Assembly: GCF_030730205.1 (NCBI RefSeq)
Contig: NZ_JANQVQ010000048.1
Location: forward strand, 1-49,401
From: Paraglaciecola sp.
GTDB lineage: Bacteria > Pseudomonadota > Gammaproteobacteria > Enterobacterales > Alteromonadaceae
DNA length: 49,401 nt
Direction: 5' to 3'
Part shown: positions 1-49,401 of the stretch, piece after piece
How the letters are laid out: every line of letters begins with the position of its first letter
How positions within the stretch are numbered: position 1 is the stretch's first letter
Program-made: the position numbers and the translations under genes
Notes under the pieces: model-generated
The model's input: the letters and a program-made list of their open reading frames with translations, nothing else
Told to the model about the DNA's origin: nothing
Databases searched by the model: none

Positions 1-249
1 GATCCTATATTTACTGAGTGTTTAATTGATCTAAAACAAAAAATATTTGTTAAAAGAATCAGCCGTAAGCGACCGAGTTTTAAAATAGCTCCAACACGCC
101 CTAGTGTTCTCTTCTTGGCTATCAAGCTCAATCAATTGGTTCTGGACTTACTTTCTCATCGTTTATTCATTGGCATTGCCAATTGTCTCAACGAAATAAC
201 TTTGAGTCCAAAAGTAACGTTTGTGTATTTCTGGGGGCTTCGGCTTGGA
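1..249 (+). other. Partial open frame at the left edge, unrecognised
   Basis: One forward frame stays open from the first base of the window to a TAA at 247-249 (82 codons), with no ATG and an unseen beginning. The translation is basic and hydrophobic and I do not recognise it. The opposite strand of 130-300 also has a broken, Arg/Lys-rich frame. Such patches often mark decayed mobile or duplicated sequence, but neither strand gives a transposase motif. The stretch 250-412 holds no gene that I can support. Whether this is the end of a real gene or a remnant cannot be decided from inside the window. Confidence 0.2.
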
Positions 250-412
250 CGATAACGCTTTAGCTCTAAAAGCGAGCGCAGGATCTTATGACCACTGAGT
301 TTGTGATTATCATCCCACAAGATATTTCATCCGTAAGATAGTAAAAAGGTAGTGATGATGCGGCTTGAATACAAGCATTGTGACCTACAAGGCCGCACAG
401 CCTACTGTAGCC

Positions 413-1657
413 TTACATTTGTAGGGCCAATTCCACGGTTTCTTTACTTGGATAACCATCAGCAATTAAGTTTTTAGCACTTTGGAAAGCGCGAACGCCT
501 GTTCGTGTCGCTGGCCCCAAAATGCCGTCAGGCTTGCCAACATCAAAGCCCAGCTCATTAAGCTTTTGTTGAAACTGCTGCATCTGCGCCAAGGTATATT
601 TTGGTAGGTCAGGCAACGGTTTTGACAAACCAGCACCACCAGCAATTTGATCAGCAAGTTGACCCACTGCAATACCGTAATATTCAGAATTATTCCAACG
701 TAAGATGACCTTAAAGTTTTGGTAAGCTAAAAAGGCAGGGCCTTCATGTCCCGCAGGGATTAACAAGGCTGCGGCAAGGTCACTGTTTTCAAGTTGTTTA
801 TTCGCCGTTGTGCTTAAGCCTTGCTCACGCCAAAATGATAATGGTTGAGGCTTGCTTTTACCCGCTAGCTGATAGTCAAAGTTGGCTGGCAGTTGTACTT
901 CCCTACCCCAGCGGTACCCAGCTTGCCAACCTAACGCTTTTAAAAAGTTAGCGGCAGATGCGAGAGCATCTAACTCACTGCTCCATAAATCCATTTTACC
1001 GTCACCGTCACCGTCACGGGCATAGGTGAGGTATGCGGTGGGCATAAACTGCGTGTGCCCCATTGCCCCCGCCCACGAGCCAACCATGTCAATGACATTT
1101 AGCTGTTCTCGTTCTAACAAGCGTAAGGCTTGTAATAACTCCGCTGAAAAATACTGACTTCGACGTTCATCACAGGCTAAGGTGGCTAATGAATCGATGA
1201 TTGGCATTTTGCCTTTGTAATTGCCAAAATTGGTTTCTAAGCCCCAAAAAGCGACTAAATAATGACCTGGAACACCATATTCTTTACTTAGCTTGGCTAA
1301 AAAATCTCGGTGTTTAGCCAGCATTTCTCGCCCTTTGTTAATGCGCCAGTCATTAACACGAGCAGAATAATAGCCAGGAAAGGTTTGCACAAATTCAGGT
1401 TGATTGCGGTCATATTCCAAAATTTTCGCCAGATGGCGCGCTTGCCCCAAAACCTGCTCTACGGTATTGGCTGAAATGCCTGACTTTAGAGCCCGTTGCT
1501 GCAAACCCACCACACATTGTGCAAAGCTTTGCGGTTCAACTGGTGTTTCAGGTTGATTGCTGCTTACGGGCTCTTGCGCCAATAAGGGCGTGGCAATAAA
1601 GCACAACAAAAAGGTACTGTACGGAATAATACGGTGAAGCGAAGGAAACAATGGCAT
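413..1657 (-). CDS. Lytic murein transglycosylase, MltB family, with C-terminal peptidoglycan-binding domain
   Basis: This periplasmic enzyme cleaves the MurNAc-GlcNAc bond of peptidoglycan and forms 1,6-anhydro ends. I place the start at the ATG at 1657, which is preceded by a TAAGG element and opens a good signal peptide ending near TPLLAQ. The frame runs 31 codons further upstream, but that part looks like non-coding extension. The catalytic Glu lies in the motif GLETNFG (about residue 141 from this start), followed by the family's GAMGHTQFMP and GDGDGKMDLW segments. The last 65 or so residues form a PG_binding_1 domain (GFDVGKPDGILGPATRTGV). The length of about 414 residues fits MltB-like proteins with this extra domain. 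There is no lipobox Cys, so it is probably soluble rather than a lipoprotein. Confidence 0.9.
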   Translation of the reverse strand: MPLFPSLHRIIPYSTFLLCFIATPLLAQEPVSSNQPETPVEPQSFAQCVVGLQQRALKSGISANTVEQVLGQARHLAKILEYDRNQPEFVQTFPGYYSARVNDWRINKGREMLAKHRDFLAKLSKEYGVPGHYLVAFWGLETNFGNYKGKMPIIDSLATLACDERRSQYFSAELLQALRLLEREQLNVIDMVGSWAGAMGHTQFMPTAYLTYARDGDGDGKMDLWSSELDALASAANFLKALGWQAGYRWGREVQLPANFDYQLAGKSKPQPLSFWREQGLSTTANKQLENSDLAAALLIPAGHEGPAFLAYQNFKVILRWNNSEYYGIAVGQLADQIAGGAGLSKPLPDLPKYTLAQMQQFQQKLNELGFDVGKPDGILGPATRTGVRAFQSAKNLIADGYPSKETVELALQM

Positions 1658-1780
1658 AAGCACCTTACTCAAAAAATAATAAAAACATGCTAACGAAAGC
1701 GATGAAAATAAGCAGCAGGATAATTGAAATAAAGTGTTACCCGCCTGCACCGCTGCAAACAGCGGATTTAGGTAGTCAGG

Positions 1781-2482
1781 CTAAAAGGTCAATTTACCCC
1801 GTTTTTGTCCGTACCTGACTAAACGATAACTCATTAGCGCCCATATACTTCCTGCACACCAACCTGCTAGTACATCACTTGGCCAATGGACGCCAAGATA
1901 CACACGACTTAAGCCAATTGAAGCAACCACCAACAGCGCACTGGCCATGATGAGTAACTTTAGGCTTCGCCTAAACTGACTACGAGCATAAATCGCCGCA
2001 AGAGTAATATACACCAAGGCCGACATCATAGAATGTCCACTGGGGAAACTACTGGTGTACACATAACTACCATGAGGAACTAAGTCTGGTCGAGGCCGAG
2101 AAAAACCATATTTTAACAGGCTGCTACATATCATGCCCGACACAATCATCACAGCGACCAAAAACGCCATGTGTCGATGTTTTTGCAAATACAGGTACAT
2201 GACGGTAAATAAAGTAATGAAACTCAGAATACCGGTACCTCCAAGCGCGGTGATGTCGCGCATTAACTCTTCAAACCAATAGGGTCCAAGTGGATCAGAT
2301 AAATCAGCAGGGTTGCGCATCGCTAATATAATATTGCGATCAAATGCCATGGTATCGCCAGCTAAGACACGCAAGGCCAGCTCAATAAAAAGTATGGCTA
2401 ATACGGCACCTAAGCCTAACCACATCAAGCTTGTTGGTTTCGCTAGAGCAGAGGAGAAAAAATTCGAGTTTGTTACTTTCAC
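1781..2482 (-). CDS. PAP2-family membrane phosphatase
   Basis: This is a multi-pass inner-membrane lipid phosphatase of the type-2 phosphatidic acid phosphatase family. The three signature motifs are complete: KxxxxxxRP at K124-P132, PSGH at 147-150, and SRxxxxxHxxxD with R193, H199 and D203. Hydrophobic segments flank them. Likely substrates are undecaprenyl pyrophosphate, phosphatidylglycerophosphate or other lipid phosphates, and the sequence alone does not decide between them. The start is a GTG at 2482 behind an AAGGA ribosome site. The gene ends 30 bases from the transglycosylase frame and follows the deformylase gene by only 20 bases, so these genes may be co-transcribed. Confidence 0.9.
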   Translation of the reverse strand: MKVTNSNFFSSALAKPTSLMWLGLGAVLAILFIELALRVLAGDTMAFDRNIILAMRNPADLSDPLGPYWFEELMRDITALGGTGILSFITLFTVMYLYLQKHRHMAFLVAVMIVSGMICSSLLKYGFSRPRPDLVPHGSYVYTSSFPSGHSMMSALVYITLAAIYARSQFRRSLKLLIMASALLVVASIGLSRVYLGVHWPSDVLAGWCAGSIWALMSYRLVRYGQKRGKLTF

Positions 2483-2502
2483 GCTGTTCCTTAGACTTTA
2501 TG

Positions 2503-3033
2503 TTACAGAGCGCCTTGCTCCAAGGCATGTAACCATACCTCATTCGCCATAATGTGGGCATTAGATTGAATATGGTCTAACCAGGTGAGACCAATTAAGT
2601 GATCATATTCATGTAAAAACACTCTAGCAACAAAGCCTTCAAAACGCGCCTTGTGCTCACCACCATCGATGGTTTGATAAACAATTTCAACCCAGTCTGG
2701 CCGCTCAATTTTGCCTCGTAGCGCAGGGACAGACAAGCATCCCTCCCACTCCCATACTTTGTTCTCACTTTGCTTTAATATAATGGGATTGATTAATAGA
2801 ACGGGATCCATTTGTGGTGCATTGGGATAACGCACATTAGGCCGTGAGGCAATAATCATGATTGCTCTTGGGTCAAACACTTGTGGGGCAGCAATACCAA
2901 TGCCATTGGCCTCTAACATGCTATTGAGCATGGCATCAGCAAACAGTTTGAGCTCTGCCCCGCCAAGCTCATCTGTTGTCACCTTACGAGCCGGGGTGCG
3001 AAGAATGGCTTCACCGATTTGGGCTATTTTCAT
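2503..3033 (-). CDS. def: Peptide deformylase (second, non-fmt-linked type)
   Basis: The product removes the N-formyl group from nascent proteins using a bound metal ion. All three family motifs are present: GIGIAAPQ (44-51), EGCLSVP (97-103, Cys99 being a metal ligand) and HEYDH (141-145, two His ligands and the catalytic Glu). The length of 176 residues is normal. The gene is not beside fmt, which accompanies the main def in most gammaproteobacteria, so it is probably an additional deformylase. It sits between a PAP2 phosphatase and an ABC exporter, and neither neighbour suggests a special substrate. The symbol names the family, not the orthologue. Confidence 0.9.
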   Translation of the reverse strand: MKIAQIGEAILRTPARKVTTDELGGAELKLFADAMLNSMLEANGIGIAAPQVFDPRAIMIIASRPNVRYPNAPQMDPVLLINPIILKQSENKVWEWEGCLSVPALRGKIERPDWVEIVYQTIDGGEHKARFEGFVARVFLHEYDHLIGLTWLDHIQSNAHIMANEVWLHALEQGAL

Positions 3034-3092
3034 GAATTATCTCTTCTTAAAACAAAACGCAGTCTTCGGTTGACTTGCCAGTAACTAAAATA

Positions 3093-4841
3093 TTAACTAA
3101 TCAATTGCAGCTCTGCTAGTTCACGGTATAAAGGATTCGCTACCATGAGTTCTTGATGGGTGCCCGAAGCGATTATCCGTCCCTTTTCCATCACAATAAT
3201 GCGGTCGGCATTAATAACCGTAGAAAGTCGATGAGCAATAATAATGGTGGTTTTATCTTTCATTAGTTCATCAAGAGCCTGTTTCACCTTAACCTCATTA
3301 CCCGCATCAAGTGCACTAGTGGCCTCGTCTAGTAGCAGCACAGGTCGGTCAGCCAAAATCGCTCGTGCAATGGCTATTCGTTGTTTTTGACCACCAGATA
3401 AGCGCACACCTCGTTCACCCAACTGCGTGTCATAGGCTTCACTGAATTCACAAACAAATTCATCGGCCCGAGCCGCTTTAGCGGCAGCAATAACCGCCTC
3501 ATAACTCGCCGATGGTCGTCCATAAGCAATGTTGTCAAATACACTACACGCGAAAATAACCGATTCTTGTGACACCAAAGCAAATTGTTGCCTGAGCTGC
3601 TGAATGTTAAGCTGAGCAATGGGCTGACCATCGAGGATGATATCGCCTTCTTGCACATCATAAAAACGTAACAGTAATTGAAACAAGGTTGACTTACCTG
3701 CACCACTTGGCCCAACTAAGGCGATACGCTCGCCGGATTTGATATGCAGAGTAATATCCTTTAAAACCGGCACATGATCAGCCACAGGATAATAAAATGA
3801 GATGTGGTTGAGGCTAAGTTCGCCCTTCACTTTTTGTGGAAGAAGCACAGGTTTATCTTGAGTTTGTACCGTACTTTTCGTGTGCAACAGTTCCATCAAA
3901 CGTTCACTGGCTCCGGCGGCCTTCTGAATTTCACCTATCACTTCGCTAATGGTCGCGACACTGCCACCCGCCATCACGGCATAAAACATAAAGGCGGTTA
4001 ACTCACCTGCGGTTAGCTCGCTATTTAAGACTAATTGAGCACCTAACCAAGCCACGAGGGTGATAGCAAACAAACTGATGCCCATAATAGTCGCGATCAT
4101 CAGCGCTCTAAATTGAATGCGTTTTCTGGCAGCGTCCATTACGCCATCTATACGACTAAAAAAGCGTTGTTTATCGATGGATTCATGGGTGTAAGCTTGA
4201 ACGGTTTGAATTTCGTGCAAACTTTCATCGATATAGGCACCCACATCGGCCACTCGGTCTTGACTGTTACGCGCGTAAATCCGCACTTTAGCGCCAAAAA
4301 TTCGAATCGGTAGCAGCACTATAGGCACCGCAATCAAGACATAAAGGGTTAACATGGGACTGGTTAACATCATCAAAATGAGCGAACCAATAAAGGTAAC
4401 GGTTGCCCTTAAGGCCATTGATAGTCCCATTCCAACCACTGATTGCAGAACCGTGGTATCAGAGGTAAAGCGCGAGATAACTTCGCCGGTGCGAGTTTCA
4501 GCAAAAAAAGCAGGTGACAATGTTAATAGGTGTGAATACACATTTTGCCGAATATCAGCGCTAACACGCTCACCCAACCAAATCATGTAATAAAATCTAA
4601 AATAGGTAGCCACGCTGCCAATTAAACCGATCCCTAACACCAATAGAACCAGTTCGTTTAAACGTTGTGCATTGTTGGCGACAAAACCTTGGTCGACCAC
4701 GTACTTTACACCCTGCCCCAACACTAACCACGACATTGCCCCAACAATTAGCGCTAACATGGCCCAGGCCACCTGTAATTTATAGGGTTTTAATTGGCCA
4801 AAAAGCCACGCCATCAATGTTTTAGTTGTATGTTTTTTCAC
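3093..4841 (-). CDS. MsbA-like ABC exporter, fused permease and ATPase
   Basis: This is a half-size ABC exporter of 582 residues: an N-terminal type-1 transmembrane domain with about six helices (residues 20-310) and a C-terminal nucleotide-binding domain. Walker A is GPSGAGKS (377-384), the signature LSGGQKQR starts at 481, and Walker B ends in LLLDEATSA with D505 and E506. It would work as a homodimer in the inner membrane. The family (MsbA-related) exports lipids or hydrophobic compounds. True MsbA is usually next to lpxK, which is absent here, so the cargo is unknown. The start is a GTG at 4841 with only a weak ribosome site, and a slightly different start cannot be excluded. Confidence 0.9.
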   Translation of the reverse strand: MKKHTTKTLMAWLFGQLKPYKLQVAWAMLALIVGAMSWLVLGQGVKYVVDQGFVANNAQRLNELVLLVLGIGLIGSVATYFRFYYMIWLGERVSADIRQNVYSHLLTLSPAFFAETRTGEVISRFTSDTTVLQSVVGMGLSMALRATVTFIGSLILMMLTSPMLTLYVLIAVPIVLLPIRIFGAKVRIYARNSQDRVADVGAYIDESLHEIQTVQAYTHESIDKQRFFSRIDGVMDAARKRIQFRALMIATIMGISLFAITLVAWLGAQLVLNSELTAGELTAFMFYAVMAGGSVATISEVIGEIQKAAGASERLMELLHTKSTVQTQDKPVLLPQKVKGELSLNHISFYYPVADHVPVLKDITLHIKSGERIALVGPSGAGKSTLFQLLLRFYDVQEGDIILDGQPIAQLNIQQLRQQFALVSQESVIFACSVFDNIAYGRPSASYEAVIAAAKAARADEFVCEFSEAYDTQLGERGVRLSGGQKQRIAIARAILADRPVLLLDEATSALDAGNEVKVKQALDELMKDKTTIIIAHRLSTVINADRIIVMEKGRIIASGTHQELMVANPLYRELAELQLIS

Positions 4842-5046
4842 AGAAATTATGTTACCAAAATTGAATTAAACCTAGTCTACCGAGTTTAACGACGCTTGAA
4901 GTTAAATAGATGCCAGATACCGTGATTTAAATGCTTCAAGTTGTTTCAATGGCAGCAATGTTATCCTTAAATGCAAAGTAAGTTTTGGAAATTATTGTCG
5001 ATTTAATTATGATGGCGCTATTGCTCAGCAGTAAATATGGACTTCT

Positions 5047-5775
5047 ATGCACCTAAACCGACATCAACGCGTTTGTTTATTTTTGTACCTTATTCTGCTT
5101 ATGTTCACACTCACCAGCAGAGCACAAACAGCCCCGCTAAAAATTGTCACCGAGTTTTCTCCTCCTCATCAAATTATCGAGAATGAGCAGGTCAGCGGCC
5201 TTGCGACCCAAAAAGTACAGGCGATACTACAACAAGCCAATGTTAAGGCTCCCATTGATATTTACCCTTGGGCACGTGCCTACCGTAAAGCCAGTAATGA
5301 GCCTAACACCCTGATTTATTCTATGGCAAAAACCGAGGAACGCGCCCCATTATTTTATTGGTTAGCTCCCGTTGCCCAGTACAAATTTGGCTGGGTCAGT
5401 TTGCAAGATAGAAAAGATATTGTGTTAAATGAGCTTGCAGAGGCTAAACAATATCGTATTGTGGTGCAACGAGACGACATTTCGCATTTATGGCTAATAA
5501 AACAAGGCTTTATTGAAGATAAACACTTTATCACTTGCGCAGATATTGGTTGTTCATGGCAATTGTTAATCAATAAAAATGTAGATTTGATTATCGAATC
5601 AGTGGATTTGATAGACGATATGCTACAGCGCTTGAATCATCCCTTAGACAGTGTCCAGTTCATTAGTTATATTCCAGAACTTGAAATTACCGCTTATCTA
5701 GCAGCAAATAGGAATATCGACCCTAGCTTATTAAGTAGATTGCAAGTGGCTATATCAACCCTTAATCAGGAGTAG
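5047..5775 (+). CDS. Periplasmic solute-binding protein, family 3 type
   Basis: The 242-residue product has a cleavable signal peptide (a hydrophobic stretch ending near TSRAQTAP) followed by the fold of the small amino-acid-type binding proteins. The segment beginning APLKIVTEFSPPHQI and the later tail with VAISTLNQE are typical of the orphan SBP_bac_3 proteins common in Alteromonas and Vibrio. No permease or ATPase gene is adjacent, so it may serve a distant ABC transporter or act as a sensor subunit. The ligand cannot be read from the sequence. Its last 10 bases overlap the end of the convergent gene. Confidence 0.75.
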   Translation: MHLNRHQRVCLFLYLILLMFTLTSRAQTAPLKIVTEFSPPHQIIENEQVSGLATQKVQAILQQANVKAPIDIYPWARAYRKASNEPNTLIYSMAKTEERAPLFYWLAPVAQYKFGWVSLQDRKDIVLNELAEAKQYRIVVQRDDISHLWLIKQGFIEDKHFITCADIGCSWQLLINKNVDLIIESVDLIDDMLQRLNHPLDSVQFISYIPELEITAYLAANRNIDPSLLSRLQVAISTLNQE

Positions 5776-6176
5776 AGATTGAGTGATCTAAGCCAATCTT
5801 TTGCCGCTTGGCTTTGGGTAAAATATTGATGCTGAATACTTTTAGTGGGCTCTTGTATTTTTTCAATTAAGTGTCGGTGCAAAGCTAAGCTACTAACGAT
5901 GGCGCTAAAGCGCTGATTGTGTGCATAAGACCATGCGTTTAAATCTTGCCCCACCCTTAAAATTTCGCCCGTGCCTAATTCCCAGTCTGTTAAATTGAGC
6001 AAACACGCCCAAGGTTCTGCAGTCAAGCACTGAGCTTGGCGTAAATATTGTTCTTTGAAAAGCTCAGAGGTTTTTTCATTCCATGCACCAAAGGCACAGA
6101 CTTCAATCGTTTTGTCTTTAATTTCAATAGTAAAACTACCGTGCTCTTGAAATGAATATTGGTCGTTTGTTCTCAT
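5766..6176 (-). CDS. Conserved hypothetical protein, STAS-like
   Basis: This small soluble protein of about 136 residues is counted from the ATG at 6176. A GTG 39 bases upstream is an alternative start, and neither has a strong ribosome site. The pattern GSFTIEIKDKTIEVCAFGAWN followed by a run ending in LLNLTDWELGTG resembles the alternating strand and helix layout of SpoIIAA/STAS-type proteins found in marine gammaproteobacteria. This assignment rests on pattern only. The gene converges on the solute-binding protein gene and overlaps its stop codon region. No function is assigned. Confidence 0.6.
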   Translation of the reverse strand: MRTNDQYSFQEHGSFTIEIKDKTIEVCAFGAWNEKTSELFKEQYLRQAQCLTAEPWACLLNLTDWELGTGEILRVGQDLNAWSYAHNQRFSAIVSSLALHRHLIEKIQEPTKSIQHQYFTQSQAAKDWLRSLNLYS

Positions 6177-6262
6177 CTTGGCTACTGCGATATTGAAGGG
6201 GGACAAGGCTAACACAGCTATTTGCCCAAAAAAATACGCAAATTGTTACGATATTTGTACGT

Positions 6263-6658
6263 TTATTTGCATCGTAACCACACCCACATACCTACCAATG
6301 CAGTGATGGATGTAACGGTACAACCCCATGCCCAATCTTGTAAGGTGATGGCAAGAGGCCAGCTCTCAATCAGCGTGTAATTAGTCAGGTTATAAGCACC
6401 ATAAGCGCTTAGTCCTAGCACAAAGCCTTTACTGAGGCCTTGAATAAGTTTGTCAGAAGACACAATGGCCAAATAAACAATACTGGCAGAATAAAGTACA
6501 TAAAAAACGACCCACGGCCACACTGGCATTTCTTGGCGCATTAAAAAACCAATTTGTTGCTGATAGGTATCTTTAGCAAGCCAGCCCAACCATAAACCAT
6601 CGAGCATCAGTAACGCCAACAAAACGCTTAAGTATGTTAGGCAGATTTTCTTTAACAT
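6263..6658 (-). CDS. DUF2177 family inner-membrane protein
   Basis: This is a small protein with about four membrane segments. The start at the ATG at 6658 is chosen because GGAG lies eight bases upstream; the frame is open for 32 more codons, which look non-coding. The family pattern is clear: LDGLWLGWLAKDTYQQQIG near the N-terminus, a central glycine-rich helix (KGFVLGLSAYGAYNLTNYT) and a final tryptophan-rich part with LQDWAWG. The function of DUF2177 is unknown. It stands alone between convergent and divergent neighbours and shares its upstream region with the gene at 6873. Confidence 0.8.
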   Translation of the reverse strand: MLKKICLTYLSVLLALLMLDGLWLGWLAKDTYQQQIGFLMRQEMPVWPWVVFYVLYSASIVYLAIVSSDKLIQGLSKGFVLGLSAYGAYNLTNYTLIESWPLAITLQDWAWGCTVTSITALVGMWVWLRCK

Positions 6659-6872
6659 AAGGCGAAGCTCCAAATTGCAAATCACTGGCATACTGCCTTG
6701 CAGCAAACGTGAAAAAAGTAGCATAAAGCATCTTAAGCTATGGATACACCCCAAAAGTCAGCTGAGTCACGAATGGTTTATCAATCCAGAAAAACAGGAT
6801 CGCAGTGCGGTGCTTTTTTCATCATAGCCCTCTATACTTTTATTTTGTGCAAGTAATTATGTTGGAGTTATC

Positions 6873-7700
6873 ATGGACAGACCAACCAATCATATCCACC
6901 TCGTCAAGCGCATAGATAAAATCCTCCGCCTACTGTTTTTTATTGGTGTGCTGATTATTTTATTTTTACTTTTTAACTACCCTAGTTTAATTCTGACATT
7001 TGTTATTTTAGGTATTATTTTGTGTTTAGGATTTTATATCCCCAGACACATCGGGTGGGAAACACGAGAAAAAAGAGCTCTTCGAGCCAAAACGAAAGAA
7101 CTAGAAAAATGGGGCTTTGCCAGTCGAGACAGAGAAGGCCCTTGGATCAATTATATTGATTATCCTTTGGTGTATGAAACCTCGTTGTCCCTAAACAAAT
7201 ATTTTTACAGTGACTGGCTAGTGATCCACAACGGACTCATTATCGTTAACCCAGGACACAATACTCTAGTAAGGGAAACCAAGACGGTAAGTTATCAACT
7301 AGAGGCCCCACGCACTTATGCCTGGGACGGCTGCACGCCTAAACGCTTGTTTTATTGGTTTGCATTAATTGGCACACCTGATTGGTGGCATAAAGAACAT
7401 GCCATTAATATGCTTACACCTCAGGGTATACGAGTTGAAAAAACTGTATTTTGGCAAATCGCCCTGCATGCTAGTTTAATTCATGACGCCTTATACCAGT
7501 ATTTAGATAGCATTCCCCTTGCGAAACAAGAGGTAGATGAACTATTTTACCAGATGTTACTTGCCGCGAAATTACCCAAATCTATTGCTGATTTTTACCT
7601 ATTTGCAGTAACAACATTTGGCGCTAAGGATGTTTTAGCGCACGATCCGAAAGAGAATTCACCCTACAGCTGTGATACATTTAGCAGCCTAATAAAGTAG
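6873..7700 (+). CDS. DUF1353-like protein with an N-terminal membrane hairpin
   Basis: Residues 17-55 form two strongly hydrophobic helices. After them comes a soluble domain of about 210 residues carrying the DUF1353 signature: AWDGCTPKRLF, then SLIHDALYQYL, then VDELFYQMLLAAKLPKSIADFYLFAVTTFG. DUF1353 is best known from small phage proteins without membrane anchors, so this is an anchored variant. The start ATG follows GTTGGAG. The DUF2797 gene follows 20 bases downstream, which suggests co-transcription. The function is unknown; no prophage genes surround it. Confidence 0.7.
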   Translation: MDRPTNHIHLVKRIDKILRLLFFIGVLIILFLLFNYPSLILTFVILGIILCLGFYIPRHIGWETREKRALRAKTKELEKWGFASRDREGPWINYIDYPLVYETSLSLNKYFYSDWLVIHNGLIIVNPGHNTLVRETKTVSYQLEAPRTYAWDGCTPKRLFYWFALIGTPDWWHKEHAINMLTPQGIRVEKTVFWQIALHASLIHDALYQYLDSIPLAKQEVDELFYQMLLAAKLPKSIADFYLFAVTTFGAKDVLAHDPKENSPYSCDTFSSLIK

Positions 7701-7719
7701 TTTTGCCTAGAGAGTAGTA

Positions 7720-8556
7720 ATGCAATTTAATGGGATTATTCACAAAATGCGAGCCTCGGCTCGTTCATCATCACCGGCTCAATATGTTTTGCCTATTGGT
7801 GATTCACATATTGATATGAACCCGCTTATCGGCAAAACAATTTCATTGAACTACTCAGGAATTATTCTTTGTGTGCATTGCGGAACAAAAACTAAAACCA
7901 GTTTTAATCAAGGCTATTGTTATCGCTGCCTGACCAAACTGGCTCAATGTGATAGCTGCATTATTAAGCCAGAGTTGTGTCATTATGACGCAGGCACATG
8001 CCGAGAACCGGCTTGGGGAGAAGCTAATTGTTTACAAGACCATTTTGTTTATTTGGCTAATACTGGCACGGTAAAAGTAGGCATAACACGGCATGTCACT
8101 GACGGGGTCTCAAGTCGCTGGATTGATCAAGGAGCCAGTCAGGCGCAAGCCATTTTGCGGGTTCAAAACCGGTTAATTAGTGGCCTAGTTGAGAGCGCGT
8201 TTAAGCCACATATCGCAGATAAAACCAATTGGCGTACCATGTTAAAAGGTAAGCCTGAAAAAGTCGATTTACAGGCTCTCAAACAACTATTATTAACAAA
8301 AGTAGAACCTGAGTTAGATGAAATTCAACAAGAGTTTGGTTTTCAGGCCATCCAGTTTATTGAGACACCTGAGGTAGCAATTGATTATCCTGTTGAGCAT
8401 TACCCCGAAAAAATAAAATCCATCAATCTCGATAAAGAGATGACCTTTAGTGGAATATTACAGGGTATTAAAGGTCAGTATTGGTTACTCGATAATGACC
8501 GAGTTATTAACATGCGAAAATACAGTGGGTATGAAGTATCTATTACGACGGAATAA
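7720..8556 (+). CDS. DUF2797 domain protein, Cys-rich
   Basis: This 278-residue cytosolic protein matches the DUF2797 pattern. A CVHCGTKT motif is followed by CYRCLTKLAQCDSC and CHYDAGTCREPAWG, suggesting one or two zinc sites. Next comes HFVYLANTGTVKVGITR, a GIY-YIG-like stretch, with SRWIDQGA and later EPELDEIQQEFGF. The GIY-YIG resemblance (YLANTG followed by KVGIT) hints at a nuclease-like fold, but activity is unproven. It lies directly behind the DUF1353-like gene in the same orientation. Its length is normal for the family. Confidence 0.8.
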   Translation: MQFNGIIHKMRASARSSSPAQYVLPIGDSHIDMNPLIGKTISLNYSGIILCVHCGTKTKTSFNQGYCYRCLTKLAQCDSCIIKPELCHYDAGTCREPAWGEANCLQDHFVYLANTGTVKVGITRHVTDGVSSRWIDQGASQAQAILRVQNRLISGLVESAFKPHIADKTNWRTMLKGKPEKVDLQALKQLLLTKVEPELDEIQQEFGFQAIQFIETPEVAIDYPVEHYPEKIKSINLDKEMTFSGILQGIKGQYWLLDNDRVINMRKYSGYEVSITTE

Positions 8557-8674
8557 TTAATCAAGGCAAGCGGATACTGTGCCGATACCCTTAAGTAGTT
8601 TCATTACCAATTAAAAAATCGTCATTCTGACTCCTGTGAGTCTTGGATTATGTTTAAAAATGGAGAAGATATCT

Positions 8675-10156
8675 ATGTTATACCCTTGGATTTCGCAAGC
8701 CCATCAAACCTTTCGGTACGTTTTAGTTATTCAGTGGTTAACGTCCATTGGGATTGCTGTATTTTATGGGAGTTGGCTAGAGCCACTGCTTATTGGTACC
8801 TTGATTCTCGTTGTTCCTCTGTACTTAAGTTTTAAATTTCCCGCTGAAGCAATTAGTCGTCATGCCGTTGGTATCGGTGTACAACTTTTTACTGCGCTGC
8901 ATATTCAACAGACCTTTGGTATGACTGAAATGCATTTCGAGATATTTGCTATCCTCGCCATTTTATCTTTTTACCGTGATTGGAAAGTGATTGCTTCGAG
9001 TACCGCGGTGGTCGCGGTGCATCATATTTTATTTTATGTACTACAAATAAACGATGCGGGCGTTTATGTTTTTGAACAGAGCAGTTTGCAGTTTCATATA
9101 TTGATTATCCATGCGGTATTCGCCCTAATCGAAGGTGGTGTTTTGATGTTTATGGCCATGAAAAACCATGCAGAGGGTCGCTCGTCATTCTCCCTAGCTA
9201 AAAATGTAAGTGCCATTATGCAAGACAAACATCACCTCGACTTTACCCATATCGACATGCAAAACGATGATGAGCTAAAAGAGTTCAATGCACTCATTCA
9301 CGCTATCAAAGTATTAGTGAGTCAATCGAGAGAGTTGAGCGAAAGTGCGGTAGATATTACCGACAAAGTCCAAACATCTTCGTTGAAACTCGCTGCTTCT
9401 TACGAAATAAGGGTAAAACAAGTTAGCAGTATTAATCAGTCGATTGAGGAAATTGTTTCAGCGGTCAATGCGATTACCTCTTTGTCAGAGCATGCCAATA
9501 CGTTGAGCTCTGAAGCTGAATCTAAAACCTCAAATACCGCTAAAAATGTGGTTCAATCTGGCAAAGGTATCGAAACCCTTAGAGATACCTTAACCTTAGC
9601 CTCTCGCGCTATTCAGGAACTGAGTGAGAAGTGTCAAAACATTTCAACAGTAATGCAGTCCATAAAAACCGTTGCTGAACAGACCAATCTTTTGGCCTTG
9701 AATGCCGCCATTGAATCAGCAAGAGCCGGTGAACACGGTCGAGGATTTGCTGTGGTTGCAGACGAAGTACGCCAATTGGCGATTAAATCAAAAATGAGTG
9801 CTGAAGAAATAGAGACCATCACAGCAACGTTAATTAGCAGTGCAAGTAACTCAGTCACGCAAATGAACGACTGCGTAACCATGGTTGACAGCTCGGTGGC
9901 TGAATCCTCTAAAAACGTCAAAGTCATGCATGAAATCGTGCAAGCTATTGGTGAAGTAAGCACTAACGTTCGTCAAATAGCGACCGCGTCAAAACAACAA
10001 TACAGTTTATCCACCACTATTTCTGATGCCGCTCAACAACTTGATGGTTTGTCGAAAGAAGAATCTGAGTATATGAACTCTGTGAAACAAGAAGTCAGTA
10101 GTTTGCACGATATGTGTGTGACTTTACTTAAGCAAATAGGTCAATTTAAAGTATGA
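8675..10156 (+). CDS. Methyl-accepting chemotaxis protein
   Basis: This is a transmembrane chemoreceptor. The N-terminal 170 residues are a bundle of hydrophobic helices with short loops and no large periplasmic domain, so the signal is probably sensed in or at the membrane. A long coiled coil follows, with the signalling hairpin [19 protein letters not shown] at about residue 332 from the chosen start and the downstream [12 protein letters not shown]. This hairpin binds CheA and CheW. I choose the ATG at 8675 because GGAG ends nine bases before it; an ATG at 8660 and a GTG at 8636 are in frame. The stop overlaps the next gene (ATGA). Confidence 0.92.
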
Positions 10157-10740
10157 AATTAAGGCTTTGGTTTGGCTTAGTTATTTGGTTGGCTGTTGTT
10201 TTTGCCCTACTGAAAGTAACAGATGCAGCCAAACTGAGCCTTTTCGATCCTGAACAGACCTTAGTCATGAAAAGTTTAGAGGCAGAGTTTGAGCCTCAAT
10301 TAACCAAGACCCTCAAAACTGTCTCACCTAATCTGGCAAATAGGGTCTTTCATATCAGGGCTGATGACTGTATTTGTGAAGCGTTGGCTGAAAATCACAG
10401 CCAAGAACTCAGTCAGAGCCTTGCAAATCTGGGATTTCAAAACGAATTAATTGATTTAAAGCTTATGCCCCAACTGGCTGAATTTGTTCCTGCTACACCA
10501 GCTGTGGCGGTATTTAATGACAATGAACAATTACTCTATTTAGGCCCTTATTCTGTAGGACTTGGCTGTCTAACCAATAACAGTCTATCTCAGCAAATAA
10601 GTAATATGAGCCAAGTGGATTACCTCGGCTCTCAGATAAACGCTGATGTTAAAGGTTGTTACTGCCATCCCCAATTAGCTTCATTAAACAAGCAAAACAC
10701 ACCGAGTTTACACCTCTTCGCCACCATAGTTAGCGGCTAG
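10153..10740 (+). CDS. Small exported or anchored protein coupled to the chemoreceptor gene, DUF6436-like
   Basis: This 195-residue protein has one N-terminal hydrophobic segment ([16 protein letters not shown]) that could be a signal peptide or an anchor, followed by a periplasmic domain. Conserved-looking cysteines occur as ADDCICEAL and KGCYCHP, that is, two CxC pairs. This arrangement fits what I remember of DUF6436, but I cannot confirm it. Its ATG overlaps the chemoreceptor stop codon by four bases, so the two are translationally coupled. A role in receptor sensing or redox is only a guess. The 3' end overlaps the convergent 75-residue gene by 33 bases. Confidence 0.65.
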
Positions 10741-10935
10741 TTCATCAAGCTCTGAGCAGGTGTAGTCAAAGCCCCGCCCATCAAATTCATACCGCACTTG
10801 CACCGTATGAGAGGCTTTAGCTAATTTTGCTTTTACCACGACATGACCTGAAGAAGACGACCAATGAGTCAACTCATTTAAAAACCGATTAGCCACTTGT
10901 CCATTGCTGAAGCGATAATGTAATTCGTTACTCAA
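10708..10935 (-). CDS. Small hypothetical protein, 75 residues, TTG start
   Basis: The frame is open up to 11004, but I place the start at the TTG at 10935, because a strong GAGGAG ribosome site lies seven bases before it and because this removes the overlap with the peptidase gene that ends at 10970. The product is a small soluble protein with a regular charged pattern (LHYRFSNGQVANRFLNELTHW, then [23 protein letters not shown]). I do not recognise a family. It sits 34 bases behind the M14-type peptidase gene and could be its operon partner. It converges on and overlaps the end of the 10153 gene. Confidence 0.55.
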   Translation of the reverse strand: MSNELHYRFSNGQVANRFLNELTHWSSSSGHVVVKAKLAKASHTVQVRYEFDGRGFDYTCSELDELAANYGGEEV

Positions 10936-10969
10936 CCTTTCTCCTCGCTTAATTTTTTCACCAGCCTGA

Positions 10970-11884
10970 TTAAAACTGCTCAATGATAAAACGCAAACCA
11001 CCACTAATTGCCGCTACTTGAGCCAATATGCAATTTTCTGGATTGGTTTTAGGACTATCGGGATACACTTCGGTTGTAGTGGTAAATTCTGCATTACTTA
11101 CACTTGCGCACAGTCCTAATTGTTTTAAGGGATAATTGATCACGCCTTTTTGCTCCATCGGTGCACCAATGATCATTCCCTTCGCATCGCTGGGGGCGAT
11201 ATGAGTGACTTGCTCTACCGCGGCTATTATGGCTGTTTGAAAGCCTGTACAAGGATTCTTGCTATCTCCTACCGTATAGAAACCATCTGGTATCTCCCAG
11301 CTATGTTGTTCTATGGCATCCCTTGCTGCTAAGGCCGGACGAAATTCCGAATTGTCGGTATCAGTCGTCTCATGGAGGTCGATATGAACCAATATATTTA
11401 AGTCTTCAACCAAGCTCATTAAATTTGCAGCTTCCGGCGCGGGACTATCAGGGTAAAACGAGCGATTAGGGTCAATCGCTAAAGGATTCCACCGGTTTAT
11501 GGTTTCATACCCCCAAGGGCTAACGCAGGGCACTATAATAAAATTAAAGTCATCAGCAAAATCTAGGGCTTTAGTTTGAGCAAAACGCAAAGCACCATGC
11601 ACCCCACTCGTTTCATAACCATGCACGCCACCTGTGATCAAGGCGATTGGTTTGTTGTCGTCCCAGTCTGAACTAGTAAGGGCAATTAAGGGGTACGTTG
11701 CTGCCGCATATTCCAATTCACCATATTGTTGGGTTTTAAAAAATGGCGGCATTGTTTCAATTTCCGCTAGGACATCAGCTGCATAGGAGCGTTTAATACT
11801 TTGCGCTGACAACCATTGTTTTTTTTCTGCCTCGCCCCACTTTTTACCCGGCGTACCAATTGGATAATGACGTTGTGATTGCAT
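10970..11884 (-). CDS. M14-family zinc carboxypeptidase or AstE/AspA-like deacylase
   Basis: This 304-residue cytosolic protein has the zinc site of the M14 superfamily: GGVHGYE (His88, Glu91) and HIDLHET with His171 as third ligand. DPNRSF (139-144) supplies the substrate-binding Asn-Arg pair typical of the succinylglutamate desuccinylase/aspartoacylase branch. The candidate catalytic Glu is in SNAEFTTTTEVYP near the C-terminus. No signal peptide is visible. It could be a peptidase or an amidohydrolase acting on small N-acyl amino acids. Its neighbours are a 75-residue hypothetical gene and mutT, which give no pathway. Confidence 0.85.
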   Translation of the reverse strand: MQSQRHYPIGTPGKKWGEAEKKQWLSAQSIKRSYAADVLAEIETMPPFFKTQQYGELEYAAATYPLIALTSSDWDDNKPIALITGGVHGYETSGVHGALRFAQTKALDFADDFNFIIVPCVSPWGYETINRWNPLAIDPNRSFYPDSPAPEAANLMSLVEDLNILVHIDLHETTDTDNSEFRPALAARDAIEQHSWEIPDGFYTVGDSKNPCTGFQTAIIAAVEQVTHIAPSDAKGMIIGAPMEQKGVINYPLKQLGLCASVSNAEFTTTTEVYPDSPKTNPENCILAQVAAISGGLRFIIEQF

Positions 11885-12016
11885 CGTTATATACCACCGT
11901 TTTTGCTAATTTGAGGTTGGAAAAACTGAATATCTGACAAACAAAATTACTCACAATGGCAGCATTTACCCCTACAGGCTAGTGCTTTATGTGTGTCACT
12001 CAGTGTTGTCAGATGA

Positions 12017-12406
12017 TTAAACCAATTCGGCCACTTTCGCCATGATAGCGAGATTCGCCTCTGGAAAGGCATAATCGTGTAGGTTAGCGATAGTAACCCA
12101 CTTAGCCAGCTGTCCTTCTTGCGGGCTTGGCTCTCCATTAAATTGTTCAACCACTCTGACATCTAATCTTACTTTTTTATCGCCGTAATCGTGCTCGATG
12201 ACCATCAAGGGCGTTTGTACTAATACGCTAATATTGACTTCTTCGAGAAGTTCTCGGCATAGGGCGTCCTCGATGGTTTCGTGAGCTTCCTTTTTTCCAC
12301 CGGGAAATTCCCACAGACCACCTTGATGCAAGTTATCAGCGCGCTTGCTGATATAGATCATATCTTGGCGTTTGATCACCCCAACAGCTACGTCGACAAT
12401 TTTCAT
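12017..12406 (-). CDS. mutT: 8-oxo-dGTP diphosphatase MutT
   Basis: This Nudix hydrolase cleans oxidised dGTP from the nucleotide pool and so prevents A:T to C:G changes. The Nudix box is complete: GGKKEAHE, seven residues, then RELLEEVNI, preceded by LWEFPGG. The length of 129 residues fits MutT. I choose the ATG at 12406, with GGAG seven bases upstream, over the TTG four codons earlier. Placement behind secA is the classical gammaproteobacterial order, but a terminator lies between the two, so mutT probably depends partly on readthrough or its own promoter. Confidence 0.93.
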   Translation of the reverse strand: MKIVDVAVGVIKRQDMIYISKRADNLHQGGLWEFPGGKKEAHETIEDALCRELLEEVNISVLVQTPLMVIEHDYGDKKVRLDVRVVEQFNGEPSPQEGQLAKWVTIANLHDYAFPEANLAIMAKVAELV

Positions 12407-12429
12407 CTTAAACTCCAAATTTATGTCAC

Positions 12430-12454
12430 AAAAAAGTCGAACAAGCTGTTCGAC
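12430..12454 (-). terminator. Rho-independent terminator after secA
   Basis: Read on the minus strand, an 8-bp stem (GTCGAACA paired with TGTTCGAC, 3-base loop, 12436-12454) is followed directly by six T residues. It lies between the secA stop and the mutT start and should end most secA transcripts. Confidence 0.85.
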
Positions 12455-12511
12455 TCTTTCATTTCAATTGCCAGTAAAATCAAGCCTTACTACTTCTCTT
12501 TTTACTGAAAT

Positions 12512-15235
12512 TTAGCTTAATTTACCGTGACATTGTTTGTACTTTTTACCTGAACCACAAGGGCACAAATCATTACGACTCACTTTAGGCCCTTGGCGTA
12601 ACCCAGAACTGGCAGGCGCTGATGCCTGGGCAGGCGCTGGCACCTTAGCCTCGCTTGGCGATTCATGTTCAAAGCTTTTGGCTCGTTGTTGCTCGGCGAT
12701 ACGGCGTTTTTCTTCCATCGCTTCAACTTCAGATTCTGCTTTGACTTGTACTTTGCTCAAAATGGTAATGACTTCTACTTTGAGGGTTTCAAGCATTTGT
12801 GAAAACAATTCAAATGACTCACGTTTGTATTCTTGTTTTGGATTTTTTTGCGCAAAGCCACGCAAATGAATACCTTGACGCAAGTAATCCATTGCAGCCA
12901 AATGTTCTTTCCAATGGCTATCAAGGTTTTGTAGCATCACCGCTTTTTCAAAATGACGGATCACCGACGCACCAACGATTTCTTCTTTGGCTTTATACGC
13001 GCCCACTACTTCAGCAATTAAGCGTTCACGTAGTTTTTCTTCAAACAGCTTATTGTCTTCTGCCAGCCATTGTTTAACCGGTAAATCAAGTAAAAAGTCG
13101 CTTTTAAAACGCTCTTCGAGGCCGTCGATATCCCACATTTCGTCTAACGATTGCGGTGGAATATATTGATCGATAACACCATTGAGTACATCAACACGAA
13201 TGGCCTCGATGGTAGTGCTGATATCGCCTTCGTCTAGGAGTTCATTGCGTTGCTGGTAAATTACCTTACGCTGGTCGTTCGCCACATCATCGTATTCAAG
13301 TAATTGTTTGCGAATATCAAAGTTACGGCCTTCTACCTTGCGCTGAGCGTTTTCGATTGCACGTGTCACCCAAGGATGCTCAATTGCTTCGCCACGTTCC
13401 ATCCCTAAGCGCTTCATCATATTGCCCATTTTTTCAGAAGCAAAAATGCGCATTAAAGCGTCATCTAATGATAGGTAAAAACGCGATGACCCAGGATCAC
13501 CCTGTCGACCAGCACGGCCTCGTAACTGGTTGTCGATACGGCGAGACTCATGACGCTCAGTACCAATAATATGTAAACCACCCGCTTTTAGGACCGCTTC
13601 ATGATCAGCTTTCCATTCTTGTTTGATTTTTTCAACCGTACCCAATTTAGGATCATTGATTTTATCAACCGCAACCTGCCAATTACCACCTAGAACAATA
13701 TCCGTACCTCGGCCAGCCATGTTGGTTGCAATTGTAACGGCACCCGGCTTACCGGCCTGAGCAATGATGTCCGCTTCTTGTTCGTGGAATTTTGCGTTCA
13801 ACACCTTATGAGTGATTTTAGATTTTTTCAAAATACCCGAAATAAGCTCTGAATTTTCGATGGATACCGTACCAACTAAAACCGGTTGACCGCGTTTAAC
13901 GCAGTCTTTGATGTCTTCGACTATCGCTTCGTACTTCTCTTCTGCTGTCAGATAAATCAAATCCGCTTTATCTTTTCTTACCATCGGTTGATTGGTAGGG
14001 ATAACCACAGTTTCTAACCCGTATATAGACTGAAATTCAAAGGCTTCAGTATCAGCAGTACCTGTCATGCCTGCTAACTTCTCGTACAAACGGAAATAAT
14101 TTTGAAAGGTAATTGACGCTAAGGTTTGATTTTCATTCTGAATGTTAACCCCTTCTTTTGCTTCAACCGCTTGGTGTAAACCTTCTGACCAACGACGGCC
14201 TTCCATTGTACGACCTGTATGCTCGTCAACAATGACAATTTGCCCCTCTTTGACGATATAATCTACGTCTCGACTGAACATTTTGTGGGCACGTAGGGCG
14301 GCGTTTACATGATGTAAAAAGGATATATTAGCGGCAGCAAATAAAGATTCATCAGCAGGCAAAATACCCTCACGTTGCAAAATTTCTTCAACGTGTAATT
14401 GCCCTTTCTCGGTTAGGTGGATTTGCTTTGATTTTTCATCGATAGTGAAATCACCTTCGCCTTCTTTGCCTTCTTCGTCTTCTTTTTCTTGTCTGATTAA
14501 CTCAGGAATAATCACATTAATTTTACGGTAAAGCTCTGAGCTGTCCTCAGCTTGACCAGAAATGATCAGTGGGGTTCTGGCCTCATCAATTAAGATAGAG
14601 TCAACTTCATCAATAACGGCGAAATGCAGAGAACGTTGTACTCTGTCTTCAGGACTAAACGCCATATTGTCACGCAGATAATCAAAACCAAATTCGTTGT
14701 TTGTTCCGTACGTAATATCAGCGGCGTAAGCTTCTTTTTTCTGTTGATGATTCATGCCGGGCACATTGCAGCCAACAGACAAACCCAAAAATTCAAATAA
14801 GGGACGACTCCATTCAGCATCACGCTTAGCCAGGTAGTCATTCACGGTAATGACGTGGACACCTTTTTTGCTAACGGCATTTAAATACGTTGGTAGGGTC
14901 GACGTCAGTGTTTTACCTTCACCCGTGCGCATTTCGGCTATTTTACCTTGATGCAAAACCTGACCACCCAACATTTGCACATCAAAATGACGCATGTTAA
15001 ATACGCGCTTACTGGCTTCTCTGACAACAGCAAAGGCTTCAACTAAGATGTCATCGGTACTTGCACCATCAACTAAGCGCTGCGAAAACTCCGAGGTTTT
15101 GCCCTTTAACTCGTCATCAGACAATGCCTCTAATTGGCTTTCTAATTGATTAATTTGCTCAACAGCCACATTTAGCTTTTTGAGAATGCGGTCATTACGA
15201 CTACCGAAAATTTTGGTGAGAATACTCGAAAACAT
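12512..15235 (-). CDS. secA: Preprotein translocase ATPase SecA
   Basis: SecA is the motor that drives unfolded preproteins through SecYEG using ATP. The 907-residue protein has the expected parts: Walker A in MRTGEGKT (about 103-110), the DEVD box of NBF1, [15 protein letters not shown] and [14 protein letters not shown] of NBF2, the scaffold and wing region, and a C-terminal zinc-binding tail [13 protein letters not shown] that binds SecB and lipid. I use the second codon, an ATG at 15235, because the codon before it is TTG. secA follows an M23 peptidase gene; no secM-like leader frame is seen. Confidence 0.98.
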
Positions 15236-15296
15236 CAACTTACAGCTTCCAATCTAATTATTAGTTTTACTTAGCACAATGACTAACTAACAGGAT

Positions 15297-15330
15297 AAAA
15301 ATAAAACAATCGGCTCACAAGGAGCCGATT
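15297..15330 (-). terminator. Rho-independent terminator after the M23 peptidase gene
   Basis: On the minus strand a 9-bp stem (AATCGGCTC with GAGCCGATT, 5-base loop, 15308-15330) is followed by a T-rich run GTTTTATTTTT. It separates the M23 gene from secA, so secA probably has a promoter in the 60 bases before its start, where I see only a weak AT-rich -10-like element. Confidence 0.8.
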
Positions 15331-15378
15331 ATCAATGATTCCACGTCGCGCTCTATATAAACGCTTTTTTGATCAACA

Positions 15379-16281
15379 CTAATCCCGATAAACGTAGGGA
15401 AGTGGATCAAGATGTTGCCCTTTTCGCAACACTTCGTAGTGAACATGGGCGCCAGTTGAACGGCCCGTGTTCCCCATTTCGGCAATAATCTGCCCTTTAG
15501 TAACCACATCGCCTATCTTAACATTAAGAAGCTTGTTATGCCCATAACGAGTGACCAAGCCTTCACCATGATCTATCTCAACTAGATTTCCATAGCCGTA
15601 ACGCTCATCTGCCCATGTTACAACACCTGCTGCTGTCGCAAGCACCGCATCACCTTCTTTACCGGCAAAATCCACCCCTTTATGCATCGCAGCTTGGCCA
15701 TTAAAAGGGTCTTTACGCACACCGTAATGTGACGACAACCAACCAGAGGTAACGGGTCTGCCAGCAAGTCTGCTAGCATCCTTGATATGGTGACTCAACA
15801 TGATAGATTCAAGGGCATTAAGTTGTTGAGTCTTATGTTGAATTTGGGCCAACAAACCGTCCATTTTATTGATTAAACTATCTTCAATGGGAATAGCAAG
15901 TTCTGTTGATTCCATTGGACCGCCCATCGCAGGACCTTCGGCAAAACTAAATTCTTGCGGGCTCAGATTCGCCTCTTCAACTAAGCGAGCGCCTAGCGCA
16001 TTTAGACGTAAAAGATGACTCTGCATTTCAGCCAACTTCATTGTCATGCTGATAAGTTGTTGCTCTGCGGTATTTTTTAACTCGGTGACTTCTTTTTGTT
16101 GTTGCTCAAAACCCGCTTTCGCATAATTTATGCGATCTACTTTTTCGTCAATACTTTGAGTAGAGCGACTTGATATCAAAAACACGCCACTGATCAGTAA
16201 CAGGGCGATAAGTATTTTTTGTTTATCAATGCTAATTTTAAGTCGTGTTTTCTCGCTTTTAACAAGCAAAGTGATATTCAT
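15379..16281 (-). CDS. Membrane-anchored M23 (LytM-type) peptidase between lpxC and secA
   Basis: One N-terminal membrane segment (KILIALLLISGVFLIS, about 24-40) is followed by a coiled coil (about 48-85) and a C-terminal LytM domain with HKGVDFAG, a stretch of G-D-A-V type, and the zinc His in HVHYEVLRKG. The visible metal residues suggest an active endopeptidase of peptidoglycan, or at least a preserved site. The layout (anchor, coiled coil, LytM) resembles division-site M23 proteins. In E. coli this position holds secM. The placement inside the dcw/lpxC/secA block points to a wall-growth role, which is inference. A terminator follows it. Confidence 0.9.
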   Translation of the reverse strand: MNITLLVKSEKTRLKISIDKQKILIALLLISGVFLISSRSTQSIDEKVDRINYAKAGFEQQQKEVTELKNTAEQQLISMTMKLAEMQSHLLRLNALGARLVEEANLSPQEFSFAEGPAMGGPMESTELAIPIEDSLINKMDGLLAQIQHKTQQLNALESIMLSHHIKDASRLAGRPVTSGWLSSHYGVRKDPFNGQAAMHKGVDFAGKEGDAVLATAAGVVTWADERYGYGNLVEIDHGEGLVTRYGHNKLLNVKIGDVVTKGQIIAEMGNTGRSTGAHVHYEVLRKGQHLDPLPYVYRD

Positions 16282-16490
16282 TATTTAAATTGACCTCTGT
16301 ACTGCAGTATCACCACTGTTGGCACTAATACTGTTATGCGAATATTTCCCGACTTAAGACTCCACTCTAACACGCGGTCAGAGCCAGTGATTTGCAGTTA
16401 GGCAAGCTATTTCAACCTTCATGTTCTTGGCTGAGATTACCACAAGCTTTTAATAGTTCAAAACTTGAAAAAAGAAACGTGGCTAAAAGC

Positions 16491-16519
16491 AAAAATGCCG
16501 CAAAGCTGCGGCATTTTTT
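16491..16519 (-). terminator. Bidirectional-looking terminator after lpxC
   Basis: A perfect 8-bp stem (ATGCCGCA with TGCGGCAT, 4-base loop, 16495-16514) is flanked by A5 and T6 runs, giving a U-tract in either direction. It begins 12 bases past the lpxC stop. The 250 bases between lpxC and the M23 gene otherwise hold no gene. Confidence 0.88.
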
Positions 16520-16530
16520 AAAAATAGAAA

Positions 16531-17445
16531 TTAGTTTGCCAGTATTGGCGAAGCAAACCTGATGGGCATTTCTTCAGGTGTGTCGTAGCCCACAAATTCC
16601 CACGCTTTTGTATCATTTAACAATGCATTTAATAGCTTGTTATTTAAGCCGTGACCAGTCTTGTAGGCAACCAACTCGCCAATGATACTGTGTCCACCTA
16701 GGTACAAGTCTCCGATAGCATCGAGAATTTTATGTTTTAAAAATTCATCACTGTATCTAAGACCTTCTGGGTTCAACACTCGGTATTCGTCTAAAGCAAC
16801 CGCATTTTCCATGCTGCCGCCTAAGGCGAGATTGTGCGCGTGCATGTACTCGATGTCTTTCATAAAACCAAAAGTTCTGGCACGACTTACTTCGCTTACG
16901 TATGAGTTCGAATCAAAATCAAGCACCATATGCTGACGCGTTTGACTGATTACGGGATGATCGAAGTCAATGCGAAAATCCACTCTGAAACCGTCGTAAG
17001 GGCGAAGTTCTGCCCATTTATCGCCGTCTTTCACTCTTACTGGTTTGGTGATCTTTATAAACCGCTTTGGCGCATTCAATTCTTCAATGCCTGCAGACTG
17101 CAACAAGAAGATAAAAGGACTCGCGCTGCCATCCATGATGGGCAGTTCATTACTATCGACTTCAACAATAATATTATCTATGCCTAGACCCGCAAGGGCC
17201 GAGGCTAAATGTTCAACCGTAGAAATAGTGACACCTTGTTCATTGCTGACACAAGTACACAACATGGTATCGCCAACCGCGTTCGCGCGGGCCGGAATAT
17301 CTGCATAAGGCTCAAGGTCAACGCGGCGAAATACGATACCTGTATTTGCCGGCGCTGGCCGGAGAGTCATTGTGACCTTGTCACCTTTATGCAAACCTAT
17401 CCCAGTTTCCTGAACAGATTGTTTGATTGTACGTTGTTTAATCAT
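16531..17445 (-). CDS. lpxC: UDP-3-O-acyl-N-acetylglucosamine deacetylase LpxC
   Basis: LpxC catalyses the first committed step of lipid A synthesis, removing acetate from UDP-3-O-acyl-GlcNAc in the cytosol. All zinc and catalytic residues fall at the same numbers as in the E. coli enzyme: His79 in TVEHLASA, His238 and Asp242 in HKILDAIGD, and His265 in YKTGHGLNN. The 304-residue length is normal. A promoter with a perfect TTGACA box lies 45 bases upstream and a terminator follows, so lpxC can be expressed as a single gene at the end of the dcw cluster. Confidence 0.98.
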
Positions 17446-17489
17446 CTACCTTTTGCTCTATTGCCAAAACGTAATAAAAATGGGCACGT

Positions 17490-17518
17490 ATAGTACTAAA
17501 AATGCTTAGCCTTGTCAA
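17490..17518 (-). promoter_or_regulatory. Sigma-70 promoter of lpxC
   Basis: Minus-strand TTGACA (17513-17518) is separated by 17 bases from TACTAT (17490-17495), a 6/6 and 4/6 match. Transcription would start near 17483, giving a leader of about 40 bases before the lpxC ATG. Confidence 0.7.
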
Positions 17519-17617
17519 AATACTGTCACATTTCAATAATAACCAGCATATGCCGTTTATTGAAGGATGCAATATAGAGACAACATAATTAATCCTAAAA
17601 TTCCCTTAGCCCGCCAA

Positions 17618-18787
17618 TTAATCAGCCTGTTTACGTAAAAAGGCCGGAATATCCAAATATTCTAAGTCGCTGCCACTTTCGTGTTTATCTTCTTGTGCTG
17701 AAGAACGCAAACTTTCAGAGGTAATACTATTTGATGCTACTGGCGCACCGTTACCGGTTAAGCGAAATTCACTATGTTCATGTGTGACACGCGGTGCACG
17801 GTTAGAAACTAATGAGATATCAGGTTTACGCTCAGTACCAATACCAGTAGCAACAACAGTAACGCGCAATTCGTCAGTCATATCCATATCGATAACTGTA
17901 CCGATAACCACAGTTGCATTTTCAGATGCAAAGGCTTTCACGGCATTACCGACGGTTTCAAACTCATCAATAGAGAAGCTTGGTCCAGCAGTAATATTAA
18001 CCAAAATACCACGAGCACCTGACAAATCGATGTCTTCCAATAATGGACTCGCGATGGCAATTTCTGCCGCTTCTTCAGCACGATCTTCGCCGCTTGCACA
18101 ACCATTACCCATCATGGCAGTACCCATTTCAGACATAACCGTTCTTACGTCGGCGAAATCCACGTTGATCAAACCTGGACGAGTGATTAACTCTGCAATA
18201 CCTTGTACTGCACCACGTAAGATGTCGTTAGCTGCACTAAATGCTTGCAACAAAGGCGTGCCTTTAGGCAGTACTTTTAACAATTTTTCATTGGGAATAG
18301 TAATTAACGAATCAACATATTTTGATAATTCGGCAATACCTTGCTCTGCAAACTCTGTTCGTTTACGTCCTTCGAAGGGAAAAGGTTTAGTCACAACCGC
18401 AACGGTTAAAATACCCATTTCTTTGGCAATTTTTGCAACTTCAGGTGCCGCACCGGTACCAGTACCGCCGCCCATACCAGCCGTAATAAATACCATGTCA
18501 GCGCCTTCAAGACTTTGACGAATGGTTTCTGCGTCTTCTTCTGCCGCTTGACGCCCGATATTCGGGTTTGCACCTGCACCTAAACCTTTAGTCACCCCAG
18601 AACCAATCTGTAAAGTAACGTTGGCCGCTGAACTACGCAATACTTGGGCATCGGTATTGATGGCGATAAATTCAACACCTTCTATGGAGTGTTTCACCAT
18701 ATGTTCTATGGCATTTCCACCGCCACCGCCAACGCCAATGACTTTAATTATCGCTTCTTCGCTATGACTATCCATTAATTCAAACAT
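17618..18787 (-). CDS. ftsZ: Cell division protein FtsZ
   Basis: FtsZ is the tubulin-like GTPase that assembles the division ring. The tubulin signature GGGTGTG is at 106-112, the nucleotide-binding N-terminus has GVGGGGGNA (18-26), and the synergy region [11 protein letters not shown] is present. A variable linker leads to the conserved C-terminal peptide [15 protein letters not shown], which binds FtsA and ZipA. The length is 389 residues. The start ATG lies 81 bases behind the ftsA stop, the usual pair. This is the last gene of the division part before lpxC. Confidence 0.99.
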
Positions 18788-18868
18788 TCTATCTCTCCGG
18801 TCTTAACATCCAAGCAGGCAACCTTGTTCCTTAGTTGCTGCAAATTATAAAGTTTAAAAATGAATCGG

Positions 18869-20098
18869 CTAAAACTCACCCTTAAACCAACTTTGTATTC
18901 GTTGCCAGGGTCCATCACTGGCTTTAGTTTTTGTTGCTAACTTGCTTAGCAAATGATTTTTACCGTATTGCAGCAAACCCACCGCTGTTGCAAACTTGCT
19001 ATCTTCAACATATTCAGACAAACCTTTAATACCAAGAGGTACACCTACTCTGACTGGCATTTGAAATATTTCTTCAGCAAACTCTACCGCGCCTTCCATT
19101 TTTGCTGTACCACCCGTTAACACAATACCGGCGGCAATTTGCTCTTCAAAACCACTTGTGCGAATTTCATCATGCACCAATTCAAATAATTCTTGATAAC
19201 GGGGCTCAATGACTTCAGCCAAAGTATGACGTGACATGGCTCTGGCCGGTCTGCCACCCACACTATGTACTTCAATGCTTTCTTCCATACTTACCATGTC
19301 TTTTAAAGCACAGGCGTAGTTAATTTTTATCTCTTCTGCATGATTAAGCGGAGTACGAAATATTTTCGCTATATCACTGGTGATCTGATTTCCCGCGACA
19401 GGGATAACTGCTGTGTGGCGTATTGCACCATCGGTGTAGATAACGATATCCATGGTACCACCACCGATATCAACAACACAGACACCTAGTTCTTTCTCAT
19501 CATCAGTTAAAACGGCATAGCTCGATGCCAAGGCAGAAAATATCATGTGATCAGCGGTAAGTTCACAACGCTCAACGCATTTGACTAAATTCTTCGCCAT
19601 ATCATCCGCACACGTAATGATGTGCGCTTCAGCTTCCATTCTCACACCCGACATACCGATTGGATTTTTAATCCCCTCTTGCACATCAATGGTAAATTCT
19701 TGTGGCAGTACATGTAATAGCTTACGTTCAGCCGCGATCGGTACTGAGCGCGCAGCATGCACCACATTGTCAACGTCTTCTTGCGTCACTTCTTGATTGT
19801 TAATCGGCACCATGCCACTTTCATTTTGGCATTTAACGTGACGCCCAGAGATTGACATAAACACAGAAGACACACGGCAATCAGCCATAAGCTCCATTTC
19901 GTGGACCGCGCGTTTAACCGATTGAACCACTAAGTTCAAATCATTTACGCCGCCTTTATCCATACCTTTTGATGAATGACTGCCCACGCCAACAATACTA
20001 ATATTATTGTCATCGAGTAATTCGCCCACCACTGCTTTAACATTGCTGGTGCCTATATCTAAGCCAACGATAAGTTTGCGTTCTACGACCTTAGACAT
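18869..20098 (-). CDS. ftsA: Cell division protein FtsA
   Basis: FtsA is an actin-like ATPase that tethers FtsZ to the membrane. The N-terminus has LIVGLDIGTSNVKAVVGE (phosphate 1), followed by the 1C domain, and later VVDIGGGTMDI (phosphate 2) and IVLTGGTAKMEG (adenosine motif). The C-terminal end, WQRIQSWFKGEF, is the amphipathic membrane-targeting helix. I use the ATG at 20098; a GTG four codons upstream is in frame but less likely. It is preceded by ftsQ with 21 bases between and followed by ftsZ. Confidence 0.98.
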   Translation of the reverse strand: MSKVVERKLIVGLDIGTSNVKAVVGELLDDNNISIVGVGSHSSKGMDKGGVNDLNLVVQSVKRAVHEMELMADCRVSSVFMSISGRHVKCQNESGMVPINNQEVTQEDVDNVVHAARSVPIAAERKLLHVLPQEFTIDVQEGIKNPIGMSGVRMEAEAHIITCADDMAKNLVKCVERCELTADHMIFSALASSYAVLTDDEKELGVCVVDIGGGTMDIVIYTDGAIRHTAVIPVAGNQITSDIAKIFRTPLNHAEEIKINYACALKDMVSMEESIEVHSVGGRPARAMSRHTLAEVIEPRYQELFELVHDEIRTSGFEEQIAAGIVLTGGTAKMEGAVEFAEEIFQMPVRVGVPLGIKGLSEYVEDSKFATAVGLLQYGKNHLLSKLATKTKASDGPWQRIQSWFKGEF

Positions 20099-20119
20099 TG
20101 TATTTTCCACTCACTTTAA

Positions 20120-20896
20120 TTAGCTCTCTCGCTGTTTTTTATTCGATTCTGTAGTGTCAGCCTTTGCCCACCCTACAGCTAAACCCGTGTCATAACGCAA
20201 ATCAACATAATCAACCGTCTTGTCTTGCGTAGAAATCAGTGGAAAAATATCCACAAATCGCTGCAAGCGGTCAATAAACTCGCTGCGTCCTAAATTCAAT
20301 TTTATGCCATTTGCCAAGCGTAAATTCCAAGCAAACCGTTCACTTAAAAACAACTCACTAATTTGTAAATGCGTCACTTCCAGCAAAGACTGCATATTGC
20401 GATAGCCTTGCAAGGCCGTTTGTTCGCTGCCCCCAGGCCCAAATAAACTGGGTAAGCTTATATTTTCACGAGTAGCCACTTCTATTCCGTCAAATACTTC
20501 ACCGTGCTGGTTTAACAGTAAATCGTCATTCCACCGCGCCGCAGGTACTTGCTCAACTACATAAATTTCCAAACCATTTGGCCAACGTTTGCGCACTGAA
20601 GCACGATAAACCCAAGGTAATGCTTCAATCATCTGGTGAGTTTGACTCACGTCTAACTCAAAAAAACTGCCAGGCTGAGACTGCCTTACCAACTTCTCTA
20701 TGTTCGCATCATCAATAAACTGACGTTGCCCAGAAATAATAATTTTTTGCAAAGGAGCGCGTTGCTCATCATCCAACCAATTAAGTAACTTCACCAAGCC
20801 AAGCATCAAAACCAATGACAAACACAGCAGAAATGACAATCCTATAATCATTTGTGAACGCGCTTGTGGTGCTGGTAACTGAGCTTGGTTAGTCAT
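20120..20896 (-). CDS. ftsQ: Cell division protein FtsQ
   Basis: FtsQ is a bitopic division protein that binds FtsL and FtsB. The 258 residues comprise a short cytosolic tail, one membrane helix (about 17-40, rich in Leu), a POTRA domain (IIISGQRQFIDDANIEKLV and onward) and the FtsQ beta domain (WRASVRKRWPNGLEIYVVEQ-type stretch with VYRASVRKRWPN, and VDYVDLRYDTGLAV at the end). It sits between ddlB and ftsA in the standard order, with four bases to the ddlB stop. Confidence 0.96.
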   Translation of the reverse strand: MTNQAQLPAPQARSQMIIGLSFLLCLSLVLMLGLVKLLNWLDDEQRAPLQKIIISGQRQFIDDANIEKLVRQSQPGSFFELDVSQTHQMIEALPWVYRASVRKRWPNGLEIYVVEQVPAARWNDDLLLNQHGEVFDGIEVATRENISLPSLFGPGGSEQTALQGYRNMQSLLEVTHLQISELFLSERFAWNLRLANGIKLNLGRSEFIDRLQRFVDIFPLISTQDKTVDYVDLRYDTGLAVGWAKADTTESNKKQRES

Positions 20897-20900
20897 GGCT

Positions 20901-21851
20901 TTAGCCGCGTTCCATCGATGTCTGCAGCACAGCCAATGATAAATCTGAAAATCGCATACCGGCCTGCTTTGCCGCCATAGGCACTAAACTCTTTTCAGTC
21001 ATCCCCGGCACAGTATTCGCTTCTAGCAAATAAAAATTGCCGCCTTTATCTTGCATGAAATCTATGCGTCCCCACCCACTGCCAGACAGAGCACTAAAGG
21101 CTTTTATCGACAATGTGCCTAATTCTTGTTCTTGCTCAGCACTTAAGCCACTGGGGCAAAAATACTGTGTGCTATCCGCTTGGTATTTGGCGGTGTAATC
21201 ATAAAAAACGCGAGGTGTGGACATGCGAATAGAAGGCAAAGCCTGACCATTTAACAGACTGACGGTAAATTCAGAACCTTGAATGAACTGCTCGATCAAG
21301 ACGTGTTCATCATATTTAAACGCATCTTGAATGGCTGTTGCTAATTGTTGTGCACTATTTACTTTGGTCATACCTATGCTTGATCCCTCTTGCGCAGGTT
21401 TAACCATTACCTCATTCCCCAAGCGTGCCATTATAGCCTCGCAAGATCCCGCATCAAAGGAACTTTTAACAGCAATTTCATATTGAGCAGTGGGTAAACC
21501 TAAGGTTTGCCAAATCTGCTTACTTTTAATTTTATCCATGCACAAAGCGGAGCCCAAAACACCACTGCCAGTGTAAGGAATACCCAGTAATTGCAAGGCA
21601 CCCTGCATCGTACCGTCTTCACCGCCACGGCCATGCAACATGATTACTACCCGAGAAAACTGCTGTATAAGCAATTCTGTGATGGCTTGTTCAGCAGGAT
21701 CAAAACGATGCGCGTCTATACCTAACGACAAGAGGCTTTTTAAGACCGCGTTGCCTGACAACAAAGACACTTCACGCTCTGCGGATTTGCCACCAAACAT
21801 GACTGCCACTTTGCCGTATGCTGACGGAGCAAGGGGATTAAGATTCGTCAT
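20901..21851 (-). CDS. ddlB: D-alanine-D-alanine ligase
   Basis: This cytosolic ATP-grasp enzyme makes D-Ala-D-Ala for the peptidoglycan precursor. Family motifs include [15 protein letters not shown] (the Glu and Ser that contact the first D-Ala), [26 protein letters not shown], and the metal-binding end [13 protein letters not shown]. At 316 residues it has normal length. The start overlaps the murC stop by four bases (ATGA), indicating coupling. Confidence 0.97.
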
Positions 21852-23302
21852 TGCACATTCCCCTTAGCGAGTTGATCCATGTCTAATTTACTGGCTTGCA
21901 AATATTTGGCTATTTGACCAATGTTGCCAGCACCTTGGGTCATTAATATGTCTTGATCATTCAGAATTTCTGCTAATAACTTTGGTAATTCATTTACATG
22001 AGAAACATAAATCGGCTCTAACTCGCCTCGCTGGCGAATCGAACGACAAAGGGCTTTGCTGTCGGCACCGTCGATTTGACTTTCGCCAGCAGAATACACT
22101 TCTAGTAGTAGCAATACGTCTACTTGAGAGAGTATTTGCACGAAATCTTCGTACAGGTCGCGAGTACGCGTGTAACGATGGGGTTGATAGGCCATAACGA
22201 TGCGCCTGTCGGGCCAGTTATTGCGCGCGACCGCAATGGTGGCAGCGACTTCGGTAGGATGATGACCGTAGTCGTCTACCAATACCACCTGCCCTTTTTG
22301 CGTTGTGAAATCACCTAATAGCTCAAAACGTCGGCCAATACCTGAGAAACTCGCCAAGGCGTCAACTATCGCCTGATCAGCCACATTTTCATCAGTGGCC
22401 ACTGCAATCGCAGCCAATGCATTTAATACATTGTGTTTACCTGGAATATTTAATCGAATTTTTAGCGGCGCTAAGTCAGCACGGAGCACGGAAAATTCGC
22501 TTTGGTTAAAGCCTAGTTTGACATCGATAGCGCGTACGTCTGCATGCTCAGATAATCCGTAAGTCACATACTTACGGCCAATGCGTGGTAACAATTTAGT
22601 CACCACAGGATCATCAATACACATGACCGCTAAGCCATAAAAAGGTAAGTTGTGCAGGAAGTCGATGTAGGTGTCTTCCATTTTTTGGAAATCGCCTTGG
22701 TAGGTATCCATATGGTCGGCTTCAATATTAGTGACAACACTCACCATTGGTTGCAAGTGAATAAACGAAGCATCACTTTCATCGGCTTCAGCAATCAAAT
22801 AACGACTCGCACCTAAACGTGCGTTAGTGCCTGCACTATTTAGCAGCCCACCAATCACAAAGGTGGGATCGAGCTCTGCTTGCGCAAAAATAGTCGCAAT
22901 TAAACTGGTAGTAGTGGTTTTTCCATGGGTGCCCGCAATGGCAATACCGTGTCTAAACCGCATTAACTCAGCTAACATCTCAGCCCGTCGGATAACAGGG
23001 ATTCGTAATTCCATCGCCGCGCTAACTTCGGCATTACTAGGATCAATCGCACTTGATACTACAACCACGTTCGCCAGTTCAATATTGCTGGCTTGATGAC
23101 CAATAAATATGCGCGCACCTAAATTTTGTAAGCGTGAAGTCATGCCGTTTTCTTGACGATCAGAGCCAGACACTTGGTAACCTTCATTCAGTAAGACTTC
23201 GGCAATCCCGCCCATACCGGCACCACCAATACCCACAAAGTGGATATGCTTAATGCGTCGCATTTCTGGTACATGATAATTCATTACACAGGGTTTAGTC
23301 AT
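21848..23302 (-). CDS. murC: UDP-N-acetylmuramate-L-alanine ligase MurC
   Basis: MurC adds L-Ala to UDP-MurNAc with ATP. The N-terminal domain starts [20 protein letters not shown] with the GIGGAGM nucleotide loop, the ATP loop is GTHGKTTTT, and the metal site lies near EADESDASF. The domain order (UDP-binding, Mur ligase middle, C-terminal) is complete at 484 residues. The first ATG overlaps the murG stop by eight bases; an internal ATG seven codons in is another possible start. It belongs to the continuous dcw operon. Confidence 0.97.
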
Positions 23303-24395
23303 GACAGCGCCCCGCTAGTTGTTCACAAATTGTAGCAACGTGTTGTGCGGCATCTAAACATGCCAGTGTTTTTGCTTTTTGGCTCATTAAAATCAATTTT
23401 TCTGGTTGTGATAAACAGTGAGTAATCAGATTCTGCAGTGCATCCACTGTGAAACCCGATTGCGGTAATAGATAAGCAGCACCAGCATCAGCGAGCACCT
23501 GGGCATTTTTAGTTTGATGATCATCCACCGCATGCGGCAGGGGCACAAATATTGCGCATACACCTGCTGCTGCAACTTCTGCCACGGTCAATGCACCGGC
23601 TCGGCAAATCACTAAATCTGCCCATGCGTACGCGGCTGGAATGTCATCGATAAATTCAGAAAGTTGCCAATTGTCTTGCCCATTCAAAGATTGCTGATAA
23701 ACACGGGTTACCTCATCCAAGTGGCCTTTACCCGTTTGATGGCGCACGTTTACACATGCATTTGCTACAAGAGCAAGAGGCACGACCTGATTGAGAATTT
23801 GCGCGCCTAAACTACCGCCAACAACTAAGATGTTAAGCGGCAACGTGACTTCGGACTTCACAGGGATGGTGGCAAAGGCAGCACGCACCGGGTTGCCGAC
23901 CCACTGGTATTTTTCATCGTTTGTATTATTACTAGCTTGCTGAGCTTCAAAGGTATTAGCAAAACCGGTTAACACTTTCTTGGCTAAACGCGCCAGAATA
24001 CGGTTTGTCATACCGGGGGCTGCATTTTGCTCGTGCACAACTAAGGGTTTATTCGCTAACCACGCAGCAATACCTCCTGGACCACTGGCAAAGCCGCCCA
24101 AGCCCAAGACCACATCAGGCTCAAAAGACTTGATAATCTTTTTGGCTTGTAGAACTGATTTAATAATTTTAAAAGGCGCAGCAATTAAGCGCAGTAAGCC
24201 GTTATTTCTAACCCCTACGACGTCAATAAAACTAATTGGAAAACCCGCCTGAGGCACTAGCTGTGCTTCCATTCTTTCGCTCGTACCCAACCAATGAATC
24301 TGCCAGTTTTTATCAGCAAGAAGCTGAGCAACTGATAAGCCGGGAAATACATGTCCGCCAGTACCGCCAGCCATTACTAACAAACGCTTAGTCAT
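23295..24395 (-). CDS. murG: Lipid II synthase MurG
   Basis: MurG is the membrane-associated glycosyltransferase that adds GlcNAc to lipid I, producing lipid II. It has the two-domain GT-B fold with [14 protein letters not shown] near the N-terminus, [13 protein letters not shown] in the middle, [12 protein letters not shown] opening the C-terminal domain, and [11 protein letters not shown] for UDP-GlcNAc binding. The length of 366 residues is normal. Its start overlaps ftsW by eight bases and its stop overlaps murC. Confidence 0.97.
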
Positions 24396-25737
24396 GTAAG
24401 CCTCCGTCAGTGTATTTTTTGCTCTTTGGTTTTTTTAAGCTTTCAAGTACTTGGCTCAAACGATTTTTACCGGCGGCTTGAGGATCATCTTGTTGCTGTA
24501 ATGGCTTACGATTTCCTTTACTACCAGACCCCTTATTCATGGCTTGTATGCCATCAACACGAAGTTCAAAATCAATGCGCACTAAAATACCCACTGCAAT
24601 TGCCATGATAATTAAACTAGAACCACCATAACTGAGTAGAGGAAAGGTCAAGCCTTTGGTGGGTAAAATACCGGCACTTGCGCCCACATTTACAGCGGTT
24701 TGCAAACTAAACCATATGCCGATGGAATAGGCTAAATAGGCATCAAAAGGTCGCTCTTTACGCAAGGCTAAATTTCCCATACGCATGGCCTTCATCACGA
24801 TGACAAACATCAAAACGAGCACCGTGAGCACACCGGCAAAACCAAACTCTTCCGCCAATATGGCCATGATGAAGTCGGTATGTGCTTCAGGAAGATACTC
24901 CAGTTTTTGTAAGCTATTACCTAAGCCTTGACCAAATAAATCGCCTCGACCATAAGCCATCAGTGACTGCGTTAATTGATAGCCGCTGCCAAATGGATCA
25001 GCCCACGGGTCCAAAAACGAAGTAACACGGATCATACGGTAGGGCTCTATGATGATCAGCGCGACAATAACTAAAATGCCTGTAATGGCTAAACCAAAAA
25101 ATTGCCATAGTTTAGCACCGACTAAAAATAACAGGCCAACAGTGGTAAATAACATCACTACCACAGTCCCTAAATCTGGCTGCATTAATAGTAAAAACGC
25201 CAAGGCGCCAAAAACGATAAGCGGTTTGATAAACCCTTTTAAGTTTTCAGTCACTTCTTCGAATCGCCTAACTAAGTATCCGGCTAGGTAGCAAAAGAAA
25301 AACAACTTAGCCGGCTCAGCAGCTTGAATGGTAATAGGACCGATAACCAACCACCGGGTACTGCCGTTAACGCTGCGACCTATGATCAAAACCGCAATCA
25401 AGAGGCCGATAGCTAAAAGCAGCAACCAGGGGTTACTCACCCGCCACCAGCGCATGGGTATTTGGATAACTAACAAGGCGGTGATAATAGCCAATGAAAT
25501 GTAGATACCATGGCGAATTGCAAAATAAAAAGGATTGTCATAAAGCCTATCAGCCACCGGCATAGATGCTGAGGTGACGATGATAAAACCAATCGATAGT
25601 ATGGCTAAAGCAACCAGTAAAAGCACCGCATCATAAGCTTTAGGCGATTCAGCGCTTTTTGAAGGTGCCGCACTATCGTGTTTTTTCACAAATAGATGAC
25701 GCAGGGTATCCATCTTTGACTGCACTAAGGTTGTCAT
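24388..25737 (-). CDS. ftsW: Division-specific peptidoglycan polymerase FtsW
   Basis: FtsW is a SEDS-family glycosyltransferase with ten membrane segments that polymerises lipid II at the septum with FtsI. Typical motifs are AEPAKLFFFCYLAGY, AYGRGDLFGQGLGNS and LPEAHTDFIMAILAEEFGF, plus PTKGLTFPLLSYGGSS near the end. I place the start at the ATG at 25737, which overlaps the murD stop as ATGA, in preference to the 16-codon longer frame inside murD. The protein is about 449 residues with a charged C-terminal tail. Confidence 0.96.
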   Translation of the reverse strand: MTTLVQSKMDTLRHLFVKKHDSAAPSKSAESPKAYDAVLLLVALAILSIGFIIVTSASMPVADRLYDNPFYFAIRHGIYISLAIITALLVIQIPMRWWRVSNPWLLLLAIGLLIAVLIIGRSVNGSTRWLVIGPITIQAAEPAKLFFFCYLAGYLVRRFEEVTENLKGFIKPLIVFGALAFLLLMQPDLGTVVVMLFTTVGLLFLVGAKLWQFFGLAITGILVIVALIIIEPYRMIRVTSFLDPWADPFGSGYQLTQSLMAYGRGDLFGQGLGNSLQKLEYLPEAHTDFIMAILAEEFGFAGVLTVLVLMFVIVMKAMRMGNLALRKERPFDAYLAYSIGIWFSLQTAVNVGASAGILPTKGLTFPLLSYGGSSLIIMAIAVGILVRIDFELRVDGIQAMNKGSGSKGNRKPLQQQDDPQAAGKNRLSQVLESLKKPKSKKYTDGGLHD

Positions 25738-27056
25738 ACCGTGCACTCCTGCATCACAACTTGCTGGACCGCTTGAGCGAAACAATCTCCACGGTGTTGG
25801 TAATTGTTGAACATATCAAGGCTTGCACAGGCAGGAGACAACAAAACGATGTCGTTTTTCTGTGCATGCTGGGCAGCAACGCTTACCGCTTCTTCTAAAC
25901 TCGTCACTTGACAACTACCCGCTTTCAACGCGGCGATGTGTCCGCCGTCTTGACCCAGAGTAATCAGAAAGTCTATTTTTTCATTTAATAATAGCCCAAG
26001 AGGACTAAAATCAGCGCCCTTACCTTGGCCACCAGCAATAAGAATTATTTTACCCGCACAGGTACTGGCCAAGCCTTCAATAGCCGCAAGTGTTGCGCCT
26101 ACATTGGTGGCTTTAGAATCATTGATCCAGCGCACGTGATCATGTATCGCTACGGTTTGACAGCGATGCGGCAAACCGGCAAAACACTTTGCCCCTTGTT
26201 TTATGCCATCCATAGTGGCACCAGCAAGCAAGGATAAGGCGCTAGCGGCTTGAATATTCAGCATATTGTGCGCACCCACTAACAAACATTCGGCACTGCT
26301 TAACCAGTGCTGACCTTGATAAAGAATACTGCTGGTGTCGTTATCCCAACTGAAATCATGTTCACTGGCCGAAAGGCCGAAGGTGATATTCACTGCTCTG
26401 TTACTAGGTTGAGTAGCCGATTCATCGCGGCTGGCCACGACAAATTCGGCATTATCATAAATACGGTGTTTGATGTTCTTATAATTTTCTACGCTACCGT
26501 GACGATCAAGGTGATCATCACAAATATTCAGCACCGTCGCCGATACCGCTTTTAAAGAGCTCGTTGTTTCGAGTTGAAAACTTGATAGTTCCAATACCAC
26601 GATGTCTGCCGGTGTATTGAGCAGCGCGAGTGCAGGTACACCGATGTTACCGCCCATTAACACCTGTAAACCTGATGCTTTACACATCTCGACCACTAAG
26701 TGAGTCACGGTGGATTTGCCATTTGAGCCAGTAATCGCAATCAGCGGTAAAGTATTAAAACGTGCAAATAATTCAATATCGCCGACAACATTAACGCCTA
26801 GGGCAATAGCATGTTGTATCGCTGGTGTTTGCAGGCTTACGCCAGGACTTAAGACAATCAAGTCGGCTTGGCTTAATATTTCAGCATCAAATTCACCAAG
26901 ATGGACTGGAATATCTAAGGCATGTTGCACAGCGCTTCGACTATCCATGGCTGTTACCTTGGCCCCTTGAGCCAATAAAAACTGCACGCAGGACAAGCCG
27001 GTCAGGCCCAGTCCTACTACCACAATGTTTTTATTTGCCAAGTTGATGCTTGCCAT
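25734..27056 (-). CDS. murD: UDP-MurNAc-L-Ala-D-glutamate ligase MurD
   Basis: MurD adds D-Glu to UDP-MurNAc-L-Ala. The protein shows VVGLGLTGLSCVQFL at the N-terminus, ITGSNGKSTVTHLV for ATP, LELSSFQLE and DDHLDRHGSVENYKNIK of the central domain, and the C-terminal LLSPACASLDMFNNYQHRG. I use the ATG at 27056; a TTG four codons earlier is possible, and the AGGA before it sits closer to the TTG. mraY ends 18 bases upstream. The stop overlaps ftsW. Confidence 0.97.
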   Translation of the reverse strand: MASINLANKNIVVVGLGLTGLSCVQFLLAQGAKVTAMDSRSAVQHALDIPVHLGEFDAEILSQADLIVLSPGVSLQTPAIQHAIALGVNVVGDIELFARFNTLPLIAITGSNGKSTVTHLVVEMCKASGLQVLMGGNIGVPALALLNTPADIVVLELSSFQLETTSSLKAVSATVLNICDDHLDRHGSVENYKNIKHRIYDNAEFVVASRDESATQPSNRAVNITFGLSASEHDFSWDNDTSSILYQGQHWLSSAECLLVGAHNMLNIQAASALSLLAGATMDGIKQGAKCFAGLPHRCQTVAIHDHVRWINDSKATNVGATLAAIEGLASTCAGKIILIAGGQGKGADFSPLGLLLNEKIDFLITLGQDGGHIAALKAGSCQVTSLEEAVSVAAQHAQKNDIVLLSPACASLDMFNNYQHRGDCFAQAVQQVVMQECTV

Positions 27057-27074
27057 GTCGAGTATCAATTCCTG

Positions 27075-28157
27075 TTATCTGAGTTTTAAGGTCGCTAAAC
27101 CAATTAATACTAAAATTAACGATATGATCCAAAAGCGCACAATTACCCGCGGTTCTGGCCAGCCTTTTAGTTCGTAATGATGATGAATGGGTGCCATTCG
27201 GAAGATGCGTTGCCCGCGTAATTTAAAGGAGCCCACTTGCAATATCACTGACAGCGTTTCTGCAACAAACACCCCCCCCATAATGATCAATACGATTTCT
27301 TGGCGCACGAGTACCGCCAAAATGCCTAAGGTACCGCCCAGCGCTAAAGAGCCAACATCACCCATAAAGACTTGAGCTGGATAGGTGTTAAACCACAAAA
27401 AACCCAACCCTGCGCCCACAATGGCTGTGCACACAATAACCAACTCACTGGTAAGCGGAATGTGGGGAATATTTAAGTAAGCTGAAAAATTAACGTTACC
27501 GGTGGTGTAAGCAAAAATAGCAAAGGCGCCAGCAACTAATATGGTCGGCACTATCGCTAAACCGTCTAAACCATCTGTTAAATTAACGGCATTACTGGTA
27601 CCGACAATGACAAAGTAAGTAGACACCAAGAAGAACAAACCCATTTGAGGCATTACTTCTTTGAAAAACGGCACAAGCAGAGCGGTTTCAGCGGGATTTT
27701 GCTGACTAGCATATAAATAAAACGCCACCGCAATTGCTATCACCGACTGCCAAAAATACTTCCAACGGGCAATTAGGCCCTTGGGATCTTTGCGAATGAC
27801 TTTACGATAGTCATCAATAAATCCAATGATGCCATAGGTGGTTACAACAAAGAGTGTCACCCACACGTAGCGGTTTGATAGGTCGGCCCACAGCAATACA
27901 CTCGTAATGATAGCCGCCAAAATTAATAAGCCTCCCATAGTAGGGGTGCCCGATTTAACCAAATGGGTTTGAGGACCATCAGTTCTGACAGTTTGGCCGA
28001 TTTGCAAGTGCTGCAACCAGCGGATCATCTTTGGCCCAATAATCAAGGCAATCAATAACGCGGTTAACGTACTCAAAATGGCCCGCAGGGTTAGATAAGT
28101 AAATACATTAAATCCAGCATCAAACTGCTTTAGCCATTCGGCTAGCCAAATTAACAT
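27075..28157 (-). CDS. mraY: Phospho-MurNAc-pentapeptide transferase MraY
   Basis: MraY is a ten-helix membrane enzyme that transfers phospho-MurNAc-pentapeptide to undecaprenyl phosphate, forming lipid I. Conserved signatures are [18 protein letters not shown] with the catalytic Asp pair, [25 protein letters not shown] and the histidine-rich [15 protein letters not shown]. The 360-residue length equals the E. coli enzyme. The start overlaps the murF stop by seven bases. Confidence 0.98.
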
Positions 28158-29557
28158 GCCATCAACTCCCTAACCCTTTCAAACTTTCCCAAGCCAGAAT
28201 CCTCCAATGCCTTAACTACTCTTTCCATTTTTGCACTGCGAGAGCCTTTCACCAAAATAGTGATGTCGCGTTTTTCAGTGCCTAGCTGCTGTAATACAAA
28301 CTCAGTTAATTGACTTATTTCACTAAAATGTTTACCGCTGTCATTAAATACCGCGCTGGCGCTTTGGCTTAATACACCAAGAGTGAATAACTCATCAATG
28401 CCTTTTTGCTGGGCGTATTCGCCCACTTGCTCATGGTAATAGCGGGCCTTTTCACCCAATTCAGCCATATCACCTAAGATCAGAATTCTGCGTCCTGCAA
28501 AACTCGCAAGTAAGTCGATTGCGGCGTTAACCGAGCCTACGTTAGCGTTGTAGGTATCATCGAGTACCTTAACTTGGTTACTCAATTGTTTGACATGCAA
28601 ACGACCAGCAACATGGGGCATATTGCGCAAGCCCTCGGCAACATCATTAAGACTCGCCCCTACACCTAAGGCTAAGGCAGACGCCACCAAGGCATTATTA
28701 ACGTTATGCATACCTGGTAAAGAAAGAGATACATTAACCCGACCTTGAGGCGTAACCATGTCAAATTGAGCACAGCCATCAAGACCCAAGACCGTATCTT
28801 GCGCATAGAACTCCACCTGCTTCTCACTAGAGAAACATTGGACATTATTCAAGCGTAATTTCCCTTTCCAAAAATCATAAAACTGGCTGTCAGCATTTAA
28901 TATTGCAACGCCGTGTTCTGATAAGCCGTTAAAAATTTCACTTTTTGCTCTCGCTACGCCCAATAAACTGCCAAAACCTTCTAAATGGGCGGCGGCGGCA
29001 TTGACGATAGTGGCGACATCAGGTTTAACAAGTTCGGTGGTGTAGGCAATTTCACCTAGGTGATTAGCACCCATTTCAATCACTGCAAATTCGTGATCAG
29101 CCTCAAGGCGCAACAAGGTTAAGGGCACGCCGATATCGTTATTAAAATTGCCTTTGGTAGCCAATACTTTGCCACGGCGAGATAAAATAGCCGCAACCAT
29201 TTCTTTAACCGTGGTTTTACCACTACTACCGGTGATACCCACCGTTAGGGGAGATAGCTGATGTTTGACTGCGCCTGCAAGATGTCCCAAGGCCAATTTT
29301 GTGTCGCCTACCACGATCTGAGCAATATCAACATCTACTGGATGACTGACAATAGCCGCGATAGCGCCCAAATCATGGGCTTGTTTAACAAAGTGATGCC
29401 CATCAAAATTAGGCCCCTGTAAGGCAATAAATAAGGCACCCTTTTCAATATTACGGGTATCGGTGCTGACGCTTTCAATCACGATAGATTGCGTTTTTGC
29501 ATCAACTAGCTGCCCTCGAATATGCTCAGCCACCCATGAAAGTGAAACTGGGATCAT
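28151..29557 (-). CDS. murF: UDP-MurNAc-tripeptide-D-alanyl-D-alanine ligase MurF
   Basis: MurF joins D-Ala-D-Ala to the UDP-MurNAc-tripeptide. It has a MurE-like N-terminal domain ([20 protein letters not shown]), the ATP loop [29 protein letters not shown], and the C-terminal [18 protein letters not shown] and [11 protein letters not shown]. At 468 residues it is full length. Its ATG overlaps the murE stop as ATGA, showing coupling in the operon. Confidence 0.97.
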
Positions 29558-31107
29558 GATGTTTTCCCCTGTTGAAACTGTTTTACAAACGCTCGTTCGT
29601 CGTAAGCTTGGCTCTGGTGGCCAATGATTTGATAATCCTCATGTCCTTTACCCGCGACTAAAATAAAGTCGTGCTCCGTGCATTGCTGTGCTGCTATTTC
29701 AATCGCTTTTGTACGGCTGTGCTCCACTAAAATTGTCTGAGGGTCACGGCAGCCTTGTAGAATATCTTCAACTATTTTTTTTGGCTCTTCACTGCGCACA
29801 TTGTCATCGGTAATGACAACACGGTCTGCTAAGCGTTCAGCAATCGCGCCCATTAGTGGACGTTTGCCTGTATCTCGGTCGCCCCCACAGCCAAAAACGC
29901 ACCACAATTGACCTTGGCAATGTTGGCGCACTGCTAACAACGACTTTTCTAAGGCATCGGGGGTATGGGCATAATCCACTACAATGGTGGCTCTACCTGG
30001 ATGACTAAACAGCTCCATTCGACCCGCCACCGGCTGCAGCTTTTGTGCAATATAAGCAATATTTTTTAGGTTTTTACCCAAACACAACTGCGCAGTAATG
30101 GCAGCAAGCGCATTACTGATATTAAATTCACCCACCAAATTTAAACGCAACTCACAATTGCCCCATGATGATTCCAAGCTGAAGCGCACACCAAAAGCAG
30201 TAAATTGAATGTTGTTGGCTAGGCAGTATTGATAGTCTTTGGATACGCTGTCTTTTGCCATATTTAAGCCATACACAACAACCTGAGTATTTTTTGCACT
30301 CGTGGCTAACCAATTAAGATGCTCAGGATCATTCCCATTGAGTACTGCATACTTCAGACTTGGCTGCGCCAGCAACAGACGTTTGGCTTTTGCGTAATCG
30401 TCCATGGTGTGGTGATAGTCGAGGTGGTCTCGGCTTAAATTAGTAAATACGGCGACATCTGTTTTCAGCGCAGCTAAACGCTTTTGTACTAGGGCATGGG
30501 AAGACGCTTCCAAGGCAACTTGGGATGCACCTTCACCCACAAATTCGGCTAATAAACGCTGAATACTAATGGCGTCAGGGGTAGTATTCACGGTGCTATG
30601 CAACTGGCTCAATTGGTGGTAAATACCGGATCCCAAGGTGCCGATGGAGGCACTACGCTCGCCCAATAAGTAAGCAAGTTGATTGCATAATTGCACCACA
30701 GAGGTTTTACCGTTGGTCCCCGTTACCGCCACCACAGATAAAGAATTAGCAGGATGCTGATAAAAATAAGCGGCTAGTTTTGATAATTTTTCAGCTAATT
30801 CAAAAAAGCATATAATCAGCGAGTTGTCTCGCATCGTCACTTGGCCATGTAACTCAGCGCTGTCGCACTGAGCAATAATAACCTTGGCCCCTAAACTCAC
30901 TGCCTGAGGAATAAAATCACGTCCGTCTCGGCTATGACCTTTAACTGCTATAAACGCTTTATGAATAGCAACATCACGACTGTCTAAGACCAGTTCGGTG
31001 ATCATAATATCTGGGGCGCTAATTCCAAAATTAGCCAGTAGGCTTTGAATACTTTGCGCAAAAGGCTCAGCAAATTGACTTTCAATACTTAACATATCAA
31101 CCCGCAT
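29554..31107 (-). CDS. murE: UDP-MurNAc-L-Ala-D-Glu ligase for the third residue, MurE
   Basis: MurE adds the diamino acid, expected to be meso-diaminopimelate in this group. The ATP loop is VTGTNGKTSVVQL, the central region has TTPDA and FTNLSRDHLDYHHTM, and the C-terminal domain has VVDYAHTPDALEK and GCGGDRDTGKRPLMG. The motif that reads the side chain of the third residue is DNVRSEEP; E. coli has DNPR at 413-416, so Pro is replaced by Val while Asp, Asn and Arg remain. A strong GGGAGGT site precedes the start, which lies within the end of ftsI. Confidence 0.96.
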   Translation of the reverse strand: MRVDMLSIESQFAEPFAQSIQSLLANFGISAPDIMITELVLDSRDVAIHKAFIAVKGHSRDGRDFIPQAVSLGAKVIIAQCDSAELHGQVTMRDNSLIICFFELAEKLSKLAAYFYQHPANSLSVVAVTGTNGKTSVVQLCNQLAYLLGERSASIGTLGSGIYHQLSQLHSTVNTTPDAISIQRLLAEFVGEGASQVALEASSHALVQKRLAALKTDVAVFTNLSRDHLDYHHTMDDYAKAKRLLLAQPSLKYAVLNGNDPEHLNWLATSAKNTQVVVYGLNMAKDSVSKDYQYCLANNIQFTAFGVRFSLESSWGNCELRLNLVGEFNISNALAAITAQLCLGKNLKNIAYIAQKLQPVAGRMELFSHPGRATIVVDYAHTPDALEKSLLAVRQHCQGQLWCVFGCGGDRDTGKRPLMGAIAERLADRVVITDDNVRSEEPKKIVEDILQGCRDPQTILVEHSRTKAIEIAAQQCTEHDFILVAGKGHEDYQIIGHQSQAYDERAFVKQFQQGKTS

Positions 31108-32854
31108 TATGACCTCCCGCTACGGCCGCCAAAGACGATACATCTTTGTTATCAGGTGCCACGTTTAACATTTGTAAGCTGCCCGCCATCACTTTGGCAA
31201 AAACAGGCGCAGCGGTATCTCCGGCGTAGTACAAGTCGCCTTTTGGCTCGTTAATCAATATAACTACCGCTAACTGCGGATTTGATACAGGGGCCACGCC
31301 AGCAAAAATATTGACGTATTCTTCGCCGTAACCATTGGCGATGGCCTTGCGGCTGGTGCCGGTTTTGCCTGCAACCCGATAGCCAGGCACGGCAGCTTTA
31401 CGGGCCGAGCCCCCCTCTTGTAACACGCTTTCCATCATGTGCAATACATCTTGAGCGGCTTGTTCGCTGATCACCCGCTCTGTCTCTGGGGGCTGATCAC
31501 TTTTCACAATACTCAGAGGACGTTTAATACCGCCATCACCAAGGATGCTATACATGCGAGCAAGCTGGAGGGCCGTGACGGATATCCCGTAGCCAAAAGA
31601 TAAAGTAGCGATATCAAAATCTGACCAACGTGGGCGTTCGTTAAAAATACCATTGGTTTCACCCAGCAAATTGGCGCCGCTATCACTCATTAAACCAACG
31701 TTGTAAAACATGTCGATTAAATATTCCTTGGGCACCGACAGAGCCAATTTTGACGTGCCCATATTGCTTGAATGCCGAATAATGTCGGTTAAATCAAGTT
31801 CGCCATAATTGCGTGCATCACGCACAATTTTACCACCTAGATGCATCCAGCCGGGCGAGGTATTAATTTTCGATTTTGGTGTGGCTGAACCAAACTCTAG
31901 AGCACTTAATACAGCCAGTGGTTTAACTGACGAACCGGGTTCATAAGCGTCGGTTACAGCACGATTACGAATACGATGAGCCGACACACCTTGACGATTA
32001 TTAGGATTGTATGAAGGGCTATTCACCAGAGCCAGAATTTCGCCGGTACGCACATCAGTCACCACGGCCGACGCTGATGTGGCTTTGTAAAAGCCCACCG
32101 CCCACTTTAACTCTTTGTACGCGAGGGCTTGAATACGCTGGTCGATAGTTAATTGAATATTGTGGGCTTGCTTACCCTCTTCAGTAGCTAAAATTTCAAC
32201 TTGACGGCCTTTGCCATCACGACGAATTTGGCGACTACCCGGCGTGCCTGTCAGCCAATCGTTGTAAAGCTTTTCAATGCCTTCAATACCTTGGTCATCT
32301 ACGTTAGTAAAACCAATCACATGGGCCGATACTTCGCCAGTTGGGTAATAGCGACGAGATTCGTCGCGCAAATAAATACCATCTAAATCCAGTTGCTCAA
32401 CATACTCAGCCATAGCTGGCGACACTTGACGCTGCAAATAAACAAAGCGCTTAGTCGGATCGTCGACTTTCGCAATCAAGGTATCAACGTCTTGGCCCAA
32501 CACTTCAGCAAATGCCAACCAACGGCGTTTATCACTAAAGCCACTGCCTTGCGCAATTTTTTTCGGGTCCGCCCAAATGGCTCTTACAGGCACACTGACC
32601 GCTAGTTGCTGACCATTTCTGTCGGTAATCAACCCCCGATGCACCGGATCGTTGCGTGTACGTAAGGTGCGGTTATCACCACGTTGGATCAGTTGATCAG
32701 GTGAAACCACTTGAATGTAAGCCGCGCGCACACCTAGGCCAATGAATACCAGTAAAATAACACTCAACACTAACAAAAAGCGCCAGTGCAACAATGTTGG
32801 TGCACCAATGGCTTTTGCTTGGCCTGAACGTGATGAGTTTACTGAGCGTTTCAT
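31097..32854 (-). CDS. ftsI: Septal penicillin-binding protein 3 (FtsI)
   Basis: FtsI is the transpeptidase that cross-links septal peptidoglycan. After a short cytosolic tail and one membrane helix (about 24-47) comes the pedestal domain, with RRYYPTGEVSAHVIGF, and then the transpeptidase domain. Its active-site motifs are SSVK in YEPGSSVKPLAV, SSN in IIRHSSNMGTSKL, and KTGTSRKAI. The 585-residue length is close to the E. coli protein. The start overlaps ftsL as ATGA and the stop overlaps murE by 11 bases. Confidence 0.97.
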   Translation of the reverse strand: MKRSVNSSRSGQAKAIGAPTLLHWRFLLVLSVILLVFIGLGVRAAYIQVVSPDQLIQRGDNRTLRTRNDPVHRGLITDRNGQQLAVSVPVRAIWADPKKIAQGSGFSDKRRWLAFAEVLGQDVDTLIAKVDDPTKRFVYLQRQVSPAMAEYVEQLDLDGIYLRDESRRYYPTGEVSAHVIGFTNVDDQGIEGIEKLYNDWLTGTPGSRQIRRDGKGRQVEILATEEGKQAHNIQLTIDQRIQALAYKELKWAVGFYKATSASAVVTDVRTGEILALVNSPSYNPNNRQGVSAHRIRNRAVTDAYEPGSSVKPLAVLSALEFGSATPKSKINTSPGWMHLGGKIVRDARNYGELDLTDIIRHSSNMGTSKLALSVPKEYLIDMFYNVGLMSDSGANLLGETNGIFNERPRWSDFDIATLSFGYGISVTALQLARMYSILGDGGIKRPLSIVKSDQPPETERVISEQAAQDVLHMMESVLQEGGSARKAAVPGYRVAGKTGTSRKAIANGYGEEYVNIFAGVAPVSNPQLAVVILINEPKGDLYYAGDTAAPVFAKVMAGSLQMLNVAPDNKDVSSLAAVAGGHNAG

Positions 32855-33171
32855 TTTATACGCACCACCACTTCTTCTGTAGGTTCAGGGCGGTGCATAT
32901 CTAATTTTTTTTCTACTAAAGACTCAATGCGATTATGCTCAGTTAACGCGCTTTGCTCTAAGACCAAATGACGCCACTCAACATCAAGGTGATCTTGCTG
33001 CTGCATGAGTTTTTCTAGGGCAATGGCCATCTGTCTATTGTGGTGAGCACTGAGAATTACAGCGATAGCACTGATCAATACCGCTATAAACAATAAAACC
33101 CGCAAAGGATGGCGGGCTAAGTCAGCGAAGATAAAACTGAATAAATTAAAGTTGGTATTCGCGTTTGTCAT
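32851..33171 (-). CDS. ftsL: Cell division protein FtsL
   Basis: This is a small bitopic protein of 106 residues: a cytosolic tail, one membrane helix (about 24-43, [18 protein letters not shown]) and a periplasmic coiled coil that pairs with FtsB and binds FtsQ. Sequence identity in this family is low, so the call rests mainly on its size, layout and place between rsmH and ftsI. It overlaps both neighbours by four bases. Confidence 0.93.
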
Positions 33172-34103
33172 AATTTTTCTGCCACCCTCAGCACTGCACT
33201 GCGGGAGCGAACATTTTGCTTTAACTCGCTCTGGCTGGGCATTATTGCCTTTCCGATAGCTTTGAGTGCTTTGGCTGCATCGATTTCCGATTGAAGAATC
33301 GGCATGCCGTGGGGCACATCAAGACCTTTGCTTTGCTCACGAACAAACCGTTTAACAATACGGTCTTCCAAAGAATGAAAACTAATTACCGCTAAACGAC
33401 CACCTGGGCTAAGGGTGTGTAAAGCAGCCTTTAGGGCACTACGAATTTCATCTAACTCGCTGTTGATATACATGCGAATCGCTTGAAAACTGCGAGTAGC
33501 GGGGTGTTTAAACTTATCCTTAACAGGCACTGCTTCATCGATTATTTTAGCTAACTGGGTGGTGGTAACGATAGGAGCTAGGGCTCGAGCGTTAACGATG
33601 CCGTGAGCAATACGTTTACCAAATTTTTCTTCACCCAGTTCTTTTATTACTTGCGTGATGTCTTGCTCATCAGCTTTTGCAAGCCACTGCGCGGCACTTA
33701 TCCCTTTACTGGTATCCATGCGCATATCTAAGGGTCCCTCACGCATAAAGCTAAAGCCACGTTCAGCATCATCCAGCTGCGGTGATGACACCCCTAAATC
33801 CAATAGAATTCCATCTATTTTTCCGACTAAACGTAATTGCTCAGCCACCTCAGATAACTGCGAAAAAGTCACATGATGAATAGAAAAGCGAGGGTCATCG
33901 GCGAAACGTTCTGCTGAGGCAATCGCTTGAGGGTCTCTGTCTAGGGCAATTAACCGGCCTTTTGCTGAGAGTGCATTGAGTATGTGTTGACTGTGGCCAC
34001 CACGACCGAATGTACCATCCAGATAAATCCCATCAGGATTGATAGCCAAGGCGTCGATAGATTCTTGTAATAAAACAGAATGATGAATAAAAGAGCTAGT
34101 CAT
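33168..34103 (-). CDS. rsmH: 16S rRNA m4C1402 methyltransferase RsmH
   Basis: RsmH (formerly MraW) methylates N4 of C1402 in 16S rRNA using S-adenosylmethionine. It begins with [13 protein letters not shown] and has the SAM motif [32 protein letters not shown], and [12 protein letters not shown] near the C-terminus. At 311 residues it has normal length. Its start codon shares one base with the mraZ stop, and its stop overlaps ftsL. Confidence 0.97.
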
Positions 34104-34561
34104 TAGAGCGCAAAGTCCTGTAAACGTTCGGTTAATTCAAAATCAGCTTGTTGTTCTGTTTCCACATCCAAGCTAATTTGCTGTTGCCAAACTTCAGCGT
34201 CCCACAACTCAAATTTATTAAATTGGCCAACTAACATGATTTGCTTATCTAATTTTGCATGTTGGCGCAATGGCGCACTCAGTAAAAAGCGGCCGTTTTT
34301 ATCCATTTCACCTTCCATTGCATAGCCCAACAACAAACGCTGTAAGCGACGCTCATGAGGATTCATACTGGATAAACGAGATAGTTTTAATTCAATTTCT
34401 TCCCATTCGGGAAGTGGATAAAGCAGCAAGCAGGGTTGTTGTGTGTCAATCGTGCAAACCAGTTGTCCCTGACAATCGTCCAGCAAAGACTGACGATACC
34501 GAGTGGGTATCGTAACGCGTCCCTTTAAATCTAGACTGATTGCATTAGCGCCGCGGAACAT
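34103..34561 (-). CDS. mraZ: Transcriptional regulator MraZ
   Basis: MraZ is the ring-forming AbrB-like regulator that represses its own dcw operon. The 152 residues hold two repeated halves: the first with [22 protein letters not shown], the second with [18 protein letters not shown]. Each half carries the DxxGR motif that contacts DNA, as DLKGR and DKNGR. It is the first gene of the operon, and its probable operator lies 60-90 bases upstream of the start. Confidence 0.97.
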
Positions 34562-34619
34562 GCCCCTAACCTTTTTTAATTTTTATCTGTCGAATTGAAC
34601 TGATTGCGCGCTAAATCGA

Positions 34620-34653
34620 CCTCTTTGATCCACTTTACGCCACTTTTACCCAC
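34620..34653 (-). promoter_or_regulatory. MraZ operator: four GTGG-type boxes at 10-bp spacing
   Basis: On the minus strand GTGG occurs at 34650-34653, 34640-34643 and 34630-34633, with a related GAGG at 34620-34623, so each box starts exactly 10 bases after the last and the spacers are A/T-rich. E. coli MraZ is known to bind TGGGN direct repeats separated by five bases, the same helical period. The array lies just after the predicted start of transcription, fitting autorepression. Confidence 0.85.
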
Positions 34654-34660
34654 GATGCAC

Positions 34661-34690
34661 AGTTTAGGTACCACAACCATCGCATGTCAA
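34661..34690 (-). promoter_or_regulatory. Promoter of the mraZ/dcw operon
   Basis: The minus-strand -35 box is a perfect TTGACA (34685-34690). After 18 bases comes TAAACT (34661-34666), a 4/6 -10 box. Transcription would begin just before the MraZ boxes, so a bound MraZ ring would block promoter clearance. Confidence 0.65.
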
Positions 34691-35041
34691 GGACTAAAAA
34701 CAGTAAATTGAAAGCGGTGCAAGCCACTAAAAATAAGGCTTTGCCGAAGTGTATGATATCGCTAGAAAAACACTAAAGGTGACGCAAAAGGGGTACAGCG
34801 GAATATCACATAAAAGATAGGCATTCAGGTCATAGTTAGCCGTATTACCGAACACTCAAGCGGCGGACTTAAAAGCATAATACTCAGGAGTTAAAAAAAG
34901 GTAAATTTAGTGGGATATTATGTATTTAAGTAATATTATACTATTAATAAAAACGAGTTATTTTCACTTTTTACTGAATAATCATAAGCTTAAGGAAATA
35001 TACGGTGCGGCGCAATAGTAAATTAGGCCCAGTACAACGTC
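34691..35041. other. Intergenic stretch between the mraZ promoter and the sugar operon
   Basis: No gene is visible in these 351 bases. The half near the SDR gene is very AT-rich and must hold the plus-strand promoter. TATACT at 34937-34942 is a possible -10 box, without a good -35. It lies inside an imperfect 21-base palindrome (34927-34947, 14 of 20 positions symmetric), a candidate operator for the FadR-type regulator encoded at 37684. Both are weak calls. Confidence 0.3.
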
Positions 35042-35809
35042 ATGACTAACCATGCCATTTACCCCAGTCTAAAAGACAAAGTGGTTTTTATCACTGGGGG
35101 CGCATCAGGTATTGGCGCTGTCATGGTAGAGGCTTTTTGTCGTCAACAAGCCAAAGTTATTTTTATCGATATCTTGCCAGATGTTGCTCAAAAGCTGTGT
35201 GAAAAAGTAACAAGCAGTTGCAACAATCCTCCTGAATTTGCACTCTTAGACGCCACCGATATTGATGCCTTACAAGCTTTCATTGCAAACATTCCTCAAC
35301 GTTATAAACAGCTCGATATCCTTATAAATAATGTAGCGAATGACATGCGCCATTCCCCGCTAGAAGTGACGCAACAAGCTTGGCGCGATTGTCTATCGGT
35401 TAATTTAGACGCAACGTTTTTTGCGTCCCAAGCGGCAATAAAAATCATGCGGGGCAACCATAAGGGTAATATTATTAACATCAGCTCAATCAATGTATTG
35501 ATTGGGCCCCGACAAATGCCTGGGTATGTGGCTGCGAAGTCGGCGCTGAATGGGTTAAGTAAATCATTAGCCAATCAATATGGTGAATACGGTATTCGAG
35601 TGAACAGTATTTTGCCCGGCTGGGTAACGACAGACAAGCAGTTGTCTCTGTGGTTAAGCCCTGAAGCAGAGCGAGAATGGCAAAAATCCGTTGCCTTAAA
35701 AGGCCGACTCGAATCTTACCACATTGCCAACATGGCATTATTTTTAGCGGCAGACGACAGCGCTATGATCACCGGCCAGCAGTTTGTCGTTGATGCGGGG
35801 CGCACGTAA
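35042..35809 (+). CDS. SDR-family sugar dehydrogenase, candidate galactose dehydrogenase
   Basis: This classical short-chain dehydrogenase has 255 residues. The cofactor loop is TGGASGIG (18-25), with an acidic residue (Asp43) at the end of the second strand that favours NAD+. The catalytic set is Ser149, Tyr162 and Lys166, with NNVAN in the NAG position. Alone, the family does not define the substrate. Its operon partners (2-keto-3-deoxygalactonate kinase, lactonase, aldose epimerase) suggest oxidation of an aldose, most simply D-galactose, to its lactone. The next ATG overlaps its TAA stop by one base. Confidence 0.85.
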   Translation: MTNHAIYPSLKDKVVFITGGASGIGAVMVEAFCRQQAKVIFIDILPDVAQKLCEKVTSSCNNPPEFALLDATDIDALQAFIANIPQRYKQLDILINNVANDMRHSPLEVTQQAWRDCLSVNLDATFFASQAAIKIMRGNHKGNIINISSINVLIGPRQMPGYVAAKSALNGLSKSLANQYGEYGIRVNSILPGWVTTDKQLSLWLSPEAEREWQKSVALKGRLESYHIANMALFLAADDSAMITGQQFVVDAGRT

Positions 35810-36744
35810 TGAATGCTAAAAGCGGCTTGATGGTCTTAGGTGACTGGGGAACCAGTGTCAGTCGTTTTTATCTTTGCCGTTTTTATCAACAACACTTGAC
35901 CGTCTTGGCCCGTTCACAGGGACGGGGGATAAAACATATTAGCGATCCCGAAGCCTGTTTTTTTGAATTATGCCAAGATTGGTTTAATCAATATGGCCCC
36001 TTGCCAGTATTTTTAATTGGTACAGTGGGCGCTGACATTGGCTGGAAAAAAGCCCCTTACGTGGCCTGCCCTACTGATAAACATCAATTATTAGAAAATG
36101 CCATTACCTTTCAAGCCAAGGGTATCGATATCACAATATTACCGGGTGTGACATGCACCAATCATTACGATTTGCCCGATATAATGCGCGGCGAAGAAAC
36201 GCAACTTTTTGGTTTTTTGTCGCAATATCCGCAGCAAAAAGAGCAATTGGTTTGTTTACCGGGCACCCATACAAAATGGGCTTTGTTGGCCAATAATCAG
36301 ATCCAATCTTTTGTAACCAGTCCAGTAGGTGAGCTATATGAAGTGCTCAATCAGCACAGCGTACTATTGAACCCCGCGATCAATCAAAAAGCCTGCAGTG
36401 TAACGTTTACTCAAGGTCTGCAAGTCGGCATGAGTGAAAATAGTAATGTGCTGCATACGCTCTTTGCCACTCGCTCGTTGCAAGTCATCAATAATATGGA
36501 CAACAGTCAAGCGGCGGGCTATTTGTCTGGTTTGCTCATTGGCGCCGATGTAAAAGCGGCGATGAAAGACTTTCATTTATTTTCAGACGTCAGTGTTATT
36601 GGTTCAGACTATATCTGCAGTTTATATGTGCAGGCACTCAACCATATTGGCATTACGAACAAACTGTTCAGTAGTGAAGACGCCACCATTTTGGGCATGC
36701 AAGCCTTGGCCGCAACCAACTGGGAGTCTTATATTAATGAATAA
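35809..36744 (+). CDS. dgoK: 2-dehydro-3-deoxygalactonokinase
   Basis: DgoK phosphorylates 2-keto-3-deoxygalactonate to the 6-phosphate, the fourth step of the galactonate branch of sugar oxidation. The start LMVLGDWGTSVSRFYLC is the phosphate-1 motif of the sugar kinase/actin fold. GMVGADIGW-type and CLPGTHTKWALL segments, followed by FVTSPVGELYEVL, are typical of the family. The length of 311 residues is slightly longer than E. coli DgoK. It starts on the stop codon of the dehydrogenase and overlaps the lactonase start by eight bases. Confidence 0.88.
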   Translation: MNAKSGLMVLGDWGTSVSRFYLCRFYQQHLTVLARSQGRGIKHISDPEACFFELCQDWFNQYGPLPVFLIGTVGADIGWKKAPYVACPTDKHQLLENAITFQAKGIDITILPGVTCTNHYDLPDIMRGEETQLFGFLSQYPQQKEQLVCLPGTHTKWALLANNQIQSFVTSPVGELYEVLNQHSVLLNPAINQKACSVTFTQGLQVGMSENSNVLHTLFATRSLQVINNMDNSQAAGYLSGLLIGADVKAAMKDFHLFSDVSVIGSDYICSLYVQALNHIGITNKLFSSEDATILGMQALAATNWESYINE

Positions 36745-37627
36745 TGAGCTCATCTTAGCACATCAGCTATTGGTCAATAATACCTTGGGCGAGGGCGTAA
36801 TTTGGGACCATCGAACACAACGACTCTATTGGACAGACATTCTGCAAAATAAGCTATATTGCTGGGATTTTGATGGTAACTTACAACGTTACCCTTGCCC
36901 TGAGGCCTTAGCCAGTTTTGGTTTTACTGATGACCCGCAGTGGCTCATTTGCGCCTTTGCATCGGGTTTTGCATTTTTTAATCCTAGGCATCAAGAGGTG
37001 CGTTGGCTCAATCAATTAAACCTCCCCATTGGCGTCAGACTGAATGACGGACGAGTCGACCGACAAGGCCGCTTTTGGGCCGGCTCCTTAGTCGATAAAA
37101 CACAAAATGCGCAAGACTCAGGCTCTTTATATCGATTGAATTTTGATGCAAGCATCAGCGAGCAAACTCGCGACGTGCACATTGCCAATAGTTTGTGTTG
37201 GAGTATCGATAGCAAAAAGGTGTATTTTGCTGACTCGCCGAAACGTTGCATACAAACAGCTTCTTTCGATGCAACAAGCGGCAATATCGGACCATTCCAA
37301 GATTTTGTCCATACTGACAGAAGCGCCTTTCCTGACGGCGCTTGTATTGACAGCGAAGGGTGTTTATGGAGCGCCCAATGGGGCAGTGCCACAGTAAAAC
37401 GTTACAGCCCACAAGGTAGTTTATTACTCACCTTGACCGTACCGTGTAAGCAACCGAGCTGTGTGAGTTTTGCTGGAGAAAACCTACAATATTTATGCGT
37501 CACTTCGGCATGGCAAGACCTTAAAGAAACACAGATTAGCCAGTACGATGGCGGACTTTTTATTTATAAAACGCCCTACACTGGCTTACCCGAAGCACTA
37601 TGTAAGATGCCCATGTCCGCCGCTTAG
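36737..37627 (+). CDS. SMP-30 family sugar lactonase
   Basis: This is a six-bladed propeller lactonase that opens aldonolactones to the acid. The start is the ATG at 36737, where it overlaps dgoK (ATGAATAA); the frame extends 48 codons further inside dgoK but these belong to the other gene. The metal ligands line up with those of the human protein: Glu19 (LGEGVIW), Asn103 (RLNDGRVD), Asn151 (HIANSLCW) and Asp200 (FPDGACID). The context points to galactonolactone as substrate. A gluconolactone or arabinonolactone specificity cannot be excluded by sequence. Confidence 0.88.
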   Translation: MNNELILAHQLLVNNTLGEGVIWDHRTQRLYWTDILQNKLYCWDFDGNLQRYPCPEALASFGFTDDPQWLICAFASGFAFFNPRHQEVRWLNQLNLPIGVRLNDGRVDRQGRFWAGSLVDKTQNAQDSGSLYRLNFDASISEQTRDVHIANSLCWSIDSKKVYFADSPKRCIQTASFDATSGNIGPFQDFVHTDRSAFPDGACIDSEGCLWSAQWGSATVKRYSPQGSLLLTLTVPCKQPSCVSFAGENLQYLCVTSAWQDLKETQISQYDGGLFIYKTPYTGLPEALCKMPMSAA

Positions 37628-37683
37628 CGCAATACATATGCACTTCATAAGCTATTTTATGTTGAAGACTAAAAGAGAAAAAC

Positions 37684-38412
37684 ATGGCAACGAGAATGTT
37701 TAGCGGAAATTTTACTCAGCACATCGTGCAGTCACTTGGAAAAGCCATTGCCTTGGGCGAGTACCCACAAGGCCAACCTTTGCAGGCAGAAGCTCTATTG
37801 TGCGAATCATTCGACGCAAGTCGCACCGTACTGCGCGAAGCGGTAAAAATGTTAACAGCCAAAGGCATGTTAGATGCACGCCCTCGCCGAGGTACTATTG
37901 TTTTACCCGAATCACAGTGGAATTTATCAGACCCCGATATTCTAAACTGGATGTTAGCACGCAAAGGTAATCTGCCGATTATTTCTGAATTTGTTGATAT
38001 GCGTTTGGCCATAGAGCCCGCGGCCACAGCCCTGGCGGCTAAAAACTTAAATGAAGCAAGTAGACTTACCCTGTTAAAAGCCATGGAGCGAATGAAGGCG
38101 GCGGATCGCGGCGAGGATGATCACTTAGACGCGGACATTGCCTTTCATGTTGGTATTTTAGAAGCCAGTAACAATCGTTTTTTCTGGAATATGCGCCATA
38201 CCATCGAAGTAGCCTTGAGATTTAGTATTCGCATGACTAACCGATTTAAAGGCGTTGACCGAGCTAGTGTGGATGACCATCAACAAATTCTCGATCTCAT
38301 CTTAGCGGGCAATCAACAAGGTGCAGAAGATCAGATGCGTAGCTTATTGATAGAAGCTAAAACCCTATTGAATAACGCCTTAGATGAAGAAAAATTAAAA
38401 AAAACCCAATAA
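37684..38412 (+). CDS. FadR/GntR-family regulator with FCD domain, DgoR-like
   Basis: The N-terminal winged helix (about residues 10-75) contains the recognition part SRTVLREAVKMLTAKGMLDARPRRGT. The C-terminal FCD domain binds a metal and an acidic ligand, with Asp151, His155 and His199 as likely metal ligands. The overall pattern, including SDPDILNWML, resembles DgoR-type regulators of sugar acid catabolism. It probably represses the surrounding locus and is released by a sugar acid or keto-deoxy acid; this is inferred from position and family. It is placed between the lactonase and glycerol kinase genes. Confidence 0.88.
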   Translation: MATRMFSGNFTQHIVQSLGKAIALGEYPQGQPLQAEALLCESFDASRTVLREAVKMLTAKGMLDARPRRGTIVLPESQWNLSDPDILNWMLARKGNLPIISEFVDMRLAIEPAATALAAKNLNEASRLTLLKAMERMKAADRGEDDHLDADIAFHVGILEASNNRFFWNMRHTIEVALRFSIRMTNRFKGVDRASVDDHQQILDLILAGNQQGAEDQMRSLLIEAKTLLNNALDEEKLKKTQ

Positions 38413-38435
38413 AGTTGTAAAGGACAAGAATAACC

Positions 38436-39929
38436 ATGCAGATCTCAAACTGTGTACTTGCTATCGATCAAGGAACGACCTCTACTCGAGCCATTGTATT
38501 TGCGCCAGACTCCAGCATCGTTGCCGTCGCTCAACAAGAATTCGCCCAGCATTATCCCCATGATGGATGGGTAGAACATGACCCTGAAGATATATGGACC
38601 TCTACGGTAGTGGTATGTCGCGAAGCAGTATCAAAAGCCATTGCAAAAGGGGCAAGGATCGCAGCCATCGGCGTAACCAATCAACGTGAAACCACAGTAG
38701 TGTGGGATCGCAATACCGGCCAAACTATTTACAACGCCATCGTATGGCAAGACAGAAGAACCGCCAGTGTCTGTCGAAATTTACAAGAGAAAGGCTTATT
38801 TGAAGAAGTTAACTCTCGTACGGGCTTATTACTTGACCCTTATTTTTCAGCCTCAAAAGTGGCATGGATCTTAGATAATGTTGAGGGCGCGCGAGTCAAA
38901 GCAGAAGCCGGAGAACTTGCCTTTGGCACCATTGATTCATTTTTAATATGGCGCCTAACCGATGGACAAATGCATGCCACCGATGTCACCAATGCCAGTC
39001 GTACCAACCTCTTTAATATTCATGATATGACGTGGGACGACAAGCTACTCGAAATATTTAATGTACCCAAGTCAGTGTTACCTACAGTAAAAGAGTGTGC
39101 GGATGATTATGGTCACACCAATGACGAGTTATTAGGTTTCTCCTTACCTATACTTGGTGTGGCGGGTGATCAACAAGCCGCCAGTATTGGCCAATGCTGC
39201 TTTAAACAAGGCACCATCAAAAGCACATACGGTACTGGATGCTTTGTAATGCTCAATACCGGCGAAAAAGCCTTTGCTTCTAAAAACAAGTTACTCACCA
39301 CTGTCGCCTATACCATTAAAGGTACAACCCATTATGCCCTAGAAGGTTCTATTTTTATTGCCGGAGCCGCAGTTCAATGGTTGCGGGATGGCCTAGGCCT
39401 CATACGAAGTGCCTCAGAAACTGAGGCGCTGGCGAAATCAGTCGACGATGATCATGGTGTTTTCATGGTTCCTGCTTTTGCTGGTTTAGGTGCCCCGCAT
39501 TGGGCGCCAGATGCAAGGGGCGCAATTTATGGATTAACACGTGGCACCACGAATGCGCATTTTGTGCGTGCAGCACTTGAGTCTGTTTGTTATCAAACCA
39601 CTGACTTAATGCATGCGATGGCCGAAGATGGTGTATCCATTAAGAAAATCAGGGTTGACGGCGGCATGGTTGCCAATAACTGGTTGTGTCAGTTTTTATC
39701 CAATATTCTCGATGTCACAGTTGAGCGACCTAAGTTAATGGAAACTACCGCATTAGGTGCAGCCTATCTTGCCGGTTTACAAGCTGGTATTTATAACTCA
39801 ATTGAAGAACTTACCCTGCTGAATCAAGTTGATGTTGAATTTACCTCTACAATGGACAGTCCCAGCCGAGAGCGACTTCTCAAAGGTTGGCAAAGCGCGG
39901 TGCAAAGCACCTTAGGATTCCAAGCATGA
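38436..39929 (+). CDS. glpK: Glycerol kinase
   Basis: GlpK makes sn-glycerol 3-phosphate from glycerol and ATP. The FGGY-kinase signature is full length (497 residues; E. coli 502): [14 protein letters not shown] at the N-terminus, [39 protein letters not shown] with the catalytic Asp, and [16 protein letters not shown] site AAAGGA precedes the ATG. It lies in a sugar oxidation operon instead of with glpF, so glycerol is probably released inside the cell. Its stop overlaps the galM start (ATGA). Confidence 0.95.
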
Positions 39930-40984
39930 TCAAAACAGCACATTTTGGCCAACTCCCAAATGGTCAAGCAGTTGAGCAAATAAGCTTAATCAATCGTAAA
40001 GGGATGCAAATAGATATCCTTAATCTTGGTGGCATTATTCGGCGTTGGTTAGTACCCACATCGGCTGCATCACCTACAGATATTGTTCTAGGCTTTGATT
40101 CATTAGAGGATTATCTTGCGGATCAAGCTTATCTTGGCGCGCTGGTTGGGCGCTACGCCAACCGTATAAAACATGGACAGTTTTCGCTGGATAATAAGGC
40201 CTATCAGGTCGATGTTAACCAAGGTGGAAACTGTTTACACGGTGGGTCTGATGGTTTTAATCGCCGTGTTTGGCACACCAGCGTGATAAACGAAGGCCTT
40301 AACCCCAGCATACGCTTACAACTTATCAGTGAAGACGCTGACCAAGGATTTCCAGGACAGCTCAATGCAGAAGTCATTTATACGCTAACGGAAGAAAATA
40401 GCTTACGTATTGAATACAAAGCGACAACGGATCACCTTACCTTGTATAACCCCACTCAACATAGTTACTTTAATCTTGCTGGCCACCAGAGCGGTAATAT
40501 TAACCATCACCATGTGCAGATGTTTGCCAGTTATTTCACGCCAACAGATGCGAATGCCATTCCAACTGGCGAATTATTAGCGGTGGATAATACCCCCTTT
40601 GATTTACGAAAGATGACGCCCGTTATGCAGGGTCTAGCGAGTGAACATGAACAGATAAAAATAGGTAATGGCTATGATCACAATTGGTGTTTAGACGGAT
40701 TTAACACCGGCGCTGCGCAGCCCACACTTGCGGCTATTGCTATTGATGAAACGGCAGGACTAACCTTAAAAGTATTTACCACTATGCCGGGCATGCAGCT
40801 TTATACAGCCAATTACTTAGGGCCAGAGCCTAAAGGAAAAGAAGGTATTGCCTATCAAGGTAACGGAGCATTGTGTTTTGAAACACAATTCTATCCAGAC
40901 TCTCCCAATCAAAGCCACTTTCCCTCTGCGCAGCTAGCGCCAGGCCAACGCTTTTATTCAGTCACTGAGTATCAACTGAGTTGA
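39926..40984 (+). CDS. galM: Aldose 1-epimerase (mutarotase)
   Basis: GalM interconverts alpha and beta anomers of galactose and similar sugars, which speeds supply to anomer-specific enzymes. The start ATG at 39926 overlaps the glpK stop; the frame is open 13 codons upstream but these lie inside glpK. Catalytic residues are visible: His179 in [13 protein letters not shown], His105 in NCLHGG and Glu319 in [13 protein letters not shown]. The length of 352 residues is normal. No signal peptide is seen, so it is cytosolic. Its presence supports galactose as the sugar. Confidence 0.95.
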
Positions 40985-40992
40985 TACTCAGT
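40964..40992. repeat. Perfect inverted repeat across the galM stop codon
   Basis: Two 13-base arms (ACTGAGTATCAAC and its complement) flank a 3-base loop and contain the last codons and the TGA of galM. It could stabilise the 3' end of the message. There is no T run directly behind it, so it is not itself a terminator. Confidence 0.8.
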
Positions 40993-41005
40993 GTTGGAAG
41001 GACAT

Positions 41006-41034
41006 AAAAAAACCAGTCAGGAGACTGGTTTTTT
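41006..41034. terminator. Bidirectional terminator between galM and sapC
   Basis: A 12-bp stem (AAAAAACCAGTC with GACTGGTTTTTT, 4-base loop) gives a T-run in both directions. It serves the convergent ends of the galM operon and the sapC gene. Confidence 0.9.
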
Positions 41035-41049
41035 GAGGCTGGCGTAAAA

Positions 41050-41805
41050 TTACGCTGTCGCTTCTTCTTTTGCAGGCTCTTCAATTCTAAGTTGCAATGA
41101 TTGAATCGGCGTTTCACCTTCGGTAGACATTTGTACTAAACGGTTTAGTTGGCCTAGTGATAATAAGATCGCATAAATGGCACCAAGGAAACCAGCTTTG
41201 TGCAATTCAAGAGTTTGCTCATCAGACAGCTCATGCAAGCGTTTTTCACTGATGCTCTGCATACCATTGATGTTGCGTTGTTGGCCGCTGGCATATTGAA
41301 CACGTAAAACGATAGGATCAAGTAATTTCAATTCAATCAATTTCTTGATAAAACGTTGAGTGGCCATTTCGCTATTGGCAAGCTCTGACAACAATTTCTG
41401 GCGATTGTCTAAATAAGGACTGGCTTCACCCGTTTCAGTAAATAACAATTCACCTTCTTCTTTACCCACTAAAGGGCTGTCCGCATCAATATAAACGCCC
41501 AATTTGTCGCCATCAGGACGCACATCAAAAGGGTAACGCTGGATATTTAAAGGCACACTGTGCGCGCTCCACTTACCAGATTGCATGTATAAGTTAACGT
41601 TCTGCTCAGTGCCTAACATAACCACGCTGTGAGTAATTTCTGATTTAGGATCTTTCACAAACACAATAGGCATACAACTAGCTAGTTGCGCATATTCTTT
41701 CAAAGATGCAGCGGCGATATGGGCATCTTTTACATGGGCAAATTCGTGATTTAGATTAACGCGAAGGTCTTTATGTTTTTCTTTATCTAAGGGGATATAG
41801 TTCAT
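41050..41805 (-). CDS. SapC family protein, first copy
   Basis: The 251-residue soluble protein is counted from the ATG at 41805 with a GAGAAG site; the longer upstream frame looks non-coding. It shows the SapC (PF07277) layout: FAHVKDAHIAAASLKEYAQL, CMPIVFVKD, WSAHSVPLNIQRYPFDVRP, ELLFTETGEASPYL, and a C-terminal part with LGAIYAILLSLGQLNRL. SapC was first linked to S-layer secretion in Campylobacter. In marine bacteria it is widespread in glycan loci with TonB receptors and halogenase-like proteins; its function there is unknown. It is diverged from the second copy at 45798. Confidence 0.85.
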   Translation of the reverse strand: MNYIPLDKEKHKDLRVNLNHEFAHVKDAHIAAASLKEYAQLASCMPIVFVKDPKSEITHSVVMLGTEQNVNLYMQSGKWSAHSVPLNIQRYPFDVRPDGDKLGVYIDADSPLVGKEEGELLFTETGEASPYLDNRQKLLSELANSEMATQRFIKKLIELKLLDPIVLRVQYASGQQRNINGMQSISEKRLHELSDEQTLELHKAGFLGAIYAILLSLGQLNRLVQMSTEGETPIQSLQLRIEEPAKEEATA

Positions 41806-42194
41806 GGAATACTTCTCTTTTATATTTTGTTTGTGATGGCTATTTGCTGAGCTGCCAAGTAATTCGTTCTGTTCAATTGCTACAAATGGAAATCTGGAGA
41901 TGTTTGACGTGCCCACTAATCCGTGTCACTAATTCAATCTGCAAGAGGACAAACCTAGCAAAAACGGCCAAAAGTATCTTATATTTGCCGGCTTTTGTCA
42001 CCCCATGCTTACAGCTTATTTACATACGCCACATGACGTTGCAATTCATAATTAAATTCAGTAATAAAAACAAAACCTTAGTTAGGTTAAAAAAATGAAC
42101 TTTTAGAGAGTAATACGTGATACAAACGAAGTGCGTGTAGCAAATGAGCAAAATGAGGCGCTGAATTTATCTATTCAACACCTCTTTTATCAGC
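41806..42194 (-). promoter_or_regulatory. Upstream region of the first sapC gene, with a candidate promoter
   Basis: No gene is seen in these 389 bases. On the minus strand GTGACA (41996-42001) and GATACT (41973-41978) are separated by 17 bases, a 5/6 and 4/6 match to sigma-70 boxes, giving a leader of about 160 bases before sapC. No riboswitch fold was recognised. Confidence 0.35.
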
Positions 42195-42548
42195 CTATTT
42201 GATTAAGCGTATTGCGAAAGGCGTTAAATAATATTCCCCGTTAGAGGCTTTTATTGCGCCTAAAACACAAAAAATTAAATGGCACAAACCAAGCACGGGA
42301 AACAACAACGCGCCAATTAATATGATGGTTAAAATAAAACAGATAAAGTAACCAATAGCAGCCGTGATACACCAATTCAATGCTTCTTTGGCATGACCAC
42401 AAATAAACGCATCGTCTTTTTTAACCAGATACATCACCAATCCAGGGATAAAGCCAAAAAATATCGTACCTATCCAAGTCAGTAGTGCTAAATTTTTTGA
42501 ATCTTGATCAACGACGACCCTTGAAACCTCATTTTCAAAATCATTCAT
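42195..42548 (-). CDS. DUF4870 family membrane protein
   Basis: This is a small inner-membrane protein of 117 residues with about three helices. The pattern LALLTWIGTIFFGFIPGLVMYLVKKDD, CGHAKEALNW, and a last helix ending near GAIKASNGEYYLTPFAIRL matches DUF4870. A GGAGT site precedes the ATG. Its function is unknown. It lies 141 bases behind glpD on the same strand, so it may be at the end of the uptake operon or independent. Confidence 0.85.
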   Translation of the reverse strand: MNDFENEVSRVVVDQDSKNLALLTWIGTIFFGFIPGLVMYLVKKDDAFICGHAKEALNWCITAAIGYFICFILTIILIGALLFPVLGLCHLIFCVLGAIKASNGEYYLTPFAIRLIK

Positions 42549-42672
42549 AGGAACTCCTTTCTATTAAGCCTTGTTGTTTTGCTTCCATTTCAGTTTGAAT
42601 GACGCTGAAGCGGTAATCAACACTGATGATTGAATCTAAAACGAAACCCTCACCAGTGCAATAGCGCAGCAA
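42541..42672 (-). CDS. Candidate small gene between glpD and the DUF4870 gene
   Basis: A minus-strand frame of 43 residues could start at a TTG at 42672 and stops at 42541, overlapping the DUF4870 start by eight bases. The second half (VLDSIISVDYRFSVIQTEME) has a natural composition with a plausible helix. The start codon has no clear ribosome site, and I do not recognise the family. It may be chance. Confidence 0.2.
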   Translation of the reverse strand: MLRYCTGEGFVLDSIISVDYRFSVIQTEMEAKQQGLIERSSYE

Positions 42673-42689
42673 TAAACATGAGCCGCGCC

Positions 42690-44303
42690 TTATGGGGCAG
42701 AGATACTGTCTTTATACTCTTGCAACTTGGCTTTTGCCTCATTGCCAAACAGAATTTCACAGGCTTCAACTAAACCAGGCGCCCCCAAGATATCTTCATC
42801 TCGAACCACCAAAGAGATTTTCGAACGCCGACGGAGAAAGTCTTCTAGTTTAGTCACCATTTCTCGCTCAGCAGCATGCTCTATTTCAACTCTCAGGTAT
42901 TCTGACTTTTCGATAAGTAGCTCTGCTTTTTCAGGGTTCTCACGAATTTTTTCTAACATGTTGATGGCATTGCGTCCATAACGTCGCCAGAATCGAGAGG
43001 TCAAAGGCTCTGAAGAGGTAGGCGGCGTCAAATTATCAAACCCCATCAACTTAGCGCGATGGAAAAACTCATCTCTTACTGTGTCGTCGGGCTCGCCATA
43101 CCATTTGTAATGATTGTAGGGTAACGACACCCCAAACTTCTCAACGATAGCGGCTACTTCATCTCCGACGTTGATACAATCTGTCAACTTTCCACCGAAA
43201 ATAGACATGTAGTTGTGTTCATCATGGCTATCAATGGCGTGTTTTCGAGACAGCTGAACCCAATCGGCCTTGCCTCCAGAACCTTTTATCGCTAAGGGAC
43301 GCACACCACAACGTTCAGAAATAATATCGTCTTTGGTCAACGGTTTTTCAAGAGCCAATAATTTGTTGACGTTGTCCAATACAAACTGCCTATCTTTTTC
43401 CGTGACATGGGTTATGGGGCTTTCAACTTGGGTATCAGTGGTACCAATACAGGTTTTAGGCCCCATAGGGATAACAAAAAACAAGCGGCCATCATCAGCA
43501 AAGAAGGTTAACACTTTATTGCTTGGCGTAATGCGATCCACAATAAGATGAATCCCTTTCGAGAAAACATGATGATGTTCAGTCTTCTCATTGTTGACCA
43601 CATTTAAGGGATCAACAAAAGGGCCAGCGGCATTAATTAACACCTTAGAGCGAACTTCAAACTCTTGACCCGAGATACAATCTTTCGCTTTTGTATGCCA
43701 AATACCGTCAGAACGCTTAGAGCCAAGTGATTCAACATAATTGGCCGCGATACAGCCGTAACTCATGCTTGAGCGGATGAAGTTAAATACAAATCGCGCA
43801 TCGTTGTCGTATAGATATGCGTCTGAATATTCAAAGCCCCCAGCAACATTTTGAGTGTTAACCACACTCTCCATTGACTTGATTTTATCACCGGATAAGT
43901 AACTGGGCATTTTGGTGAAAAAGCGCCCCATTACCCAGTAAAGTAAGGTACCCATGTAAATAAACAGCGGAGGAAAACGAAAGCCTTTTTGAATACTGGT
44001 CAAAAAGCGAATTTCTTTAACCGTTGAGGGATAACTGCGCATCAAGTGGTTACGGCTCTTGCACAATTTATTGACCAAACCGTATTCATAACTTTCTAAG
44101 TACTTAATACCACCCCACGCTAAATTAGATGAATTAGAGCTAGTGAAGCCTGCAAAATCACCTTTATCAATTAAAGCAACCTTTACCCCTTTCGCAGCCA
44201 GTGCTGCAGCAGACACAGCCCCATTAATTCCGCCACCTACAATCAGGACGTCGTAGGTTCCTTGGGGCAATTTACTAATATTACTTTTTCTTAAGTTGCT
44301 CAT
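42690..44303 (-). CDS. glpD: FAD-dependent glycerol-3-phosphate dehydrogenase
   Basis: GlpD oxidises glycerol 3-phosphate to dihydroxyacetone phosphate at the inner membrane, passing electrons to quinone. The FAD loop is VLIVGGGINGAVSAAAL (Gly23-Gly28), with GFTSSNSSNLAWGGIKYLE as the second family motif. VLINAAGPFVD and the C-terminal helical domain are present. The length of 537 residues is in the normal range. It lies 25 bases behind the symporter gene, in the uptake operon. Together with glpK across the locus it completes glycerol use. Confidence 0.94.
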   Translation of the reverse strand: MSNLRKSNISKLPQGTYDVLIVGGGINGAVSAAALAAKGVKVALIDKGDFAGFTSSNSSNLAWGGIKYLESYEYGLVNKLCKSRNHLMRSYPSTVKEIRFLTSIQKGFRFPPLFIYMGTLLYWVMGRFFTKMPSYLSGDKIKSMESVVNTQNVAGGFEYSDAYLYDNDARFVFNFIRSSMSYGCIAANYVESLGSKRSDGIWHTKAKDCISGQEFEVRSKVLINAAGPFVDPLNVVNNEKTEHHHVFSKGIHLIVDRITPSNKVLTFFADDGRLFFVIPMGPKTCIGTTDTQVESPITHVTEKDRQFVLDNVNKLLALEKPLTKDDIISERCGVRPLAIKGSGGKADWVQLSRKHAIDSHDEHNYMSIFGGKLTDCINVGDEVAAIVEKFGVSLPYNHYKWYGEPDDTVRDEFFHRAKLMGFDNLTPPTSSEPLTSRFWRRYGRNAINMLEKIRENPEKAELLIEKSEYLRVEIEHAAEREMVTKLEDFLRRRSKISLVVRDEDILGAPGLVEACEILFGNEAKAKLQEYKDSISAP

Positions 44304-44328
44304 TGCGTTTCCGATACTATTCCAACAA

Positions 44329-45795
44329 TTACTCTTTACCCACTAATTCCATTCCATCGTTGCTACCCCACGCAAACTTAGCGCGTTGGCCAAAGACGAA
44401 TCTATTAATGAATAGTGCAAAACTAATACAAGAGATCAACGTAACAGGCATCAAATGTATATAGTGCCAAGACGAATGTAAGGGTGAGAATTCAAAGGTC
44501 AAAGAGCCATACATCAATACGCCAAAAATAACTGCCGCAATGCCCGCTCTTGCATCAACATCTTTAAAGACCAAGCCCACCACAAAAATCGACAATATTG
44601 GCATACTCAGTAGACCATTAAGTTGTTGCAGTAAATTGATGATGCTGTCTGCTTGTTGATATATCGGCACTAACACTAATGAAAATATCGTTAACAATGC
44701 CGTTACCCAACCACTTAAACGCGCCACATTAGGGCTCTTATTAAAGTAAGCTTCATGAATATCACATACATACAAAGCTGTAGCAGAGTTTAACAAGCTG
44801 TTGTAGGTAGATAACACGGCCGCCGCCATAGCGGCAGCAAATACACCGGTTAACCAAAGAGGCATCACGTCTCCCACAATACGTCCATAGGCGGCATCAC
44901 CGATATCACCGTATAACTTAAAGGAGATAATGCCAGGCAAAACAATGATGGCCGGAACGATTAAGATACGGATAACCGCAGCTGCATATACGCCTTTCTG
45001 CGCTTCTTTAACATTGGGCGCAGCCATGGCTCTTTGCGTAATGGTTTGGTTGGTTCCCCAGTAGTACATCTGAATAAAGATCATACCGGTTAACAGGGTT
45101 TGCCAAGGTAAGGGTGAGTCTTCATCACCAATTAAGGTCAAACGATCCGCAGGGATGCCACTAAAGTCGAAATCAATGGCGTATAAAGAGAGAAACACCA
45201 CCAAAATAGCCATAGTAAGTAGCAATACACCAGAATAGGTATCTGACACTGCAACTGCACGTAAACCACCAAAGATAGCGTAAATAGCACCTAGGGCAGC
45301 AAAGGCAATTGCAATATACATGAGCGGGATATCAACATTGAACATGGTTTGCATAAATAATGAACCAGAATAGATAACCGCTGGCATATAAATCAATGCA
45401 TTACCTAAGAAAAACAACATACCAATAACCGCGCGGATATGTTTGTTGTTGTAACGTTTTTCTAATAATTCTGTGGTGGTAGTACAGTTATATTTGTAGT
45501 AAATCGGAATAAATACTTTAGCTAAAATAATCAAACCAATGACGGCCGCAAACTCCCACCAAGCTAACAAAGCCATCTGGTTACCATTCATACCAACAAG
45601 CTGATCCGTACTCAAATTGGTCAGGGTGATAGAGCCCGCAACAAATACCCAGGTTAATCCGCCACCCGCTAAAAAGTATTCTTTGTTTTGGCTTTGTTTA
45701 CTGTGCCCATGGCCACGACATTTTAAGTAGGTTAATAAACCAATAAAGGCCGTTACTGCGCCAAAGACTAAAGCTTGAATCATATTCTCTGACAT
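44329..45795 (-). CDS. SGLT-type sodium/sugar symporter (SSS family)
   Basis: This inner-membrane transporter has 488 residues and about 13-14 helices in the LeuT-like fold of the solute:sodium symporters. Close parallels to the Vibrio Na+/galactose carrier are STDQLVGMNG with the following WWEF, and YYWGTNQTITQRAMAA, which in that protein contains sugar-binding Asn, Tyr and Trp residues. The FAAAMAAAVLSTYNSLLNSA segment carries the Na+ site serines. Galactose or a galactoside is the likely cargo by motif and context. It sits between the second sapC and glpD. Confidence 0.92.
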   Translation of the reverse strand: MSENMIQALVFGAVTAFIGLLTYLKCRGHGHSKQSQNKEYFLAGGGLTWVFVAGSITLTNLSTDQLVGMNGNQMALLAWWEFAAVIGLIILAKVFIPIYYKYNCTTTTELLEKRYNNKHIRAVIGMLFFLGNALIYMPAVIYSGSLFMQTMFNVDIPLMYIAIAFAALGAIYAIFGGLRAVAVSDTYSGVLLLTMAILVVFLSLYAIDFDFSGIPADRLTLIGDEDSPLPWQTLLTGMIFIQMYYWGTNQTITQRAMAAPNVKEAQKGVYAAAVIRILIVPAIIVLPGIISFKLYGDIGDAAYGRIVGDVMPLWLTGVFAAAMAAAVLSTYNSLLNSATALYVCDIHEAYFNKSPNVARLSGWVTALLTIFSLVLVPIYQQADSIINLLQQLNGLLSMPILSIFVVGLVFKDVDARAGIAAVIFGVLMYGSLTFEFSPLHSSWHYIHLMPVTLISCISFALFINRFVFGQRAKFAWGSNDGMELVGKE

Positions 45796-45797
45796 TT

Positions 45798-46547
45798 TTA
45801 TTCCTCTGCAGCAACGCGCATTTGCACGCCTAAAATAGTATTTTCTGAACGATGATTGTGTTGCTTAATCAGGCGATTTACCTGAATAAGGGAAGACAAA
45901 ATGGCGTGAATGGGGAGCAAAAAGTTTTGCGTATTAAGCTCCAATACTTGTGCTTCTGGTAGCTGACGCAAGGTCTCTTCATCAACGGTATAAATACCTT
46001 TAACGCGTGTTTTTTTACCATCACCGAATTCTATAGCCAACTCGATTTCTTTCAGCAGATTTAAGGCGAGTAACTTCTGGGTAAATTGATGGGTTAATTG
46101 TTCTTGCTGATAGTATTCGCCCATCTTATTTTGTACTTGTTGCAAAAATTGGCTTGCTTCGCCATTTTGAAAAAGCGCCACGCCCTCTGATTGACTTACG
46201 TAATCACTTTGCTCATCAATATAAATGGTTAACGTTTTCTCTTTTGCAGGATCAGCTCCTAACTCAAAAGGTTGGCGTAAATAGGCTGAAGGCACATGCA
46301 CCGCTAACCATTCTTGTTCGGTAAAAAATACATTTTCACCCGCCAGTAAACTCAATAAGGCAACAGCCCGAAACTGGCCCTGAGTTGGCTCTTTCATATA
46401 AACAACTGGAAAACTACTTGCAGCCGCACCAAACTCATGCACGACTAATGACGCGTGATGCTGGTGTTTCGAAAAGGCAAAATTGCTGTGTGGTTTTATT
46501 TTTATATCCTGATGGGTAGCAGGATCAAGTAGTACATAGTTAGACAT
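45798..46547 (-). CDS. SapC family protein, second copy
   Basis: This 249-residue soluble protein has the same layout as the copy at 41050: FAFSKHQHHASLVVHEFGA, FPVVYMKEPTQGQFRAVALLSL, VHVPSAYLRQPFELG, GVALFQNGEASQFL, and LPIHAILSSLIQVNRLIKQ at the end. The two copies share motifs but differ at most positions, so the duplication is old or the copies came separately. It stands between the halogenase-like gene and the symporter gene, two bases from the symporter start. The role of SapC in TonB receptor loci is unknown. Confidence 0.85.
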   Translation of the reverse strand: MSNYVLLDPATHQDIKIKPHSNFAFSKHQHHASLVVHEFGAAASSFPVVYMKEPTQGQFRAVALLSLLAGENVFFTEQEWLAVHVPSAYLRQPFELGADPAKEKTLTIYIDEQSDYVSQSEGVALFQNGEASQFLQQVQNKMGEYYQQEQLTHQFTQKLLALNLLKEIELAIEFGDGKKTRVKGIYTVDEETLRQLPEAQVLELNTQNFLLPIHAILSSLIQVNRLIKQHNHRSENTILGVQMRVAAEE

Positions 46548-46569
46548 GTTTATCTCTCGTCAGAGGGTA

Positions 46570-48111
46570 TTAAAGTTTCGAAAAACCTAAGGTGTTTACT
46601 TTATTGATAAGCTCTCTGTGTGTAGGCAGGGTGTATCTCAGTTGTTCGATACGCTTTTGCGTCATCTGCAATTGTTTTTTAGCCAACTCACTTTGCTTAT
46701 AGATATGTTTCATCTGACTAAAATCAGACTTAAAACCCACTCCATACAGAATATATTGATAACTTGCAGCGCTAAATGCTTCCATGCTATCGGTAAAATC
46801 ATATTCATTGGGTGAGCGGTAACGCCACAGAGCAAGAAGCTCTTTTAAGGACTCAGGTACGCTGTGACTTTGGCGATGTTGTAACCAAAAAGGTTCTGTG
46901 CGCTCACTTAAGGCATAATGCAACTTAAGAAAATCAATCACCCCACGCCACTTTTTCAACATCATGGTGTTAAAGCGTTTTGCCACTAATGGCATTAATG
47001 CGGTATTGGCGGGCAGTTGATCAGCAATAAAGTTAGCTGACGTTTCAATCAACATTAAGGCAGACGCTTCAAGAGGCTCTAAAAATCCAGCGGCTAATCC
47101 CACCGCTACGCAGTTGTTTTTCCAGAATACCTCGCGGTGCCCAGGTTTGAAGTTTATCTTCTTTGCATTCTCTACTGTTTCACAGCCAATGTACTGAGCC
47201 AGCGTTTTACGTGCTTCGTCTTCAGAGCAATGTTGGCTTGAATACACATAGCCTACTCCACGACGCTGCTGCAAACCGATATCCCAGATCCAGCCCGCTG
47301 TTTGGGCCGTTGCGATAGTATGACAAGCAATAGGATCATCAGCTTGGATATAAGGCACTTGAGTAGCTAATGCGGTATCAGCTAAAAACACATCGTCGCA
47401 GGGCACAAAAGGCACCTTTAATGTATCAGCCAGTAACACACTGCGCATGCCTGAACAATCAACAAATAAATCCGCTTTTTGCATACCATGCTCTTTGGTT
47501 TGCAGCGCGTTAATGTCACCACTAGTATCTTGCTCGATGCGTTCTACCGTATCGCAAATATGCTCAACACCAAGCTGACTCACACAATGTTTTCGTAACA
47601 AGGTAATAAACTTAGCTGCATCGAGATGATAACCATAATTGGCGATCACTTCGTATTCTTTATTGGCAATTGTTTTTGGCGCAAGGCCATGTTCGCAAAG
47701 GTATTGCTGAAAACTGACAGCTTCAGAGAATGAGCAAGTAGCATCAACCGCCGACTGCCAATAAGGCGCAGGATCGATTTTATTGAAGCCCTGCGGTTCG
47801 GTAAACGGGTGGTAATACACATCGTTATTAGCGGTGATCCAATTAACAAATTTACTGGCTTGTTTAAAGGTAGCGCCACATTCACGCATAAATTGTGTTT
47901 CAGAAATGCCCAATTGCGCTAGGGTTTTACGCATAGTTGGCCAAGTGCCCTCACCGACTCCCACCACAGAAATGTCAGGTGATTCGATGAGACTGACTTT
48001 GATGCCTTGTTCAGCTGAATGACTAGCGTGTTTTTTTGCAAGAATGCCTGCAGTTATCCACCCTGCCGTTCCACCACCAAGGACAATAATTCGTTTAATA
48101 ACACCAGACAA
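46570..48111 (-). CDS. Tryptophan-halogenase-like flavoprotein
   Basis: The fold is that of FAD-dependent halogenases. The FAD loop is VLGGGTAGWITAGIL, then VGVGEGTWPTMRKT. The catalytic Lys lies in FKQASKFVNW (Lys88 counted from a TTG at 48126), and the second catalytic residue, Glu, is in GFLEPLEASAL. The halogenase motif WxWxIP reads WIWDIG, so Pro is absent. I choose the TTG at 48111, eight bases behind GAAGG. In such loci these proteins occur with TonB receptors and SapC, and halogenation has not been shown, so the substrate is unknown. A terminator separates it from the receptor gene. Confidence 0.85.
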   Translation of the reverse strand: MSGVIKRIIVLGGGTAGWITAGILAKKHASHSAEQGIKVSLIESPDISVVGVGEGTWPTMRKTLAQLGISETQFMRECGATFKQASKFVNWITANNDVYYHPFTEPQGFNKIDPAPYWQSAVDATCSFSEAVSFQQYLCEHGLAPKTIANKEYEVIANYGYHLDAAKFITLLRKHCVSQLGVEHICDTVERIEQDTSGDINALQTKEHGMQKADLFVDCSGMRSVLLADTLKVPFVPCDDVFLADTALATQVPYIQADDPIACHTIATAQTAGWIWDIGLQQRRGVGYVYSSQHCSEDEARKTLAQYIGCETVENAKKINFKPGHREVFWKNNCVAVGLAAGFLEPLEASALMLIETSANFIADQLPANTALMPLVAKRFNTMMLKKWRGVIDFLKLHYALSERTEPFWLQHRQSHSVPESLKELLALWRYRSPNEYDFTDSMEAFSAASYQYILYGVGFKSDFSQMKHIYKQSELAKKQLQMTQKRIEQLRYTLPTHRELINKVNTLGFSKL

Positions 48112-48147
48112 AGTTTTTACCTTCAAATTGCTTGTTAAACTCCAAGC

Positions 48148-48174
48148 AAAAAAGGGGATTACATCCCCTTTTTT
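48148..48174. terminator. Terminator between the TonB receptor and halogenase-like genes
   Basis: A perfect 11-bp stem (AAAAAAGGGGA with TCCCCTTTTTT, 5-base loop) follows the receptor stop by about 20 bases. It should end most receptor transcripts, leaving the downstream genes to leak-through or another promoter; none is visible in the 37 bases that remain. Confidence 0.9.
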
Positions 48175-48194
48175 AACTTACAAGCATAACCTTA

Positions 48195-49401
48195 CTAGAA
48201 TGAACCTCTAACACCAACTGCGTAGCGCGCACCTGAACGAACTTGCTCAGTGAAGTGACTAGCTAAACTACCATGCTTAGAAGTGTACTCATCAGTAATA
48301 TTGATACCTTCAAATACAACCGTAAAGTTTTCGTTAATGTCATAACTCGCACTTACGTCCCACTGGCCATAAGTATCAACATACTCAGGCTCACCGGTAT
48401 CACCATTACGTAAGGTTTGTAAGAATGACTCACGATTATTGAAGGCAACACGTGCTTGGAAGCCATCTTTTTCATAGAAACCGACCAAGTTTTGTGAATC
48501 ACCTAGACCTTCTAATTGGAAGCCATCATCACTAGAGCTATTCACAATAGTTGCGTTGGCTTGAATACCAAAACCGCTTTCCCACGTGTGTGTCCAGGCC
48601 ATTTCTAAGCCTTCAACTTGTGCACTAGCACCGTTACGCGGACGGCTTACAGAAAAGTCATAACTTCCGCTTGCAAGAGAGAATGCCTCAATTGCTGGCG
48701 TTACCGAGATGAATCCTTCTACGTCTTTGCTAAAGATACCGATAGACACAGCGCTAGCATCAGCGTAATACCACTCGTATGACACATCCCAGTTAGTCGA
48801 TAGGAAAGGCGTTAAATAAGGGTTACCACCACTTGCTAGTAAAATATCAGGACGAGTCGTACCAATATTGGTTACTGGACGCATTGCTTCTAATGTTGGA
48901 CGGGTAATGGTTTCTGAATACCCAAAACGCAACAACATGTCTTCTTCAATTTCAAACTTAACGTTTACACTAGGTAAAAGATTCGTGTATGAATTTTTAA
49001 GAGAAATAGGCACTGAAGCACGTTGACCGTTTTCATCTTCTATATACGTTTGATCTAGAATTGTACCGTCTAAAGGATTTTGCGAGATATCAAGTAAAGT
49101 AGCCTGATTACCCGAAGCAGTTGTATCTGTTTCGCTATAACGAACGCCTACATTCACTGTCCATGGCATATCACCAAGATCACCTTGGAAAACAAAATCA
49201 GCGTAGGCTGACATGATTTCTTCTTCGATTTCAAAACTGGTACCAAGCTCAACAGGGGTATAACCATTTAGCGCAGCAAACGCAGCAATATTATCAGCAG
49301 CAACTTCACCGCGGTTAGCCGATTGACCTGTAATAGCTGCGTCAGATTCTAAAAACGAAAGATAATCATCAACATTGTAACCGAAGAAAGAAGATGGGAT
49401 A
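48195..49401 (-). CDS. TonB-dependent receptor, C-terminal part, cut by the window edge
   Basis: The frame stays open to the last base of the window, so 402 residues of an outer-membrane receptor are seen and the plug domain lies beyond the edge. Beta-barrel character is clear from alternating stretches such as WTVNVGVRYSETDTT, LLPSVNVKFEIEEDMLLRFG followed by SETITRPTLEAM, and the C-terminus ARYAVGVRGSF with a terminal Phe recognised by the Bam machinery. The pattern fits the Xanthomonas/Caulobacter-type carbohydrate receptors. It probably imports the locus's glycoside across the outer membrane, powered by TonB-ExbBD. Confidence 0.92.
   Translation of the reverse strand, partial: IPSSFFGYNVDDYLSFLESDAAITGQSANRGEVAADNIAAFAALNGYTPVELGTSFEIEEEIMSAYADFVFQGDLGDMPWTVNVGVRYSETDTTASGNQATLLDISQNPLDGTILDQTYIEDENGQRASVPISLKNSYTNLLPSVNVKFEIEEDMLLRFGYSETITRPTLEAMRPVTNIGTTRPDILLASGGNPYLTPFLSTNWDVSYEWYYADASAVSIGIFSKDVEGFISVTPAIEAFSLASGSYDFSVSRPRNGASAQVEGLEMAWTHTWESGFGIQANATIVNSSSDDGFQLEGLGDSQNLVGFYEKDGFQARVAFNNRESFLQTLRNGDTGEPEYVDTYGQWDVSASYDINENFTVVFEGINITDEYTSKHGSLASHFTEQVRSGARYAVGVRGSF

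Follow-up and report, generated by a model that had tools for sequence, protein, structure and literature searches.

Red algae accumulate floridoside as a major soluble photosynthate, and plastid lipids consist mainly of galactolipids. In the red alga Neoporphyra haitanensis, the enzymes of floridoside metabolism include an alpha-galactosidase, glycerol kinase, glycerol-3-phosphate dehydrogenase, GALT, and GALE, according to the available text (PMC8703398). Among bacteria, the available text of Manck et al. 2020 (PMC7190382) describes a carbon-responsive TonB receptor (MASE_00935) of Alteromonas macleodii ATCC 27126 beside an alpha-galactosidase and gives galactolipids as the predicted substrate of the receptor. 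A search confined to the open PMC literature and judged on titles and first abstract lines showed, among the hits listed, no paper on a bacterial gene locus for consuming floridoside or galactosylglycerol. Here, we describe a locus on contig C48 of Paraglaciecola sp. in which an alpha-galactosidase gene, genes for glycerol and galactose catabolism, and uptake genes lie together, an arrangement recurrent among relatives (Table 1). The gene content points to import of an alpha-galactoside, its cleavage, and catabolism of galactose and glycerol. We consider it probable that the locus serves the catabolism of an alpha-galactosyl-glycerol, namely floridoside, isofloridoside, or digalactosyl-glycerol, the head group of the plastid lipid DGDG.

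The window, meaning the whole stretch of DNA analyzed (49,401 nucleotides), ends at a scaffold gap. A run of 100 N (49402-49501) falls inside the TonB receptor gene, whose N-terminal part extends across the gap to position 51133, and the contig continues to 63051. The SDR, DgoK, SMP-30, GntR, GlpK, and GalM genes form one close-set, operon-like row (35042-40984) in which stop and start codons overlap between genes. The DgoK start overlaps the SDR stop by 1 base, the SMP-30 and DgoK genes overlap by 8 bases, and the GalM ATG overlaps the GlpK stop (ATGA); both catabolic halves are thus coupled in one plus-strand row. The opposite strand encodes the GlpD-like enzyme, the SGLT-type symporter, two SapC proteins, a halogenase-family protein, and the TonB receptor. 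The initial annotation had placed the SDR, SMP-30, DgoK, GalM, GlpK, and GlpD genes in a compact locus faced by the uptake genes, and each gene was found where it had been reported. A search for an operator common to the two blocks found none.

Table 1. Features of the proposed alpha-galactosyl-glycerol locus on contig C48, with supporting model matches
Feature	Position	Strand	Match
SDR-family dehydrogenase, proposed galactose 1-dehydrogenase	35042..35809	+	PF13561/PF00106
DgoK, 2-keto-3-deoxygalactonate kinase	35809..36744	+	PF05035, 257 bits (cut-off 25)
SMP-30 family lactonase	36737..37627	+	PF08450, 233 bits
GntR/FCD transcriptional regulator, within the plus-strand row	37684..38412	+	PF00392, PF07729
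GlpK glycerol kinase	38436..39929	+	TIGR01311 equivalog, 703 bits (cut-off 590)
GalM aldose 1-epimerase	39926..40984	+	PF01263, 277 bits
SapC family protein	41050..41916	-	PF07277, 227 bits
GlpD-like FAD glycerol-3-phosphate dehydrogenase, divergent	42690..44303	-	PRK12266, 251 bits (cut-off 360)
SGLT-type sodium:solute symporter (SSS), proposed galactoside importer	44329..45795	-	TIGR00813, 218 bits (cut-off 184)
SapC family protein	45798..46547	-	PF07277, 206 bits
Tryptophan-halogenase-family flavoprotein	46570..48126	-	PF04820, 399 bits
TonB-dependent receptor, C-terminal part	48195..49401	-	TIGR01782, 301 bits (under cut-off 310); PF00593, 93 bits
GlpR-type repressor, beyond the window end	51750-52508	+	NF008154 (PRK10906, DeoR/GlpR family), 332.6 bits (barely above cut-off 331)
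GH36 alpha-galactosidase, beyond the window end	52714-54870	+	PF02065, 432 bits (cut-off 27)

A search to the right of the window for a galactosidase, suggested in the initial annotation, returned the GH36 enzyme. Its catalytic nucleophile and acid/base Asp motifs are present (KWD at 449-451, within KWDMN, and WTSD at 513-516, within WTSDSND) and align with those of solved alpha-galactosidases; no signal peptide is visible. The KWD[MF]N pattern is missing from 8 of 105 related full-length GH36 proteins, and the acid/base pattern from 1. The proposal of a galactosyl-glycerol substrate is strengthened by the GH36 and GlpR-type genes and by the recurrent pairing of glycerol genes with this alpha-galactoside locus, and alpha-galactosyl-glycerol is the best-supported prediction. 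As to the exact compound, floridoside would be the best fit for this genome, and galactolipid head groups fit some relatives with GH42 and a secreted hydrolase.

On the glycerol side, GlpK is the sole GlpK-like match in the genome at E 1e-90, the next best FGGY protein being a xylulokinase, so this copy must also serve ordinary glycerol. The GlpD-like protein scores below the NCBIfam equivalog cut-off; its putative function was assigned from long alignments to solved proteins 3da1 and 2qcu, the latter being E. coli GlpD, with the alignment to 2qcu covering residues 16-499 of 537. A tblastn search, controlled with E. coli glpF, found no GlpF gene in the window or in 132 examined loci (2 of them from C48), which fits glycerol being released inside the cell.

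Among the galactose genes, no model over its cut-off names the sugar of the SDR or of SMP-30, and the best NCBIfam model for the SDR is xylose (1-)dehydrogenase at 267 bits against a cut-off of 400. DgoK is the only PF05035 match in the genome, and its two solved matches are a 2-oxo-3-deoxygalactonate kinase and a putative 2-dehydro-3-deoxygalactonokinase. GalM exceeds the cut-off of PRK11055 (312 bits against 240) and falls under that of TIGR02636 (347 against 398). The GntR/FCD regulator is 41-88% identical in those related loci that hold one. The proposed De Ley-Doudoroff half is supported in part: the SDR, SMP-30, and DgoK families are present, but a search of the genome for dgoD and dgoA gave no clear homologue. 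A genome-wide search found no clear galactonate dehydratase: the IlvD/EDD matches are IlvD and Edd, and the top enolase-type score to PRK14017 is 249.9 bits (cut-off 311). Two proteins (L019 and L020) pass the PRK15072 "D-galactonate dehydratase family" subfamily model (584 and 737 bits; cut-off 430) and also pass the mannonate dehydratase equivalog. Nor did the genome yield a clear KDPGal-type aldolase; its two PF01081 matches reach 85 and 100 bits with PRK09140 (cut-off 207) and score far higher with Eda-type models. A promiscuous Eda could substitute.

Based on these families, we propose that the TonB receptor would pass the glycoside across the outer membrane and that the symporter would import it intact with sodium. 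Intact import is suggested because of the symporter's family and the galactosidase's lack of a visible signal peptide. GH36 would then release galactose and glycerol. GlpK would phosphorylate the glycerol, the GlpD-like enzyme would oxidize the product to dihydroxyacetone phosphate, and the GlpR-type repressor would act as sensor. GalM would turn galactose, the SDR and SMP-30 would oxidize it to galactonate, and DgoK would phosphorylate 2-keto-3-deoxygalactonate, the dehydratase and aldolase steps having no clear dedicated gene. GalK and GalT, encoded away from the locus on contig C125, may provide an alternative galactose route.

We examined how this gene content recurs in 80 named symporter loci (the best 80 of 517), 68 of which contain GH36. 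Of these 68, drawn from the best 80 of 517, GlpK is present in 39 and at least one of GlpK, GlpD, and GlpR in 51, while 17 have no glycerol gene inside the examined flank. The same 68 include 27 with SDR or DgoK, 13 with GalK or GalT, and 5 with both. The galactose module is exchangeable among loci, being of De Ley-Doudoroff type, Leloir type, or both. Many named Alteromonas loci in this best-80-of-517 set hold GlpD, GlpR, GlpK, receptor, symporter, and GH36 together.

A possible, though somewhat doubtful, alternative retains this system but replaces floridoside as the natural substrate with a deacylated plastid galactolipid head group (digalactosyl-glycerol for DGDG, galactosyl-glycerol for MGDG). 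Deacylation would then fall to a secreted hydrolase and cleavage of the beta bond to GH42. Relatives of a secreted alpha/beta hydrolase and of GH42, families assigned from one protein each (PF12740/PF03403 and PF02449), occur in 35 and 19 of the 80 named loci (best 80 of 517), yet hydrolase and GH42 occur together in 6 of the 68 GH36 loci from that set, within the examined flank, and the lipase activity is putative only. Five same-genus genomes (G428, G479, G502, G521, and G622) have the hydrolase past both GH36 and a dipeptidase-like gene, whereas G539 and G632 have none beside the block. In the present genome, the hydrolase is on C276 (65% to the copy in another genome of the genus) and the two GH42 genes are on C29 and C127, all outside the locus. 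The galactolipid prediction for A. macleodii, in the available text, also favors head groups (Manck et al. 2020, PMC7190382).

It is unlikely that an alpha-galactoside locus and the general glycerol genes of this genome are independent neighbors, adjacent by accident, even though no GlpK besides that of the locus was found in the genome. The symporter occurs in 64 of 295 genomes of the family, and GlpK starts within 20 kb of it in 39 of the 64; GlpK is farther away in 7 same-genus and 15 other genomes, and 3 have no GlpK among the matches listed. Those 7, out of the 10 other genomes of the genus that carry the symporter, have GlpK 0.2-3.3 Mb or a contig away, a separation that favors accident; in 5 of 5 examined blocks from them, a GlpD gene adjoins the symporter. 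Against accident, glycerol genes are paired with the alpha-galactoside locus across many genera and in several different arrangements, the GlpK and GalM genes overlap, the GlpR-type gene adjoins GH36, and GlpF was not found in these loci. Among 32 DgoK loci (31 genomes), GlpK or GlpD is present in 4 of the 9 that have GH36 and in 0 of the 23 that lack it (Fisher p 0.0035). The loci share descent, which makes all these counts non-independent. Given these co-localization counts across genomes, we regard the locus as more than chance.

Other substrates fit less well. Melibiose, raffinose-type sugars, or galactomannan side chains, which would give glucose or sucrose instead of glycerol as second product, are improbable: AgaA and the alpha-galactosidase-sucrose kinase AgaSK are among the solved relatives of GH36, but the nameable genes of C48 35-56 kb include none for sucrose or glucose, and glycerol genes recur in related loci. 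Sulfoquinovosyl-glycerol, the plant sulfolipid head group, is very improbable. A sulfoquinovose 1-dehydrogenase does rank third among the solved matches of the SDR, but the glycosidase is a GH36 with both catalytic motifs, not of the GH31 type known for sulfoquinovosides, and the kinase matches 2-keto-3-deoxygalactonate kinases.

Returning to alpha-galactosyl-glycerols, we see an even chance that the locus represents a marine system for these compounds that is widespread across Alteromonadales, Cellvibrionales-type, and Kordiimonas-type bacteria but not yet described, and of which this would be one variant. In such a system, the symporter and GH36 would be conserved, the galactose module (De Ley-Doudoroff or Leloir) and the GlpD type would be exchangeable, and GH42 plus the secreted hydrolase would be optional; floridoside and plastid galactolipid head groups would be its standard diet. 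If the predicted use of an alpha-galactosyl-glycerol holds, symporter, GH36, and GlpK would form a marker set for reading the turnover of floridoside and galactolipid compounds from marine genomes.

Comparison with known systems places the locus among several partial counterparts. It resembles De Ley-Doudoroff galactose oxidation in having the SDR, SMP-30, and DgoK in one row but differs in that the locus lacks the dehydratase and the KDPGal-type aldolase, neither of which is clearly present elsewhere in the genome. In Kordiimonas aquimaris (L228), one locus holds GH36, GH42, GlpD, and, by similarity, a full set (SDR, SMP-30, DgoK, KDPGal-type aldolase, and IlvD/EDD dehydratase); another relative (L220) has the same set by similarity, minus a recognized lactonase. 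A GlpR-type repressor, GlpK, and a GlpD-type enzyme are shared with the Escherichia coli glp genes (glpR, glpF, glpK, and glpD), whereas here the locus has no GlpF, the genes are scattered over an alpha-galactoside locus, and GlpD is divergent. The symporter scores 387 bits with PRK10484 (under the cut-off of 401), and its best solved match is the sodium/galactose symporter vSGLT (2xq2/3dh4; E 4.7e-46), of Vibrio parahaemolyticus. Counted on the alignment, Q69, E88, Y263, and Q428, positions with roles in vSGLT, are kept. K294 is replaced by R276, S91 by A84, and N260 by Q242, in columns invariant among 20 locus symporters, and N142 by Y136. The enzymes shared with floridoside metabolism in N. 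haitanensis favor the proposed substrate, although that metabolism, as far as the available text describes it, is eukaryotic and concerns synthesis and internal turnover without an uptake system (PMC8703398). The main text of Manck et al. 2020 (PMC7190382) does not contain "glycerol," "sodium," "halogenase," or "glycerol kinase," the last being indexed once, perhaps from Fig. S4. Its A. macleodii system nevertheless comes near to a precedent, with galactolipids already given for the receptor: as here, and in the same family, a TonB receptor adjoins an alpha-galactosidase, although the two may not be the same locus.

Together with its continuation to the right of the window, the locus combines a glycerol arm with a sugar locus of the TonB/SSS type. 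The initial annotation had seen galactose, glycerol and uptake genes in one locus and, reading them as serving a galactosyl-glycerol, had named a search for a galactosidase to the right of position 49401 as the check. The genes were found in place. The window covers bases 1-49401 of contig C48, which is 63051 bases long in a draft genome of 5.18 Mb, and the rest of this contig encodes a GH36 protein (PF02065, 432 bits); the galactosyl-glycerol interpretation has thus survived its own named test. A scaffold gap within the TonB receptor gene, together with a repeat on either side of it (C48:49347-49556), is an assembly artefact. Past the gap, the order is receptor start, DeoR-family protein, GH36, dipeptidase-like gene and RND-type pump, the last two named from a look at the sequence alone. 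At 332.6 bits, the DeoR-family protein barely exceeds the 331-bit NCBIfam threshold of PRK10906 (DeoR/GlpR family). The GH36 protein has 718 residues, of which 110-657 align with solved alpha-galactosidases, and both catalytic Asp motifs are kept. Its N-terminus (MALSYSSLLV) has no signal peptide visible by eye. The expected site of hydrolysis is therefore the cytoplasm, and the intact glycoside must be carried in, with the SSS protein as candidate: the symporter would import the intact glycoside, which GH36 would then split in the cytoplasm.

The galactose mutarotase and glycerol kinase genes lie in one tightly packed row. SDR and DgoK overlap by 1 base and DgoK and SMP-30 by 8 bases, spacers of 56 and 23 bases precede GntR and GlpK, and an ATGA is common to the GlpK end and the GalM start; we infer that the row from SDR to GalM is a single transcript. 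Scans of 34500-42700 returned fewer sigma-70 sites (11 versus 16.8) and fewer terminators (5 versus 8.1) than shuffled sequence, and these predictions were set aside. A shared operator was sought with GntR/FCD-like palindromes and with aligned upstream regions of same-genus and sister genomes, including those in which the two halves are split. AT-rich stretches that resemble each other precede the SDR and receptor genes; neither the palindrome search nor the upstream alignments gave a convincing site common to the two regions. The mraZ/mraW genes adjoin the GlpK row here and in nine fetched regions (L058, L118-L125), even in genomes with the uptake block elsewhere.

Features of the locus and of related regions
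Feature	Position	Strand	Remark
mraZ/mraW	window 33168-34561
SDR, DgoK, SMP-30, GntR, GlpK, GalM	window 35042 to 40984	+	consecutive genes
SapC, small protein (presumably DUF4870-type), GlpD-like, SSS symporter, SapC, halogenase-family protein, TonB receptor		-
SSS symporter	window 44329-45795	-
Tryptophan-halogenase-family protein	window 46570-48126	-
55-base repeat	C48 49347-49401 and 49502-49556		either side of gap
Scaffold gap	C48 49402-49501		100 N
Secreted hydrolase	L059:15181-16584		signal-like N-terminus
GlpD in two adjacent open frames	L122 (G632) 8893-10235
GlpD in two adjacent open frames	L138 7973-9482
Alginate-type region	G000:C245:1-11000 (L012)		by sequence look

The symporter recurs with glycerol genes. 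Of 295 family genomes, 64 have a match to it (E up to 1e-120) and 192 have a GlpK relative (E up to 1e-90); the GlpK start is no more than 20 kb from the symporter in at least 39 of the 64 symporter genomes, lies outside that distance in 22, and is missing from the matches listed in 3. By our own estimate (40 kb in 4-5 Mb), chance closeness is about 1% per genome, a figure to be read with the related genomes as non-independent. Several gene orders occur: receptor-SSS-GlpD-SapC facing GalM-GlpK-GntR (source genome, L057, L121, L124), GlpD-GlpR facing GlpK-receptor-SSS-GH36 (Alteromonas), and SSS-GH42-GH36-GntR-SDR-(DgoK)-GlpD-(GlpK) (Rheinheimera; the same without GH42 in Pseudoalteromonas). 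Among the GlpK matches listed, GlpK is far from the symporter in 7 of 10 other same-genus symporter genomes. GlpK regions were fetched from three of these seven, and there the gene is still in the SDR-DgoK-SMP-30-GntR-GlpK-GalM row beside mraZ; symporter regions were fetched from five, and their block is GH36-receptor-halogenase-SapC-SSS-GlpD-SapC. The locus GlpK is the sole one found in the source genome and must therefore serve free glycerol as well.

An earlier scan of genome contigs with DgoK as query gave no match. An alignment of 20 symporters, used as the query, retrieved 517 relatives, the best 80 of which were kept as named loci; gene calls there are by similarity within a 10-kb flank, and the counts are lower bounds. 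Among these 80, at least 68 have GH36 no more than 10 kb from the symporter, at least 39 GlpK, at least 35 a secreted alpha/beta hydrolase and at least 19 GH42. At least 51 of the 68 GH36-bearing loci carry one or more of GlpK, GlpD and GlpR; at least 27 carry SDR or DgoK, at least 13 GalK or GalT, and at least 5 both. The comparison with GH36-negative loci (glycerol genes in 51/68 versus 1/12; Fisher 1.9e-5) was dropped because, in two or more of the negative loci (L156, L214; Shewanella), the flank breaks off within a GlpD-like gene. In a separate sample, the 32 best-scoring DgoK loci from 31 genomes (drawn from the 53 genomes, among 394 of the order, that had a match; contig ends truncate some loci), GlpK or GlpD genes accompany 4 of 9 loci with GH36 versus 0 of 23 without (p 0.0035). 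For two of the five GH36 loci scored without glycerol genes (G160 and G234), GlpK and GlpD lie outside the first stretch (L150, L151).

The halogenase-family protein has a GWIWDIG motif, as in 100 of 108 related-locus proteins (some genomes being counted in two sets); halogenases carry WxWxIP. Its gene sits beside SapC and a TonB receptor in 69 of the 80 named loci (best 80 of 517), and our literature search on this trio found nothing.

A role of the sugar half in galactose oxidation is supported by Kordiimonas aquimaris (L228) and Pseudomaricurvus alkylphenolicus (L220), whose loci combine SDR, DgoK, a KDPGal-type aldolase, an IlvD/EDD dehydratase, GH36 and GH42, L228 additionally with SMP-30 and GlpD. 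For the source genome, the check for dgoD and dgoA homologues that the initial annotation had named gave no clear galactonate dehydratase, and both aldolases score as Eda-type. Its IlvD/EDD proteins are IlvD and Edd. Five enolase-type proteins pass the Pfam cut-off, the best match to galactonate dehydratase PRK14017 scoring 249.9 bits (C237; cut-off 311); those on C159 and C18 pass both the subfamily model PRK15072 ('D-galactonate dehydratase family protein') and the mannonate dehydratase equivalog, so that a galactonate dehydratase in this genome is possible. One of the two KDPG/KHG aldolases lies in an Entner-Doudoroff operon and the other in an alginate-like region. A look at the sequence of region L012 suggests an Eda-type aldolase, transhydrogenase-like subunits, a sugar-kinase-like protein, GntR, SDR, an MFS transporter and a polysaccharide-lyase-like protein. 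GalK and GalT occur together on C125, so galactose is usable in any case. The oxidative branch may be dispensable, since SDR, DgoK, SMP-30 and GntR are absent from the interval between mraZ and GlpK in two same-genus genomes (L122, L123).

Floridoside use requires only GH36 with glycerol and galactose genes, all present in the source locus. The head groups of DGDG and MGDG might be used by relatives that also have GH42 and the secreted hydrolase; the one hydrolase member scanned matched PF12740/PF03403, and the family is possibly a galactolipase. Members of this family, which has signal-like N-termini, occur in L059, L060, L069, L113, L128, L130-L132, L135-L137, L143, L145, L147 and L148. Manck et al. 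2020 (PMC7190382) give 'Galactolipids' as the substrate predicted for an Alteromonas receptor that is carbon-responsive and lies next to an alpha-galactosidase. The source genome has a secreted-hydrolase relative on C276 and GH42 genes on C29 and C127, all unlinked to the locus. For this genome, we weigh a floridoside-type substrate somewhat above a galactolipid-type one. Two further candidate substrates, sulfoquinovosyl-glycerol and melibiose/raffinose, were weighed and not adopted.

Comparison with vSGLT makes a symporter ligand with a galactose-like end plausible, because residues that we take to form the vSGLT galactose site are kept (Q69, E88, Y263 and Q428 as Q65, E81, Y245 and Q390, counted on the alignment); the alignment speaks only to that end of the ligand. 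The proteins differ at K294 (R276), S91 (A84), N260 (Q242) and N142 (Y136), and the compared columns, N142/Y136 apart, are invariant among 20 locus symporters. Related loci contain two unlike GlpD types, a canonical one and that of the window, the latter in 12 of 50 fetched loci (64-87% identity); the two-frame GlpD of L122 and L138 is possibly a broken gene. The GGxxYLE, VRPL and FGGKLT stretches of E. coli GlpD, presumably near the substrate, are conserved in the window protein, which has K in place of R in GG(L/I)(R/K)YLE.
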